Below are positions 1-64,000 of a stretch of 64,000 bases of DNA, one piece after another. Made by a program: the position numbers and the translations under genes. This stretch comes from Mesostigma viride (Eukaryota > Streptophyta > Mesostigmatophyceae > Mesostigmatales > Mesostigmataceae). The notes below the pieces were generated by a model. The model was not told where the DNA came from, ran no database searches, and saw only the letters and a program-made list of their open reading frames with translations. Position 1 is the stretch's first letter, and each line of letters opens with the position of its first letter. The stretch covers positions 2,313,638 to 2,377,637 of the forward strand of contig RPFO01000389.1 in NCBI GenBank assembly GCA_009746045.1, written 5' to 3'.

Positions 1-119
1 CTCGGTATCCCCACTCCTTTTCAGGTATTGGAAGGTTATAAAGGGAATGCTTTGTTGGGGGATCCTTTTCTCTGTTACCCTGGTGTCATATCTCCAGTGA
101 TAGACTATCCATCCAGGAC

Positions 120-1157
120 ATGGGTGGTGTTGATCTGAATCATTTCAAAATTTCTCTTGAAAAACTTCTTAACACCAACATTGCTTCTGTAAAATTTGCT
201 ACACCCAAGTATGCCCCAGGGCAAGAACCCTGTGTGGCAGACTTGGTTCACAACCAAAAACTTCATCCCAACTCATTTGGATTGGGCAAGCATGATGTGG
301 CTAAAATGTCTCCTCTTTCTTATGAACAGATAGAGCAAGACTGTCGCACACACATAGGATTCCTAAAATGGGTGGAGGCCTTTAACAAGGCCAGGGAAGA
401 ATGGGTAGTGCCAGATCCTCTTAGTCCTTCTCATACTCCACCTGTCACACCTATTGACAAAAAGCCTGCAGGGTGCAAGCACTTGCGCCTGAAGTTTGTG
501 TGTAAACATAAGCCAGCAGCAGATGGGTCAGTCATCTTTCATGCTAGACCTTGTGTGACAGAGTTCAAGGGCACCACTGATCTGACAGAGGCAGAGTTGT
601 ACACGCCAGGCATTCAGCAAACATCCCTAAAAATCTTGCTGTCTGTCTTTGTGGGTCATCTCAATGATGGGGATGACTATATCTGTAAGGCTACAGACAT
701 TAAAAGGGCTTTCCTGAAAGGCTCACCTGAGATAGCACAACAAGTGTGGCATGGTCAGGTGTACGTAGTCTCCACTCCCAGAGTTTGGGCAAAACACATC
801 CCTCAGCAGTACCTGAAAGCTAACATAGGTGTTGAAGGGCTGCAATCAGCTCCTCGCATTTTCAGGATGTCAGCTCAGGCTGTGTTTGAAAAGTTAGGGG
901 CTAGATATGATGACATAGACCCTTGCTTCTTTGTGGTCCCACACCCTCATGGCATTCTCACCTTTGTGTGGCATGGGGATGATCAGCTGATTGCTGGGCC
1001 AAGGCGTGCTGTGGATGATTTTATTCAACAAGTGTCACAGCATTTTGAGATTGGCAAGCAAGTAGAGCTGGGCACCACTGCCATAAAATTTTGTGGCACA
1101 ATGTTACAACTCCAGCAGCATCAAAACCAGTGGGTGTGTGCACTACTCTCCCAATGA
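120..1157 (+). CDS. copia-type reverse transcriptase domain (element F)
   Basis: This open frame of 345 codons is a piece of the F polyprotein; its ATG is arbitrary. It shows the copia RT landmarks in order: a KLRLKFV-like start, ELYTPG, the first catalytic Asp in TDIKRAFLKG (about residue 192), GVEGLQSAPRIF (equivalent of the usual YGLKQAPR), DPCFF, and the catalytic pair in WHGDD (residues 285-288). The usual Ty1/copia motif is YVDD; here it is HGDD, shared with B, C and C'. The reading frame ends shortly after KFCGTM, where the RT connection continues in frame 1. It is probably inactive because of the frameshifts. The domain call is secure from motif order. Confidence 0.85.
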   Translation: MGGVDLNHFKISLEKLLNTNIASVKFATPKYAPGQEPCVADLVHNQKLHPNSFGLGKHDVAKMSPLSYEQIEQDCRTHIGFLKWVEAFNKAREEWVVPDPLSPSHTPPVTPIDKKPAGCKHLRLKFVCKHKPAADGSVIFHARPCVTEFKGTTDLTEAELYTPGIQQTSLKILLSVFVGHLNDGDDYICKATDIKRAFLKGSPEIAQQVWHGQVYVVSTPRVWAKHIPQQYLKANIGVEGLQSAPRIFRMSAQAVFEKLGARYDDIDPCFFVVPHPHGILTFVWHGDDQLIAGPRRAVDDFIQQVSQHFEIGKQVELGTTAIKFCGTMLQLQQHQNQWVCALLSQ

Positions 1158-1857
1158 TTACATGCACAGCTGCTTGGAGGTTTTGCAAACAAAAATCAAA
1201 CCTGGAGCCTGTCCTACCATTAGAGGCAAGCTGGGGTGGTTGTGCTCAACGTGTGCACCTCACCTGGCTGTGGTTAGCAGAGTTGATGATGATGTCTTGA
1301 TGCAAGTAGGTCACAAAGCCATCACCAAAACTCTCCAGGAAGGCCCTCCCCTTATCTTGCACTCCTTGGATCTCCACAAAACCATTCACATCCAAGCTAT
1401 GATGGATAGTTCCATGGAGTCCAGGCAGATTACCAAGTTGCAGGCAAGGGAGTCAGGCTTGTATTTTGTGCAGAATGATGATGCACCCTTGTCTCTCATT
1501 TCATGGTACAGCCGGTTGCATAGACGCAAGGCTGTCAGCAGCAATGCTGCTGAGTGCAGGGCAGTGGTGTCAGCAGTGCTTCATGCCAGGTACTTGAATC
1601 ATGTGCTGGTTTGGTTGCAGATGCAAGCAGGCAGCAATGCTGGGGTGGTGGCACACTTGCTCACTGACAGTCAGTCAGTCCTCAGTTTCCTTGCTAACCC
1701 CTATGCTGTGCACACTGATCTTGACTGGGTGGTCCTGAAACAGGAGTCCACCTACTGGGAGTCCACCCGTCACGTGGAGGACAAACACAACGCTGCTGAT
1801 GCACTCACTAAAGTGCCTCAGCAGGCAGCTGACAATACCAGCTGTTGTACCACTTGA
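1093..1857 (+). CDS. copia-type RNase H domain (element F)
   Basis: Frame 1 continues the F polyprotein after a frameshift near 1140. GACPTIRGKLGWLCSTCAPH matches the RT-RNase H connection of C. The RNase H carries DSSMES (first Asp), SNAAECRAV (Glu), LTDSQSV (second Asp) and DKHNAADALTKV (final Asp in the ADALTK signature of copia RNase H). In B and C the first motif reads YVDSSMDS; here it is MMDSSMES. The frame ends with tga at the expected C-terminus. No host function is implied. Confidence 0.85.
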   Translation: MAQCYNSSSIKTSGCVHYSPNDYMHSCLEVLQTKIKPGACPTIRGKLGWLCSTCAPHLAVVSRVDDDVLMQVGHKAITKTLQEGPPLILHSLDLHKTIHIQAMMDSSMESRQITKLQARESGLYFVQNDDAPLSLISWYSRLHRRKAVSSNAAECRAVVSAVLHARYLNHVLVWLQMQAGSNAGVVAHLLTDSQSVLSFLANPYAVHTDLDWVVLKQESTYWESTRHVEDKHNAADALTKVPQQAADNTSCCTT

Positions 1858-2298
1858 TGAACCCCTATGGCAAGCAGGCAACCCTGCCCCATAGGGGGGA
1901 CGCCTAGCAGGGTCCTGTTCACCAGGGCCGCCTAGGTCACCCAGTACCCCTTGGGCAGGTCCAAGGGGTAGGTTGTGGCTTCCAGCAAGGGGGGTTGGTT
2001 GGAGTCTGTTTTCATACATCTGCGTGCCCTATGCCCAATAAAATCTGTTTTGATTTTTTCAACACCATGGAATTTCGTTATGCACACCTTCATAGGTGGG
2101 CATGGGATGTATCTCACATTTTTTCCACTAGGGCGTATGCCTTGGTGGATTGGCCTTGAGCTCAGTGGCTCAGGTGCCCCCATTCAAGTGGAGGGTCAAA
2201 GCTCCCTTGACAGGTGGTTACCCAGGACCCCAGTTCACTGTGGATATCCTGGGCCACCTGGCCTCACTGTTCAGTGGCAGTAAAGGCATGGGTGCTGT

Positions 2299-2532
2299 CA
2301 TGTTGTCTAGTACAACGTGCTCAGCACAGGTGCAGGATGAAATATTCCTGTCACCTGTCACCAGGACTTCAGTCACCCATGTGCAGGGCAGGGGTGGCTG
2401 GTCTACACGTTGTGCAGGTGCAACGTGGCCAGGTCCAGGATGTCATAGTCCTGTCACCTGTCACTCGGACTTCAGCCCCCTCTGTGCAGGGCAGGGGTGG
2501 CTGGTCCTCACATGTTGTGCAGGTACAACATG
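2299..2532 (+). repeat. tandem ~105-bp repeat with three covarying hairpins
   Basis: Two full and one partial unit of about 105 bp lie here. They share CCTGTCACCTGTCAC and GTGCAGGGCAGGGGTGGCTGG. Each unit boundary carries a 7-bp stem with a 7-8-nt loop: 2299-2319 (catgttg/caacgtg), 2406-2427 (cacgttg/caacgtg) and 2511-2532 (catgttg/caacatg). The third stem pair changes T-G to C-G to T-A, that is, compensatory change. The region lies in the presumed 3' LTR or UTR of F, so the hairpins may form in its RNA. Confidence 0.7.
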
Positions 2533-2679
2533 GACAGTGCAGGGTGCAATAAACCTGTCCACTGTCACTCCTCAGGTTGCAGGTAACCTGAGCTCAGTTG
2601 ACCCAGCCTGGCTGGGTTTTTTCTCTGAGTGGGCGATGATGATGGAACAACATGGAACCTCTTAAACGGTTACCTTGGC

Positions 2680-3972
2680 ATTTTTTTACAATGGCTCTCT
2701 TGGCTGGTGATGCACTCCCTGGATAGGCAGACAGGCATAGCTATCTCCCTTGTGAGCTCGCGAGGAGGAGGAACTCCCCGGGCATGTTGAGCTAAACGTG
2801 ATGCCATCACAAGTATTGCACGAGTTCTGGGGCCCATCTTTTTCAGTCCAGATGTTGCAGTATGGGTGTCAGTTGCTCAGCACCTCAGTCAGCTTGGAGT
2901 CAGTCTCCTAGCTGGGCAGGGTCAGGCTTGAAGTCGCTAGCCTTCAACCTGAAAGGAAAACATAATGGGAGTTAGATGAGATGCTTAGGCTGACACACGG
3001 ATTTCCGGCCTGCGCGCCGCGTATTGCCTACCGCGGCTGAGCGGGACACCTCAGTACAGTACGGCAGGGTGTACGGTACTGAGGTGTCATGTGGACCGAT
3101 GTGCGGTTAGTGCCAGACTGTGCCTAGACTCTAGCTCGACCCGCCAGACCCGGGTTATCCGGTTCTGGACGGGCCGAGTGTAGTTGATGCTAGTGACGTG
3201 GTCGCATGGCATTGCAGTGTACAGTTGTCCACTGGTGAGGTGCTGCAGGTAGCACCGCCATAGGCATATAGGCGTAGCACTGGGGAGTGCCGCAGCACCC
3301 GAGTTTGCCCAGACGTTCCATTCTGAGCCCTCAGCTTCCATTGCTCTCTCATTGTATTATTGCTAATACAATCATCATTCGCTTTCAGCTTCAGCAGTTG
3401 TTCGTCGTTCCTAGTCTCCATCCAACTGTGTTACGTCGCGTAACAATTCGTTGTAGTTACGGACGTAAATTAGGTCTTTTGCCTCGGTTGTCCCTAGGCT
3501 TACGTGTAGCTCCTACCGGGACACTATTGTCCTCGTAACAGTACTGTGGTACATTGGGTGCCTTTGGGCGCCGCGCCGCGTACTTTATTAGTGGTCCTGA
3601 TCCTTTGGTAGAATGTAGTGGACCAGCGTGCATCTGTAGGCGAGGGCCATGTCGGCCCGAGCGTGTTGGACCGTTGGTGACCATTTATGCACGTTCTACC
3701 CCTCGTGTGTGCACTCGGCGTGTGTTAAATGAATTAACACATATAGGCTTGGGTCACGGCAGTGTAGTGTGTTTCCTTCCTCTATTCCTGGAGTAAACGG
3801 GTTTTGGTAAATGGTTGTATGGCGTATTACAGTAACACATACGTTAATGCATTGAGATCAGCTCCGTCTCGTTCGTCTTTCGCTAGGGGTTTGAGTAGAG
3901 GAGGCCTGACCAATTTAGGTAGCATCAGGCCCATTAGAGGTAGAGGTGGCGGTAGAAGTTCAGGACGTAACA
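2680..3972. other. no recognised gene; presumed F 3' LTR
   Basis: No protein similarity is visible. A strong inverted repeat occupies 3045-3088 (13-bp perfect arms GACACCTCAGTAC / GTACTGAGGTGTC around an 18-bp loop). Smaller perfect hairpins are TGTTACG/CGTAACA near 3429 and GTGTTAA/TTAACAC near 3721. The short ORFs here lack family motifs. Confidence 0.4.
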
Positions 3973-5373
3973 GACGGTAGGCCAGCAAGGTAGCCGGCTT
4001 TACTTTCCCCTCTAGCAATGGAAGGTAACTAACAGGTGCAGGGGGCCCTGGGTTAGGATGGATGCCTTCCGAGGTCAGGTCGCGCACCCAGCCTGCCAAG
4101 AAAGTCGCCATGGATTGGCCGCGAGAAACGCCATCGGCTGGTTGAAGTGCACTCGGCGTCCACACCCACTGGGAACGACTCCCAGTGGCGAGGGTCAGCG
4201 CGCACAAGCGGCGGCACTGCTTGTTGAGCTTGTGGGATGAGGACCGCCCCTTAGCCAAGCAGCCCAACGCCGCGGTGGAGTCCACCAACCTCACCACCCG
4301 CTTGCCTCGGTTTGCCAAGCTGCGCGCACTCCTCTCCACGCCCTTCACTGCAGCCCGCACCTCCTTCTCGTTGATGTGCATCCCCGGATCCCGCCAACGA
4401 CTCCTCACCCCAACCCGCCATTGCTGGCTAGTGATTGCTTGTTGCGCCCGCGCGCTCAGGGTCCTAGGGCCAGCGTATGCCACCTCGCTTGGTATGAGCA
4501 AAGTCGGGTATCCCCGCACCTCTCGTGCCCTCGCCAGCTCCGTCACATCGCCCGGCTCCATGGTTGCGTACACGACACCTTGCCCGTAGGTGGACGCGTC
4601 AGACGCAACCACCTCACGTGCCAAAGGTGCGCTTCGGTCAACCCTTAACATGGGAGCCAAGGCCAGGGCACACTCTAACTCCTCCCGCACCCCGGCCCAC
4701 AGCACCCAGGAGCGCTGCCCCCACCCTTGCAGGCTGATGAATTTGAAACATTGCTGCCAAATGGACAAGCAGCTGCGGCTTAACATCTGCAGCCACAACC
4801 ACCGCCCCAAGACGGCAGCCAGCCCCTCGGCCGTAGCTCGGCCTCGAGTGAGTATAGCCTGCATGTGGGCGATCACAAGGTTGAGCTGCTTGACCGTTGG
4901 TTCCAGCACGCCGTTCCGTCGGTGCACCACCCCTAGGGCTTCCAGCTCGTCCCCTTCCAGGCTCGCCATCTTAGTCTTCTCCTTAGACGGCACAAGGTTG
5001 TTAGGGAGGTAGCCTTCCTCAATAGCGCGCGTGATGAGCTGGTTCACCGCCTCGCAGGTCCGCCCTTTGCTGGCCACCAAGTCATCAATGGTGATGGACA
5101 GCATGGGGGCAGGGGGGTTTTCCAGGTCAATCTGAAGCTCCCCGGCGCGCTCCTCCTTGTACTCGATGGCCAAGCGCAGTGGCTGGCCACACTCGTCGCG
5201 CACCAAGGTGAGCCCACCTGCGCTTGAGAGGTAGTTGACCTGGCGCCTCGGATCCAGGGCACCGGTCATGTAGAGCACCATCTCATGGATGGCCTCCCCC
5301 AGTGCCACCGCATGGGAATGTCCCATGGCCAGCACCTTGAGCACGGGCCACACCCTCCGCCTCGGCCCTGCCA
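3973..5373 (-). pseudogene. D1 reverse transcriptase (C-terminal part) and RNase H
   Basis: Reading down from 5373, the frame opens at GPRRRVWPVLKVLAMG, inside the RT fingers/palm. It contains the catalytic ITIDDLV, where DIRS-group RTs usually have Y-x-DD. RNase H follows with VASDAS (Asp), HINEKEVRA (Glu), VRLVDSTAALG (Asp) and LQPADGVSRG (Asp), so all four acidic positions are present. The 2A-like string GIHPNPGP follows, then LLEGKVKPATLLAYR at the start of the recombinase region. Homology to D2 stops near 3975; the frame continues to 3827 in unrelated sequence. The start is an insertion boundary (CACTA at 5374), so this is a fragment. Confidence 0.9.
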
Positions 5374-5770
5374 CACTAGGAACTCAGAAACCGTAAAAGT
5401 GGTAAAAGTGGTAAAAGTGGGTGGTAAAAAGTGGTAAAAAGTGGTAAAAAGTGGTAAAAAGTGGTAAAAAGTGGTAAAAAGTGGTAAAAAGTGGTAAAAA
5501 GTGGTAAAAAGTGGTAAAAAGTGGTAAAACGGTGGGAAAACGCTAGGAGAAAAGCAGGTGGTAAAATCGTTTTACCACCTTTTACCACCTCAGTTTTACC
5601 ACTTTACTGTCAAAGTGGTAAAAAATACCACAAAGTGGTAAAAGCGAGGGTGGTAAAAACACGCCACAAAGTGGTAAAAGTGAGGGTGGTAAAAACACGC
5701 CACAAAGTGGTAAAAATGAGGGTGGTAAAAAAATACCACAAAGTGGTAAAAATGACAGTGATAAAAAAGG
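5374..5770. repeat. CACTA left terminal inverted repeat and subterminal array
   Basis: The 14-bp terminus is followed by about a dozen head-to-tail copies of a 10-bp unit (GTGGTAAAAA with slippage variants) to about 5530. A short inverted block (TTTTACCACC) lies near 5574. Then come four ~35-bp repeats containing AAAGTGGTAAAA (5608-5760). Arrays of short motifs inside both ends are the known binding sites of CACTA-encoded DNA-binding proteins. That role is inferred here from position. Confidence 0.85.
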
Positions 5771-6339
5771 GGAAAATGCAGATTTTGCCAGCATTACAAC
5801 ACAAGCACTGTTAAGAACAGCTTAACAGGCCATCATTCCAAATGGTTTCTTTATTAGAAATAATAATACATCCCATTAACAGTTGTCTCTCTTGATTTAC
5901 AATGAGGATTTAGCCCCACATTGGGCGTCTCATCGATACGTTTACACCATTGTGAAATAACACAGGCCGCATCAAGCCCAGCCAATTAATTTACTTCTTC
6001 TTCAGGTGTCATCATGATCAATGATGCTTCTTTGCATGAACAAAGCCACACAGTTGCCAGCACTCTTGCTCTGGAGGCCTGCAGGCACACAGAGCACCAC
6101 CATTGAAGAGGACACAAGGGCAGCAAGGCAGGGGGGGGGGGGCAGTCAGGCACGGCAGATAGTTGTTGCCCAGCAAAACATCCTATGGTGAAATGGGTTA
6201 TGCCTGTGGGTATGATGCATGACCTAGCATGAGAGTGATACATACATGTCAGAGTAACAAAAATATACGCACATGGCAATTGGGTGTGACAACACCACAT
6301 CACTACATAGCTAAAACGTGCTTCAGAAAAAACATTCCA
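5771..6339. other. 3' flank of CACTA minus-strand gene, no gene seen
   Basis: The stretch contains a poly-G run (12 G, about 6131) and TTTATT near 5850, which is a minus-strand AATAAA that could serve the gene ending at 6340. No coding motif is recognised. Confidence 0.4.
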
Positions 6340-8522
6340 CTAAATTACCGGATCAGGAGTCGGACTCTGGGACTCCTTTGCTTGCCGCTCCAGCTCAACT
6401 TTCCGCTGCGCTTTTGCCATCATGGCCTTGATCGCGGCAAGCTCCAGTTCCGCCTCGGTGAGATCTGGCGCGGAGGGAGCATCGGCAGACGCCGTTGCGG
6501 GCGAAGGGCTAGAGGCAGGCGGGATCGCTGGCGCGGAGGGAGCACCGGCAGACGCCATTGCGGGCGAAGGGCTAGAGGCAGGCGGGATCGCTGGCGCGGA
6601 GGGAGCACCGGCAGACGCTGTTGCGGCCGGAGAGCTAGAGGCAGGCGGGATCGCTGGCGCGGAGGGAGCACCGTCAGACGCCGTTGCGGTCGAAGAGCTA
6701 GAGGCAGGCGGGATTGCTGGCGCGGAGGGAGCACCGGCAGACGCCTTCTCCTTGGGTGGCGCCCGCGCTCGCTTGGCCGGTACATACTCATCCGACACCT
6801 CCTCCTTCTCCTCTGCTGGCCCCCAACTCTCCTTCAATTTCGCACGTGCGCCTCGAAGGTCGTCGTCAGTGACGTTGCCCAGAAGGACCCACGCATTCTC
6901 GTTGCCCTCGGCGTCACCGTAATGCATGGTGGCAAAGTCAACAAACAGCATTTGCGAGCCCCCATCGCGCTCCACAAACCGCGTGCCGTAAGGGGCCTTG
7001 AGCTTCGGCTTCACCTCCACCACTTTGCCAGGCTCCCAAACATACGCAGCCGGCCGCGCCCCATCGCGCTCGTACTTGTACCTTTGTGCCACGAAGGCCC
7101 CGTGCAGTGCTTCTCCGAAACCACCAGGGCCCGGTCGCTCTTGAACCACCGCGGTTGGCAGTAAGGTGCTCAGATAGTGCGCAAGCCCCAAGTCCATGGG
7201 ACCACTAGGAAGCTTTCGCTTTGCAGCCGGCTTCTTGCTGGCGGCCGGCTTCTTGCTGGCGGCCGGCTTGTTGCTGGCGGCCGGCTTGTTGATGGCGGGG
7301 CGCGACGTGTTGGGCTCGAAGACATCTGGCTTGATGGCAGGCACACGAGCAGGCGGGAGACCATCCGGCATTGGCAGGTCGGCCAGCTTGGGCACCGGAG
7401 TGGGCGGCTCCACGGTGTTATTGGGCACCGGAGGGGACGGCTGCACAGCGTTGCTGGGCACCGGAGGGGGCGGCATGACAGGCTGCGTGCCAACGGGAGG
7501 GGGCGGCGGTACAACCTTCTTGGCCACCGGAGGCGGCGGCCTCACATCCGATACCTCCACAGGTGGAGGCGCGTACCCTGCGACTTCCTGCTCTAACTCC
7601 TCCTCAAGGGCTTGGAGCCGAGCTCTGAGTCTCCGAATTTCATCTGCTCGGCAGCCTGTGGCATGCTGCACAGGCTTGGCCTCCGGCTTGACCTCCGGCT
7701 TGACCTCCGGCTTGACCTCCGGCTTGACCTCCGGCTTGGCCGCTGGCTTGGCCGCCGGCTTGGCCGCCGGCTTGGCCGCCGGCTTGGCCGCCGGCTTGGC
7801 CGCCGGCTTGGCCGCCGGCTTGGCCGCCGGCTTGGCCGCCGGCTTGGCAGCAGGAATTGCCTGCAAGCAGAGGGCGGGGCATGGAATAAGGACGTTAACA
7901 TGCGGGAAGTCGGTTAAGAGCAGACCCGCGATGAAAGAAAAAACCAAGAAGCTTGCAGACTCCTGTAGCTAAAGATAGCGTTATTACCTTTGGCATGTTC
8001 GTCACGTCGCCTAGCGCTTGGCGATTTTCCTTCAGGTCGCCGTCATCATCCTCGTCCTCGGCGCCAGCACTCTGCCGCTTTTTGGAGCTCGTGTTGCTTA
8101 GCCACCGGCTCAGCTCCTTTCTTACGAATTCGTCAACACTTAGCTTTCGGTTTGGAGCCCTTGGGCTTCTGGGGGGTGAGCTCACCTGTCGTCGGGTCTA
8201 GCACCCAGCATGATGCCTCATACTTATCCAGCTCGGCACGGTTGTCGTCACCCATAGCTGTTTCTAGAAAGTTACTGCAGCTCTTCTTTACCCGGTTAAT
8301 CAGAGCATCCACCATGGTGCCATCCTGTTCCTTGAGGACATACCCCTCTACCAGGTATGCACGGCCAAAGGTCGTTATTTGCAGTCTTAAGGTCCGCACA
8401 TATTCCTTGGGACCGACGTTTTGTTTCGGCTTTTCCTCTTCGGTCGCTCTTGCATCAAATCGCTCCCACTCCTCGGCACTGCACACGTGAGCTGGTCGGA
8501 GCACTGCTACCCTTCTCGGCAT
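6340..8522 (-). CDS. CACTA second gene: Lys/Ala/Pro-repeat protein, function unknown
   Basis: The minus-strand gene has a start near 8522 (MPRRVAVLRPAHV..) and stop at 6340. A clear intron lies at 7861-7987 (GTAATAACG..TTGCAG), joining ..VTNMPK to AIPAAKP... Between 8185 and 8133 the frame shifts by one base, so it is either damaged or has a further small intron. The product has a charged N-terminal region, then about ten PAAK repeats and five PEVK repeats (7675-7857), a Pro-rich stretch (PPPPV), K-P-A-A-S repeats, and a folded-looking middle (GLAHYLSTLLPTAVVQERPG, then FVDFATMHYGD). It ends with five ~21-residue repeats of the form ASAGAPSAPAIPPASS (6470-6750) and a short helical tail. PAAK repeats resemble basic linker-histone-like tails. 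By position it may be the TnpA-like DNA-binding partner of the transposase; no family match is claimed. Confidence 0.6.
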
Positions 8523-9448
8523 TTACAACGTTCGGTCGCACACCACCATGCAGATGACCAAGGCTGGCTAGGTCCGGAATCCCCCCGTTTTGCGAACGGA
8601 GACGGTGCCAACGTATACATGACGCACTGCACCTGCCTCTGTCCGCCGTTGGATTCAGCAGATCGACGAACCTGGAAGCCTCCCGCGCAAAAATTTTTTG
8701 AACGTCTTTCGCCAAAAGCCACCAACGGCAGCTACACAAACGGCCGGACCGCACGCCCCGCGCGGGGCCCGCACGCCCCGCGCGGCTGCATGCGGATCGG
8801 CTAGACTCCGTACTGCTTGGTACAAGTGCAGAGGCCTCAGGAGCTAAGGCTGTACCGTTTCAGTAGACTTCTACCAATGAGCCCATGACTAACCAACACT
8901 ACCGTACACTGACCGTAATATCTACCATTTGAATGACTGAGAAAATGTCCGTTTGATCAAAAGGGATCGACGACATCGAAAGCGTTGGCGAGCAGACTCA
9001 AACTTGCAACGGGTGACTTATTAGCGGCTATCACGGCGGCGGGTGGCACGCAGGCAGGCACCAGAAAGATGGCGTTCGGCTTTTGCTACCCACCCATGGA
9101 TACCGGACTCGAGCCGATCAGTTACATCGACACACATGCTAGCTGGCCAAATTTCGTGATATCTCCTTTCCCTTCCTCCATGGATACCTACATTGTCCAG
9201 TTGCATTGGTCATCCTCCAGGCTTCCTCAGTTTTATCGCGAAATTATGGTCACTGGATGCGTTCCTGGAAATGTGGACAGAGCCGGACTTCATGCTCACT
9301 GTTGATCAGTGATCGAGCTGCCAGTGGTCTCACTGCCGCAGACGTCCCAGCGTGGCTCGATTTGTGCGCCCGATGGCAACTGGTTAGCCACGGAGGGCCG
9401 GCATTGACCATCAACGGTCGATGCCGACCCTCCATCTAGAGATTGTAA
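8523..9448. promoter_or_regulatory. intergenic region between divergent CACTA genes
   Basis: The two CACTA genes are transcribed away from each other from this 0.9-kb segment, so both promoters presumably lie here. It contains duplicated CGCACGCCCCGCGCGG-type blocks at about 8751-8786. An open frame at 8985-9305 could be an upstream exon, but I see no tnp2 motif in it. No TATA box or other defined site is claimed. Confidence 0.35.
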
Positions 9449-10847
9449 ATGCGTCCAGGACAGACAGTCGATGAATTCATGGCCGAGGACCCTGACGACG
9501 GGTCGGCCAGTGGAGAGGATGCAGCACGCCAGTTTGCTAGAAATTATGACAAAGCAGTGGCCAGAGTCAAGGACGATACGCCATTGTACCCGGGATCTGA
9601 GAGCAAGGCCTTGATGTTTACATTGCAATTGCTGACGCTAATGGGGGAAAACTCATGCCCTCAGACCTTTGCTGATGAGCTCTTTAAGCTGTTGGGAAAC
9701 GTTCTCCCCGCGGGCAACACTCTGCCCGACAGTATCTCGAAGGCACGGAAAGTGATCAAAGGCTTGGGCTTGGGGTACCGTGTGTACGATGCCTGCCCAT
9801 GCGAGGGTTACTTGTACAAGGACAAGATTACTAAGAGCTGCCCTCTTTGCAAGCTGTCGCGCTAAGAGACGTACACTGACAGAAACGGTGACATCGTCAA
9901 CTCGCGGAAAGCGCATCGCCAGGTTAGGCACTTCCCCCTGATGGATCGGATTAGGGCCTGGTTCCGAGTCCCGGAAATGGCGGAAGCCCTTCAGTACGCT
10001 GCGAACCATGAAAACAGGGAGCCAGACTCATCCACGCGCGTTGTGGACGGCTTGAAAGGCAGGTTTGCACTTGTTTCTACGCCTTCTGTTATGCAATGTG
10101 TGCCAAAGTATCAACAAGTTCGAGATTTTTCCTCTGGCGCGTAGCTTTTGTTTGTACTGCTCTGATGGATACGTACCTTTCTTTTTACGTCTGGTGTTTC
10201 TTGTGCATGGACCTGTTCGTGCAGACAGCCGTGCCATCCAGCACATAAAGAACAACTGGGACTTTCGCAGCCAGCCGCGGAACACCATCTTCCTTTTGAA
10301 TTTTGGCGGTGTATGTTCAAGGTCTTTCATGGATACCCACAGCAGTTGGCCCGCGTTTGTTTCCTGTGTGAACTTGCCCGAGTGGGTTATGGTGAATGGG
10401 CGTTTTTGCCCTATGGTGCTTCTTGTGGGTGCTATGAAGGGGAAGGCACCGAAGAACATGAGCATTTTTTTGGACTTGATCGCTGAGGACTTTCTGGTAC
10501 TGTGGAAGGGGTATTACATTTGTGATGTGACGCTGGACGTGGCCGGTGTTTACACTACGACATTTGTGAGGTCCATTCTTGCTGGCATAATTCACGACTA
10601 CCCGGCATACTCCAAGTCCCTGAACATTCCAGATGCAGGGTACTATCAATGCGTCCTACATGGTGATCAGTGGCGTGGGGTTTTTATCTCAAATGGCCGT
10701 ATCGGTCTCCTTGGCAATGACCGCATGTTTCCCGAGGGTGACCCCCGCCGGCCGGCTCACGCTCCTGTTGTTCAGGAGATGGACCATGCTGGCTACCTGA
10801 AGTACTGTGCTACGCTAAAAAAGCAGCCCGAGCCGTTTCTTAAGGGG
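9449..10847 (+). CDS. CACTA transposase (tnp2 family), N-terminal and catalytic-region exons
   Basis: Exon 9449-10062 encodes DTPLYPGSESKALMFTLQLL.., then LPDSISKARKVIKGLGLGY.., CPCEGYLYKDKI.. and CPLC. This is the standard order of plant-type tnp2 transposases, including the CPxxC..CPxC zinc-like block. An in-frame TAA at 9863 interrupts it before RQVRHFPLMDRIRAWF. An intron at 10063-10228 (GTTTGC..AGACAG) restores the frame to SRAIQHIKNNWDF. The second exon has HSSWPAFVSCVNLPEWV, KAPKNMSIFLDLIAEDFLVLW and TFVRSILAGIIHDYPAY, matching the conserved tnp2 core. Where family members usually show DG in the block after PRN, this copy reads NFGG, so a catalytic Asp may be lost. The frame runs to 10847, where element S interrupts it. 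The start is the first ATG of the open frame; an upstream exon is possible. Confidence 0.85.
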
Positions 10848-13120
10848 TCCGGACGGACCGGAATTATTTCGCGCCAAAAAATTCGCGCCAGTACCCGACG
10901 CTACCTCGGCACGTGAAATTGTGGTGCACGATGCGCGTAACCCTTGCGCCAAGTTGGCCATGGCGACGTGCGTTCGGTAATAAATGCAGTAATATGGCAA
11001 TAAGACCGCAGAAAATTATGCAGATGCGTCAAATCAAAGTTTCATCATGATCTTGCGTAGCCGAAGATGCATTATTGACGAGATCGATGCCATTTTTCAT
11101 CCGCGTTTGCGAGGGGGTCTGGCCCGGAAATCTTGCCGCAACGAATGAGCAGCAATACATGCCTACAGCGATAATTACAAAGGTTCTTAGTCCCTAGCGA
11201 TGCAGAAAGCAACGTCATTAACGGGGAGATTGAAAATGTTAAAGAACCTTTTATATATAATAACTTTTCCTCGTCATTTTCGGAAAGAAAACGCCAGGTC
11301 CTGCTTTATGCGCTGTCAACCCGTCCATGGGTGGCTGGCATTTCTTGCGCGCCTTGTCAGGAAAGATAGCATGCCATTGTACGTCTATTATCCAGTGGTT
11401 ACCCCCGAAGTCTATTGCGTTTAGAAATCCCTTTATTCTAAGCTTTCAGCACGGTTTCCTGGAAGGGTGCGTTGTTTTGTTCGCCGCTTGCTGCATGCAC
11501 GTCTCTAGTTTTCCGGCAGCTTTCAACCGATTCGCTTACGTTATGCGTGGCAAGCTCTGAAATCCTGTCTAGGATTGATTTGGGTAATATCAAGGTAAGC
11601 TGCTACGTTAATGTAATGATATATAGAAGGATTTGGATGGCAGAGTGCTTATATTGCATATTCAACACGTACCCCGGCATGCCTCGAGGGCGGCATGACC
11701 GTTGCAACAAGCTGGCGAGCATATGAACCGTGCGTCTCAACGTGCTGGGAAACAAGGTGGCTATACTTCTCTTGCTGGCCATGCTTTGTATATGTGTAAG
11801 CTATGCTTACGTGTGTGTTCTCTTTAGATTTGTGGATCACAGCCACTATGCATCACAATCAATGTGCTCTCAAGAATGCTAGCCATGCTTATGAGGATGG
11901 CTGCAAGCCATTTCTCTTATGGCTTTGCTGTATTTCGTGTTTGCGCTTACAGTTCTGTTTTGTTGGTTGGTTTTTGAACGGGGTGATGTGAACCTGCAGG
12001 GTTAGAACATTGTGTTATTATTGCTGGTTGATTGAGGCATCATCCTCTACTCTAAGTCAGCATAGCACGTGTATATGAGCATGCTGTTTATGCACCTTAT
12101 TGTTGAGCATGGTTTACAACCATGGTGAGGTGTGGGGTGTGGCTAGCATGTACGAGTCACCCATCTAATCCCACATGTTTCTGTTGCTATTGAACGTTGC
12201 TTGGGCCTCTAAACATTTCTGTTATTACCAATGAAGATTGCCAACTATGCTACCATAGTGTGGTGCTGCATGCTATGAATGACCTCTCTAGTACTCAAGG
12301 CTCATGCTCAGCTTGATCCTGCATTTGGTGGCTGTGTGTATAACTCAATTGGCAGCCGTCTATGTTAGGATTCTGATGATTTGTGGTGGGCAGGTGATGA
12401 AAAGGGTTATGTTTGAGCTCATGCCAGTCTATACTAGGGTTGAGGGGTGGCAGTTGAGGACACTAGTTTATGCCATCAGTCTAGCTCAGAATGACCTGAA
12501 TTTTGATTCCAAGATAGTTTGCATGATAAATAACTTGCTGGCACCTTGTTTGGCCCACACTGTGGTGGGCAAGGGTGTGAGTGGTGTGGCCATGTGTCTT
12601 ACAACCGTATTTTTGAGCATTTTTTTTTTAATACATAAGTGTGTGCAGTTCACATACGTGGTCAGAATGAGCTGAAAATTGGTGCCATTGATATTCCCAC
12701 CCTGTGGAAGTTATTTCTATCTCCCTGGGCCCAACCCATGCGTATTTGATTTGATTTTTTTTTTTAGTCACAAAAAAGACGTATTTTTCGGTAAACTGCA
12801 TAAGTATGCCCAGACGTGCGATTTTGGTGCTGCAAATTAGCTCCATTCTTTGGTCTGCCAGGGTGGGGATTTGAACTTTTTATGGTGTTTGGTACACAAT
12901 TTAAGTGTGGGGGGGTTGTCCTAGGCAATCCGTGCTTTTAGGGGGTGTCCTTGCCAGATTAAGCTCCCTGCACATGTATTGTGATGGGCCTTGAACTCAA
13001 CAAGTAGTGGGATGCATGCCCAAGGGTCATATTTATGGTCCCCCATCATCATTTGCATTGCCAGCATGGGTATTGAGTGCAAAACATGTGTATTCAATTT
13101 TGGGGGGGGCAGGTCCGTCC
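10848..13120. mobile_element. putative inverted-repeat insertion S in the transposase gene
   Basis: The left edge contains GGACGGACCGG and the right edge CAGGTCCGTCC, inverse to each other over 9-11 bp. GGG occurs on both sides (10845-10847 and 13121-13123). Removing the segment joins ..FLKG directly to LPYWVHLKIRHF in frame, the order expected in tnp2. The inside is AT-rich with no recognised ORF. An alternative is a 2.3-kb intron ending at the AG at 13112; in that case the phase of the upstream exon is not satisfied by an obvious GT donor. Confidence 0.45.
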
Positions 13121-14281
13121 GGGTTACCGTACTGGGTTCACCTGAAGATCCGTCATTTTATTGACGAGTTCCATCTGTGTCCCAACAACTTCAAGCGGGT
13201 CATTCATTGCACAAGCGGTAATTGCTAAACATTAATTGTATCATTTGATTGTGATTGTTGCTTGCATACATTGACTGTGGCCTATCTGTTCACATGGAAA
13301 GCTGATGTAATATTGTTTTTTTTTTTTTCTGTTTGTACTATATATGCAGGGAAGGCTATGGCGAGCGGATCACTTCGTGGCAGGCTGAAGGTCCTCGGTC
13401 TGAACCCGGAGCTGTGGCGGCCTGATGAAGACCCTCCAGCGGAGGGAGACCCACCACCGGAGGGAGACCCTCCACCGGAGGGAGACCCTCCACCGGAGGG
13501 AGACCACCAAAGTCCACCGAAGAAAGGCCGCAAGAAGAAGAGGGCGCCAGCACCGCGCCCCGGGTTCCAGCTGACGGCTGAGGAAAAGGCTGATATCAAG
13601 CGTAAGTGTGACATTGGGTTTTTATTTTTCCCGTAATTTGGAAATTTAATATGTAGGACTGACTATGGTCTGTGTGATTTACATAGGACTGACTATTTTT
13701 TTCGGCTGTCGTGTTACTACTATGTGTTATTTTTTTGCGTGTGGTTGTAATGCGCAGGTCTCGATGACATCATGGCGCATAGCCTACCCGACTACTTCAC
13801 CGGCCGGATCAGTGGTTTGCTCTGCGATGCGAAGAGTACTGAAAAATCCAAGACGCGTGACAAAATCCTCTACTTTTGCAAGCAACTCCCGACCATCTTG
13901 CGTGGGCGGTTAGATGACGATGCACGGCATGCATTTCTCCTTCAATCAGCGGCCTGGGACTTTGTGTTTTCTAGCGGCCCGGCGACTCAGCAACAGTTGG
14001 ATGACTGCGGCGAGATGTTTTTGCTTGCTGCTGTGGCGATGGAGCGTATAGCGCCAGCGTCTGAGATGGCAAAATCTGTTCATATGATGGCCCACCTGGC
14101 CCAGCAAATCCCCTTGTTGGGTCGATGTGACACCCGCACCATGGCGTCGGGCGAGCGGATGATGGGGGCCATCACGAAAGCTAAGCTGTCCAACGTCGAT
14201 GTGGAGAGCTCCATGGACGGAGCATATCGCAAGTCTGAGGCGCTGACCCATCTGGCCTATCACATGGTGAAAACCGGGATG
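13121..14281 (+). CDS. CACTA transposase, middle exons
   Basis: Exon to 13217 encodes LPYWVHLKIRHFIDEFHLCPNN, equivalent to the tnp2 LPYW..L.IRH..D.MH block. Exon 13350-13601 starts GKAMASGSLRGRLKVLGL and includes four 18-bp repeats coding DPPPEG, a linker expansion. Exon 13758-14281 encodes a KSHDCH/LLP-like region (ILYFCKQLPTILRG) and the DUF4218-like segment VHMMAHLAQQIPLLG..ASGERMMGAITK. All junctions have GT..AG and keep phase: 13218-13349, 13602-13757, then the donor at 14282. Function: DDE transposition of the CACTA element. Coding integrity here is good. Confidence 0.85.
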
Positions 14282-14341
14282 GTAAGTACACGCTAGTGAC
14301 CGATTTTTTTTTTTTTTATGGTGTCCATGTTCCCAGTAAAA

Positions 14342-16100
14342 GTCCTAAATTTAGGACCACGTGGAATTAAAATATATACATGCAAACATTAAAATTTGAC
14401 CCTGGCATTCGTGCCCATGACAGATAACACACTTTTTTAGTTTCTATCAAAAACCTGGGGTCAAATAATTACATTTAGTGCATGAATGGGCCCTGCCACC
14501 TGCCAGACCTCAAAGCGCGAATATGGCCAAAATGTGGGTTTTAGGACCATTAGGACCAATTAGTGTCAACGCATTACCATGCTATCCACACGGTCCCTTG
14601 AGCATCTTACAAGCGCTAGGGGACCCTACGAGGCCTTGGGATGGCGGGGCAGCGTATAACAAGGCCATACCCTGCTGTGGCTGCCTCTATATATACGCGT
14701 GCTTGACGGTGTCACAGATGGTGCAGGTAATGCAATATACGGTTGCATGGTTGCTGAGGTTGCCCGGCTTGAACATGGCCCACCTCTTGCGGTAAACTTT
14801 CTCTAAGCATATGCCAAACCTTCTTTGACATCACGGACATGCTGGCCACCACCCAGCGATGAAAAAACAATGCATTTGCATTGCAACTAACACATGAATG
14901 CAGCCAAATCAAGTTACAAAACAACGTTGTGCTAACATGCAACGCTTTGTGAGCGAATTCAGGGTGCATGTAACACGTAAACCATACTGTATATACTGTC
15001 TGAGAACACCCTGAACGACTGCAGGCCATAGGACCATGGTTTATAACTAACACATGAGTAAAACTGCTCTTACGCATGTGTGTTTTAGCTGCAGCGGACG
15101 ACGAAGATAGAGACGTAAAAAATTGTATGACGTAAACCAACTATGTGTGACAGTTATGTGCACAGAGAGCGTCCCCTCTTTTTAGGCATAGCTGGCTGAC
15201 TCAAAACACCACGACAGCGTTGCCAGTTACACTCATGATCTAGGACACCCCGGCACGTACCTGCTACTTACGTCGCCTCATTCCAGATGGTTGCAAAAAA
15301 GTCGCTGAAATCCGCAGCGAGGTCAGCTTTCCGAGAGCTGAGCGCACCAAAGCTGGCCAACCGGTTCGACAATGATATAAACCACGCTTGTGCTGCGTTC
15401 TAGGTCCAAGAAATACCGAAAGTGAAGACCTATAAGGTGCGCTCGCTGCCCAGCCTGAACGTCCCTAAAACATGGTCGACAATGGAAATCGGGCAAGAAT
15501 ATCACGGCCCAGGCGCTCCCATGTCAAATACTCCGTTTCTAAACTCCAGACTATAATAAAAATCGTCCACAAAAATTTCCTAGCTTGATTCGCACCACCA
15601 TCGCTAATACACTAACATGTTTGTGCCAAAATCGACCCTCCGTGAGCAGGCGATCTGCGACCCATTTGTGTTGTGCCGCTGTGCTACAGCGCTACACATA
15701 AAAACTTGCGCAGATAATATTCACAGCCTTTAATTATAGTAATAATAATTAAGCATAACTAACATTAACCTTTCGTTTTTGCTACTGGGCGCCCGAAATG
15801 ATAAACGCACATGAAAACGCCGGCCACGATTGTCAGGTCGCCATATCCACCTCACTTCATTCCCGCACCTACTTTTTCGCTCCAAAATCGGTTATATTTT
15901 TGGTCGAGGTACCTACTTTCCCGCCATTATACCCGGTACCCGGGTACGGAATCCGGGTACCATGTGCCGGTACCACGGGTCGGGTACATCATGCCGGGTA
16001 CGGTCCCCATGGGGTACGGTCCATAAAGTGACCCCCCCCCCCGGTACCTCGGTTATAGTGACCACTAGGACGATTTAGGACAAAGTCCTAAATTTAGGAC
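14342..16100. repeat. intron segment bounded by identical 16-bp palindromes (Q1)
   Basis: GTCCTAAATTTAGGAC occurs at 14342-14357 and again at 16085-16100, inside the long intron 14282-16250. The enclosed 1.7 kb has no recognised ORF. A comparable pair (GTCCTCATTTGAGGAC) bounds 30521-32249. These may mark the ends of a non-autonomous element; no target duplication was identified. Confidence 0.4.
15910..16050. repeat. GGTACC/CCGGGTAC-rich cluster
   Basis: About eight overlapping copies of GGTAC and CCGGGTAC, in both orientations, fill about 140 bp just inside the right end of Q1. They are followed by a C10 run. They could form local stem-loops or be subterminal repeats of Q1. No coding role is seen; the three overlapping short frames are artefacts of the repeat. 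Confidence 0.5.
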
Positions 16101-16250
16101 CGTGGGAGCGCTAACAATGGATTTGTGTGCAGATTTAGTGTTATGTACGCGCTGCTTGTGGCCCGGTCTTGTGCTGCATGCAGCTAATTTCTGTGCATAA
16201 TTGTGTGCGCTGCTTGCAATGTCTTGTTTGCTTTCTTTTTTTTCTTTCAG

Positions 16251-19200
16251 CCAAAAGACCGCTACTACATCTGGGACGTCATCCACGCAGACCCGTCCAA
16301 GAAGGTCGAGTTGGGGGGGCGCAGCCGCAAGGTTAAGAATAGTTACGTTAAACAGTGCCGGAACCTTTTTGCCGCCTGAGGCAAATCGGGCCGGAACACT
16401 ATTTTGCCCGGAATAACCACTTCCGAGCACCCAAGTTAATTCGGCCGAATTAACTTGGGTGCTCGGAAGTGGTTATTCCGGGCAAAATAGTGTTCCGGCC
16501 CGATTTGCCTCAGGCGGCAAAAAGGTTCCGGCACTGTTTAACGTAACTAAAACCTGGCCTCGTGGAGGGGGGACGAAGAGCCCGAGACATCCGCCTAGGC
16601 CGCTGAGCACGCACCACTAAATGCGCCGGAGCTGCCTCAGTGAGGATTCGAACCCCTGACCTCCAAGGTGCACAGGTTTTAGTTACGTTAAACAGTGCCG
16701 GAACCTTTTTGCCGCCTGAGGCAAATCGGGCCGGAACACTATTTTGCCCGGAATAACCACTTCCGAGCACCCAAGTTAATTCGGCCGAATTAACTTGGGT
16801 GCTCGGAAGTGGTTATTCCGGGCAAAATAGTGTTCCGGCCCGATTTGCCTCAGGCGGCAAAAAGGTTCCGGCACTGTTTAACGTAACTAAAACCTGTGCA
16901 CCTTGGAGGTCAGGGGTTCGAATCCTCACTGAGGCAGCTCCGGCGCATTTAGTGGTGCGTGCTCAGCGGCCTAGGCGGATGTCTCGGGCTCTTCGTCCCC
17001 CCTCCACGAGGCCAGGTTTTAGTTACGTTAAACAGTGCCGGAACCTTTTTGCCGCCTGAGGCAAATCGGGCCGGAACACTATTTTGCCCGGAATAACCAC
17101 TTCCGAGCACCCAAGTTAATTCGGCCGAATTAACTTGGGTGCTCGGAAGTGGTTATTCCGGGCAAAATAGTGTTCCGGCCCGATTTGCCTCAGGCGGCAA
17201 AAAGGTTCCGGCACTGTTTAACGTAACTAGAATTTCTACACTTTCACCGCCGCGGAATCTGATGAAGTGGGCGCGATTTTGTTGGAGTATGCGCTGCCCA
17301 ATGCGGAGTACAAAGATCCCGAAGTCAACGGCGATGAGGCCTACTGGTAAGACGCCGCTGTCCTATTATTGTAAGTTGCTATTCTTTGAGCTGATTTTCT
17401 TTCAGTATATGGAACTTCATCTGATTTCCAAGGACTACTGCCGTTATTCTAATTTTTTTTTTCTTGCATTGCTATCTTGCTTTGTATACGATGTGAATGC
17501 AGGCGGCCCTTGTGCAGCGACCTCTCATGGCTCAAAGACTGGATCGGACTCAACCAGCAGCCGCTGGTCCCGGAGCTTGTCCAGGCTGCAGCAGCCGGCG
17601 TGCAGCTCAAGGCTGAGGAGTACATGATAGGGTGCACTTGTATGTACGGTTTCAATTACCGGACAAAAGAAGCTGACAGGAAGCAAGCATGGCGGACTGC
17701 AAACTGTGGTGTAGCCTACCATAAGGAGGGAAGCAGCACTCAGTACGGCTACCTGACCCACATTCTCGTGGCGAAGCTGGTGCAGCCGGTGGGGCAGTGG
17801 ACTCAACAGCTTGTGCTGAGAGTAGAGCTTTTCGATGCATCGGAGGTGGCTTACATTCGGGATCAACGCTTGGTGTTGGTCCGCAGCGCCGAGGCACCAC
17901 GCACGGCAAAGCTAGTGTGGCCAACATCTGTTAGCTCTGTTGGGTTTGTGCTGGACCCACGGCATCAGCCCCAGCTTTCGGTCATTCACTGCAAGCTGCC
18001 CCGTCACCTGGCAACCGGGTGGGCTTTGGAGAACGAGTTTTTCCAAAGCACGGCGACAAGGTGGCAGGAAGACATCAGGTACTTCCCACCTGAGCCGCCC
18101 GCTGAACGGCCGCCCGCTGAACCGCCGCCCGCTGATCCGCCGCCCGCGCCAGCGAGCACGGCGGCACGACCCATCAAGTTTCGTTTAAGTGGCCAGCCGG
18201 AGCGGCTGCTTAGGTTTTAGCGGGCAAGTGTTCGAAGCGCGTCATTGGTGGATTACTGGGGAACTTGGGTTTCCCCGCGAAACTCCAACCGCACGTTCAG
18301 ATTTCCAAATCTCAAGTAAGGTTCGGCGCAACTTTCTGAACGGGGGCAGTTGACGAGCAGCATTCCTCCGGACGAATGAATTGCGTTCCATACTTGCGCA
18401 AAATTTTGAAAGGTGGCTTGCGTGCAGCCCTACTAAAATTTGCGCGGACGTTCAGATTTCCATATCTCAAGTAAATTTCGGCGGAACTTTCTGAACGGGG
18501 GTAGTTGGCGGGCAGCGTTCCTCCAGACGAATGAAATGCGTTCCATACTAGCGCAAAATTTTGAAAGGTAGCTTGCGTGCAGCCCTACTAAAATTTGCGC
18601 GAAGTGTGGGACTGAAAATTCGTAACGGAAACTTTTTGGTAGTTGCCGTCACTTCCTCTTGTGCAAACGTGTGGGAGTGAAAATTGGTAACGGAAACTTT
18701 TTGGTAGTTGCAGTCACTTCATTTTGCGCGAGTGTTGGGCTGAAAATTCGTAACGGAAACTTTTTGGTAGTTGCCGTCACTTCCTTTGGTTCGACTGAAA
18801 ATTCGCTGAAATTCGCTGAATTCGTACCGTGGCCTAATTTTTAGTACCTCGAAGTGACGGGGCACCTAAAAATTTGCCCACAAGTACACTTGGCAGCGCG
18901 CTCACTGGGAAAAATTGTACAGCCGCTCCGGCGGGCCACTTGAACGAATTGTAATGTTCACGCGCAGCCCCGCCGCGCAAGAAAAAGAAGCCGCCCGATG
19001 AACGGCAGCCCGCGCCGGCAACCACGGCGGCAGGACCTTCACGCGCAGCCCCGCCTCGCAAGCAAAAGAAGCCGCCCGCTGAACGGCAGCCTGCGCCGGC
19101 AACCACGGCGGCAGAACCCTCACGCGCAGCCCCGCCTCGCAAGAGAAAGAAGAAATCTGAGGCTTTGGCGCCTGCATCACACAAGGGGAAGGAGCCCACG

Positions 19201-19320
19201 CCCCCGTTGCGCACAAGTGCACGCGCGCGCACGGTCAGGGACTATAGAGAACAAACCCCTAGCAACGAGGGGAATGACAGTGATTTTAACGGTAGTGATG
19301 CCAAGGATGATTCTGATTGA
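16251..19320 (+). CDS. CACTA transposase, 3' exons (DUF4216-like and basic tail), interrupted twice
   Basis: The exon opens after TTTCTTTCAG at 16251 with PKDRYYIWDVIHADPSKK. It is interrupted at 16340 by array 1 and resumes at 17234; without array 1 and one AGAAT it reads ..KVKNFYTFT... The donor follows 17347 and the next exon starts at 17503 (..DEAYW/RPLCSDLSWLKDW, in phase). That exon contains the DUF4216-like GYLTHILVAKL..LRVELFD, then PAE/PPAD repeats. Insertion K (18173-18954) interrupts it, so translation stops at 18220 inside K. Beyond K the frame continues with three PSRAAPPRK.KKPPAERQ-type basic repeats, an acidic end (SNEGNDSDFNGSDAKDDSD) and stop at 19320. An AATAAA at 19392 is a plausible poly(A) signal. 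As it stands the gene cannot make a full protein. Confidence 0.75.
16341..17228. mobile_element. palindromic composite element, array 1 (HP-Y-HP-Y'-HP)
   Basis: Three identical 208-bp near-perfect palindromes lie at 16341-16548, 16681-16888 and 17021-17228. They begin AGTTACGTTAAACAGTGCCG and end with its inverse. Two 132-bp spacers, 16549-16680 (Y) and 16889-17020 (Y'), are exact inverses of each other. The whole 888 bp is flanked by AGAAT at 16336-16340 and 17229-17233. It has no ORF of its own; frames seen in it are palindrome artefacts. It must have been mobilised in trans. The spacer carries a tRNA T-arm-like segment (GGGGTTCGAATCCTC). Confidence 0.9.
18173..18954. mobile_element. inverted-repeat non-autonomous element K in transposase exon
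   Basis: The left end (ATCAAGTTTCGTTTAAGTGG then CCAGCCGGAGCGGCTG) and right end (CAGCCGCTCCGGCGGGCCAC then TTGAACGAATTGTAAT) are inverse copies with few mismatches over about 36 bp. The interior holds two ~155-bp tandem repeats (from about 18292 and 18448, sharing ACGTTCAGATTTCCA). It also holds three ~64-bp repeats (18611-18800, sharing GTAACGGAAACTTTTTGG). There is no ORF. K splits the Pro/Ala-rich C-terminus of the transposase (PAPASTAARP / SRAAPPRKK). The exact target duplication is not resolved. Confidence 0.7.
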
Positions 19321-19391
19321 TGCTGCTGCGCCAGCATTTTGCGGCCTCATTAGATGCTGCACACAAGTGTAATCATGCCGATATTATGTTG

Positions 19392-19397
19392 AATAAA
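19392..19397 (+). terminator. putative poly(A) signal of CACTA transposase
   Basis: AATAAA lies 72 bp after the stop at 19320 and just before the right subterminal array. It is positional evidence only. Confidence 0.4.
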
Positions 19398-19439
19398 GAT
19401 GCATCATTCATTGTTTGGGCCTAAACTGACTTGTTGTCG

Positions 19440-19814
19440 GTTCAGCCCTTGTATTTTTTACCACTTTTGTGCTCGTCGTGGTGTTCTTGTTACCACTTTG
19501 GCCACTTTTTATCACTTTTTACCACTTTTACCACTTTTTATCACTTTTTACCACTTTTTACCACTTTTTACCACTTTTTACCACCATTTTCCACCTTTCA
19601 CCACTTTTACCACCTCCGTTAGGTGGTAAAAGTCGCTTTAGGTGGTTTTTCATCACTTTTTATCACTTTTTATCTCTTTTTATCACTTTTTACCACTTTT
19701 TATCTCTTTTTACCACTTTATACCACTTGTGGGTGGTAAAAAGTGATAAAAAGCGATAAAAAGTGATAAAAAGTGATAAAAGTGGTATTTTTTACCACCC
19801 CTGAGTTCCTAGTG
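19440..19814. repeat. CACTA right subterminal array and terminal inverted repeat
   Basis: The complementary motif TTTTTACCAC/TTTTTATCAC is repeated from about 19447 to 19735. It then inverts to GTGGTAAAAAGTGATAAAAA before the final CTGAGTTCCTAGTG. The motif matches the left array in inverse orientation, with more TATCAC variants, so the two ends have drifted separately. Confidence 0.85.
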
Positions 19815-21141
19815 CAGACCTACGCTAGTCGACCACACACTAGGAAGCCCTTAGTTATATACAACGATTCCTTACGGAATCGATACTAAGTGCTTAGTAT
19901 CGATTCCGTAAGGAATCGTTGTATATAACTAAAACTTTTGCTTGCGCCGGCAAGGCTAAGGCCGATACTAGTCGGGTCATCGAATTGGCTATTCGATTAT
20001 CGAAGTTGCCTATTCGACCATCGAACTTTCCTATTTGATTATCGAATTTTTCCTTATTCGATTGTCGAAATTTCCTAGTCGACAGGGGGTCAGAGGCCAG
20101 CGGCCTATCATACTCGGCGCCCAGCGAGCCACCGAACTAGGCCTAGTCGATTATAGCGAGACATCGCGTGGAAATTAGCCGATTTTGGGGACTTAGCCGA
20201 TTTTCGGAGCGACGTCGAACAACACAGATGATTAGCCGGTTGAGCACATCATATCAGTCGAATAGCTAGCGCTGGTACTCCGCCTAGTCAGCGGAGAGCA
20301 CTTGCCTTTTTCGATTAACATAGCACATTAGGCCGAACGATTAGCGTCCGCAACGTTATTCGCATTTCTAGGCGAAAAATCCACCCCCGGAACGATCCTA
20401 GCGGGATTCGAACCCGGGATGCCGGCGTGTCGCAACAGTCTTAGTTATATACAATGATTCCTTACGAAATCGATACTAAGCGCTTAGTATAGATTCCGTA
20501 AGGAATCGTTGTATATAACTAAGACTGTTGCGACACGCCGGCATCCCGGGTTCGAATCCCGCTAGGATCGTTCCGGGGGTGGATTTTTCGCCTAGAAATG
20601 CGAATAACGTTGCGGACGCTAATCGTTCGGCCTAATGTGCTATGTTAATCGAAAAAGGCAAGTGCTCTCCGCTGACTAGGCGGAGTACCAGCGCTAGCTA
20701 TTCGACTGATATGATGTGCTCAACCGGCTAATCATCTGTGTTGTTCGACGTCGCTCCGAAAATCAAAGTCCCCGAAATCGGCTAATTTCCACGCGATGTC
20801 TCGCTATAATCGACTAGGCCTAGTTCGGTGGCTCGCTGGGCGCCGAGTATGATAGGCCGCTGGCCTCTGACCCCCTGTCGACTAGGAAATTTCGACAATC
20901 GAATAAGGAAAAATTCGATAATCAAATAGGAAAGTTCGATGGTCGAATAGGCAACTTCGATAATCGAATAGCCATTCTATTAACCGTGGAACTCCAAGGT
21001 AACCAGACTCTTTATTAAAACAATAAGTAGAGCACATCGGGAAGTGGCCCTCAACTGGCCATCCTTACCCATGGGAACACTTTATGTCCAAAAAGGCTAG
21101 CCTTACCCCCAAACAGGCAACACACAGGGAGGGCGGGTGGG

Positions 21142-21653
21142 AAAACAAAAGAGACCGCCATGAGCTAGGTGAGCAAGCTTTTATCGTGTTTCAAGGCCAA
21201 TGGCTCTCTACCAACGGCCAGATCCGGCAACGGCCTCTAAACAGTTTTAGCCGTCAAGTTTTACTTCAGATACTGCTTGTTGCAAACCCGTCCGCAATCA
21301 CAGATCTGCTAGGAGAACCTAGACGCAAAAATCCGTCGTCAAGGTACTCAGCACACCGTCAAGGTATGGGCCGCAACAATTAGGCCATATCATCCGTAAT
21401 ACTCGTACACTAGAAGCCTAATCAACCTTATTACGATCACATCACCCAGCTCTATTTCACCTAGCATCAGCGGCTCCCCTTCCGTATCACTATAAAGAAA
21501 CTATGTTCAGAGAACCCCGATTCTATTAACCGTGGAACTCCAGGTAACCAGACTCTTTATTAAAACAATAAGTAGAGCACATCGGGAAGTGGCCCTCAAC
21601 TGGCCATCCTTACCCATGGGAACACTTTATGTCCAAAAAGGCTAGCCTTACCC
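21142..21653 (-). repeat. D2 internal B1-A2 repeats
   Basis: B1 (21520-21653) duplicates the B2 terminus at 20974-21108. A2 (21142-21519) duplicates A1 at 25980-26357. The block sits downstream of the recombinase gene, as in PAT/Ngaro elements. Confidence 0.88.
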
Positions 21654-21729
21654 TTACATCCCTCCCTGGCGACCCAAGCCAGGGGCAAAACAAAAACCGG
21701 TGGACGCATAAGACAAGAATGAAGGGAAC

Positions 21730-22398
21730 TTAAGAGGAAGGCAGAGAAAAGACGCTCCGCCAAATGCGCGGGGGGCAGGCGGCGATAGCCCGAACCAGGG
21801 CGTCAGGAAGGGTGAGGGCCAAGCTCCGGTGCAATCCCACATAGTGGGCGACAGTTTTGCTGCTGCGCCAGCGACCCCGATGCTGAATATCAGCCATGCT
21901 GCGCTGCCGCAAAAAATCATAGGTAGCCCCCCCATGCCGCAGCCCGTGAATGGTAAACACCGTGTCGACCCCCAAAGCTTGCGTGGCCTGATGCCAAACC
22001 CGGCTGAACTGGGCATAATCGTAAGGGAACACCCGCTCCCAGGCCGCCTTGCCACGCATACAAGCCCGCAAGAGGGTCTCAGTCATGACATCCTCGATCA
22101 CCACAGACTGCACCTCCCCCTTAGCCGTCTTAGCTGACATCAACAACAAGGCGCCCCGCTGCGAACCCCGCAACCGAACATCAGGCTGCAAGCGCACATG
22201 GCCGACCAACAGGTTGAGCGCCTCCGATACCCGCAGGTATTGTTGGAAAATAACGATGACCATCATAGCCGCACGAGGCTGCCGCTGGAGCACCATAGTA
22301 CAAGCAAGCGCAAACGCAGCCTCCCATGGAATGGGGGGGGGGCACGAGGGGGTGCCAACGTGCGCCAGCCAGCCAAAACACTTCGTGCCAAGGCCCAA
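21730..22398 (-). CDS. tyrosine recombinase domain of D2
   Basis: This is the C-terminal catalytic part of the recombinase. YLRVSEALNLLV holds the first Arg, SAKTAKGEVQ the beta-hairpin Lys, HGLRHGG the His-x-x-Arg box, HRGRW the second His/Trp position and VAHYVG the nucleophilic Tyr, so the R-K-HxxR-W-Y set is complete. Upstream, in another frame (22181-22996), lies the N-terminal helical domain, so a frameshift near 22350 splits the gene. The enzyme would integrate the circular cDNA. Stop at 21730. Confidence 0.9.
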   Translation of the reverse strand: MGLGTKCFGWLAHVGTPSCPPPIPWEAAFALACTMVLQRQPRAAMMVIVIFQQYLRVSEALNLLVGHVRLQPDVRLRGSQRGALLLMSAKTAKGEVQSVVIEDVMTETLLRACMRGKAAWERVFPYDYAQFSRVWHQATQALGVDTVFTIHGLRHGGATYDFLRQRSMADIQHRGRWRSSKTVAHYVGLHRSLALTLPDALVRAIAACPPRIWRSVFSLPSS

Positions 22399-23060
22399 TC
22401 CCGCACCTCCCGGGGAAGTACAAATTCAGGCCCATAAGCGCATTGACACACAACTGGCGGCTGTAACACCGTGAGTGCGCCCAAGCGACATACTCGCAAT
22501 AGTATTCCTCTATCGTCAAGCCGCGCAACAAGCTGCCAACCCGACCCCGCCGGCTCGCCCACCATGCGAAAAAGGACCTAAGACCCCGATGGTAAACCAT
22601 CAAAGTAGCCGGCTTCACCTTGCCCTCAAGAAGGGTCAAGTAGCTAGCGCCAAGCCGAGGCCCGGGATTGGGATGAACACCCTCGCGAGTCAAATCGCGG
22701 ACCCACCCGGCCACCGAGGCAGCCATGGAAAGCCCCCGCGAAGGCCCATCCGCAGGCTGAAGCTCACTTGGCGTCCAGACCCATTGTGAGCGGCTGCCGG
22801 TGACCAACGTAAGAGCGCACAACCGGCGGCATTGCTTGTTTAACCGGTAAGAAGAGGAACGCCCTTTAGCCAAGCAGCCCAAAGCGGCAGTGGAGTCCAC
22901 TAACCTCACCACCCGCTTACCCCATGTTCCGAGGTTCCGGGCCGAGCGCTCCACCCCCTTCACAGCGGCCCGCACTTCCTTCTCGTTGATGTGCATGGTC
23001 GAATCGCGCCAGCGACTCTTGATCCCTACGCGCCATCGCCCGTGGATGATGGCTTTTCCG
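22181..23060 (-). CDS. D2 RNase H C-terminal part, 2A-like motif and recombinase N-terminus
   Basis: HINEKEVRAAV (RNase H Glu), VRLVDSTAALG (Asp) and LQPADGPSRG (Asp) are followed by REGVHPNPGP, a 2A-like string. A recombinase N-terminal domain follows (KPATLMVYHRGLRSFFAWW..YYCEYVAWAH). The frame is displaced from the RT frame by an indel near 23040 and again into the recombinase near 22350, where the residues after VPPPH are out of frame. Sequence otherwise aligns with D1 and D3. Confidence 0.85.
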
Positions 23061-24423
23061 CGGCCTTGGTCAAGGGTCTAGGCCCGGCATACATGGCCTC
23101 ACCTGGGGTGAGGAGGGTTGGGTAACCCCGCACCTCCCGGGCCCGAGCTAATTCCGTCACCTCAGCTGGGGCCATCTCAGCGTAGACAACCCCCTGCCCA
23201 AAACTAGACGCATCCGAGGCCACCACCACCGGAGCCAGGGCAGCCCCCCGGTCCACACGGAGCATGGGGGCCAACGCCATGGCACACTCGAGCTCATCGC
23301 GCACACCTTGCCACAAAGGTCGCGTTCGCTGGCCCCACCCCTTGAGGTTGATGAACTTAAAACTCTGCTGCCATATGGACAAGCAAGTGCGGCTGAGCAT
23401 CTGCAGCCACACCCACCGGCCCACGACGGCCGCCAGCGCCTCAGCGGTAGCGCGTCCCCTCTCGAGGAGTACACGAGTGTGCGCAACCACAAGGGTGAGC
23501 TGCTTAGCTGTCGGCTCCAACACCCCATCCCGCCGGTGAACAACACCCAGAGCTTCTAGCTCGTCCTCCCCCTCCGGGCTAGCCATGATCGTCTTGTCCT
23601 TGGAGGGCACAAGGTTGTTAGGCGCGTACCCGTCTTCAATAGCACTCGCGATTAAGCGATTCACCGCCTCGCACGTGCGCCCATTGCTGACCACCAGGTC
23701 ATCAATAGTGATGGATACCATAGGGGCAGGGGGGTCCTCAAGGTCGATTTGCATCTCCCTCGTGCTCTCCTCCTTGTACTCGATGGCTAGGGCGGTTGGG
23801 TTACCCCATGCATTCCGAAGCACGGTCAGCTCCCCTACACTTGTGAGGCGGTTCACCTGCCGTCTAGGATCCAAAGCGCCCGTGGCATAGAGGACCATCT
23901 CATGGATGGCTTCCCCTAGCGCTACAGCGTGGGAGTGCCCCATGGCCAGCACTTTCAGCACTGGCCACACCCTCCTCCGCCGCCCCGGCAGCCCGACATC
24001 GGTGGACCACACATCAGGTAGCCCTTGATAATCCCACCACCACTCCGGCACTTGGATGGTATAGTAATACGAGACCAGATCGCTCTTGGCCGTGTAGCAC
24101 CGACCCTTGATATAGACCTCCGAGTATATGCCCAGGTGGGGTAACACCGTCTTAGGGGGGTCCACCCACAGTGCGTTCCCCAACTTCTTATTCACAATGA
24201 GCCTTAACTCCCCCACTCCTTTGGCCACCCCAAAACATCCGTCTACCCACTTTGGCCGCGTCTCTCGGAACTCCACCATCCCCACGTCCGCTGCCCTCCC
24301 CATCAACTTGCCCCACTCCGCCATGGTGCACCCTCGGCTGGGGGCAGGTACATTCCAATACCTCGCACTGGCAGCCACCTCCGGCTTGATGCAGTTGGCT
24401 CGCTGGCGTACACCTCTCGCCAA
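23026..24423 (-). CDS. D2 reverse transcriptase and start of RNase H
   Basis: The RT includes KWVDGCFGVAKGVGELRLIVNKK, AKSDLVSYYYTIQVPEWWW (first catalytic Asp), the VWPVLKVLAMGHSHAV connection and SITIDDLVVSNGRT (catalytic Asp pair, about residue 243). The thumb (VHRRDGVLEPTAKQLTLV) and an RNase H start (VVASDASSFGQGVVYAEM) follow. The first ATG is probably not the true start: the ORF continues upstream in another frame (24303-25241) after an indel near 24400. The TIDD motif replaces the usual Y-x-DD. This is the intact reference copy against which D1 breakpoints are recognised. Confidence 0.9.
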   Translation of the reverse strand: MARGVRQRANCIKPEVAASARYWNVPAPSRGCTMAEWGKLMGRAADVGMVEFRETRPKWVDGCFGVAKGVGELRLIVNKKLGNALWVDPPKTVLPHLGIYSEVYIKGRCYTAKSDLVSYYYTIQVPEWWWDYQGLPDVWSTDVGLPGRRRRVWPVLKVLAMGHSHAVALGEAIHEMVLYATGALDPRRQVNRLTSVGELTVLRNAWGNPTALAIEYKEESTREMQIDLEDPPAPMVSITIDDLVVSNGRTCEAVNRLIASAIEDGYAPNNLVPSKDKTIMASPEGEDELEALGVVHRRDGVLEPTAKQLTLVVAHTRVLLERGRATAEALAAVVGRWVWLQMLSRTCLSIWQQSFKFINLKGWGQRTRPLWQGVRDELECAMALAPMLRVDRGAALAPVVVASDASSFGQGVVYAEMAPAEVTELARAREVRGYPTLLTPGEAMYAGPRPLTKAAEKPSSTGDGA

Positions 24424-25241
24424 CTAGGTCGTAGCGCCAGCAAATCCAGCAGCTTCGCCTTTCCTGCCACCTCGCGCTTCGGCAGACTCACCCGCTCCGC
24501 CACAAGTTGTTCATACTTATTACATTTCCCATAGATTAGATCACTTCCTTCTGCGGGGCCTGTCGCAACGCCGGTTACGCGGCGACTGTACCACTCGCAG
24601 TGCTTCTTGACCCTTTTCAGGGCCTCCGCCGTTCCTCTGGAGCACGCGCCTCCAGATTTAGGCGGAGGGTCTGCCCCCCCGTGCCATAGCCAATTCAACC
24701 ACGTAATCACCTTGTGTTGTAGAGTGAAGGTCCGGCGGCGGCGAGTTGCACGCTGGCGTCTGCGTGCTGACCTCACTCTCCCCCACGTAGTGCTTAGAGG
24801 CATTGTAGGAAGAGGCAGTGGGAAGGGGGAGCGGTTTACCCTTTCGGTGTTTACTTGGTTTGCTGGGCCTTGCCCAGCTTCTCCATCATCGTGGCGCTTT
24901 GCAGGGCCATCTTCATGGCCGGGTTGCTCACCAAGGAGGCATCTTCCTTGAGAGCAAGGAGGTGGCCAGCCACCTTCCACCCTCCTGACCCCTGGCTCTC
25001 CACTAGGAGCATGGCTGCCACCACCCTCATGAGATACTCTACCCCAGCCAACTCCCCGGCTGCCGGCCCCAACTCCTTGAAGAGTGTGTCCATGGCCAGG
25101 GCGATGTTCATGACCACCTTCCTGCTTTCCTGGTTCCTCCACCCCCCTTGGCGAGTAGCCATGATCCAACTCTTTATCCCCCCTCCATTGTCGTTGGCAT
25201 CCTCGAGCACCTCGGGGAGCACTCTCTCTTGCACCCTCCAA
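24303..25241 (-). CDS. D2 RT ORF N-terminal region
   Basis: The frame contains a basic stretch (RVRSARRRQRATRRRRTF) then WLNWLWHGGADPPP..EALKRVKKHCEWYSRRVTG..KAKLLDLLALRPSWREVYASE, which is shared with D1. It runs out of frame into the RT after YASE because of an indel. It overlaps ORF1 in another frame at its 5' end; only the part below about 24850 is likely real RT-ORF sequence. The start cannot be set. Confidence 0.6.
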   Translation of the reverse strand: MEGARESAPRGARGCQRQWRGDKELDHGYSPRGVEEPGKQEGGHEHRPGHGHTLQGVGAGSRGVGWGRVSHEGGGSHAPSGEPGVRRVEGGWPPPCSQGRCLLGEQPGHEDGPAKRHDDGEAGQGPANQVNTERVNRSPFPLPLPTMPLSTTWGRVRSARRRQRATRRRRTFTLQHKVITWLNWLWHGGADPPPKSGGACSRGTAEALKRVKKHCEWYSRRVTGVATGPAEGSDLIYGKCNKYEQLVAERVSLPKREVAGKAKLLDLLALRPSWREVYASEPTASSRRWLPVRGIGMYLPPAEGAPWRSGAS

Positions 25242-25909
25242 TTCACCACTTGTGCTCGAGTGGGCAGCGTCACCCCTTTGGTCTTTTTCGGCTTCCTGGA
25301 AGCCCCATCTGCCCCGGCCAGCGCATCCTTCAATTTCGTCAGGAAATCCTCTTCCTCGGACTCCTCCTCCTCCTCCTCTTCTTTGCCCGCCTGCCCCTGC
25401 TTGCCAATAATAGCCGCCAGCTCCAAGAGCTGCTCCCTCACATCCCCCGCGGCCTTTCCCTTGCTCGGGGCTGGGCTTCCGACTTTTTTCGTCCCCTTTT
25501 TCGCCCCTTTCGTGGGCCGGCGTGGTGGCTGCATCTCCTCTTCGTCCGAGTCCGCCAAGTCCCGGGCGCTTTGGAGGGCTGCCACTAGCGCTTCGTTTGG
25601 GTCCGCTGCTGCCAGAATTTCAGGCCCGTCCACGTGGTCGACCAGCAGTCCAACGACGGACTCCAGCTGGGCCGCAGACCACCGGCTGACAGTAGTTACC
25701 CAGTCGGTCCCGAGGACCGCCTCAAAGGCAGCGCACACTTCAGGCAGGCCCGAGCAAGTGGAGAGCTCCTGATGGAGCCTTTTCTTCTGCGTCGGCCAGC
25801 CTAGTCGGCCCTTTCCCGTCTGTTTAGTAGCTGTCGGCACCTCGGGATTAGCTTTCGGTAATTGCTTCCCAGCACCTGTCGAACCTGGCTTCCGCCCGGG
25901 CTTCGGCAT
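24851..25909 (-). CDS. D2 ORF1 (gag-like, function unknown)
   Basis: The ORF is open to 25999, but MPKPGRKPG at 25909 matches the D1 start MPKGRK, so that ATG is preferred. Blocks shared with D1 are LGTDWVTTVSRWSAAQLESVV, LPTRAQVVNWRVQERVLPEVLEDANDNG.GI.SW, GGWRNQESRKVVMNIALAMDTLFKEL and a C-terminal helix ending KLGKAQQ. A run of Glu (GKEEEEEEESEEED) lies in the middle. There is no zinc knuckle. By position it is the structural ORF1 of PAT/DIRS elements, probably the nucleocapsid or particle protein; that role is inferred. Confidence 0.75.
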   Translation of the reverse strand: MPKPGRKPGSTGAGKQLPKANPEVPTATKQTGKGRLGWPTQKKRLHQELSTCSGLPEVCAAFEAVLGTDWVTTVSRWSAAQLESVVGLLVDHVDGPEILAAADPNEALVAALQSARDLADSDEEEMQPPRRPTKGAKKGTKKVGSPAPSKGKAAGDVREQLLELAAIIGKQGQAGKEEEEEEESEEEDFLTKLKDALAGADGASRKPKKTKGVTLPTRAQVVNWRVQERVLPEVLEDANDNGGGIKSWIMATRQGGWRNQESRKVVMNIALAMDTLFKELGPAAGELAGVEYLMRVVAAMLLVESQGSGGWKVAGHLLALKEDASLVSNPAMKMALQSATMMEKLGKAQQTK

Positions 25910-25979
25910 CCCAGCCGCTTTGCAGAAAGGAATTCGGGCGTCAGCTACGCTGCCCCTGACCCCTGTCGCCGCCTTCGTT

Positions 25980-26357
25980 AAAACAAAAGAGACCGCCATG
26001 AGCTAGGTGAGCAAGCTTTTATCGTGTTTCAAGGCCAACGGCTCTCTACCAACGGCCAGATCCGGCAACGGCCTCTAAACAGTTTTAGCCGTCAAGTTTT
26101 ACTTCAGATATTGCTTGTTGCAAACCCGTCCGCAATCACAGATCTGCTAGGAGAACCTAGACGCAAAAATCCGTCGTCAAGGTACTCAGCACACCGTCAA
26201 GGTATGGGCCGCAACAATTAGGCCATATCATCCGTAATACTCGTACACTAGAAGCCTAATCAACCTTATTACGATCACATCACCCAGCTCTATTTCACCT
26301 AGCATCAGCGGCTCCCCTTCCGTATCACTATAAAGAAACTATGTTCAGAGAACCCCG
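25980..26357 (-). repeat. D2 5' terminal repeat A1
   Basis: This is a 378-bp copy of 21142-21519 and forms the 5' end of D2. It ends at the palindrome-arm junction AACCCCG/AATTCG. It probably carries the promoter, since ORF1 begins just inside it. Confidence 0.85.
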
Positions 26358-26491
26358 AATTCGATGACCCGACTAGTATCGGCCTTAGCCTTGCCGGCGC
26401 AAGCAAAAGTTTTAGTTATATACAACGATTCCTTACGGAACCGATACTAAGCGCTTAGTATCGATTCCGTAAGGAATCGTTGTATGTAACT

Positions 26492-27157
26492 CCCTTGGTA
26501 GTCCCACCACCACTCGGGCACCGCGATGGAGTAGTAGTATGACAGGAGGTCGCTCTTGGCGCAGTAGCACCAGCCCTTGATGTAGACCTCCACGAGGATG
26601 CCAAGGTGGGGTAGCAGGATCTTGGGGGGGTCCACCCACAGCAGGTTGCCCAGCTTCCTGTTGACGATGAACCGTAGCTCACCCACCCCCTTGGCCACTC
26701 CAAAGCAGCCATCCACCCACTTGGGCGGCCTCTCCCGGAACGCCACCATGCCCACGCCCGCTGCCCGGCTCATGAGCTTGCCCCATTCAGCCATGGAGCA
26801 TCCCCGGCTGGGCTTGGGCACATTCCAATACTTTGCGCTCGCCACAACCGCTGGCTTGATGCAGTTCTCTTCGCTGGCATATATCTCCCGCCAGCTCGGC
26901 CGCACAGCCAACAGGTCGAGCAGCCGTGCCTTTCCCGCCACCTCCGCCTTCGGTAAACTCACCGCGTCCGCGCGCGGTTGTTCATACTTTTTCTGCTTCC
27001 CATAAATTGCATCAGCACCTTCTTGCTCCTGGCCTGTCGCAACGCCCCCTACGCGGCGACTGTGCCAGGTGCAGTGCCTCTTGACCCTCGCAAGGGCCTC
27101 CTCCCTCAAATTAGAGCACGCCCCTCTATAGGGTTAGGAGGAGGGTCTTGCCCCCCC
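26492..27157 (-). pseudogene. D1 reverse transcriptase, N-terminal fragment
   Basis: Reading down from 27157: a stop near 27135, then GACSNLREEALARVKRHCTWHSRRV, LLDLLAVRPSWREIYASEENCIKPAVVASAKYWN and KWVDGCFGVAKGVGELRFIVNRK. It ends with AKSDLLSYYYSIAVPEWWWDYQG at the P insertion. It is colinear with D2 but has no indel at YASE. E interrupts it upstream and P downstream. It is a fragment of one RT gene now spread over three places. Confidence 0.9.
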
Positions 27158-27845
27158 AGTTAAAGCGCAATGTGTAGGGATAGATAGATTCCAATGCGCG
27201 CGGATAGATTCATCATGAGAATGGTTGGAATGGAGCTTGGTTAAAAATATAGGCTTACAGCACTCGTGCACGTGAGTGCTTAGACACGAAATTGCCAAGT
27301 CAAGGCAACACGCGTGAAGCGGTCTCGCAAGCTGACCAGTTGGCACTGGCCTATTCTTTATAAACTTGTTCACTGTGCTTTGCTATGCATGAGCAGCATC
27401 GTCTGGCCTGCTCAGTATTAACACCCCCGGTACTGTATTAACAACCTGTACAGCGTCCAGATCCTATACAGTAGGTCTGCCATACAGGCACAGTGACCAC
27501 AGAGTACAGTCCACAGTGATTATTGCGTCTGCACCTAGAAGTCCAGGACTAAGCCTGCGGTACCAACAGACCACAGGTTAAGGTTCCTATTTCCTGCGTA
27601 CGACGTATTAATCCAATACCGTCGTAGGTTCAGCACCTAATTCCTGTCAGCCCAGGAATTACTGTCGACCCCATATGCCGTCGGCACATATTCACGCAAG
27701 ACTTAGAAGAACAGCCGGCTCGCGCGACCGGGAAGTCGGAACACCATAACTTTCTTGATACTTGTCGGAATGAACTTGTTCTGGTGCCGCTGGAATCGTA
27801 GAGATATGCCGAATCAGGAACACGCCAATGCGCTTGGCGTTAACT
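27158..27845 (-). repeat. E 3' LTR
   Basis: 688 bp, matching 37451-38138 almost throughout. On the minus strand it starts AGTTAACGCCAAGC right after the polypurine tract and ends GCGCTTTAACT. Confidence 0.9.
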
Positions 27846-28227
27846 CCAATCCTTTCTTTTCTTGAGCTGTAGCAGCTCACACAAGTCTACATACAAGCAC
27901 ACACAATGGGTACTGGACATCCTCCCCGACTACAAGTCACAACCCTCTGGGCATGACAGTCAGCTTGGATTCCTTGTTATATGTACATAGCACCCATTAT
28001 TGGTTCAGGAGCACAAACAAATTACAATGAGTCCCTATCCCTTCCTGGGAGGCTCGTTGTGTTACCCATGTACAAAGGTTGGCCAACTGTGGCAGCCCAT
28101 AGGTGTTCAGTGAAGAACTTGAGAAGTATGTACAACCTTCAGGACCTTAGGCGAAACCCCACAGATCACCCACAACAGCTCATCAGAAAACATTGCTGAC
28201 CCCCAGACAGGAGTCGGCGCCGGTAAG

Positions 28228-30125
28228 AGTTACGTTAAATAGTGCCGGAACCTTTTGCCGCCTGAGGCAAATCGGGCCGGAACACTATTTTGCCCGGAAT
28301 AACCACTTCCGAGCACCCAAGTTAATTCGGCCGAACTTGGGTGCTCGGAAGTGGTTATTCCGGGCAAAATAGTGTTCCGGCCCGATTTGCCTCAGGCGGC
28401 AAAAGGTTCCGGCACTATTTAACGTAACTAAAACCTGGCCTCGTGGAGGGGGGACGAAGAGCCCGAGACATCCGCCTAGGCCGCTGAGCACGCACCACTA
28501 AATGCGCCGGAGCTGCCTCAGTGAGGATTCGAACCCCTGACCTCCAAGGTGCAACAGGTTTTAGTTACGTTAAATAGTGCCGGAACCTTTTGCCGCCTGA
28601 GGCAAATCGGGCCGGAACACTATTTTGCCCGGAATAACCACTTCCGAGCACCCAAGTTAATTCGGCCGAATTAACTTGGGTGCTCGGAAGTGGTTATTCC
28701 GGGCAAAATAGTGTTCCGGCCCGATTTGCCTCAGGCGGCAAAAGGTTCCGGCACTATTTAACGTAACTAAAACCTGGCCTCGTGGAGGGGGGACGAAGAG
28801 CCCGAGACATCCGCCTAGGCCGCTGAGCACGCACCACTAAATGCGCCGGAGCTGCCTCAGTGAGGATTCGAACCCCTGACCTCCAAGGTGCAACAGGTTT
28901 TAGTTACGTTAAATAGTGCCGGAACCTTTTGCCGCCTGAGGCAAATCGGGCCGGAACACTATTTTGCCCGGAATAACCACTTCCGAGCACCCAAGTTAAT
29001 TCGGCCGAATTAACTTGGGTGCTCGGAAGTGGTTATTCCGGGCAAAATAGTGTTCCGGCCCGATTTGCCTCAGGCGGCAAAAGGTTCCGGCACTATTTAA
29101 CGTAACTAAAACCTGGCCTCGTGGAGGGGGGACGAAGAGCCCGAGACATCCGCCTAGGCCGCTGAGCACGCACCACTAAATGCGCCGGAGCTGCCTCAGT
29201 GAGGATTCGAACCCCTGACCTCCAAGGTGCAACAGGTTTTAGTTACGTTAAATAGTGCCGGAACCTTTTGCCGCCTGAGGCAAATCGGGCCGGAACACTA
29301 TTTTGCCCGGAATAACCACTTCCGAGCACCCAAGTTAATTCGGCCGAATTAACTTGGGTGCTCGGAAGTGGTTATTCCGGGCAAAAATAGTGTTCCGGCC
29401 CGATTTGCCTCAGGCGGCAAAAGGTTCCGGCACTATTTAACGTAACTAAAACCTGTTGCACCTTGGAGGTCAGGGGGTCGAATCCTCACTGAGGCAGCTC
29501 CGGCGCATTTAGTGGTGCGTGCTCAGCGGCCTAGGCGGATGTCTCGGGCTCTTCGTCCCCCCTCCACGAGGCCAGGTTTTAGTTACGTTAAATAGTGCCG
29601 GAACCTTTTGCCGCCTGAGGCAAATCGGGCCGGAACACTATTTTGCCCGGAATAACCACTTCCGAGCACCCAAGTTAATTCGGCCGAATTAACTTGGGTG
29701 CTCGGAAGTGGTTATTCCGGGCAAAATAGTGTTCCGGCCCGATTTGCCTCAGGCGGCAAAAGGTTCCGGCACTATTTAACGTAACTAAAACCTGTTGCAC
29801 CTTGGAGGTCAGGGGTTCGAATCCTCACTGAGGCAGCTCCGGCGCATTTAGTGGTGCGTGCTCAGCGGCCTAGGCGGATGTCTCGGGCTCTTCGTCCCCC
29901 CTCCACGAGGCCAGGTTTTAGTTACGTTAAATAGTGCCGGAACCTTTTGCCGCCTGAGGCAAATCGGGCCGGAACACTATTTTGCCCGGAATAACCACTT
30001 CCGAGCACCCAAGTTAATTCGGCCGAATTAACTTGGGTGCTCGGAAGTGGTTATTCCGGGCAAAATAGTGTTCCGGCCCGATTTGCCTCAGGCGGCAAAA
30101 GGTTCCGGCACTATTTAACGTAACT
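28228..30125. mobile_element. palindromic composite element, array 2 (six palindromes, five spacers)
   Basis: Six 202-207-bp palindromes start at 28228, 28563, 28902, 29241, 29581 and 29920. They alternate with five 133-bp spacers (28430-28562, 28769-28901, 29108-29240, 29448-29580, 29787-29919). The first three spacers face one way (Y), the last two the other way (Y'). GTAAG flanks the array at 28223-28227 and 30126-30130. Palindromes match array 1 apart from one fewer A in the A-run and GTTAAAT for GTTAAAC. Spacers differ from array 1 by one T (TGTTGCACC against TGTGCACC). The first palindrome lacks four central bases; spacer four has GGGGGTCGAATCC for GGGGTTCGAATCC. No protein is encoded. 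Confidence 0.92.
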
Positions 30126-30520
30126 GTAAGCTGCCCCTTATCGAACCAGATACAACATCTACGCGAAGCACATGCAAAACCACAAGCTCCTATACACTCA
30201 TTCCAACCGTGGAAAATCAGGGGACCTGTCGCCACCTCACCAGCATGGTGGATGGGTCAGCCAGTCCGTGAAACTCCGCCTTAAGACGGCACCAGGGAAT
30301 CGAACCCCGCCCACAAACCACAGATCTGGGGAAACCTCAGACTGAGATGAAAACCCCAGATAGACATCTCTCCATCAGAGACAATGTCAGACATTCCCAC
30401 ACCAGAGACATGTCTCACCCCTCAAGGTGTGCTCGGGATTAATTATGTACAATCAAGCTCCCAGCCTGATATCCAGAGACTTAAGCACCCAGCTCTTAGC
30501 TTTTAGTGTCCAAAAACCAA

Positions 30521-32249
30521 ATGTCCTCATTTGAGGACATAGTCCTCGTTTGAGACGGGGGGGGTCAGGGGCGCGGTTTTGGCGCCAAATTTGGTCCTAG
30601 GGTCACTTGGTGGGTTTTGGCGCGAAACTGGGATAGGTACTGAGCGCGCCAAGCCCCTGGGGTCGACAGGGGTCGACCGTACCTGGAAAATATGAGGCGA
30701 CGAAAAGTACCTACAATCGCATGAGCATCGCAATGCAATCGAGTGTTTTGTCGAGTGGCGGCTATGGGGTCGTGCCAGTTCCGAGGCTTGCCTGAATGTT
30801 ATAGGGCATTATTTTGCCCTGGACGAAGACAGCATTTTAGATCGTCATCTAGTGATTTTGAAGGTGCTATTCTTCACGTGCAGGTGCTTTGTATATGTCA
30901 AAAATTTTGTTCATGAACGGATTTTGGCATTGTTGAAGAAAATCTGAGAGCTACGTAGACCGCATAATAGGTCAGTTCGCAGTTCGGTTTTACAATTTCT
31001 TTTTCCGCCCAGGCGCTGCGGATATCGCGAGTATGGGTTATGGTAAGCTTCTGGGCTTATGGGCGACATGGGGAGAAGAGGGACCCGGGCAGTTGCATGC
31101 ATCAAAGAGTCTCTATTTTTTCGTCGTGATGTCGCAGTCGCGCCTGGCGAAAACCAGGGCGAGCGCGAGCCATATTTTTCTTTTGCCGCAAGGCTGGGTG
31201 CTTCCCACGCGTCACCGTCCTTTAATATATATTTCTTGAGCTGGCCCGCGCAGCTGGCGGCCTGGGCGCATGTCAAGAACAAGGTTCCGACTGTCATTCT
31301 CAACCGCATCGTTCTAAGTAAGCGTGTTAAGCGGATTGTAACCTATAACTCCCGCAGACGTGATAGTTCCGGTTGCTTTCAATGCCCAACTTCGTGGTTT
31401 TGATTACGTTTATGTCCGGGGAATAACGGAAGTTTGCTGGGCAGTACTTTCTTTTCCCGTTGCGTCACTGAAAAGGTAAACGGCCTTGCGTTATCAAAAC
31501 AGCAGCAAGTAGAAGTCGCTGTGCTTAATGGCGATGTGGTAGTTTGATTCAACACATATACTGCCTTGTTGCTGAGAAGTTTTTCAAGGCTTGCTGGTAT
31601 GTTGCCCATATGTTTCTAATGCTTCAACTCATGTCCAAGTGATCAAGACTGGCTTAGAAACTTGAGCTTGTCATGTTTGCATTGTGCTTGTGTTACAACT
31701 TGTGCCTCTTTGCAGTATATGTTTCATATATACCGTAAGGGTTCAACATCATGGTTTAGCACCGTGGTGGCAGCCGAGCCTCTACTAACAATCATGGATC
31801 TAACCTTGGCAAGTATTTGCATCATATTTCACTCTTTGGACTGAGCTAGCTTTACACCTGCTGTTTGGCCTGCACCATGGTCCCTGACTGCCAGTTACAT
31901 TTTGTGCCCCCCCCTGGCAGGCTGCAGGGTCTAGTAGGACTGCGAGGGTGTAACATAGACATGTTGTGGGCACCCTGGGTGCAATTTCAGGACCAGACAT
32001 GACCTGGCCATGCCTTCTTTCTTGGCATATTGTTGACTTGAGTGCTATTTGGTCACTCGCGTAGCGACCCCCCTGCATTCATAAATCGTAAACAATTATA
32101 CAATGAGCATATTTCATGGATGTTAAGCATTGCAACTCTTGAACATATCATAAATGAACATGGTTCCATACCGTACCCATGGATGTGTTGACATGTGTTA
32201 GTTATTACAAATGGTATCCATGCTTAAAAATGTCCTCATTTGAGGACAT
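30521..32249. repeat. segment bounded by identical 20-bp palindromes (Q2)
   Basis: ATGTCCTCATTTGAGGACAT occurs at 30521-30540 and 32230-32249. The 1.7 kb between lies in the 3' UTR of E, directly after its RNase H remnant. It includes GGTCGACAGGGGTCGACC-like repeats (about 30660) and weak frames (31059-31403) with no recognised motif. It may be a non-autonomous insertion of the same kind as Q1. Confidence 0.4.
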
Positions 32250-32867
32250 GTTCTTGGTGATTAGACAATAGGCCAACCATAGACAGATAGACAGATAGGC
32301 CAACCATGCAGTCAGCATTCATGAGCTTCCTCAGTACATTGTACTGGGCTGGGGCCTTGTGTGGCAGCTTGGTCAATGCATCAGCAGGGTTCTCCTCGCC
32401 AGGGATATGCTTCAAGTCAACCAAACTGGCCAACTCCTTCAGCAACAAATAATCCAGATCCCGGCTCCTGGCCAGCTGCTTGTGAACAAACTGGACCATA
32501 CCCATGCTGTCTTTTAGCAACAACGTCTCCATCTGCAAGGACCAAGGGCCCCTTGGTCCGTTACCGAAGTTACGGTAACTGAAGCCAGCTCCAGCATTAA
32601 CTCCTTTATGTACAAGCTGGACTGGATCCCCTCACATATGGCCCTGCATTCTGCCACATCTGAATTGATACAGACCCTCTTCTGCAGTCTGCTGTACCAG
32701 CTGAACAAACTTGCCCTGCTCTGATAGAAAGCAAACAGAGCAGCAGATCTCCCCCTGACCTTAGTGACCTGGCGAGCATCCATGGAACTGTCAACAAAGA
32801 TCTCCAAGGTGTTAGGCTGGGCAAAGTCAATCCCAGACAAAATCAGATCAGGGGTACTCTCCACCAA
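32236..32867 (-). pseudogene. E RNase H remnant
   Basis: Minus-strand pieces in two frames carry EIFVDSSMDARQVTKVRGR (Asp), SDVAECRAICEG (Glu), LLLKDSMGMVQFVHKQLARSRDLDYLLLKEL (Asp) and GEENPADALTKL (Asp), a complete copia RNase H motif set. The two frames are separated by a ~40-bp insert at about 32539-32580. The insert consists of two adjacent palindromes (GGACCAAGGGCCCCTTGGTCC and GTTACCGAAGTTACGGTAAC). The upstream RT is too decayed to trace. Confidence 0.8.
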
Positions 32868-33419
32868 CTGGGCTATGACGATCGAGGCTTCTCATCCTTA
32901 GCACCTCATCAGGCATTCTGCTGTGCATCATCAATGATAGGGCCCACAGGTGGCAGCTAACAAACCACGCCCACATGCCTCTCAACTTGGGACATGTCGT
33001 GATAAGCACTAACATCTCTAGTGGCAAGGACCAAGGGATACATAATATCTGAAGCAAATCCAGCAAACAACGTAATGTTATTCTTAGGCTAGATTGTCCA
33101 GATCCCCTCTCGTAGGTCCTTCAGCCTGCCACATATGCCCTTATCCAGAGCACAGATCAACCCTCACATACAAACTGTACATGTCAGGCTGAAACTCATT
33201 CAGGAGCAACCATACTGATAACCATGAAGCAACCATCATTGCAGGGTACACATAAGCATCAGATGATAGAGGCACTGAGAAGAAAACCCCACCCAGGCTG
33301 AATAAGGCACCACACCGTGGAGCCAACCTTGGGCTACCTCGTGCACAGATCCATATCGCATCTGACAGTGTAACACCCAGGTCAAACATCAGCAAGGTTT
33401 TTCAGTCCCTGAAACATGT

Positions 33420-33665
33420 CCTCAGACCAGCCAACTCCCATATCACCCTGGGAGAAACCAAATCCATGGTTTTACAGCAAAACAGTCGTGGACAGAGTAA
33501 ATCATCCCAAGACCAGCCAACTCCATAATGAGGAGACAACCAAACTATATGGTTTCACAGCATCACATCTGGGATCAATCATAACTTCCAGGCCAGCCAA
33601 CTCCAAACTAGGAGGAAACCAAATCCTATGGTTTTACAGCAACACACCTGGGAACCATCACAACT
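33420..33665. repeat. three ~80-88-bp tandem repeats
   Basis: Units starting near 33423, 33511 and 33591 share CCAGCCAACTCC, an AACCAAA block and ATGGTTT.ACAGCA. They lie in the decayed RT region of E. The open plus-strand frame across them is a by-product. Confidence 0.6.
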
Positions 33666-34628
33666 TCCATATGCTGATTGTCATACAGCAATCAATCTGA
33701 ACATGCACAGGCCAGGGACAGGGTCAACTGGAATCACACATCCATCATCAGCAACTCACGTATGCAGATGCTGATCTGTATATACCCTCCACAGTCGGCC
33801 TTCAGCATTCAGCAGGTTTCAGATTGCTCTTGAAGCATCCTCTGCAGGCTCCATAGTCCCGGACCTTGTAGACTGGAAATTTTCTTCAGGAAGCTTGTGC
33901 CAACCCTTCAAACATAATCTGGTTTCTTCTCCATCTGGTAGCCAACTTTAAACATGCTGCACTGTTCCAACATTTTCTTTCTTTTTGAGGACATAATAAT
34001 TCCCCAAAGCAGCATGGTTGCTACAAGAAACCATATATGTAAGCAACTGCCAAAACGGGAGACCAATATAAATCTGGCACTCAGCCATGTATGTATCCCC
34101 TGGCAACACTCAGGTAGTGACCTCCTGCCACTCTGACAGCCTGAACTCAACAGGAAAATCTGGATCCACTTGACAATATTATTAGCCCCCTCAGGACACT
34201 GGTCTGCATCTCTGGAAACTGGAATCTCTGGAACTCTGGAACTCTTGAATTCTGGAAATCTGGATTTCTGGATTTCTGGTTCATCACCTTCAAGCTCGAC
34301 AGGTATCAGGCAGCTGAAGCTGACAGCATCTCAGGTTCACTTGCAGACACAGAACTCTGGACCCAGCAACACTCCAACGTACCACATTGGAGAATCCAGG
34401 ATTAGGAACCCCCTTGCAACAGACCCTGCAGGTCTTGTACATAGTATGGGGGAACACTATTATGGATAAACTGTAAATACAGGAGTGATATTGCAGAATA
34501 TACCATGAACACTGCTTGGATGAGGAGCAATGCTGCCAACGGTTATATTTTCTGGCAACCTGCCAGTGCATATCGGGTATCATCAGTTTTCCATTAACAC
34601 TGGAAAGTTAGGGTTTATTAACCAACTG

Positions 34629-35079
34629 TTAATTTTCCCCTAAGGCATGTTGAGGCCCTTTCCACGTGTGTCCCAACACAAAGCTAGACACCCAGGGGCA
34701 ACTTGGCTCACCGACCAGCAGTTCTCCTGTATGCTGACCAAGATCCCATGTCAGAGACCTGAGCATTGGTATCCACTTTAATGTTAGCAGCCTCAGGACG
34801 TAGCACCTGGATGAGCATGCTAGCCATCTTGGCACCGTCTTGTGCTTTGCCTAGCCAAGACCACAACATTAAAATCTCTCTGGGAATCCTCCCAACGCAG
34901 TTATAGGCGCACACCCGATCAGGCCTGGTGTTTGGCCGATCAATCCAGGGGTGCAGCCTGCCTGTCTGCTTGCCCAACCACCGTATATGAAGGTACCCCA
35001 GGGGCCTGGCCAGGGTCACCCTGGGGCCTCGATACAGCTGTAGCAAACTGATCCTCTGCATTACACCTGCAGCTGGCAA
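34629..35079 (-). pseudogene. E integrase tail and retropepsin-like remnant
   Basis: One frame has IKVDTNAQVSDMGS, the DTN protease signature seen in B and C (VDTNSQVSI). The next frame continues LVGEPSCPWVSSFVLGHTWKGPQHALGEN, a decayed equivalent of LGEVSVPILG..VVEGYQGPAILGQN. Its position upstream of the RT/RNase H region agrees with the domain order in B and C. Confidence 0.6.
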
Positions 35080-37450
35080 AGCTCAGGTACCCAGGTATAA
35101 CTGACTCCCATCAGCTTACCTGTCCTTGAATGGCTGATCACAGAACAGGCATATTATTGCTAAGGTGATGTTTCCAAAACCACTCAAAGCATTTATGGCC
35201 AACTGGTTTCCACCTGGCTCACCACGCCAAGCCCAGCTGCCTAAACCTTGAAAATCAGATGCAAATGCTTGACTTCAGATTGTTGGCACAAATCAAAACA
35301 TCAAACCGAACACTTGTTAGACCCTTCCCACACTTCAATCCAGAAGAGGTACTTCCTGGGTCTCGATCACTAATTACACACCAGCACATGGTGGTAACGG
35401 CCAACCGCGAGGCCCTTATCCACACCCTTATACACTGTAATAAGGGTGCCCTTCCCTGTCATACACTAGACCAGGGGCATTCTGCACAATGCTGTGAGTT
35501 GCCCACCCTCACACATCAATACAGAGATCACATGGGAGCTCAACCTGACCCTGTGCAAACAGGCCAGTCACCAACAACCGTCAAATTATTGCAGTAATTT
35601 TGGAAACACATTCAGCATCTGATCCCCCAGTGTGTTCATGCTTCAAGGAATAGCAACACCATGCTAGACCGAGCCTGGGGCTGTCCCTCACATATCCCTT
35701 AACAGGAATGATGTACTCAACACCCGCTCGGGGACACACTCAACATACAAGCGGTGGAGAAAACGGCATGTTACTTGGCCCTCAAGCCCCTTCACACGCA
35801 GAACAGCACAACTGTGCTTCGGCTACTGCATACATGACCCAGAAACAGCACGTCTTCAGCGAGACCTCCGGCTATGGGAACCCTTCAGCTCTCGCCTTAT
35901 ACGTTATCTGGCTACCCCCGACCAACAAAACCATCCCTGCCTGCCAGTCGCTGACTCAGGAAATGCTGACCTTGTAGGAGCTGCCTGCCAGTCACGTACA
36001 CGCGCGCCAACTAATGATGGACGCACCATCCATTAATTCCTTGCAAACTCCACGAGTTCTGCAATCACGGCCTCAATGCCATGATTCTCATAGCGCCATA
36101 CCACATATAGCAGTGGAATGCTGAGAGCAAATATGCAATTAACTGCAACCTGCAGCCATCATTTGCCATCGCTCTACATACTCTAGATCTGCCGCCTGCG
36201 ACATACCCGGTCGCTCGCGACATACCCAGTCGCCTGCGACTCGCGCCAGCATACTCGCGTCTCGCCCGGTCGCCTGTGACATTCTAGTCGCCCCGCGATA
36301 CTTCGCCTGGCCATCCGCTCTTCTTGCTGCCGTCTCTCGCCGCAGTCGATGCCCGACGTCCTCGCGTCGCAGCAATGCAATCATCACGTCGCGCAGCACT
36401 GCCATTATTAATTACAACAACACCGCCGACCTTGCCGCTTGTCGACACCGTCACCCGCGACTCGGAAAATTGACCAGGAACAACTTCTCCTCGCTGCTCC
36501 CCAGATGCCGACGCTCTCTCGTCGCAGTCGACACAACTTCACCCTCTAGCTGCCGACACGCCCACACCAGCGCCGTTCACAATCGCTCATCAAGCGGTAT
36601 AAAGAGAACTCGACAGCAATCTGCAGCTTTGCAATATAAATCTGGAAAGATTGACGATGGATAACTCCACACCGCACAAACTGCAACCTTGCAGATGACG
36701 CCTCGCGTAGCTCCTCGAGCTCGCGACCAGCACAGCTCGCAGCTATGTCGACTACATGCGCGAAAACTCGCCAGCATACTCGACAGTCAACACCAGCCGA
36801 GCTTGTCGTAGCCAACACCACTTGCAGCAACATGCTTGACCGCCACCCATGCATGGCAGCAAAACGCCTTCGCTTGACGACAAATCTCGAACGCTTGAAA
36901 CTCGTAGCTTCACTCAGCTGCAAAGCATAGCCATGCCGCAAACCGGAACGCAACCAATGATCTCGACTCGATCCATGCCGAACCGCATGCGCAGTTGACT
37001 CTTGATAAATCTGGATAACTCGATCCATTAAAACCCAGCAACCCACAAGGATCACTAAAAGCCGATTCCGCAACATCTTGTCATCGGGAAATGCGAAACA
37101 GCCAGGAGCGCTCGTCAACACGTAGCAGGCCAGCAACAAAACTCATTCGTCGCCAACAATAACGTGCCCGCAATCTGGATAGCTCAGGAAACCTTCACGC
37201 AGCCAATCCAGCTAGTCCTGGCGTACAAACGCCCACCAACAACCTCCAAGATTAACTTAGCCTCGGCCGTCGTCGGGAACTCAACCATTCCCGGAACGCA
37301 TCATAAACCGATAATCTGCTACGCCCTAGGCCTTCTATCCGCTAGTCTCGATTCCGCGAGTATCCGCAGCAGTCCAGCGCAGGATTAAACTCGACGATGA
37401 AGCCCAGGCAGTAAACCGCCTTGATGGAACCGGAACCTCATTGTAATTTG
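35080..37450. other. E interior between 5' LTR and protease remnant, no intact gene
   Basis: Gag and integrase would be expected here on the minus strand, but I see no zinc knuckle or D,D,E core. A 197-codon minus frame (36546-37139) has no motif and looks fortuitous. CGCCTGCGAC-type short repeats occur near 36190-36300. Confidence 0.4.
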
Positions 37451-38138
37451 AGTTAAAGCGCAATGTGTAGGGATAGATAGATTCCAATGCGCGCGGATAG
37501 ATTCATCATGAGAATGGTTGGAATGGAGCTTGGTTAAAAATATAGGCTTACAGCACTCGTGCACGTGAGTGCTTAGACACGAAATTGCCAGGTCAAGGCA
37601 ACACGCGTGAAGCGGTCTCGCAAGCTGACCAGTTGGCACTGGCCTATTCTTTATAAACTTGTTCACTGTGCTTTGCTATGCATGAGCAGCATCGTCTGGC
37701 CTGCTCAGTATTAACACCCCCGGTACAGTATTAACAACCTGTACAGCGTCCAGATCCTATACAGTAGGTCTGCCATTCAGGCACAGTGACCACAGAGTAC
37801 AGTCCACAGTGATTATTGCGTCTGCACCTAGAAGTCCAGGACTAAGCCTGCGGTACCAACAGACCACAGGTTAAGGTTCCTATTTCCTGCGTACGACGTA
37901 TTAATCCAATACCGTCGTAGGTTCAGCACCTAATTCCTGTCAGCCCAGGAATTACTGTCGACCCCATATGCCGTCGGCACATATTCACGCAAGACTTAGA
38001 AGAACAGCCGGCTCGCGCGACCGGGAAGTCGGAACACCATAACTTTCTTGATACTTATCGGAATGAACTCGTTCCGGTGCCGCTGGAATCGTAGAGATAT
38101 GCCGAATCAGGAACACGCCAATGCGCTTGGCGTTTATT
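37451..38138 (-). repeat. E 5' LTR
   Basis: 688 bp. Its outer end reads AATAAACGCC instead of AGTTAACGCC, next to a run of 20 C (38139-38158). Few substitutions from the 3' LTR suggest recent insertion. Confidence 0.9.
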
Positions 38139-38158
38139 CCCCCCCCCCCCCCCCCCCC

Positions 38159-39379
38159 AGCCAATTAAGCCAACGCACTACCTTGCATTGCAGTGTGTAC
38201 TCGCGGTGGCGGCGCGTGGCACGCTGTCGCCGGCGTGCCGATCTCACCCTGCCCCACGCGGTGTATGCTGGCCTAAGTGGGTATGGCAGCGGGAAAAGGG
38301 AGCGGTCCCGCTGGGATTCTATTTCCCTACTTGTTGAGCCTTGCTGAGCTTGTCCAAGAGGATCGCAGTTTGGAGAGCTGCCTTGACAGCCGGGGGGGCT
38401 GACAGTGCAGCCTCCTCCCCCAATGGCAGGAGGTGGCTGGCCACCTTCCACCACCCCCCTCCTTGCCCCTCCACCTGCAGCAAGGCTGCCACCACCCTCA
38501 TTAGGTACTCCATGCCCACCAGCTCCCCGGCTGCTGAGCCCATGCAGCTCCTTGAGAAGGGTGTCCATGGCCAATGCAATGTTCATGACAATTTTCCTGT
38601 TCTCCATGTTCCGCCAATTTCCAGGCTTGACCGTCATGACCCACGACCGGATTCCCATCCCATTGTCGCTGGCGTCCTCCAACACCCCCGGCAGCACCCG
38701 CTCCGAAATCCGATATTTCACGCTCTTGGCTCGGCTTGGCAGCGCCACCCCTTTCGAGGCCTTGAAGTGGCTCCCCGCCCCCTCCATTCCTCCCAGCGCT
38801 GCCTTCAAACCTTGCATGAATTTCTCGGCTGCGACCTCCCCCTCCTCGTCCTCCTCGTCGTCCTGATTTTCGGTTTCCGGAGGTGCCCCAACGAATGTCG
38901 CCAACCTCGCCCTCATTTCCTTTCCGACAGCCCCCCCACCTGCCGAAACCTTGGCCGCGCCTTTCGGCTTGGCCATTTTTCGTTGCGCAGGTGTCGTTGG
39001 TGGCAGCGCCTGATCCTCCTCGTCCGCCGCAAGATCTGCCACGGCCAGCAGTTTTGCCACCAACGTTCCGTTTGGGTCACGTGCGTCCAACACGTCGGCA
39101 ACATCAACGTGATCGGCCAGCAACTGCACGACAGACTTCAGTTGGCTCGAGCTCCACGAGCTGGCGTCCGTCACCCAGTCCTCGGCACCGAAGACCTGCT
39201 CGACTGCCCCCACCGCCTCTGCGGGGCTGATGCACTTCGATGGCGAGTAGACTGGCGAGCTGCTTCTTTTTGGCGCTGAAGGCGACTAGCGCGTGACTGG
39301 TGGCAGCAGCCCGCGGTGTGGGCGTCCCATCCTCCCCGCGCGCTGCCTGCCCTGCTGTAGCCTTGCGCCCCTTCGGCAT
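38159..39379 (-). pseudogene. D1 ORF1 (gag-like)
   Basis: Begins MPKGRKATAGQ at 39379, shifts frame near 39220, then continues FGAEDWVTDASSWSSSQLKSVV, an Asp/Glu-rich block, LPSRAKSVKYRISERVLPGVLEDASDNGMGIRSW and NWRNMENRKIVMNIALAMDTLLKEL, colinear with D2 ORF1. A second shift near 38560 puts the C-terminus (YLMRVVAALLQ..LDKLSKAQQ) in another frame. Then comes the RT-ORF basic start (WGRVRSARRRQRATRRH..WLNWL), cut by the C run and E. Function as in D2, inferred. Confidence 0.8.
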
Positions 39380-39467
39380 TGCTGCTCAGGGCCAAAAATG
39401 GCTTCGACAGAACAGGTTCGTCAAACCAGAGGTTCGTTTCCCCTGGCTTGCTGTCGCCGCCCTCGTG

Positions 39468-39901
39468 AAAAGAAAAGAGGCCGACCTTAGCTAGGTGGGT
39501 TTGTTTTTGTCCTTTTTTGCGTGTCATGCGGCCTTGGCCCGGACGGCATTTTTTCGCCACGCAAATGTTGCGTCTGAACAAATGACGCAATGTGGCGTTC
39601 TAATTGCCGGCAGCTTACGTAAGGCTGCCGGGGCTATTAGGTCACATATTGCGTGAGAGAAGGAATCTAGATCTAGTTAATCACTACGCCATTAGCCAAG
39701 AAACCTAGACAGTGGCAGGTTTATATCTCAACGTAGCTCCTGCGCGCCACCTGGCCAAGAAAAACTGGCCAAAGTTTTGGCCACGACTGATCCGGATCAG
39801 GCCGCACCGGCCTCAAAAGGTATGTCACGTGAACCCAATAACCGAGCTATAGCGGCTACCCTTCCATCTCACTATAAAGAAACTATGTTCAGAGAACCAC
39901 G
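39468..39901 (-). repeat. D1 5' terminal repeat
   Basis: This 434-bp segment corresponds to D2 A1 (AAAAGAAAAGAGGCCG start; CACTATAAAGAAACTATGTTCAGAG at the outer end). The partner repeats of D1 lie outside the window with its missing 3' end. Confidence 0.7.
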
Positions 39902-40586
39902 ATTTTATGATCCTTCCTTGCAGATCACAGGTCAAGATCAAGGCTGAGGAAGTGAGAGACTGAGAGACAAAATGTTCACGCAGAAAATTGGCAACTTGAG
40001 ATGCCCTTGCTGCCTTTGTTCATTTCATTATATAGGCAATTAGGTGGCAAAGGTAGAACTGCCACATGTCAAGCAAGTGTTGCAACACTTCTAGATTCCT
40101 AGAATATTTGTTGTGTGATTGCCAGATGGCATTTGCTGAAATACAACATAAGGAATGATTGCCATCTGTCAACATGCAAATAACCATCATATGGAACTGC
40201 CATCTGTCAATAAACTAAGCAATGTGCTCTAGGCATTCGCCACATGTCCGTGGAATAAAGTATCTAGAATCCTTGTCAGGAATCAAGAAACACTGACGTA
40301 AGATCTGACACAACAGTAGTCACTGTACCATGAATCTACCTCATGAACTAGCAACATGTTCAGGCCAGTTGGCATGCCAGTTGTCAGCACAATTGTCATG
40401 TGATATGCTGACACACTAGTCTACTTGGCAAGACCATAGTTTGGAAGGCCGTCTCTCAGCCATTCGTAGTCCAAATCGAGTAGGAAAAAGTGCTACAAGT
40501 CCAGCTATTAATTAAATCTCTATCAAGCTGACTATATACAAGCACAATGTGGGAAGGGCAGGTGGATACACTATAATATCCAGACA
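39902..40586. other. no recognised gene
   Basis: AT-rich sequence between the D1 terminus and the copia LTR fragment A. It has several GCCA(C/T)(A/C)TGTC-type repeats (about 40060-40250). It may include the diverged rest of the A LTR; nothing else can be supported. Confidence 0.35.
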
Positions 40587-42066
40587 CAATTGATTACACA
40601 GACTCTGGCACGCCTTTGGCGCGCAGATCTATCAATTGTCCATACGGCTAGTCCTGTGGACCTATCCGTACATTACTCAGCATCAATTGTCTCATAGGTC
40701 CTGGCGCGCTACAGCACGCTTACCTATCAATTGACTATCAAATCCTGTACAAGTCCTGTCAACGTCCTGCGGACTATCAAAGTGACACTTGTACATCCTG
40801 TGTCCGTACGCGCCCACAGTGGCGCGCCGGTCACTGTCGGCACAGCCTAGGAACGTCATAACTTTTACGTTCCTTAACCAAATGAGGCGTTCAAGGTGCC
40901 GTTGGAAAGAGCGTAACAATCTCTATCCATCTAACGTAAATCCTTTACGTTAAGTCCAATCCCTTCTTTTCTTGAGGGATCACATCCCCTGCCAGGGACC
41001 CTTGAAGTAGCTTGAAATGTCCTTCACTCCAGCTTGAAGCTTGAACAGATGTCTTTATTAATGGCCATTGCCATTCCCCCAGCCCTTTCTCTTAACTGGG
41101 TTAAGGAGCTTGAAAAGAAACAGATCTGCCACAGGGAAAACCATTCCATGAGAAATGGATAAAAACCTATGGAAGTGGCATTACAGAGTACCACCAGATA
41201 TTGGGAACACAAAAAATTAAATACATACAGGTTATATTCTATGAGAGCTTCTCCAGGAATTAATCCCATCACCTCGGTAGAGCCTCCAGTACAATGACCT
41301 TCTGGCGGTGAGTTACATTAATCCCAGATACTAATCCCATAAAACCCAGTACATATTTAATATAAGCACAATAAATCCATGACAATTAATATACCACTTG
41401 ACAAAGTAAGACGTATTACAATAGTTTCCCCGTCATACTCTCAACAGGTTAGTATTGGCGCCCGTCTTATGGCGCCCGTCTACTTGTCAGATGATAAATT
41501 GCCACAGCAAACAAATGACAAAATGAAACACATAGGCAACAATTAAATCCTGCCCTGGGGAACTAGGGAAATCTGAACAGGTAAAACACCTGAGCAGGCC
41601 AGCTTGTAGAAAAATAATACCAGGGAATCGAACCCCGCCCTATAAACCCCAGAATAAAGGTTCCCAGACCATTGTTAGAGGTATGCACAAATATACATTT
41701 CTTTTAAAATAGAATACATGGTCTGTAATGGACCTGCCAACCTTGTGTAGTCAACAGCATGAACCCCAGCCAAAACCTGGCTGTATCCTGATGAAAATCA
41801 GAGTGAGTGTACCATGGTCCATGAGCCTTAGTACAGACTAAAATACAGGTATTATGCCAGTCACAATGCTGACACTACCACACAACCTGCTCTCCGATGC
41901 CCTATAACCAGGCACCAGCTTTAGACAGCTTGCTGAGATGGGTCCATCAGAGACTGAAGAACCTTGTATTGCACTGCTGCCTTCTGCACCAGCTTGGTCA
42001 AAGCATCAGCAGGATTGTCAACCCCAGGGATATGCTCAATATTAGCCAAGGAGGAGGATTCCTTAA
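40587..42066 (-). mobile_element. copia fragment A: RNase H end, 3' UTR and partial 3' LTR
   Basis: On the minus strand this begins with SSSLANIEHIPGVDNPADALTKLVQKA and its stop codon, then a 3' UTR and a polypurine tract (40974-40956). An LTR starts ACTTAACG at 40955 and matches the B LTR down to about 40587. It is near-identical to B 48230-49690 but inverted, so A and B are head-to-head. It is a truncated copy of the same family. Confidence 0.85.
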
Positions 42067-42080
42067 CTCGTCGTCTGTCC

Positions 42081-42338
42081 CAACTCAGTCCTCAAAAGAG
42101 GACTGAGTTGACCTTTTTCAACCGGGTGTAGCGACTAGGAGGGGGGTCCATCCCAAATGTTTTGATGTGGATCGAGGGTGTATTTGATGTCAATTTGCTG
42201 GAAAAAATGCTGCGTTAGTGAAAACTTGACCCAAACACCTGGAAATTACTCGGACATATGACACCCTCGGCGAATTTGCATTTTTCGGGATAAGAGCGCG
42301 TGGGGAAAATTTAATCAAATCATGGTGCACGTTAGAAA
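42081..42338. other. junction between A and B with a 30-bp palindrome
   Basis: CAACTCAGTCCTC / GAGGACTGAGTTG (42081-42110, AAAA loop) is followed by 228 bp that match neither A nor B. The core GTCCTCAAAAGAGGAC resembles the palindromes bounding Q1 and Q2. No gene is seen. Confidence 0.5.
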
Positions 42339-42829
42339 CGGCGCGCCACTGTGGGCGCGTACGGACACAGGATGTACAAGTGTCACTATGACAGTCCGCA
42401 GGACGTTGACAGGACTTGTACAGGACTTGATGGTCAATTGATAGGTAGGCGTGCTATAGCGCGCCAGGACCTAGGAGACAATGGATGCTGAGTAGTGTAC
42501 GGATAGGTCCACAGGACTAGCCGTATTATGGACAATTGATAGATCTGCGCGCCAAAGGCGTACCAGAGTCTGTGTAATCAATTGATTGACAGTTCAGCTG
42601 TGACAGTGCAGCTGAATACTTGGACGCGTCCCTAGCAACCTATATGTATGACTTGGTAGCACCGGGACGCTAGTTCTTGCGTGCACGCTCTCTTGGCACT
42701 GCGACCCTGTCGCCTGTGCTGCGTGCAGTCTTGGAAGTGACGTGACTTACGTCTGTGTTCCTTATTCTTAATAAAGGCAACATTTTCTGCAAGAACCATG
42801 GCGGAATTCTACACAACCCTCTCACAACT
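42339..42829 (+). repeat. B 5' LTR, 5'-truncated
   Basis: Starts CGGCGCGCCACTG, colinear with 49438 in the 3' LTR, and ends CACAACT. It contains TTCTTAATAAAGG near the end, a possible poly(A) signal. The missing first 127 bp would include the U3 start. Confidence 0.88.
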
Positions 42830-42853
42830 CGTATTACAAGCCTTTTCACGATC

Positions 42854-43603
42854 ATGCCAAATTCCGAAGAATTCCGCATTCCCACCGATGAGGAAGTAGC
42901 TGCTCCGCCGGCAGATCCATTACCGGCTCCACGTCCGCGTGAGCCGCGGCCGGCTGCTCCATCGTGGCAAGCTCTCCTTGACGAAGTCACGATTTCCCTC
43001 GACGAGTTACATCGTCGACAGCGAGCAGCGCTCCCGTTGCTGGGAGATTTTCCCGAAGACCCCCGCCTGCCGCCGCTGGTGCCGGCGATTCGCGGTCCAT
43101 TAGACCAAATCCGAAATATTCTTTCGGCTTTTACGGTCCAGGTCCGTGGAGGCCTGCGTTCGGTGAACGAAGTCACCACCGCCATTGACGAGGTGGATAA
43201 CGCAATTTCATCGCTCACCGGGTACCAGCGCAACTTGCAAAACTGGGCCTCGACGCGCACGGGGGGCGCGCCTGTGGTCACTACAAATTTGTTTCAGGAC
43301 ATCGCGTTGCTTTCCCTGCTCACTCGCGGCGTTCGCACTCGCGAGCGCCAGGTCCTCATAAACCTGGTCGCATTTCTCTCAGCCTTGCGTGAGTGGATCC
43401 CAGCGGGCTGGGAGCTTCTTTCAATTTTTACGCATCCTCTTCGCCTTGTCGCGCGTCGGCGCGTTGCAATCTTCATTCCGACGCAAAACCCGGCGAGTAC
43501 ACCGGTTTTGATCCATACCGGTGCGGGTCCGGCTCACACGCCAGACATGGAGGATCCGGAGTATGCGTATGAGTACTGTGATTTTCGGGGCCTTGACTAT
43601 TAA
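42854..43603 (+). CDS. B ORF0, unknown protein upstream of Gag
   Basis: 250 codons starting MPNSEEFRIPTDEE, the first ATG after the LTR; the open frame also reads back into the LTR. The product has a Pro/Ala/Arg-rich N-terminus, a long helical middle (SLDELHRRQRAALPLL, QIRNILSAFTVQVRGGL, VDNAISSLTGYQRNLQNW), then ERQVLINLVAFLSALREWI. It ends acidic and aromatic (PEYAYEYCDFRGLDY). It is compact, uninterrupted and differs from Gag, which starts 166 bp downstream. Standard copia elements lack such an ORF. C has an ORF pair in the same place. Function unknown; a structural or capsid-like role is possible. Confidence 0.7.
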   Translation: MPNSEEFRIPTDEEVAAPPADPLPAPRPREPRPAAPSWQALLDEVTISLDELHRRQRAALPLLGDFPEDPRLPPLVPAIRGPLDQIRNILSAFTVQVRGGLRSVNEVTTAIDEVDNAISSLTGYQRNLQNWASTRTGGAPVVTTNLFQDIALLSLLTRGVRTRERQVLINLVAFLSALREWIPAGWELLSIFTHPLRLVARRRVAIFIPTQNPASTPVLIHTGAGPAHTPDMEDPEYAYEYCDFRGLDY

Positions 43604-43768
43604 ACGTCGGCCAATTTTATCCAGTGCTCGTCGGCATTTCGTCGACTTTTCAACGGCATTTCGCGGGGGCGGCGGCGACACCGGTGCAGGCGGCATAGTC
43701 GACAGTTGTACATACTTTCTTTTTGCTGCTTTGCTCAGGTGTTCTTAGTCGACAGCTTGTAGTGCACC

Positions 43769-44878
43769 ATGGCCGACGGGCGCCGTAGCAAGGGTGCCCC
43801 AGCCAGTGGTAATAATGGAGGTGCAGGTAGTGGGACCGCTCACGTAGATGATGTGGGGGTTACCGGCGAGATTACCAATGTACCTATTAATAATAATACA
43901 CATGCTGTCTCTGGATATGATCTCACCACACAGGGTCTCCTTATTGTTAATCAACTGCAACCTGTCACTTCAGACTCTAAGCCAAAGCAGGCAGAGGAGT
44001 TTGTGGAAGGACTAGCGGGGTTTCCAAGCTTGTACGGTGGTACAAACTATTATCAGATCTGGATAGGCAGCCAGACTTTTGGCAAGTGCACAGATCAGAT
44101 TAAAGACCTCACTAGAGAGTGCAAGAAGGCCAACAAGGCCTGGGCAGTCTACGTGGCAGAGCTGAGGGAGCTGCTAGAGGATCAACGGAAGAAAGTGGGG
44201 ATCCATTGGCAGGATAAGTACCAAGGGTGGGAGGTCAAAGGAGACCTCATCCAGAATTTTCTCAACTATTGTAAAATGGTTGAGGAGGGCAGGGCTCATG
44301 GCTTTAATGTAGCTGACAGCATTGCCCTGACTAACTGGCTGAAGGTTTCTGGGCTGGACAAGGCAACACGTGGCTCTTTAAAGGTCATGTGTGCCCCACA
44401 TTCTACCCTGAAGGCCTATAAGGTCATCATCAAACAGGCACTCGAGGCAGAGGAGCTGTTTGAGGGTGGAGTGCCAGCTGTGAAGGCTACCCATGCAGGC
44501 GGGCGTGCCCAGGGGGGCTCCAGAGCGTCTGAGGCTGAAAGAAGCCAAGGAGGGCGTGGGGGCAACCATAACAAGCGGAAGGCCAACCATTCACCCGACC
44601 CTGACAGGCAATCACATGCCAAGTCGGTGTTCAGGAGGGTGGGTGGCAAGCCCAAGCCGGGTAACGCGTCTGACAACGGGGGTGGTGGCCAGGGCAAGTC
44701 CAAGGTCCAATGCTACCTGTGCAAGGGGTGGGGGCACATCAAGAAGGAGTGTCCCAGCTTCAAGAAGTCCCAGGGCCAGGGCAGCAACAAGAATAACAAC
44801 AACAAAAACAACAAGAACAAGTCCCAGGCAGGCCAGCCTTCAAAGGGCAGTCAACAAGAAGACAACAAGGAGCAGTGA
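43769..44878 (+). CDS. B Gag with CCHC zinc knuckle
   Basis: 370 codons. An N-terminal capsid-like region (YQIWIGSQTFGKCTDQIKDLTREC, EVKGDLIQNFLNYCKMVEEGRAHGFNV, ALTNWLKVSGLDK) is followed by a basic linker and one CCHC knuckle, CYLCKGWGHIKKEC (C-x2-C-x4-H-x4-C). An Asn/Lys/Gln-rich tail follows. The knuckle binds RNA in copia Gag proteins. The frame is intact; Pol starts 145 bp downstream in a different frame, so Gag and Pol are not one simple fusion in this copy. Confidence 0.85.
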   Translation: MADGRRSKGAPASGNNGGAGSGTAHVDDVGVTGEITNVPINNNTHAVSGYDLTTQGLLIVNQLQPVTSDSKPKQAEEFVEGLAGFPSLYGGTNYYQIWIGSQTFGKCTDQIKDLTRECKKANKAWAVYVAELRELLEDQRKKVGIHWQDKYQGWEVKGDLIQNFLNYCKMVEEGRAHGFNVADSIALTNWLKVSGLDKATRGSLKVMCAPHSTLKAYKVIIKQALEAEELFEGGVPAVKATHAGGRAQGGSRASEAERSQGGRGGNHNKRKANHSPDPDRQSHAKSVFRRVGGKPKPGNASDNGGGGQGKSKVQCYLCKGWGHIKKECPSFKKSQGQGSNKNNNNKNNKNKSQAGQPSKGSQQEDNKEQ

Positions 44879-45023
44879 CTGTCTGAGGCAACCCCTACAC
44901 ACCTTAATTCACCCAGAGGGGAGGCCAGGTGCTCCAATGCAGATTTTATATCTGGGCAACAAGAGGGTGATCTCCAGGTCAAGGATGGCCCCAGGTCACC
45001 TGGAGAGGTACAGCTAGGTTCCT

Positions 45024-46586
45024 ATGAAGACGTCCTTGACAGCTGGTGCAGCTGTAAGAATGTCTGACCCCATGCATCCTCGTGCTGGGCACGAGGGTGG
45101 ACCTCTCATTTTGAGAGAAACCAATGTACAACCACAGAGGGGTGTGAAGGCCTCTGGTGGTATGCATGTGGTCCCTGCTGGCGGTCCAGGTGTTGGGCAT
45201 GAGCAGGGTGACTCAGGCTCTGAGTCAGAACAGGATGGAAGTCAGCATGGTGATGCTGGACAACCTGACAGCACAGTCCTGACTGTGCCAGGGACTGCTT
45301 CCTCCGTGTACCAGGAGTTGGGTGCCCGAATCCACAACATGTTTGGGCATGCCACTTCTCTGTCAAACAACTTTGCCTTCCGTATGGGCAGGGCACCCCT
45401 TCTTAAGGCGTGTCAGCAAGCTGCCTCACGGTGTAAGTGCCAGTTGTCCTCCAACAAGCCCAGGAAATCACATGCCAAAGCTCTACCTCAGAGCATTGGT
45501 GATCTGCAGTGTGATATCCAACACATCAGGGGCATGCAACTGTTGGTGTGCGTGGACAGGTACACAAAGTACAAGGTGCTAGAGCATTTACCTTCTATGA
45601 AGAACAGGTACTTGCTGGCTGCCCTGCAGAATGTAAGAGCCAAGTTTCCTACCACAAGGATCCAGGTGGACATGCAGTTTCAGCATCTCAAGGGTGATCC
45701 TACCCTTCCTGAGTTGCTGGTTACACCTAGGGAGGCTCATGGGCAGCAGGGTGCTATCGAGAGGGCAATCCAGGAGGTCAAGAAATTGATCATCTCTGAA
45801 GACTGGGTACCCTTGTCTGCACCTGCACTTGTCAGGAGTGCATGGCTGAGGAACGTGGAGCAGCAGCTGAACAGCAGGGTTAACTTCTACTATGATGGAG
45901 TTGCTGTCAGCCCAATGGGTCTATATCATGGCCTGTGCCCACCACATGTGCTGGAGGGCTGGAAACATGCTGCACATGTCACCTTTGCCAAGCTGAGGGA
46001 GAAGGACCGGGGTTGGAAGATGCTGGAGCCACAAGTGGGTCAGAAGGTCCTAGCTTGGAAGGAACCTAGCCTTTATGGCAAACGTGGTAGCTGGAGTCCT
46101 GGGGTGGTTACCCAGGTTGATGAAGCTAGCCACGCATGCTTGGTCAGCATGGAGGACGAACCAAAGCATGTGCACCGGCTGAGTTGGTCATATGTCAAGC
46201 CTAACCTGATGAATGAGGGCAGTCAGGCACAAGGCTCACAGGATCTGCAGGATTTTCAGGTCCCAAGTGGCATCACTGACGCAACGACCACATCTGTTGC
46301 AGGGGAATCTGTCAGCCCTGGCCAGGTTGCAGAGGTACTTGTTGAACAGGCTGCAAGGTCAACAGCTGGGGAGTCAACTGTCAAGCCCACGGCTCTAACC
46401 AAGCCCAGGGGGACTAGTTTGGCTGGATTGATTGGGGCTATGCAAAGGGCCAAGAAGCTGCCCAAGGTAGCCAAGCTCAGGTGGCATGGCAATCTGGGGC
46501 TGGACACTGCCTTAGAGGTAGACACTAATTCTCAGGTTTCCATCATTGGAACCAGAGCTGCATGCAGCAGGGTACAGCATGTCTGA
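45024..46586 (+). CDS. B integrase and start of retropepsin-like domain
   Basis: The integrase has a His/Cys N-terminal region (HNMFGHATSLSNNFAFRMG..CQQAASRCKCQ). Catalytic residues lie in LQCDIQHIRGM (Asp), IQVDMQF (Asp) and GQQGAIERAIQEVKK (Glu). A C-terminal part ends HVHRLSWSYVKP. About 75 codons of linker follow, then LEVDTNSQVSII, a retropepsin active-site-like motif with Asn for Gly. The frame is lost at about 46550 and continues in frame 1. A short VLDSWCSCKN just upstream (45028-45060) looks like a relic of the ordinary copia LDSGAS protease and ends at a stop. Confidence 0.82.
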   Translation: MKTSLTAGAAVRMSDPMHPRAGHEGGPLILRETNVQPQRGVKASGGMHVVPAGGPGVGHEQGDSGSESEQDGSQHGDAGQPDSTVLTVPGTASSVYQELGARIHNMFGHATSLSNNFAFRMGRAPLLKACQQAASRCKCQLSSNKPRKSHAKALPQSIGDLQCDIQHIRGMQLLVCVDRYTKYKVLEHLPSMKNRYLLAALQNVRAKFPTTRIQVDMQFQHLKGDPTLPELLVTPREAHGQQGAIERAIQEVKKLIISEDWVPLSAPALVRSAWLRNVEQQLNSRVNFYYDGVAVSPMGLYHGLCPPHVLEGWKHAAHVTFAKLREKDRGWKMLEPQVGQKVLAWKEPSLYGKRGSWSPGVVTQVDEASHACLVSMEDEPKHVHRLSWSYVKPNLMNEGSQAQGSQDLQDFQVPSGITDATTTSVAGESVSPGQVAEVLVEQAARSTAGESTVKPTALTKPRGTSLAGLIGAMQRAKKLPKVAKLRWHGNLGLDTALEVDTNSQVSIIGTRAACSRVQHV

Positions 46587-47775
46587 ACCCAGCTATCAGT
46601 TTGTGTCTGACTTCAGTGGCGGGGTACACGTGAAGGTACTGGGTGAGGTATCTATTCCTATCCTTGGACAGGACACTGCATTTTGTGTCTTGGAGGGCTA
46701 TCAGGGACCTGCTCTTCTGGGGCAGAATTTCCTATGCCAGGATGGAGTAGTGATCACGTCCTCTCTCCTGACTAAGGAAGGGGCTGGTCAGGTCCCACTG
46801 ATTAATTTCAGGACCACTCACCTATCACGTGCAGTAACCAGGTCGGTTAATGTCCGTGTGCAAGTGTGCCAGGGGCAGGAGCCCTTGGTTGATGACCTCA
46901 TACTGCCAGCTGCTAGTCATCCAAGCAGTTTGGGCATTGGTCCTCACTCACTTGCTGGACACAGCCCTATCAACTACCAAGGCCTGGTGAAGCTCATGTC
47001 CTCTCCCATTATGTGTCCCCAGGTCACACTGGGTCTGATTAAATCTGGGGAGGACTGGATCTCCAAGAAATGCGGGGAACCTGTCAATGACCTGCCTCCT
47101 GCACGGCGTCTACTCAAGCTCAAGTTTGTCATCAAGATGAAGGAGGTGGACGGGGTCAAGGTACCACATGTCAGACCAGTGCTGAATGAGTTCAAGGGTA
47201 CTGGTGAGTGCACTGCTGAGGAGTTGTATACCCCTGGCATGCTGCATGACACTTGGAGGCTGCTGCTGTGTGTATTTCTAGGCCTTCTCAACAAGGGCTT
47301 GGACTATGGCTCAGTGGTGATAGACTTCAAGAGGGCATTTCTGGAGGGGGATGCAGATGTGGCACAGGATAAGTGGGAGGGAAAGACGCCTTTCTATGTT
47401 AGGGTGCCTGCTATATGGAAAAGGGACATCCACACGGAGTTCCTTAAAATCCTCAAGGGCCTGGAGGGTCTGAGGTCAAGTCCAATAATCTGGAGGGAGA
47501 CTCTCAACCGTTTCCTGAAGGAGCATTGCAACTTGAAGGTCTCTCCTGTAGTAGATCCCTGTCTGTTTCTGGGGCAATGGGAAGGCCTACCAGTGTATGC
47601 TTCGCTGCACGGGGATGACCTGCATCTGCTGGCTCCCACGTCGTGGCTCAAGGAGCTGATCTCCATCATTAAGTCCAATCATCACACAGGCACTGTGTCC
47701 TATGGTCAGGGGCATGGTTGCTTGGGTGGCAGGCATTTCCAGGCCAGACCTTATGGTCATAGCCAGGTTGCCTGA
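46546..47775 (+). CDS. B retropepsin-like domain (rest) and reverse transcriptase
   Basis: FSGGVHVKVLGEVSIPILG..VLEGYQGPALLGQNFL matches the second half of a retropepsin (the ILGxNFL flap end). RT follows: LLKLKFVIKMKEVDG, EELYTPGMLHDTW, SVVIDFKRAFLEGD (first Asp), GLEGLRSSPIIWRE, VDPCLFL and ASLHGDDLHLLAP (HGDD). After LISIIKSNHH the RT jumps to TVSYGQGHG, losing about 75 residues present in C, and changes frame. RT is therefore inactive. Confidence 0.85.
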   Translation: MEPELHAAGYSMSEPSYQFVSDFSGGVHVKVLGEVSIPILGQDTAFCVLEGYQGPALLGQNFLCQDGVVITSSLLTKEGAGQVPLINFRTTHLSRAVTRSVNVRVQVCQGQEPLVDDLILPAASHPSSLGIGPHSLAGHSPINYQGLVKLMSSPIMCPQVTLGLIKSGEDWISKKCGEPVNDLPPARRLLKLKFVIKMKEVDGVKVPHVRPVLNEFKGTGECTAEELYTPGMLHDTWRLLLCVFLGLLNKGLDYGSVVIDFKRAFLEGDADVAQDKWEGKTPFYVRVPAIWKRDIHTEFLKILKGLEGLRSSPIIWRETLNRFLKEHCNLKVSPVVDPCLFLGQWEGLPVYASLHGDDLHLLAPTSWLKELISIIKSNHHTGTVSYGQGHGCLGGRHFQARPYGHSQVA

Positions 47776-48364
47776 TGACATGCTGGTGGAGCTAGGGTCT
47801 GCCAAGGTGGCTGATCAGGTCAGGGCTTCATCTGGCATTCTGTTGTCTGCAGTGGATTTATCACAACCCATTTGCATGGAGCTGTATGTGGATAGCTCAA
47901 TGGACAGCAGGCATGTCTCCAAGGTCAGGGGCAGGGCTGCAGGGCTCTTTGTGCTCAGACAGGAAGGCCTGGGGAGTTTGGTGAGCTGGTTTAGTCGCCT
48001 GCACAAACGGGTGGCTGTCAGCAGTGATGTGGCAGAATGCAGGGCTATTTGTGAAGGCATTCACACAAGCCTCTATCTGAAGGAGTTGCTTCATCAGATG
48101 ACTTCTAACACTCCTTGGCCACTTCAGGTTACCACTCTTCTCAAAACAGACTCCATGGGGATGGTGCAATTCGTGCACAGGCAGATGGCCAGAAGTAGGG
48201 ACTTGGATTATCTCCTTCTTAAGTAATTGTCCTCCTTGGCCAATATTGAGCATATCCCTGGGGTTGACAATCCTGCTGATGCTTTGACCAAGCTAGTGCA
48301 GAAGGCAGCAGTGCAATACAAGGTTCTTCAGTCTCTGATGGACCCATCTCAGCAAGCTGTCTAA
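47702..48364 (+). CDS. B RNase H, with in-frame stop
   Basis: MVRGMVAWVAGISRPDLMVIAR joins RT to RNase H. Motifs are LYVDSSMDSRHVSKV (Asp), SDVAECRAICEG (Glu), LLKTDSMGMVQFVHRQMARSRDLDYLLLK (Asp), then TAA at 48224. The frame continues LSSLANIEHIPGVDNPADALTKLVQKA.. (final Asp) to the natural stop at 48364. Fragment A has Glu at the TAA position, so the stop is a mutation of GAA. Confidence 0.85.
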
Positions 48365-48646
48365 GCTGGTGCCTGGTTATAGGGCATTGGAGAGCAGATT
48401 GTGTGGTAGTGTCAGCATTGTGACTGGCATAATACCTGTATTTTAGTCTGTACTAAGGCTCAGGGACCATGGTACACTCACTCTGATCATAATCAGGATA
48501 CAGCCAGGCATTGGCTGGGGTTCATGCTGTTGACTACACAACGTTGACAGGTCCATTACAGACCATGTATTCTATTTTAAAAGAAATGTATATTTGTGCA
48601 TACCTCTCACAATGGTCTGGGAACCTTCATACTGGGGTTTATAGGG

Positions 48647-48664
48647 CGGGGTTCGATTCCCTGG
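48647..48664 (+). ncRNA. tRNA T-arm-like hairpin in B 3' UTR
   Basis: CGGGGTTCGATTCCCTGG forms a T-arm-like stem with the invariant TTCGATT loop and a Pol III B-box-like core. The same hairpin, with stem changes, is in the 3' UTR of A (41620-41637), E (30292-30309), C (54982-54998) and C' (63580-63596). No full cloverleaf was found around it. Confidence 0.5.
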
Positions 48665-49310
48665 TATTATGTTTCTACAAGCTGGCCTGTTCAGGTGTTT
48701 GCCTGTTCAGACTTCCCTAGTTCCCCAGGGCAGGAGTTAATTGTTGCCTATGTGTTTCATTTTGTCATTTGTTTACTGTGGCAGTTTACCATCTGGCAAG
48801 TAGACGGGCGCCGTAAGACGGGCGCCAATAGACCCCTGTTGAGAGAATGACAGGCAAACTATTGTAATACGCCTTACTTTGTCAAGTGGTATTTTAATTG
48901 TCATGGGTTTATTGTACTTATATTGAATATGTACTGGGTTTTATGGGATTAGTATCTGGGATTAATGTAACTCACCGCCAGAAGGTCATTGTACTGGAGG
49001 CTCTACCGAGGTGATGGGATTAATTCCTGGAGAAGACCTCATAGAATTAACCTGTATGTATTTAATTTTGTGTGTTCCTAATATCTGGTGGTACTCTGTA
49101 ATGCCACTTCCATAGGTTTTAATCCATTTCTCATGGAATGGTTTTCCCTGTGGCAGATCTGTTTCTTTTCCAGTAAGAAAAGGCTGGGGGAATGGCAATG
49201 GCCATTAATAAAGACATCTGTTCAAGCTTCAAGCTGGAGTGAAGGACATTTCAAGCTGCTTCAAGGGTCCCTGGCAGGGGATGTGATCCCTAAAGAAAAG
49301 AAGGGATTGG

Positions 49311-49928
49311 AGTTAACGTAAAGGATTTACGTTAGATGGATAGAGATTGTTACGCTCTTTCCAACGGCACCTTGAACGCCTCATTTGGTTAAGGAACGTA
49401 AAAGTTATGACGTTTCCTAGGCTGTGCCAACAGTACCCGGCGCGCCACTGTGGGCGCGTACGGACACAGGATGTACAAGTGTCACTATGACAGTCCGCAG
49501 GACGTTGACAGGACTTGTACAGGACTTGATGGTCAATTGATAGGTAGGCGTGCTATAGCGCGCCAGGACCTAGGAGACAATGGATGCTGAGTAGTGTACG
49601 GATAGGTCCACAGGACTAGCCGTATTATGGACAATTGATAGATCTGCGCGCCAAAGGCGTACCAGAGTCTGTGTAATCAATTGTTTGACAGTTCAGCTGT
49701 GACAGTGCAGCTGAATACTTGGACGCGTCCCTAGCAACCTATATGTATGACTTGGTAGCACCGGGACGCTAGTTCTTGCGTGCACGCTCTCTTGGCACTG
49801 CGACCCTGTCGCCTGTGCTGCGTGCAGTCTTGGAAGTGACGTGACTTACGTCTGTGTTCCTTATTCTTAATAAAGGCAACATTTCCTGCAAGAACCATGG
49901 CGGAATTCTACACAACCCTCTCACAACT
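49311..49928 (+). repeat. B 3' LTR
   Basis: Starts AGTTAACGTAAAGG after the tract AAAGAAAAGAAGGGATTGG and ends CACAACT next to D3 sequence. The AGTT..AACT ends are shared in style with E. Confidence 0.88.
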
Positions 49929-49978
49929 GAAGACGTCAAAACTCGACGCCACCGAAGTGGCGCTGGAAAGCAGCTGGG

Positions 49979-50222
49979 TCAAAACCCAGGGCCTGAGCCC
50001 AGAGGGCGGGCGGGATGTCGCGCCCCATGCAGGAGGCTCCGGTGGAGGCCGATGTAGCGCGTGACCGAGAGGGCCGAAGCCCACCGGCCGTGCAGCTGAA
50101 TGGCCTCCAAAGACTCGCCAGCGATGGCGTCGTGCGTCGCCCCCCCATGCCGGAGGCTGTGAAAAGAAAACATCCCCGGGATGCCCATGCGGGCCTGCAC
50201 AGCCTCCCACTGCTGCCTAGCC
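49979..50222 (-). pseudogene. D3 recombinase C-terminal fragment
   Basis: ARQQWEAVQARMGIPGMFSFHSLRHGGATHD contains the His-x-x-Arg box. It is followed by LHGRWASALSVTRYIGLHRSLL with the second His, Trp and the nucleophilic Tyr. It is the continuation of the D3 ORF beyond insertion H and is degenerate after LHRSLL. Confidence 0.88.
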
Positions 50223-51037
50223 GGGCTTTAACGTACAGCCAGTACGTTAAACCCCGAAAGAGAAGTGCATCCGGGTGCTGGCTGTCAGAGTATGTTTATA
50301 CCTGGCTGCCCTACCTAGCTTTTAGGCCCTTGCCTGAATTGAGGGGGGAGAGACTGTTTGCCCTACCTGCGTAGTGTCTTCACTTTAGGCATTGTGCAAG
50401 GGGGGTGTCAGAGGTGAATTTCACCCTGTGTGCCCAACTGCCTGTTTATATTTGTAGTGTCTGGCCATCATGTTGTAAACGGAGGTATTAGGGTTGCGTC
50501 CCTAACAATCGCACCCGCCTGCCATCTTTCTGGCCGATAATTAAATAGGCTTGGTAGGGCCCGCCGTGAGCTTTCCGGCACAACTTATAGCACTGAATAT
50601 AGTGCAGTATAGCAAAAGTTATGTAGTGCCGAAGTTGTAATTCCGGCACAATTCTTTGCGTACATTAGGTGCCGACGGTACTATCCTTGGCCGAATATTC
50701 CGTGTTGGATATTTCGTATGACTGATTCCAGTTCTAGATGCATTGTATGCCGTGTTAGTTGCTTGACATCTGGCGTTCTCCTAATCGTCAATTGTATAAT
50801 CGACAGCTGGCAACTTGTGCAGAATATTCTAGAACGTGCACCGCTGCCCCAATGTGCCTTGATAAGGAAGTGACACACCTACGTTGCACTTACCTTGCAG
50901 TCCAAGCCCCGTGTGGCTATGGATGCTATGGTCCCCACCCGGGAACCGCACCATGGCTTTGGCGGTGAAACGGTGGCAGTCCGTAACCTAAATATGCAAT
51001 GAATAAACTGTCTATCAATTGTCTCAATCAGTCTTGA
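50223..51037. mobile_element. insertion H in the D3 recombinase
   Basis: About 815 bp separate ..KFSFNSL from ARQQWEAVQARMG of the recombinase; joined, the two parts align with D2 residue for residue. The left end has a 10-bp-arm palindrome TTTAACGTAC/GTACGTTAAA (about 50229-50253), reminiscent of the HP terminal sequence. Near the right end AATAAA occurs (51002). No clear target duplication. It could be a solo LTR; not proven. Confidence 0.6.
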
Positions 51038-53687
51038 CGACCAAGGAATTAAATGAAAATTTCTGACAATGGCCAGCCGTCAGGCGTCGCAGGAGCCACA
51101 AAGAAAGTGGATCCCGGACGAGGACGTGCTGGGCCGCCCCCTGCGAAGTCTTGGGGTTGCGCAGCACAAGGGCACCGACCGTGGGCCGGCCTGGCTCGAG
51201 AAGGGGGTGGCCAGGATGAGCCACATCCCGAACCCGCAGCCCTACTATTGCCTCGCTAATGCGTAAATACTGCTGGAAAGCAATAATAATCAACGCACTC
51301 AAATGCACCTGTCGACGTGAAACTAGCAACAGGGCAGTGAAATAGCAAAGGCGCCAGGGCATACGCGGAGGGCTGACAGCCGGAACAAGCCGCTGCCAAC
51401 CTGCTAGCAGGCGGTCCGCCAGTACCCAATTCCGAACAATGTCGGGGTAGTACAGGTGCAGACAGGCCTTGGCGTGCTGGCATAATAAGGTACGCCCCCG
51501 CCCGCCTCTGGCATGGTAGACAGCAGAAATCCACTCACAGAAAATGGCTTCCGCGTCAGCTGGGTCGACAGGGCCAGGTGGCGCCCACGCCACGTAGACA
51601 GCCGCGGCGCGCCGGTACGCTGGCAAGGTAGACACAGGGTTGACTGTGCCCTCCAAAAGTGCCAAGTCCCGAGGGCGTCGCGCCCCCTCAGGCCCAGGGT
51701 TGGGATGCACGTCACCACACCGGGTCAAGTCAGGAATCCAAGCGCCACGCCGACTTGCCTTGTCAGCTGGGTTGTGGTCGGTAGCCACCCAGACCCAGTG
51801 GCTCTGCATGTCGCCAGCCAGTGACAGAGCGCAGTAGCGCCGAACCAGCTGGTTGAGGCGGTAGGAAGACGACCGCCCTCTGACAAACGCTCCCACCACA
51901 GCACTAGAGTCCACAAGCCGGACGACTCGCTTACCCCGACAAGCCTTGGTCCGGCACGACCACTCGACCCCCTGTGTCGCAGCAATCGCCTCCTTGACGT
52001 TGATGTGGTTAGGCTGCCCCCGCCACCGGTAGGACAGTGCCGTACGCCAGTGGCAACTATCCAGCAGGCTGTAGTCCCCCGGCTCCTCCATGCGCTCCAG
52101 GTCCCAGTCCTCCCCAGACGTTAAGGCTGTCGTCCGCCACCCCCGCGCTTCGCGCCGGGTCGCCAGCCGGGCACAATCGGCCCCAGGCAGGTCCCTGTAG
52201 ACCACCCCACCGCCGGAACTGCTCGCATCACTTGCGACGACCCGGTCAGAAAGGGGCCGGGCCCTGGCCGCCCTCAAAAAGGGGGCCAGGTCGATCGCCG
52301 CCTGAAGCTCCTGGCGGGCCCCCGCAGGGAGGCGCCAGCGGCGCCCAGGCAGGGAGGCGGTCATGGCTGCTAGCAGCCGATACGTCTCAGACCACACCGA
52401 AAGCATGGGGCGGCACAGCAGATGCATCCACACCCACTTCCCAAGCACAGAACTAAGTTCGCGGTAGTATGCGAACCCGCGATCCAAGATTCTATGAGTA
52501 GCAGCGATAACTGCCACCACACGCTCAGGAACAGGCACCACGTCAACATCTCTTTGGTGAATGACACCCACCGCCTGCACACCAGCCTGCTCAGCTGTCG
52601 CCCGTACCACCTTGTCAGACTTCTGCACCAGCCCAACAGCGGCGTAGGCAGCCTGAACACGATCTAGCTGCTGATTCACCCCATCCACCGACGCACAGTG
52701 GGTGAAATGGAGGTCATCGATCGTCACAGCATGCATACCTTCCAGATCCTGCCGAGATTCGAAGCACGGCGAGGGCGCCAAGGGCGCAGCAGGGTCCTCC
52801 TCCAGCCTCAGCCGGACGGTCTCCCCCGCCTCGTTGGCCTCCGCCACCAGGAGCAGCGCTGACATGTCGATGCTCAGCCCACGACTAGCCTCCAACGGTG
52901 GCTTGGGGCCACAGCGGTACAACACAGACTGATGCACACACTGGGCCACGGCGACGGCTAGCTTGTTTCCCATTGGCCAGCACAACATCCACGGCCACAC
53001 CTTCCGACGAGCCCCACTCAGGCCCACAAGATCCGACCACACCGGCATCCACGCACAGTACCGCCGCATCCAAACGGGCAGGCGGAGTCTGTTGTAGTAC
53101 GAATCCAAATCTGATACGCCCCCAAAAACATCCTCCCCAGCGCGCGTGGGCAAATCGCACATCACGCCAAGGTGTGGTAAAAAAGCGGGCATAGGATCTG
53201 GTAGTGGCATGTTGCCACGTCGGTTGTCCACAATCAGCCGTATACGGCCGTCGGGCTTTCCGACCCCAAAAGTACCGTTCACCATAGGCGGCTCCTCCTG
53301 AAAAAATCCACCCAAAATCCCCCTCTCCACGCACATCCTGCAAACCCGCGCGAACTCCTCCATGCTACACCCCCGCGAGATCCGCATCGACTTCTGCAAG
53401 ATCCGCTCTGCTGGGCTCAGCGTCCGTACCATCCTACTCTCATCATTCAAAATTGCTCCCCAAGAGGGGGGTACTAAGTTCAGCACATCCACTTGGCCAC
53501 CTTCCCCCGGACTCGGCAAGGCCAAGCGTGCGGCTACTAACGGTTCGTAAGGGGCTCCTTCAGCATATTCACCCCCATCCACTACAGATCCTGCCATTGC
53601 CGCTACGGAACCACCGTTCCGGCGGACAAAGGACCTGCAAGCATCATCGATCCCATCAAGGGCCGCCTGCTGCAGAGGCCCGGGCAC
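51038..53687 (-). CDS. D3 RT-RNase H-recombinase polyprotein (recombinase truncated)
   Basis: One open frame of nearly 890 codons, starting MPGPLQQAALDGIDD at 53687. RT includes GCSMEEFARVCR, VNGTFGVGKPDGRIRLIVDNRRGN, GVSDLDSYYNRLRLPVWM (first Asp) and AVTIDDLHFTHCASVDG (Asp pair). RNase H includes VVASDASSSGGGVVY, HINVKEAIAATQG, VRLVDSSAVVGA and HNPADKASR. Then CGDVHPNPGP, the best 2A-like match in the window. The recombinase N-domain follows, with QYLRISEAIVGL (Arg) and NPKTSQGAAQHV (Lys). The reading ends in H (stop at 51024). It is the most intact coding copy of this family here. Confidence 0.92.
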
Positions 53688-53861
53688 ACGGGCTGAATCT
53701 ACAGCAGGCGGGTCTCGCCCCCCCCCCCCCCATCCAGTTTAACGCCCTAACCGCTTGACAGGCTAGTGTGCGAGCAAGCCCGACCCATCCTATCGCGCCT
53801 ACGGCCTGAGCGTACCTGCTGCCACCAGTCACGAGGTGGCAGGGGTGCTGGAAGAGGTAGT

Positions 53862-54515
53862 ATTTGCGCAGCAACTCGTCAGCAGAGCATGTGAGCTCCT
53901 GGTCCTTGCCGGCTGGAATGACCCTAGGCTGCTGGCTAGCAACCTTTATCCTCACACCAGGCCTACGACCCTCGATAGGCTCGCCACTCGTCGTGACGAC
54001 CAAGGTTCGTGTGTGAAGACGCTCGTTGCCTCGTTGAGCCTCGAGCTATATGCAACCTCGTTCCATCCTTGTTCCTCGGTCATGAGCAACGCTGGGCAAC
54101 GCTACATTGCCAGAGCCTCGTATCGCTGCCCTGCATCCTCGTTGCAGGCAGCATACAGGAATCTCTGGCTATCCTGTGTCTAGGACAGCACAGGACCTGC
54201 CACAGTCCTGCAAGGACTTACATCCTTGCAGACCTGCTGGCTGGTTACTGGCTTCTACTAGCCACAGTACCGTTGAGCCCTCAGTACACTGTGTCCCAGT
54301 CACGTGAGAGTACAGGCTAAGCCTGTGCAGGCACGGCCTGCCACGTGTCCTGTCCACTATGCCCTGAGTGTGCCCCGCCCTCGCCCACCGGTCGGCAGTA
54401 CTTCGGGACTTGATAACTTTCTAGTCCCTTGTCTGTTCTAGGCGGTTGACACGGCGTTGGAAAGGTCTCCTCAACCTGCATCCATCTAGCACATTGGTGC
54501 CCCAATATGCTAACT
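53862..54515 (-). repeat. C 3' LTR
   Basis: 654 bp. Nearly identical to 61598-62173 over the shared 575 bp at a fixed offset of 7736. It abuts D3 flank at 53861. Confidence 0.88.
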
Positions 54516-55452
54516 CCAACCCTTTCTTGTTTTGGAGCTTGGACCAGCCTGAGAACCTATCAGCCACTGTCCCCACAAGCCTTCAGACATCTGATCCCTC
54601 CCAGAGACCAGACCTGCCTTTTCTTTTGGAACCTGAGGTGCCTCCAAATATTAGCTAGGCCTGCTCATTGGTTCAAAGGTTGCCCTCTGACCCACATGAC
54701 ATCCCAACCCTTTCTTTGGGAACCTGGTGTAGATTAAAGTTAGGTCTTCACTTAGTCAGAGGAGTTTGGATAGAGGAGTCCATGAACGTACTATTGTGAG
54801 TTCCTGGTCATCCAGTTATCACAGGCGCCCGTTCATATGGCGCCCGCCACGGAGCCTCCTTTATCTTTTAAATCCTTCCAAAGACTGAGAGAGCCCTGAC
54901 AAATGTTAGCCAACACATGGGGAGCCCATGTCCTCACTGAGGGATAAACTCAGGATTCATACATGCCAGGCTGAGGTCAGCTGGGGAATCGAACCCCACC
55001 CCATATCCTCCAGGTTTGGATCAGCTCCTGGAACTGAGCATCACAAACAACAAGACATGACAATAACAAGATTATGTTTTATTATAAAGGAGTATAACCC
55101 ATAGTGAGGCCCCTGGCAACCACGTCCAACATGGTCACACAACCAGGGATTTTATTAGCATGCAACAGGTTGGTTACAGAGAATATATACAAATGTACAG
55201 CAACCTGTTAGAGCCAACACTTGGGCTGCCCTTGCAGGGTCCATTCCATGAAGACCCAAGGCCCATTACAAAGTCCTTAAGACTCTTCTGCAGCTCCATG
55301 ACAGAGCCAGGCGAAATTCTCAGCCAGGGGAGTGACTCCACCCTGACCCCTGTCCAGCAGAGTGTGTCTGAACTCTGAAGGACCTGCTGTCAGCCACCAC
55401 GTGGCTGCCCAGCCCACTGGGATGCCTCCCACCTAGAGCAAGGCTGTTTGGT
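54516..55452 (-). other. C 3' UTR
   Basis: Non-coding sequence between the RNase H stop and the LTR. It contains a T-arm-like hairpin (54982-54998: TGGGG stem with TTCGATT loop, minus strand). The copy in C' is nearly identical. No ORF is supported. Confidence 0.7.
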
Positions 55453-55805
55453 CTACTCTGGCCCTCCCCCCTTGGAGGCCATGAGCCCACGAAGCAAAGG
55501 GTATTGCAGCTCAGCCTTCTCCTCCAGCTTGGTGAGAGCATCTGCAGGGTTGTCCACGCCAGCCACATGTTCAATGTTAGCTAAGCAAGACATTTCCTTG
55601 AGCAACAAATAATCAAGGTCCCTGCTCCTGGCCAGCTGCCTGTGCACAAACTGCACCATGCCCATGCTGTCAGTTCTTACCAGTGTGTGCATCTGCAACC
55701 GACAGGAAGCCACTTGACATAGCTGGTAAAATAGCTCCCTCAAGTAAAGAGCAGTATGAAGCCCTTCACAGATTGCCCTGCACTCAGCAATGTCACTGCT
55801 GGGAG
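55453..55805 (-). pseudogene. C RNase H C-terminal part
   Basis: VRTDSMGMVQFVHRQLARSRDLDYLLLKEM (Asp) and AGVDNPADALTKLEEKAELQYPLLRGLM, stop at 55453. It is displaced by an indel near 55810 from the preceding frame. C' carries the same segment without the shift. Confidence 0.85.
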
Positions 55806-57815
55806 TTACCCTGTTTGCAACCGACTGTACCAGCAGACCAGAGAGGACTGTTCCTGCACCAGGGATATTAATGCTGCTGCACGGCCCCTGACCTCTGTGA
55901 CCTTCCTACTATCCATAGAACTGTCCACATAGAGCATCATGTCAAAAGGCCTGTACAAATCCAAAGGACCCAGCATGAGAGGGGGAGACATGCGAACAGC
56001 CTCTACCACTCTCTCAGCACCCACCTCAACCAGTTGGGAATCGGTCAACCGACTCAGTACCAACAGGTCAGGAGCACAAATGCTGGCCAGCCATGCCAAC
56101 ATACCTCGTATTGTTGCACATCTGGCCTGGGTGATGGGCTCCTGCAAGGCATCTATGATCTGCTGAGGATAATCCTTACCACCCTCCAGCTGGATGGACC
56201 ATGTACCCTGCTGATGGACCAAGGTCGCCTGCATTCCACAAAACACCATGGGCTCATTCTCAACCATGTACTGGATCTTACCCAGTTCAAACCGTTTCTG
56301 GATCCTGGCCAGAGTCAACTCTTGCCAAGTGGGATGGCCCAGGAGATGCAGATCATCACCATGCAGGGAGGCAAACGCTGGCAGCCCCTCATAGCTACCC
56401 TGAAACAGACAAGGATCAACTGGAGAGACTGAGAGACCACAGACAGACCTGAGGTACTTCTCCAAGCTCTTCCTCCAGATGATGGGACTCGATCTAAGGC
56501 CTTCCACGCCTTTGAGAATCCTCAAATACCTCGTCTTCAGCTCTGCCCTCCACACTGCAGGCACCTTAACAAAGAAAGGGGGTATTGTGCGCCAAGTATC
56601 CTGTGCTTCCTGCTGATCACCCTTAAGAAAAGCCCTCTTGAAATCTACCAACACAGAGCTATAGGGTATCCCCTTCTGCAGAAAAGACAAATAAATGCAC
56701 AACAAAATCCTCCATGTATCATGCAGCATCCCTGGTGTGTAAAGCTCCTCATCTGCTAACTGTCCAGTGCCATGGTACTCAGTCACAACTGGTCTAACAT
56801 GTGGCACCTGCACGCCATCTACCTCCTTGAGCTTGAGGACAAACATCAATCTGAGCAGCTGGTGATCCTCAGGGAGGACATCCACAGGCTCTGCACAGTT
56901 GGCAACTATCCACTCATGCCCAGAAGCAACAAAGCCAAGAGTCCATGCCTTAGCCATCTTGGGGCTTTGCATCATCTCCACTAGCTTGCGCCAAGGTACA
57001 GGACTCGTTCCTGGGATCTGGTACCTCTGCACACCCAACTCACGTGGGTCAAACGTAGTAGGGAGGATCAGCAGGTCCCCAGCAATGGGCTCCTTTGTAT
57101 CAGGACCCTCTGCCTCTAGACCCCTCACAGCCCTTACAGCCACACTAAGACCCTGGGAGTAGCGATATCTCTGCAAGGGAAGGCGGCCCTGCCCTTCTAA
57201 TGCTAGCTCCTCAGAGGATATCCTCACCCCTGGTAAGCACAAGAAGTTCTGACCTAGAATGGCAGGCCCCTGATACCCTTCAACCACACTGAACGTGGTG
57301 GGCACCCCCAGGATAGGCACACTCACTTCTCCCAAGATCTTCATGGACACATTCCCAGAGAAATCAGACACAGCTAGGCAGCTAGGGGATGACCACTGCA
57401 AGCCTGCAGCATCCTCTACCCTTAGAATGGACACCTGTGAGTTGGTATCCACTTCTAGTGCTGGTGCCCCACATGACCCCCATCCCGTGAGCTTAGATAC
57501 CTTGGGATCACGCTTGCTGTTCTGCAGAGCTCGAATGATGTCCGCCATAAGCAGCCCCCTGGACTGTGGTGCAGCCCTGGCCACCTCTGGCCTTGTGACA
57601 GACGTCTCAGCAGACTCCTGCTCACCCTCATCCATCCAGGACAGACCATAATCCAAGCATGGTGGGTTAGCATCTGCTGCCTGGCTCTCATCCTGCTCAT
57701 CTCCCTCCAAGGGAGGATCAGGGCCGTCTTCAGGCCAGATTGCAGTTGGCCTTCTCTCCTTGACGTGAGCCCAGGATAGCCTGTACACGTGCTTGGGATT
57801 ACTCTCCAAAGCCAC
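55806..57815 (-). CDS. C retropepsin-like, reverse transcriptase and RNase H (partial)
   Basis: 669 codons. Integrase tail HVYRLSWAHVKE is followed by an acidic linker, then ALEVDTNSQVSI (protease-like Asp), FSGNVSMKILGEVSVPILG and VVEGYQGPAILGQNFLC. The RT has LLRLMFVLKLKEVDG, ELYTPGMLHDTW, SVLVDFKRAFLKGD (first Asp), GVEGLRSSPIIWRK, VDPCLF and FASLHGDDLHLLGH (HGDD). Connection: VFCGMQATLV..TIRGMLAWLASICAPDLL. RNase H starts at LYVDSSMDSRKVTEVRGRAA; the frame is lost after WYSRLQ at about 55810. This is the most complete copia RT in the window. The ATG is internal to Pol. Confidence 0.9.
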   Translation of the reverse strand: MALESNPKHVYRLSWAHVKERRPTAIWPEDGPDPPLEGDEQDESQAADANPPCLDYGLSWMDEGEQESAETSVTRPEVARAAPQSRGLLMADIIRALQNSKRDPKVSKLTGWGSCGAPALEVDTNSQVSILRVEDAAGLQWSSPSCLAVSDFSGNVSMKILGEVSVPILGVPTTFSVVEGYQGPAILGQNFLCLPGVRISSEELALEGQGRLPLQRYRYSQGLSVAVRAVRGLEAEGPDTKEPIAGDLLILPTTFDPRELGVQRYQIPGTSPVPWRKLVEMMQSPKMAKAWTLGFVASGHEWIVANCAEPVDVLPEDHQLLRLMFVLKLKEVDGVQVPHVRPVVTEYHGTGQLADEELYTPGMLHDTWRILLCIYLSFLQKGIPYSSVLVDFKRAFLKGDQQEAQDTWRTIPPFFVKVPAVWRAELKTRYLRILKGVEGLRSSPIIWRKSLEKYLRSVCGLSVSPVDPCLFQGSYEGLPAFASLHGDDLHLLGHPTWQELTLARIQKRFELGKIQYMVENEPMVFCGMQATLVHQQGTWSIQLEGGKDYPQQIIDALQEPITQARCATIRGMLAWLASICAPDLLVLSRLTDSQLVEVGAERVVEAVRMSPPLMLGPLDLYRPFDMMLYVDSSMDSRKVTEVRGRAAALISLVQEQSSLVCWYSRLQTG

Positions 57816-58650
57816 CAGACAAGAATGGTTAGCTTCTCAACATGGGTTACCTGCCCATCTTGCCACTTGCCACGCTTGCCTGGTAATGACGGTTCCTTCC
57901 ACATCCTGACCCTCAGTCCCACCTGGGGCCTCAGCATTTTCCAACCCTTGTCCTTACGCCTCAATCTGGAAAACACCCTGTCTGCCTTCTTCAGGCAGGC
58001 TGCCACCACGTCCTGTGATAGCATACCAAACTGCAATGCCAGGGGAGAGACTGCCACACCATCATAGTAATAGGTTACCCTGTGGTTAAGCTGCTCCTCA
58101 ATCCCCTTACACCAAGCTGCTTTCTCTAGAGCTGATGCCACAACAGGCACACTCCTAGCTGCTAGCACCACTGTTTTTACTTCACGTATAGATCTCTCTA
58201 CAGCTCCCTGCTGCCCATGGATTCCCTAGGGACCACTACCAACTTACAAGGAAGCTGGTCAGCCAGCTTGATCAAGCAGTCAAACTGCAAGTCAGCTTGC
58301 ACCTTGGTGTACACCCCAAAGCCTGGCAACAAAGACTGGAGACCCATCAACAGCTGATGCTCCTGCATTCCAGGAAGAATGGTCAGCAACCTATATCTGC
58401 TAAACCTATCCACCCCCACCAACAGATACATGCCCCTGATGTGTTGGATGTCCACCTGGATATCCCCCCGCTCTCTAGCAGGTTCTCTGGCATGGGACTG
58501 TGGGAGGCGAACAGCATTCTCCTGACAGACACAATTCTGAGCAGCTGCACTGCAGGCCTCTAGCAAAGGCTCCTTGCCAATCTTCCAAGCAAACATCTCT
58601 GCCTGCTTAGAGGCCAAAGATATGGTGTAGAGTGTTTCCAGCCTGAGCAT
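57816..58650 (-). pseudogene. C integrase
   Basis: LYTISLASKQAEMFAWKIGKEPLLEAC (His/Cys region equivalent), IQVDIQHIRGMYLLVGVDRF (Asp), VQADLQFD (Asp). A one-base deletion near 58210 puts HGQQGAVERSIREV (Glu) in another frame, which continues IEEQLNHRVTYYYDGVAVSP to PSLPGKRGKWQDGQVTHVEK before another shift near 57830. It is colinear with B integrase and non-functional. Confidence 0.82.
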
Positions 58651-59035
58651 AGCTCAACCCCCTGTCAGCCTGGCTGCACAGAGAGGAACGTGACAAAGAC
58701 TGTGTGCTTGGGATAGCACGACCCACCTGCTGTTCTCTTGCTCCAGGGACCTCCTCCAAGGTAGCTCGGCTCCCAGAGCCAGCCCCGGTTCCCACAGAAG
58801 CTGCAGGTCCTTCCAGTCTGGCGGCTTGACTCCCAGAGTCAACCCCAACAACTGGAGACCCTGCACCTGCCACAGGCACAGGGAATTCCACTGCTGCAGC
58901 AGCGTTATTGCAATCATTGAGTGGAAGCACCTCATCATTCCCAACCCCTTGCTGCTGCACAAGAGGGACACCCCCATTACTATGTACAACTGTTCGTCCC
59001 ACTAGGGGTGATTGACTATTTACAGGGGACAACAT
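58607..59035 (-). CDS. C Pol N-terminal linker
   Basis: A Gly/Ala/Ser/Val-rich, low-complexity stretch ends in LSYAQAGNTLHHIFGL, equivalent to the B sequence VYQELGARIHNMFGH before the integrase. No protease motif (LDSGA or similar) is present between Gag and integrase, which supports a downstream protease. The frame is broken relative to the integrase near 58640. Confidence 0.55.
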   Translation of the reverse strand: MLSPVNSQSPLVGRTVVHSNGGVPLVQQQGVGNDEVLPLNDCNNAAAAVEFPVPVAGAGSPVVGVDSGSQAARLEGPAASVGTGAGSGSRATLEEVPGAREQQVGRAIPSTQSLSRSSLCSQADRGLSYAQAGNTLHHIFGL

Positions 59036-59041
59036 CTCAAG

Positions 59042-60112
59042 TCATGGCTTACCCACCTGGCCAGAGCCTGCTCCAGCAGACTTGGCCTGGTCTGGGCAGT
59101 CACGTCGCCAATGACCCGTCCTGCCACATCCAAAGCATTTGTCATCCTTCCCAGCAGCAGCCTTCTTCAGGCCACCCTGGTTCTGGCTGCTCTGACTGGC
59201 CTGGGTGCCCTGGCCCTGGCTCTTGCCTTGCCCTTGGCCACCCTTGTTCTGCTGACCACCCTGGTGACCACCAGCCTGCTGCTGACCCTTGCCTTTGGAT
59301 CCCTGCTGCTGGCCCTTGCCACCCTGGTTACCATTCTGCCTGCGCCTGTTAGCCCTCTGACGCCTACTAGGTCTGGTTTCTCCCTGAGCACCCTGCCCAG
59401 GGGCGTCACCATGGACCTGATGAGCGGAGGCTGAAGGGGCACCAGTCACCTGGATTGCCTTGCAAGCAGCATTGTCAGATGGACGGATATTGAAAATAAC
59501 CTTTTGCAAGGCTGGCCACGTCCCATCTGTCTGATCAGCAAACATCCTAGCTGCATTTCTCCCATCCACACTCAGCCCCATGCGATCCAGGAAGTAATCT
59601 GCCACTGCTCTATCAGTCAGATTGAAGCCATGCTTGGCCCCCTTCTCCCTGATGCGTGTGAGCCGCTGCAGCTCCTCAGCTATTGTGCCCTTGATCTCAA
59701 AGGTATCATAGCTGAGCTTATAGTGATTAGTGAGGTTGAGTACCTTATCAGAAACTCCTGACGTAGGCCCTCTAGGAACTGAGACCAAGTCAGCTTGTCC
59801 TTGACAGCTGCCTAGCCTTGTCCCTCACACGCTCACTGAATCCCTATTAGTCGTGGATGTGTGGAATACCTGCACAAGGTTGACAGTGGGATCTACAGAG
59901 CATGAAACTAGCTCCATATCCTCCAACCACTTGTCTAGCTCTTCCTGTCCCACAGGAGGCTTGAGAGGCTTCTGGCCATTCATCACAGCCACAGCACTCA
60001 TATGAGGTCTAGTCCCAGGCAAAGCACGAGGGTCACTGCCAATGACAGCAGCTCCTACAGGTGCTAATGGCGCAGGAACATAGCTGCAGGAACACCAGAC
60101 GCAGGCACACAT
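59042..60112 (-). pseudogene. C Gag with CCHC zinc knuckle
   Basis: Two frames: 60112-59825 (N-terminal MNGQKPLKPPVGQEELDKWLEDMELVSC) and 59788-59042. The second contains VLNLTNHYKLSYDTFEIKGTIAEELQRL, ADYFLDRMGLS and a Gln/Gly/Lys-rich linker. It ends with one knuckle, CFGCGRTGHWRRDC (C-x2-C-x4-H-x4-C). It corresponds to B Gag. A frameshift near 59800 and a small deletion separate the halves. Confidence 0.8.
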
Positions 60113-60592
60113 GGTCTCTTACCAGGTGCTTGACGTTCAGCATCATTCTGGCCCTCCCCCGTCAGCACCACGCCGTCGGTTGGCCACCCTGCACGCTCCT
60201 CCCCTTGTGCCACCTCTTTCCTCTTCCGGTTGGATGCCCTCCTGCCATTGACGCCCTCTGCCGTTGGGATGCCTGTCCCTCTGGCACGACGTTGGCGGGG
60301 CCTCCCGTGTCTGCCCTTGCCTCACCCCGCCATCCCCCGCTCCCGCCCCGCTCCCGCTGCCGCCCCGCGCGTGTTACGAAGCATTATAGAATACCACAGA
60401 AACACACGCAGATATGGCTGCTGGAACCCACTCAGGCTCACGCACTTACTCCAGACGAGGCCGCCTCCTGGCTTGCACTCGCCTGCCCCTCCTCACGGTC
60501 TGGACGCTGCTCAACACCCTCAGCAACCGGTGTGGCTGCTGCTGCCTCTGCGACAATCTGGAGGTCTGGGTTAAACTCTCCCAGCACGCAGG
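60113..60592. other. spacer between C ORF0 and Gag
   Basis: GC-rich sequence (CGCTCCCGCTGCCGCC-like repeats near 60340). Open plus-strand frames here overlap real minus-strand genes at their ends and lack motifs. It is probably the non-coding link between ORF0 and Gag, as at 43604-43768 in B. Confidence 0.4.
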
Positions 60593-61572
60593 TCACAGGT
60601 CGCCCGTCTCCTTGCGTTCGACTGGATGTTGTGTCTCACCTGGGTTGCGATGCCAAGCAAGATCGCGTACCCACCGCTTACCGCCGCCGACAAGCTCGTT
60701 CTGCTCGCCTCGGCCGTAACGATCGTACTCGTGAGTCACCTCACGAGGGATATGCAGATCAGCTCTCTGCCTTGCCTCGTAGGTCTCGGTAGTGCCGTCG
60801 CCCTCGTTTATCTGCTGGGCTGAGCGCTTGACGGAGCCCTCTGGCTTGTCAGTCCACTCAAAATGGACGTCTTCAGGCGTCTTCTCGACCCCCGTGACAA
60901 TCTCCACCTCCGGACCCCACGCAGTGGTGGTTTCCGGCCTCGGTGTATCAAGCCTGGAGTACACTCCGAAAGGCTGCGTGGTAATATAGAACCTGTCTGC
61001 GTACCCTCTCGACTCTTGCAAAAGGACAGCAACAAGATTCTCAATGGTTTGGGCAAATACCTCCGCCGTGCTCCAAGGATTCACCGCCTCCCGAGCACGC
61101 GCGTTCCGGATGATGTCGGCGTCTGGTACCCCCTCTCCTAGCACTGCTGTCGCCACCCAGTGGTTAAACAGTCGGGTGCTGCCGAGCGCTGTTGCCACAA
61201 TCTGGCTAAGCGCCTCCCTGGCTAGGTCGAGACCGGCTAGCGTGATATGGGCGCCCTGATAAGCGACCTCCACACGATTAGCAGTTTCAGCTAGCGCGTC
61301 CGAATACGCACCAACTCTTCCACCGCCACTCGCCCCGTCTCACCTGGAGAAATCACGACGCGAGCCCGTTGTATAATCGGGTCCGCCGCCGCTGGCCTGC
61401 TGCCTCCCCCACTCACCGCCACCCACCCCTCTTCTGCCAAGTGCCTCGCTACGTAGGCCGCTTGCACGAATGTTGGAGCGTTTGCTTGGTTACGGTAGGG
61501 GAAAAACGCTTGCGCGTCTCTCTGCTCGTTCGCCTCACCAGCACCGTGGCTGCTTGACGATGAACCAGACAT
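60593..61572 (-). CDS. C ORF0, unknown protein upstream of Gag (one frameshift)
   Basis: Starts MSGSSSSSHGAGEANEQRD near 61572, runs as VVISPGETGRVAVEELV, and shifts frame near 61290. It continues VEVAYQGAHITLAGLDLAREALSQIVATALGSTRLFNHWV, ENLVAVLLQESRGYADRFYITTQPFG, and a charged C-terminus to the stop at 60593 (..VERKETGDL). About 320 residues in all. It occupies the ORF0 position of B, but I see no clear sequence similarity to B ORF0 by eye. Coding character is good; function unknown. Confidence 0.65.
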
Positions 61573-61597
61573 GAAAGCGCTTGGAAGCAATAGTACG

Positions 61598-62176
61598 ATT
61601 TGCGCAGCAACTCGTCAGCAGAGCTTGTGAGCTCCTGGTCCTTGCCGGCTGGAATGACCCTAGGCTGCTGGCTAGCAACCTTTATCCTCACACCAGGCCT
61701 ACGACCCTCGATAGGCTCGCCACTCGTCGTGACGACCAAGGTTCGTGTGTGAAGACGCTCGTTGCCTCGTTGAGCCTCGAGCTATATGCAACCTCGTTCC
61801 ATCCTTGTTCCTCGGTCATGAGCAACGCTGGGCAACGCTACATTGCCAGAGCCTCGTATCGCTGCCCTGCATCCTTGTTGCAGGCAGCATACAGGAATCT
61901 CTGGCTATCCTGTGTCTAGGACAGCACAGGACCTGCCACAGTCCTGCAAGGACTTACATCCTTGCAGACCTGCTGGCTGGTTACTTGCTTCTACTAGCCA
62001 CAGTACCGTTGTGCCCTCAGTACACTGTGTCCCAGTCACGTGAGTGTACAGGCTAAGCCTGTGCAGGCACGGCCTGCCACGTGTCCTGTCCACTATGCCC
62101 TGAGCGTGCCCCGCCCTCGCCCACCGGTCGGCAGTACTTCGGGACTTGATAACTTTCTAGTCCCTTGTCTGTTCCA
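61598..62176 (-). repeat. C 5' LTR, 5'-truncated
   Basis: Matches the 3' LTR up to CTTGTCTGTTC, then switches into inverted RT sequence of C'. The LTR (CTTGTCTGTTCTAGG) and the RT gene (CTTGTCTGTTTCAGG) share about 15 bp at the switch point. Confidence 0.88.
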
Positions 62177-64000
62177 GGGTAGCTATGAGGGGCTGCCAGC
62201 GTTTGCCTCCCTGCATGGTGATGATCGGCATCTCCTGGGCCATCCCACTTGGCAAGAGTTGACTCTGGCCAGGATCCAGAAACGGTTTGAACTGGGTAAG
62301 ATCCAGTACATGGTTGAGAATGAGCCCATGGTGTTTTGTGGAATGCAGGCGACCTTGGTCCATCAGCAGGGTACATGGTCCATCCAGCTGGAGGGTGGTA
62401 AGGATTATCCTCAGCAGATCATAGATGCCTTGCAGGAGCCCATCACCCAGGCCAGATGTGCAACAATACGAGGTATGTTGGCATGGCTGGCCAGCATTTG
62501 TGCTCCTGACCTGTTGGTCCTGAGTCGGTTGACCGATTCCCAACTGGTTGAGGTGGGTGCTGAGAGAGTGGTAGAGGCTGTTCGCATGTCTCCCCCTCTC
62601 ATGCTGGGTCCTTTGGATTTGTACAGGCCTTTTGACATGATGCTCTATGTGGACAGTTCTATGGATAGTAGGAAGGTCACAGAGGTCAGGGGCCGTGCAG
62701 CAGCATTAATATCCCTGGTGCAGGAACAGTCCTCTCTGGTCTGCTGGTACAGTCGGTTGCAAAACAGGGTAACTCCCAGCAGTGACATTGCTGAGTGCAG
62801 GGCAATCTGTGAAGGGCTTCATACTGCTCTTTACTTGAGGGAGCTATTTTACCAGCTATGTCAAGTGGCTTCCTGTCGGTTGCAGATGCACACACTGGTA
62901 AGAACTGACAGCATGGGCATGGTGCAGTTTGTGCACAGGCAGCTGGCCAGGAGCAGGGACCTTGATTATTTGTTGCTCAAGGAAATGTCTTGCTTAGCTA
63001 ACATTGAACATGTGGCTGGCGTGGACAACCCTGCAGATGCTCTCACCAAGCTGGAGGAGAAGGCTGAGCTGCAATACCCTTTGCTTCGTGGGCTCATGGC
63101 CTCCAAGGGGGGAGGGCCAGAGTAGACCAAACAGCCTTGCTCTAGGTGGAAGGCATCCCAGTGGGCTGGGCAGCCACGTGGTGGCTGGCAGCAGGTCCTT
63201 CAGAGTTCAGACACACTCTGCTGGACAGGGGTCAGGGTGGAGTCACTCCCCTGGCTGAGAATTTCGCCTGGCTCTGTCATGGAGCTGCAGAAGAGTCTTA
63301 AGGACTATGTAATGGGCCTTGGGTCTTCATGGAATGGACCCTGCAAGGGCAGCCCAAGTGTTGGCTCTCACAGGTTGCTGTACATTTGTATATATTCTCT
63401 GTAACCAACCTGTTGCATGCTAATAAAATCCCTGGTTGTGTGACCATGTTGGACGTGGTTGCCAGGGGCCTCACTATGGGTTATACTCCTTTATAATAAA
63501 ACATAATCTTGTTATTGTCATGTCTTGTTGTTTGTGATGCTCAGTTCCAGGAGCTGATCCAAACCTGGAGGAGATGGGGTGGGGTTCGATTCCCCAGCTG
63601 ACCTCAGCCTGGCATGTATGAATCCTGAGTTTATCCCTCAGTGAGGACATGGGCTCCCCATGTGTTGGCTAACATTTGTCAGGGCTCTCTCAGTCTTTGG
63701 AAGGATTTAAAAGATAAAGGAGGCTCCGTGGCGGGCGCCATATGAACGGGCGCCTGTGATAACTGGATGACCAGGAACTCACAATAGTACGTTCATGGAC
63801 TCCTCTATCCAAACTCCTCTGACTAAGTGAAGACCTAACTTTAATCTACACCAGGTTCCCAAAGAAAGGGTTGGGATGTCATGTGGGTCAGAGGGCAACC
63901 TTTGAACCAATGAGCAGGCCTAGCTAATATTTGGAGGCACCTCAGGTTCCAAAAGAAAAGGCAGGTCTGGTCTCTGGGAGGGATCAGATGTCTGAAGGCT
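62163..64000 (+). mobile_element. copia fragment C' (RT to 3' UTR), inverted next to the C 5' LTR
   Basis: From the microhomology at 62163-62177 the plus strand reads RT codons in sense: GSYEGLPAFASLHGDD onward. RNase H, 3' UTR and sequence nearly up to the polypurine tract follow, almost identical to the inverse of 54574-56400. The LTR itself would begin just past the window edge. A T-arm-like hairpin lies at 63580-63596 and AATAAA at 63422-63427. Confidence 0.88.
62178..63125 (+). CDS. C' reverse transcriptase end and intact RNase H
   Basis: The frame has the RT pair in SLHGDDRHLLG and the connection ALQEPITQARCATIRGMLAWLASICAPD. All four RNase H acids are present: LYVDSSMDSRKV, SSDIAECRAICEG, RTDSMGMVQF and NPADALTKLEEK. 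Stop at 63125. Upstream codons (62040-62177) come from antisense LTR sequence and are not RT. Unlike C, there is no frameshift at WYSRLQNRV. Confidence 0.88.
   Translation, partial: GSYEGLPAFASLHGDDRHLLGHPTWQELTLARIQKRFELGKIQYMVENEPMVFCGMQATLVHQQGTWSIQLEGGKDYPQQIIDALQEPITQARCATIRGMLAWLASICAPDLLVLSRLTDSQLVEVGAERVVEAVRMSPPLMLGPLDLYRPFDMMLYVDSSMDSRKVTEVRGRAAALISLVQEQSSLVCWYSRLQNRVTPSSDIAECRAICEGLHTALYLRELFYQLCQVASCRLQMHTLVRTDSMGMVQFVHRQLARSRDLDYLLLKEMSCLANIEHVAGVDNPADALTKLEEKAELQYPLLRGLMASKGGGPE

Follow-up and report, generated by a model that had tools for sequence, protein, structure and literature searches.

Organization of the arrays

The window, i.e., the whole 64,000-nt stretch of DNA that was analysed, from the green alga Mesostigma viride, holds three insertions in which palindromes (HP) alternate with spacers. 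They lie at 16341–17228 (locus 1), 19853–26491 (locus 2), and 28228–30125 (locus 3), and all array findings refer to these three loci within the one window. Locus 2 is split by an element labelled DIRS-like in this analysis, and locus 3 lies in a copia-type element. The features are as follows, TSD being a target-site duplication.

Locus 1
16336–16340: left TSD, AGAAT
16341–16548: HP1 copy 1, 208-bp perfect palindrome AGTTA..TAACT
16549–16680, minus strand: spacer Y, 132 bp; B box starts at 16654, minus strand
16681–16888: central HP1, perfect palindrome
16889–17020, plus strand: spacer Y′; B box 16915–16925
17021–17228: HP1 copy 3, perfect palindrome
17229–17233: right TSD, AGAAT

Locus 2
19848–19852: left TSD, CCCTT
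19853–19930: HP2 copy 1, 78 bp, 1 mismatched pair
19931–20442, minus strand: spacer Z, 512 bp; B box starts at 20414, minus strand
20443–20520: central HP2, 3 mismatched pairs
20521–26413, plus strand: spacer Z′; B box 20549–20559; DIRS-like insert at about 20975–26361
26414–26491: HP2 copy 3, 2 mismatched pairs
26492–26496: right TSD, CCCTT

Locus 3
28223–28227: left TSD, GTAAG
28228–28429: HP1 copy 1, 4-bp deletion near the center
28430–28562, minus strand: first spacer Y, 133 bp
28563–28768: HP1 copy 2, perfect
28769–28901, minus strand: second spacer Y
28902–29107: HP1 copy 3, perfect
29108–29240, minus strand: third spacer Y
29241–29447: central HP1, the divergence point, 1 extra base
29448–29580, plus strand: first spacer Y′; B box with one substitution
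29581–29786: HP1 copy 5, perfect
29787–29919, plus strand: second spacer Y′; B box 29814–29824
29920–30125: HP1 copy 6, perfect
30126–30130: right TSD, GTAAG

Resident copia elements
27158–38138, minus strand: copia1, degraded, copia-type, 688-bp LTRs, host of locus 3
43763–48226, plus strand: copia2 frames (zinc-knuckle, integrase-like, RVT_2)
49311–49928, plus strand: copia2 3′ LTR, starting AGTTAACG after a polypurine tract (PPT) at 49293–49310 and ending CAACT

Locus 1 reads HP1-Y-HP1-Y′-HP1 and locus 2 reads HP2-Z-HP2-Z′-HP2, the spacer strands being minus then plus in both; locus 3 has six HP1 copies and five spacers, on strands − − − + +. Each locus has an inverted center, and 9/9 spacers point outward from one central HP. 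The coordinates of the 12 HPs and nine spacers confirm the original prediction that one HP–spacer design underlies all three loci, with spacers in both orientations. The prediction of a class, not one repeat, also holds, as the same architecture is built from two different HP sequences and, likewise, from two spacer bodies.

As in TRIM/SMART elements, identical terminal repeats enclose a short non-coding internal region (HP-Y-HP, HP-Z-HP). No open frame of at least 150 aa lies wholly inside the arrays, the DIRS-like insert excepted. The longest frame touching locus 3 has 80 aa, and a 70-aa frame spanning a spacer and an HP is without homologue. Neither the HP1-end pattern nor the junction-plus-B-box pattern has an exact match in viral contigs, a set from which records of this genome are possibly left out.

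The palindromes

All 12 HPs start with AGTTA and end with TAACT, as claimed earlier. The claim that the palindromes are perfect stands for seven of nine HP1 copies; the HP1 copies at 28228 (4-bp deletion) and 29241 (one extra A) are imperfect, as are all three copies of HP2, with 1, 3, and 2 mismatched pairs in order. Of the predicted lengths, 78 bp is right for HP2 and 206 bp for most HP1 copies of locus 3, those of locus 1 being 208 bp. No palindrome with arms of at least 25 bp is found in the window outside the three loci.

The HP1 differences between locus 1 and locus 3 are mirrored in both arms. Inside each of these loci the units are near-identical, whereas they differ between the two, and private variants tag single units within arrays. 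Together, mirrored arm changes and near-identical units at each locus suggest hairpin-templated copying. The HP2 differences in locus 2 are one-armed, and its two Z copies are 2 substitutions and 6 gap positions apart, with three of the gaps at the insert. We read both as age; mirroring is not thereby evidenced.

The spacers

The heads of Y and Z are related. When one Y and one Z are aligned over their first 50 nt, the score beats 2000/2000 shuffles, whereas past nt 40 the similarity is gone, with 53/500 shuffles scoring as high. The original description of the spacers as unrelated is therefore correct for the bodies beyond nt 40 and incorrect for the heads, which resemble the 3′ half of a tRNA. 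A B box, GGTTCGAATCC, lies 27–29 nt from the HP and is found in 8/9 spacers. Four of five T-stem pairs form in both spacer families, one being a G-T pair in Y. Inspection by eye gave no clear A box. The B-box head is perhaps a Pol III promoter. The spacer ends adjoining the HP read GTTTT, which could reflect junction symmetry instead of a Pol III terminator.

ARAGORN finds no tRNA in the whole window, and Rfam gives no match at gathering thresholds. At loose thresholds, loci 1 and 2 gave mostly miRNA-precursor models over the palindromes, all below gathering, and Dictyoglomi-1, snaR-A, and a beta-tmRNA fragment (11.7 bits vs gathering 84) over the spacers; these sub-gathering matches were dismissed as chance. 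Neither a permuted tRNA gene nor a tRNA split across HP1 and spacer (GCCTCAG/CTGAGGC, a 7-base match by eye) is claimed, as no equivalent was noticed in HP2/Z.

tRNA-derived SINEs have a tRNA-like head with a B box, an unrelated body, and a terminal T-run, and the array spacers share this layout. The arrays differ in that neither a complete tRNA head nor a LINE-like tail was found, and in their exact 5-bp TSDs and flanking LTR-type palindromes. Instead of a SINE's 3′ tail and variable-length TSD, the spacers end in GTTTT and the TSD is 5 bp at 3/3 loci.

Insertion sites

A perfect 5-bp duplication flanks each whole array, i.e., AGAAT, CCCTT, and GTAAG at loci 1, 2, and 3, just as predicted. 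A chance test compared the flanking 5-mers of the 768 AGTTA..TAACT pairs with spacings from 60 bp to 15 kb. Three of the 768 matched, and these are exactly the three loci; taken together, all 1024 5-mer pairs match at 1098/970,810, which sets the expectation at 0.87, and certain other 5-mers match more often, e.g., AAAAG (31/2005 pairs). The 5-bp size at 3/3 loci lies within the 4–6 bp of TRIM/SMART elements; like the LTRs of these, the arrays have termini in common with a possible helper, AGTTA..TAACT in copia1 and AGTTA..CAACT in copia2.

When the flanks of locus 1 are joined with one duplication kept, a single open frame runs across 67/67 codons tested. At locus 2 the joined frame crosses the junction, can still be recognised as DIRS-like over roughly a dozen residues, and then meets a stop. 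At no array is one flank an inverted copy of the other. The DIRS-like insert of locus 2 carries a Phage_integrase (tyrosine recombinase) domain; a 200-aa piece of it has no relative in prokaryote genomes.

The resident copia elements

Two resident copia elements have LTRs that start AGTTAACG after a PPT and end TAACT or CAACT. These ends match the HP ends; the HPs thus carry LTR-type termini. The copia1 LTRs (27158–27845 and 37451–38138) have 8 mismatches between them. In the element's own direction, the 3′ LTR starts AGTTAACG after a PPT at 27846–27863, and TAACT ends both LTRs. Some findings count against the copia link. The outer start of the copia1 5′ LTR is AATAA, two substitutions from AGTTA, the copia1 duplication sits in a run of C, and a third copia, in a rearranged region at about 53.9–62.2 kb, has no AGTTA termini, its repeats beginning ATTTG and ending near TAGG.

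copia1 was assigned to the copia type by a tblastn comparison with a copia protein from the window itself. Its 125-aa frame at 32514–32891 has no Pfam match. In copia2, the 5′ LTR is cut short, the zf-CCHC and RVT_2 matches fall under Pfam cut-offs, and the frame at 45018–46586 has no Pfam match but does have a Mesostigma homologue. copia2 exemplifies the possible helper lineage.

Derivation of the HP arms from the copia1 LTR, the only LTR compared, is unsupported by a shuffle test. There is no clear similarity to either palindrome, shuffles scoring as high in 297/500 and 14/500 cases (two strands) for HP1 and in 470/500 and 108/500 for HP2.

Priming sites

LTR retrotransposition is understood as requiring a primer site and a PPT. 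No PPT, a feature of TRIM/SMART elements, precedes the HP in either spacer type. The 20 nt before the HP are 40–55% purine in both spacer types and orientations; the 25 nt before the LTR are 76% purine in copia1 and 72% in copia2. After the HP, no primer site could be recognised in either spacer type. Only antisense Y has a TGG beside the HP, 6 nt in, and the position of the primer site is occupied by the related spacer heads. copia1 and copia2 likewise lack TGG after the LTR. Lacking both a PPT and a recognisable primer site, the array element is not a standard TRIM.

Comparison with known systems

The earlier statement that no named element has this form agrees with the open-access literature searched, mostly titles and abstracts, although the parts have relatives, i.e., the copia LTR termini and the Cassandra arrays (PMC7215508). 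Cassandra TRIMs form LTR–internal–LTR arrays with Pol III boxes. As portrayed in the accessible text, they are small, non-coding, terminal-repeat/internal arrays with common repeats, a Pol III-type box, and near-identical units; the helper is unknown for Cassandra and inferred here. They differ in that their Pol III boxes are those of 5S RNA and lie inside ordinary LTRs, in that their arrays are described as tandem, whereas those of Mesostigma are inverted about a center, and in the primer and PPT sites cited for Cassandra, which are not found here (PMC7215508).

A replacement for the tRNA primer site has been proposed in the fungal GalEa copia lineage, where a hairpin at the LTR/internal junction, the Conserved Hairpin Site, stands instead of the primer site. 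It consists of short 9-bp paired sequences just after the LTR and is reported for full copia families, not for palindromic LTRs or arrays (PMC5445492).

Long inverted repeats, non-coding members, and multimers are also known from foldback and MITE-like elements, such as Tetris (PMC4079207), Galileo, and SaTar (PMC5907723). In the sections consulted, Tetris is flanked by TSDs of 8–10 bp and has a middle domain framed by TIRs, not a complete palindrome at each end and junction, SaTar arrays join unrelated Mu-like elements, and LTR-type termini appear in neither description (PMC4079207, PMC5907723).

A proposed mechanism and its alternatives

We lean toward the view that the arrays are a non-autonomous palindromic-LTR retroelement that a copia integrase inserts and that forms multimers by snap-back copying. 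The "LTR" of such an element would have turned into a palindrome. The outer AGTTA..TAACT ends would be recognised by an integrase from a resident copia lineage whose LTRs have the same termini, and this enzyme would insert the whole array and generate the 5-bp duplication; the ends and duplications are observed. The internal units carry the tRNA-like head with its B box, perhaps used as a Pol III promoter. Multimers would form before integration, as follows. One unit or a short tandem, copied as a single strand, would fold back on itself at an HP. That HP could then prime copying of the strand onto itself, and the product would be an inverted dimer bounded on either side by an HP. In the process one HP arm might be rewritten from the other, so that the palindrome stays near-perfect. 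Snap-back copying is our inference; what is seen directly is that arm changes are mirrored, that units are near-identical, and that spacers point outward.

Against the palindromic-LTR model stand the lack of clear similarity between the HP arms and the copia1 LTR, and of a PPT before and recognisable primer site after the HP. In addition, palindromes with zero loop are awkward for simple snap-back, and locus 3, with 3+2 units, is no symmetric dimer. The one-armed HP2 differences of locus 2 and the lack of a tRNA call by ARAGORN or Rfam weigh on the same side.

It is possible, though doubtful, that the arrays represent a new order of non-autonomous retroelement, with complete-palindrome terminal repeats as self-primers, snap-back in each cycle, and integration by a copia helper. 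Snap-back at an HP would renew the palindrome and yield inverted multimers each cycle, so that palindromy would stand in for both the tRNA primer and the PPT.

A foldback/MITE-type DNA transposon is an unlikely alternative. Each HP would be a complete inverted-repeat element whose AGTTA/TAACT ends are used by a transposase. This enzyme would move any stretch between two ends, so that HPs and captured spacers would travel as one composite. The palindromic ends, precise TSDs, spacers in both orientations, and lack of PPT and primer site all agree with this, and such elements and arrays do exist (Tetris, PMC4079207; SaTar MULE arrays, PMC5907723). However, copia LTRs that follow a PPT in this window have the same termini, Tetris TSDs are not of 5 bp (PMC4079207), no palindrome with arms of at least 25 bp lies outside the loci, every locus has an inverted center, and units are near-identical inside loci 1 and 3. 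Inverted ends and a 5-bp TSD are present; no DNA-transposon superfamily was assigned.

Rather improbable is an ordinary TRIM-like LTR element, inserted as HP-Y-HP and later enlarged and inverted by chromosomal recombination between HPs. LTR recombination is one published account of Cassandra arrays (PMC7215508), exchange between HPs, which are identical in both directions, could invert spacers, and the 3+2 count of locus 3 suggests some unequal exchange. Random inversions, however, would not readily give three inverted multimers at three loci with every spacer outward, and for units to be near-identical inside loci 1 and 3 yet different between the two, the arrays would have to grow soon after insertion.

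Very improbable is a linear hairpin-ended replicon, parvovirus- or poxvirus-like in principle, that replicates by a rolling hairpin and integrates now and then. It would explain the perfect palindromes found where units join and the near-identity of the units. Unit orientation alternates in rolling-hairpin concatemers, however, and locus 3 reads − − − + +; the absence from the arrays of frames of at least 150 aa, the DIRS-like insert excepted, also counts against it, as does the 80-aa maximum for frames touching locus 3.

Single-molecule reads are known to produce long palindromes artefactually, but an assembly or library origin (unremoved adapter, inverted chimera) is next to negligible here. 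Against it, the palindromes stop at the same termini wherever the arrays are inserted, each array sits between 5-bp TSDs with flanks that do not mirror one another, the frames run on through the joined sites of loci 1 and 2, the nested DIRS-like insert splits one copy, and private variants tell single units apart.

The interpretation in the original prediction is partly supported. The arrays may be parasites of neighboring retrotransposons that copy themselves through hairpins. An element keeping only the integrase ends, with both primers apparently replaced by a palindrome, would show how far the reduction of retrotransposon parasites can go. If true, a single mobile unit, found close to the root of the plant lineage, would combine LTR integration with foldback structure and a Pol III-type box. 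Outward spacer orientation, mirrored arm changes, and the copia link had not figured in the original prediction. Other genomes can be screened for hairpin-templated copying by such mirrored arm changes, which would leave a simple trace in the sequence.

Architecture and target sites of the palindrome arrays

The predicted alternation of palindromic repeats (HPs) and spacers is present at all three loci: locus 1 (16341–17228), locus 2 (19853–26491) and locus 3 (28228–30125). The palindrome arrays are real and unusual. HP1 of loci 1 and 3 is found in nine copies of 202–208 bp, and HP2 of locus 2 in three copies of 78 bp. All 12 begin with AGTTA and end with TAACT, as proposed. The palindromes had been called perfect; this holds for seven of the nine HP1 copies, which have zero-length loops, but not for the other two (one with a 4-bp deletion near the centre, one with a one-base insertion) or for the HP2 copies (1, 3 and 2 mismatched pairs). 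The HP2 imperfection fits an older insertion at locus 2, an age also suggested because a second element, labeled DIRS-like here for its tyrosine-recombinase domain (PF00589), has split this array.

About 20975–26361: DIRS-like element, inside Z′, a locus 2 spacer of opposite orientation to Z

The split direct repeats of this element pair 20974–21108 with 21520–21653 and 21142–21532 with 25980–26371. No target duplication is seen by eye, and a short ATTC core is common to both junctions.

Perfect 5-bp target duplications bound each of the three arrays, as first reported. Among 768 AGTTA..TAACT pairs in the window, counted at 60 bp to 15 kb spacing, equal 5-bp flanks occur in three, precisely loci 1, 2 and 3; 0.87 are expected from the rate across all 5-mers, and certain other 5-mers score higher. 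When the locus 1 flanks are joined, a frame stays open through all 67 codons tested. Locus 1 probably interrupts a CACTA-like transposon gene at 16250–18220, and two further matches would belong to the same gene:

10056–10916: Transposase_21 domain
13751–14296: DUF4218 match, sub-threshold

The frame across the joined locus 2 flanks passes the junction, is recognisably DIRS-like for about 12 residues and then meets a stop; its intact-looking counterpart lies within the DIRS-like insert's own frame. Locus 3 is hosted by copia1, a resident copia-type element.

Orientation and growth of the arrays

Spacers do occur in both orientations: −+ in locus 1, −+ in locus 2 and −−−++ in locus 3. At every locus they point outward from one central HP (9/9 spacers); if each orientation were set at random and independently, the probability of this pattern, spotted post hoc, would be about 1/128. 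In locus 1, the three HPs are mutually identical, as are the two spacers. Units of locus 3 differ by one 4-base gap, one inserted base and one substitution. Two changes, each shared by the two arms in all copies, separate HP1 of one of these loci from that of the other; one base of the spacer Y is missing from both locus 1 spacers. The within-locus near-identity and the mirrored arm changes suggest that the arrays of loci 1 and 3 grew from a single unit, one HP arm being rewritten off its partner. The locus 2 Z copies are 2 substitutions and 6 gap positions apart (3 of the 6 at the insert), and the HP2 differences are one-armed; both are taken as later decay.

A single strand folding back at an HP and then copied would yield the array growth and the arm rewriting in the same step. 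If the cDNA had at its 3′ end the HP that precedes the spacer head, and this HP primed the second strand, exactly the outward arrangement would result, an ordering that we infer. The 3+2 array of locus 3 would require an additional gain or loss.

Spacer heads

The spacers Y (132–133 bp) and Z (512 bp) had been considered unrelated. Their first 50 nt, read in the B-box direction, are related, the best local alignment exceeding 2000 of 2000 shuffles; for the remainder no relation is seen, 53 of 500 shuffles scoring at least as high. The B box, GGTTCGAATCC, occurs eight times in the window, always within array spacers, where its first base is nt 27 in locus 1, nt 28 in locus 3 and nt 29 in locus 2; the ninth spacer has it with one substitution. 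GGTTCRANTCC arises in 17 of 20,000 Y shuffles and 8 of 5000 Z shuffles. Four of five T-arm stem pairs are kept in both Y and Z, with one G-T pair in Y and the same outer pair broken. GTTTT closes Y and Z against the next HP and is a possible Pol III terminator; it is partly junction symmetry, since the spacers start with AAAAC (Y) or AAGAC (Z). No A box was established in the spacers, and no tRNA was called in the arrays.

Relation to resident copia elements

27158–38138, minus strand: copia1, LTRs of 688 bp with 8 mismatches between them
49311–49928, plus strand: 3′ LTR of copia2, AGTTAACG after a polypurine tract (PPT) like that of copia1, CAACT at its end

The type of copia1 was assigned by tblastn with the window's copia protein (32682–33021, 48% and 34%, E 3e-15); a 125-aa frame in that region has no Pfam match. 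At its 3′ LTR, in the element's own direction, the PPT is followed immediately by AGTTAACG, and TAACT closes both LTRs. The 5′ LTR has two substitutions at its outer start and the duplication lies within a C run, so that this duplication is weak evidence. copia2 has zf-CCHC and RVT_2 matches, both sub-threshold in Pfam, and a 5′ LTR that is cut short; its frame at 45018–46586 matches solely a Mesostigma protein (40% over 85%). The copia2-type PPT recurs, with ACTTAACG, in an inverted fragment (from 40973, minus strand). The 3′ region of copia2 (48219–49684) has a counterpart at 40586–42066, inverted and 94% identical, with its own PPT and LTR start. A third copia has repeats without AGTTA-type ends.

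Copia termini are commonly TGTTA..TAACA, from which AGTTA..TAACT differs in the outermost bases alone. The simplest reading of these sequences is that the HP ends are LTR ends of the copia1/copia2 lineage. Alignment does not support derivation of the HP arms from the copia1 LTR, the best case (HP1, one strand) being equalled in 14 of 500 shuffles. Both copia LTRs start with a hairpin at AGTTA, of 7 pairs in copia1 (27815–27845, minus strand) and 10 in copia2 (49311–49342, plus strand); secondary structure at the LTR tip may thus characterise this lineage. Compensatory changes at two of seven corresponding pairs, judged by eye, suggest that the hairpin may be ancestral; from these two families, the HPs would be its extreme form.

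A copia-type protein at 55806–57836 (minus strand) has three matches. Two are predicted proteins of Mesostigma viride (JGI Mesvir1), one at 99% over 17% of the copia-type protein and the other at 84% over 51% of it; the third, at 52%, is an unnamed protein. Together with the match of the copia2 frame, these make Mesostigma viride or a near relative the most likely host of this eukaryotic window. A 1.84-kb copia stretch is present in inverted copies of 99.5% identity (54578–56414 and 62163–64000), which may reflect a recent rearrangement or a nested insertion.

Classification and comparison with known systems

The arrays are best described as an apparently new form of non-autonomous LTR-type element whose terminal repeats are palindromic and whose multimers are inverted. 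They resemble TRIMs, yet neither a PPT before the HP nor a standard primer site after it was found, for Y and Z spacers alike, and thus they lack a TRIM-defining feature. They could in principle use integrase alone and copy at the DNA level. A DNA-transposon origin, through a transposase element bearing AGTTA..TAACT ends, is possible. We lean slightly towards the mechanism of a non-autonomous element with palindromic LTRs, inserted by copia integrase and multimerised by snap-back, taken as a whole.

The Mesostigma viride genome paper reports abundant LTR elements and describes a repeat-annotation pipeline; "palindrom-" words are absent from its main text (PMC6947507). Cassandra TRIMs are like the arrays here in their Pol III-type boxes, small non-coding units and shared repeats, but Cassandra units are tandem, whereas ours form inverted multimers; template switching or LTR recombination is proposed there for array origin (PMC7215508). 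In fungal GalEa copia elements, a conserved hairpin, the first part of it palindromic, takes the place of the primer site, a precedent for hairpins at this junction (PMC5445492). The Tetris foldback element has target duplications of 8–10 bp, in contrast to 5 bp here (PMC4079207), and SaTar arrays are composed of unrelated non-autonomous Mu-like elements (PMC5907723). A search of the open-access literature at title and abstract level found no element with palindromic LTRs.

Other tandem repeats lie in the window: arrays of approximately 10-bp units, of the TTTTTACCAC type, at 19467–19790 (partly inverted) and 5395–5540, and repeats of 155 bp, about 64 bp and 81 bp at 18290–18790 and 18957–19152.
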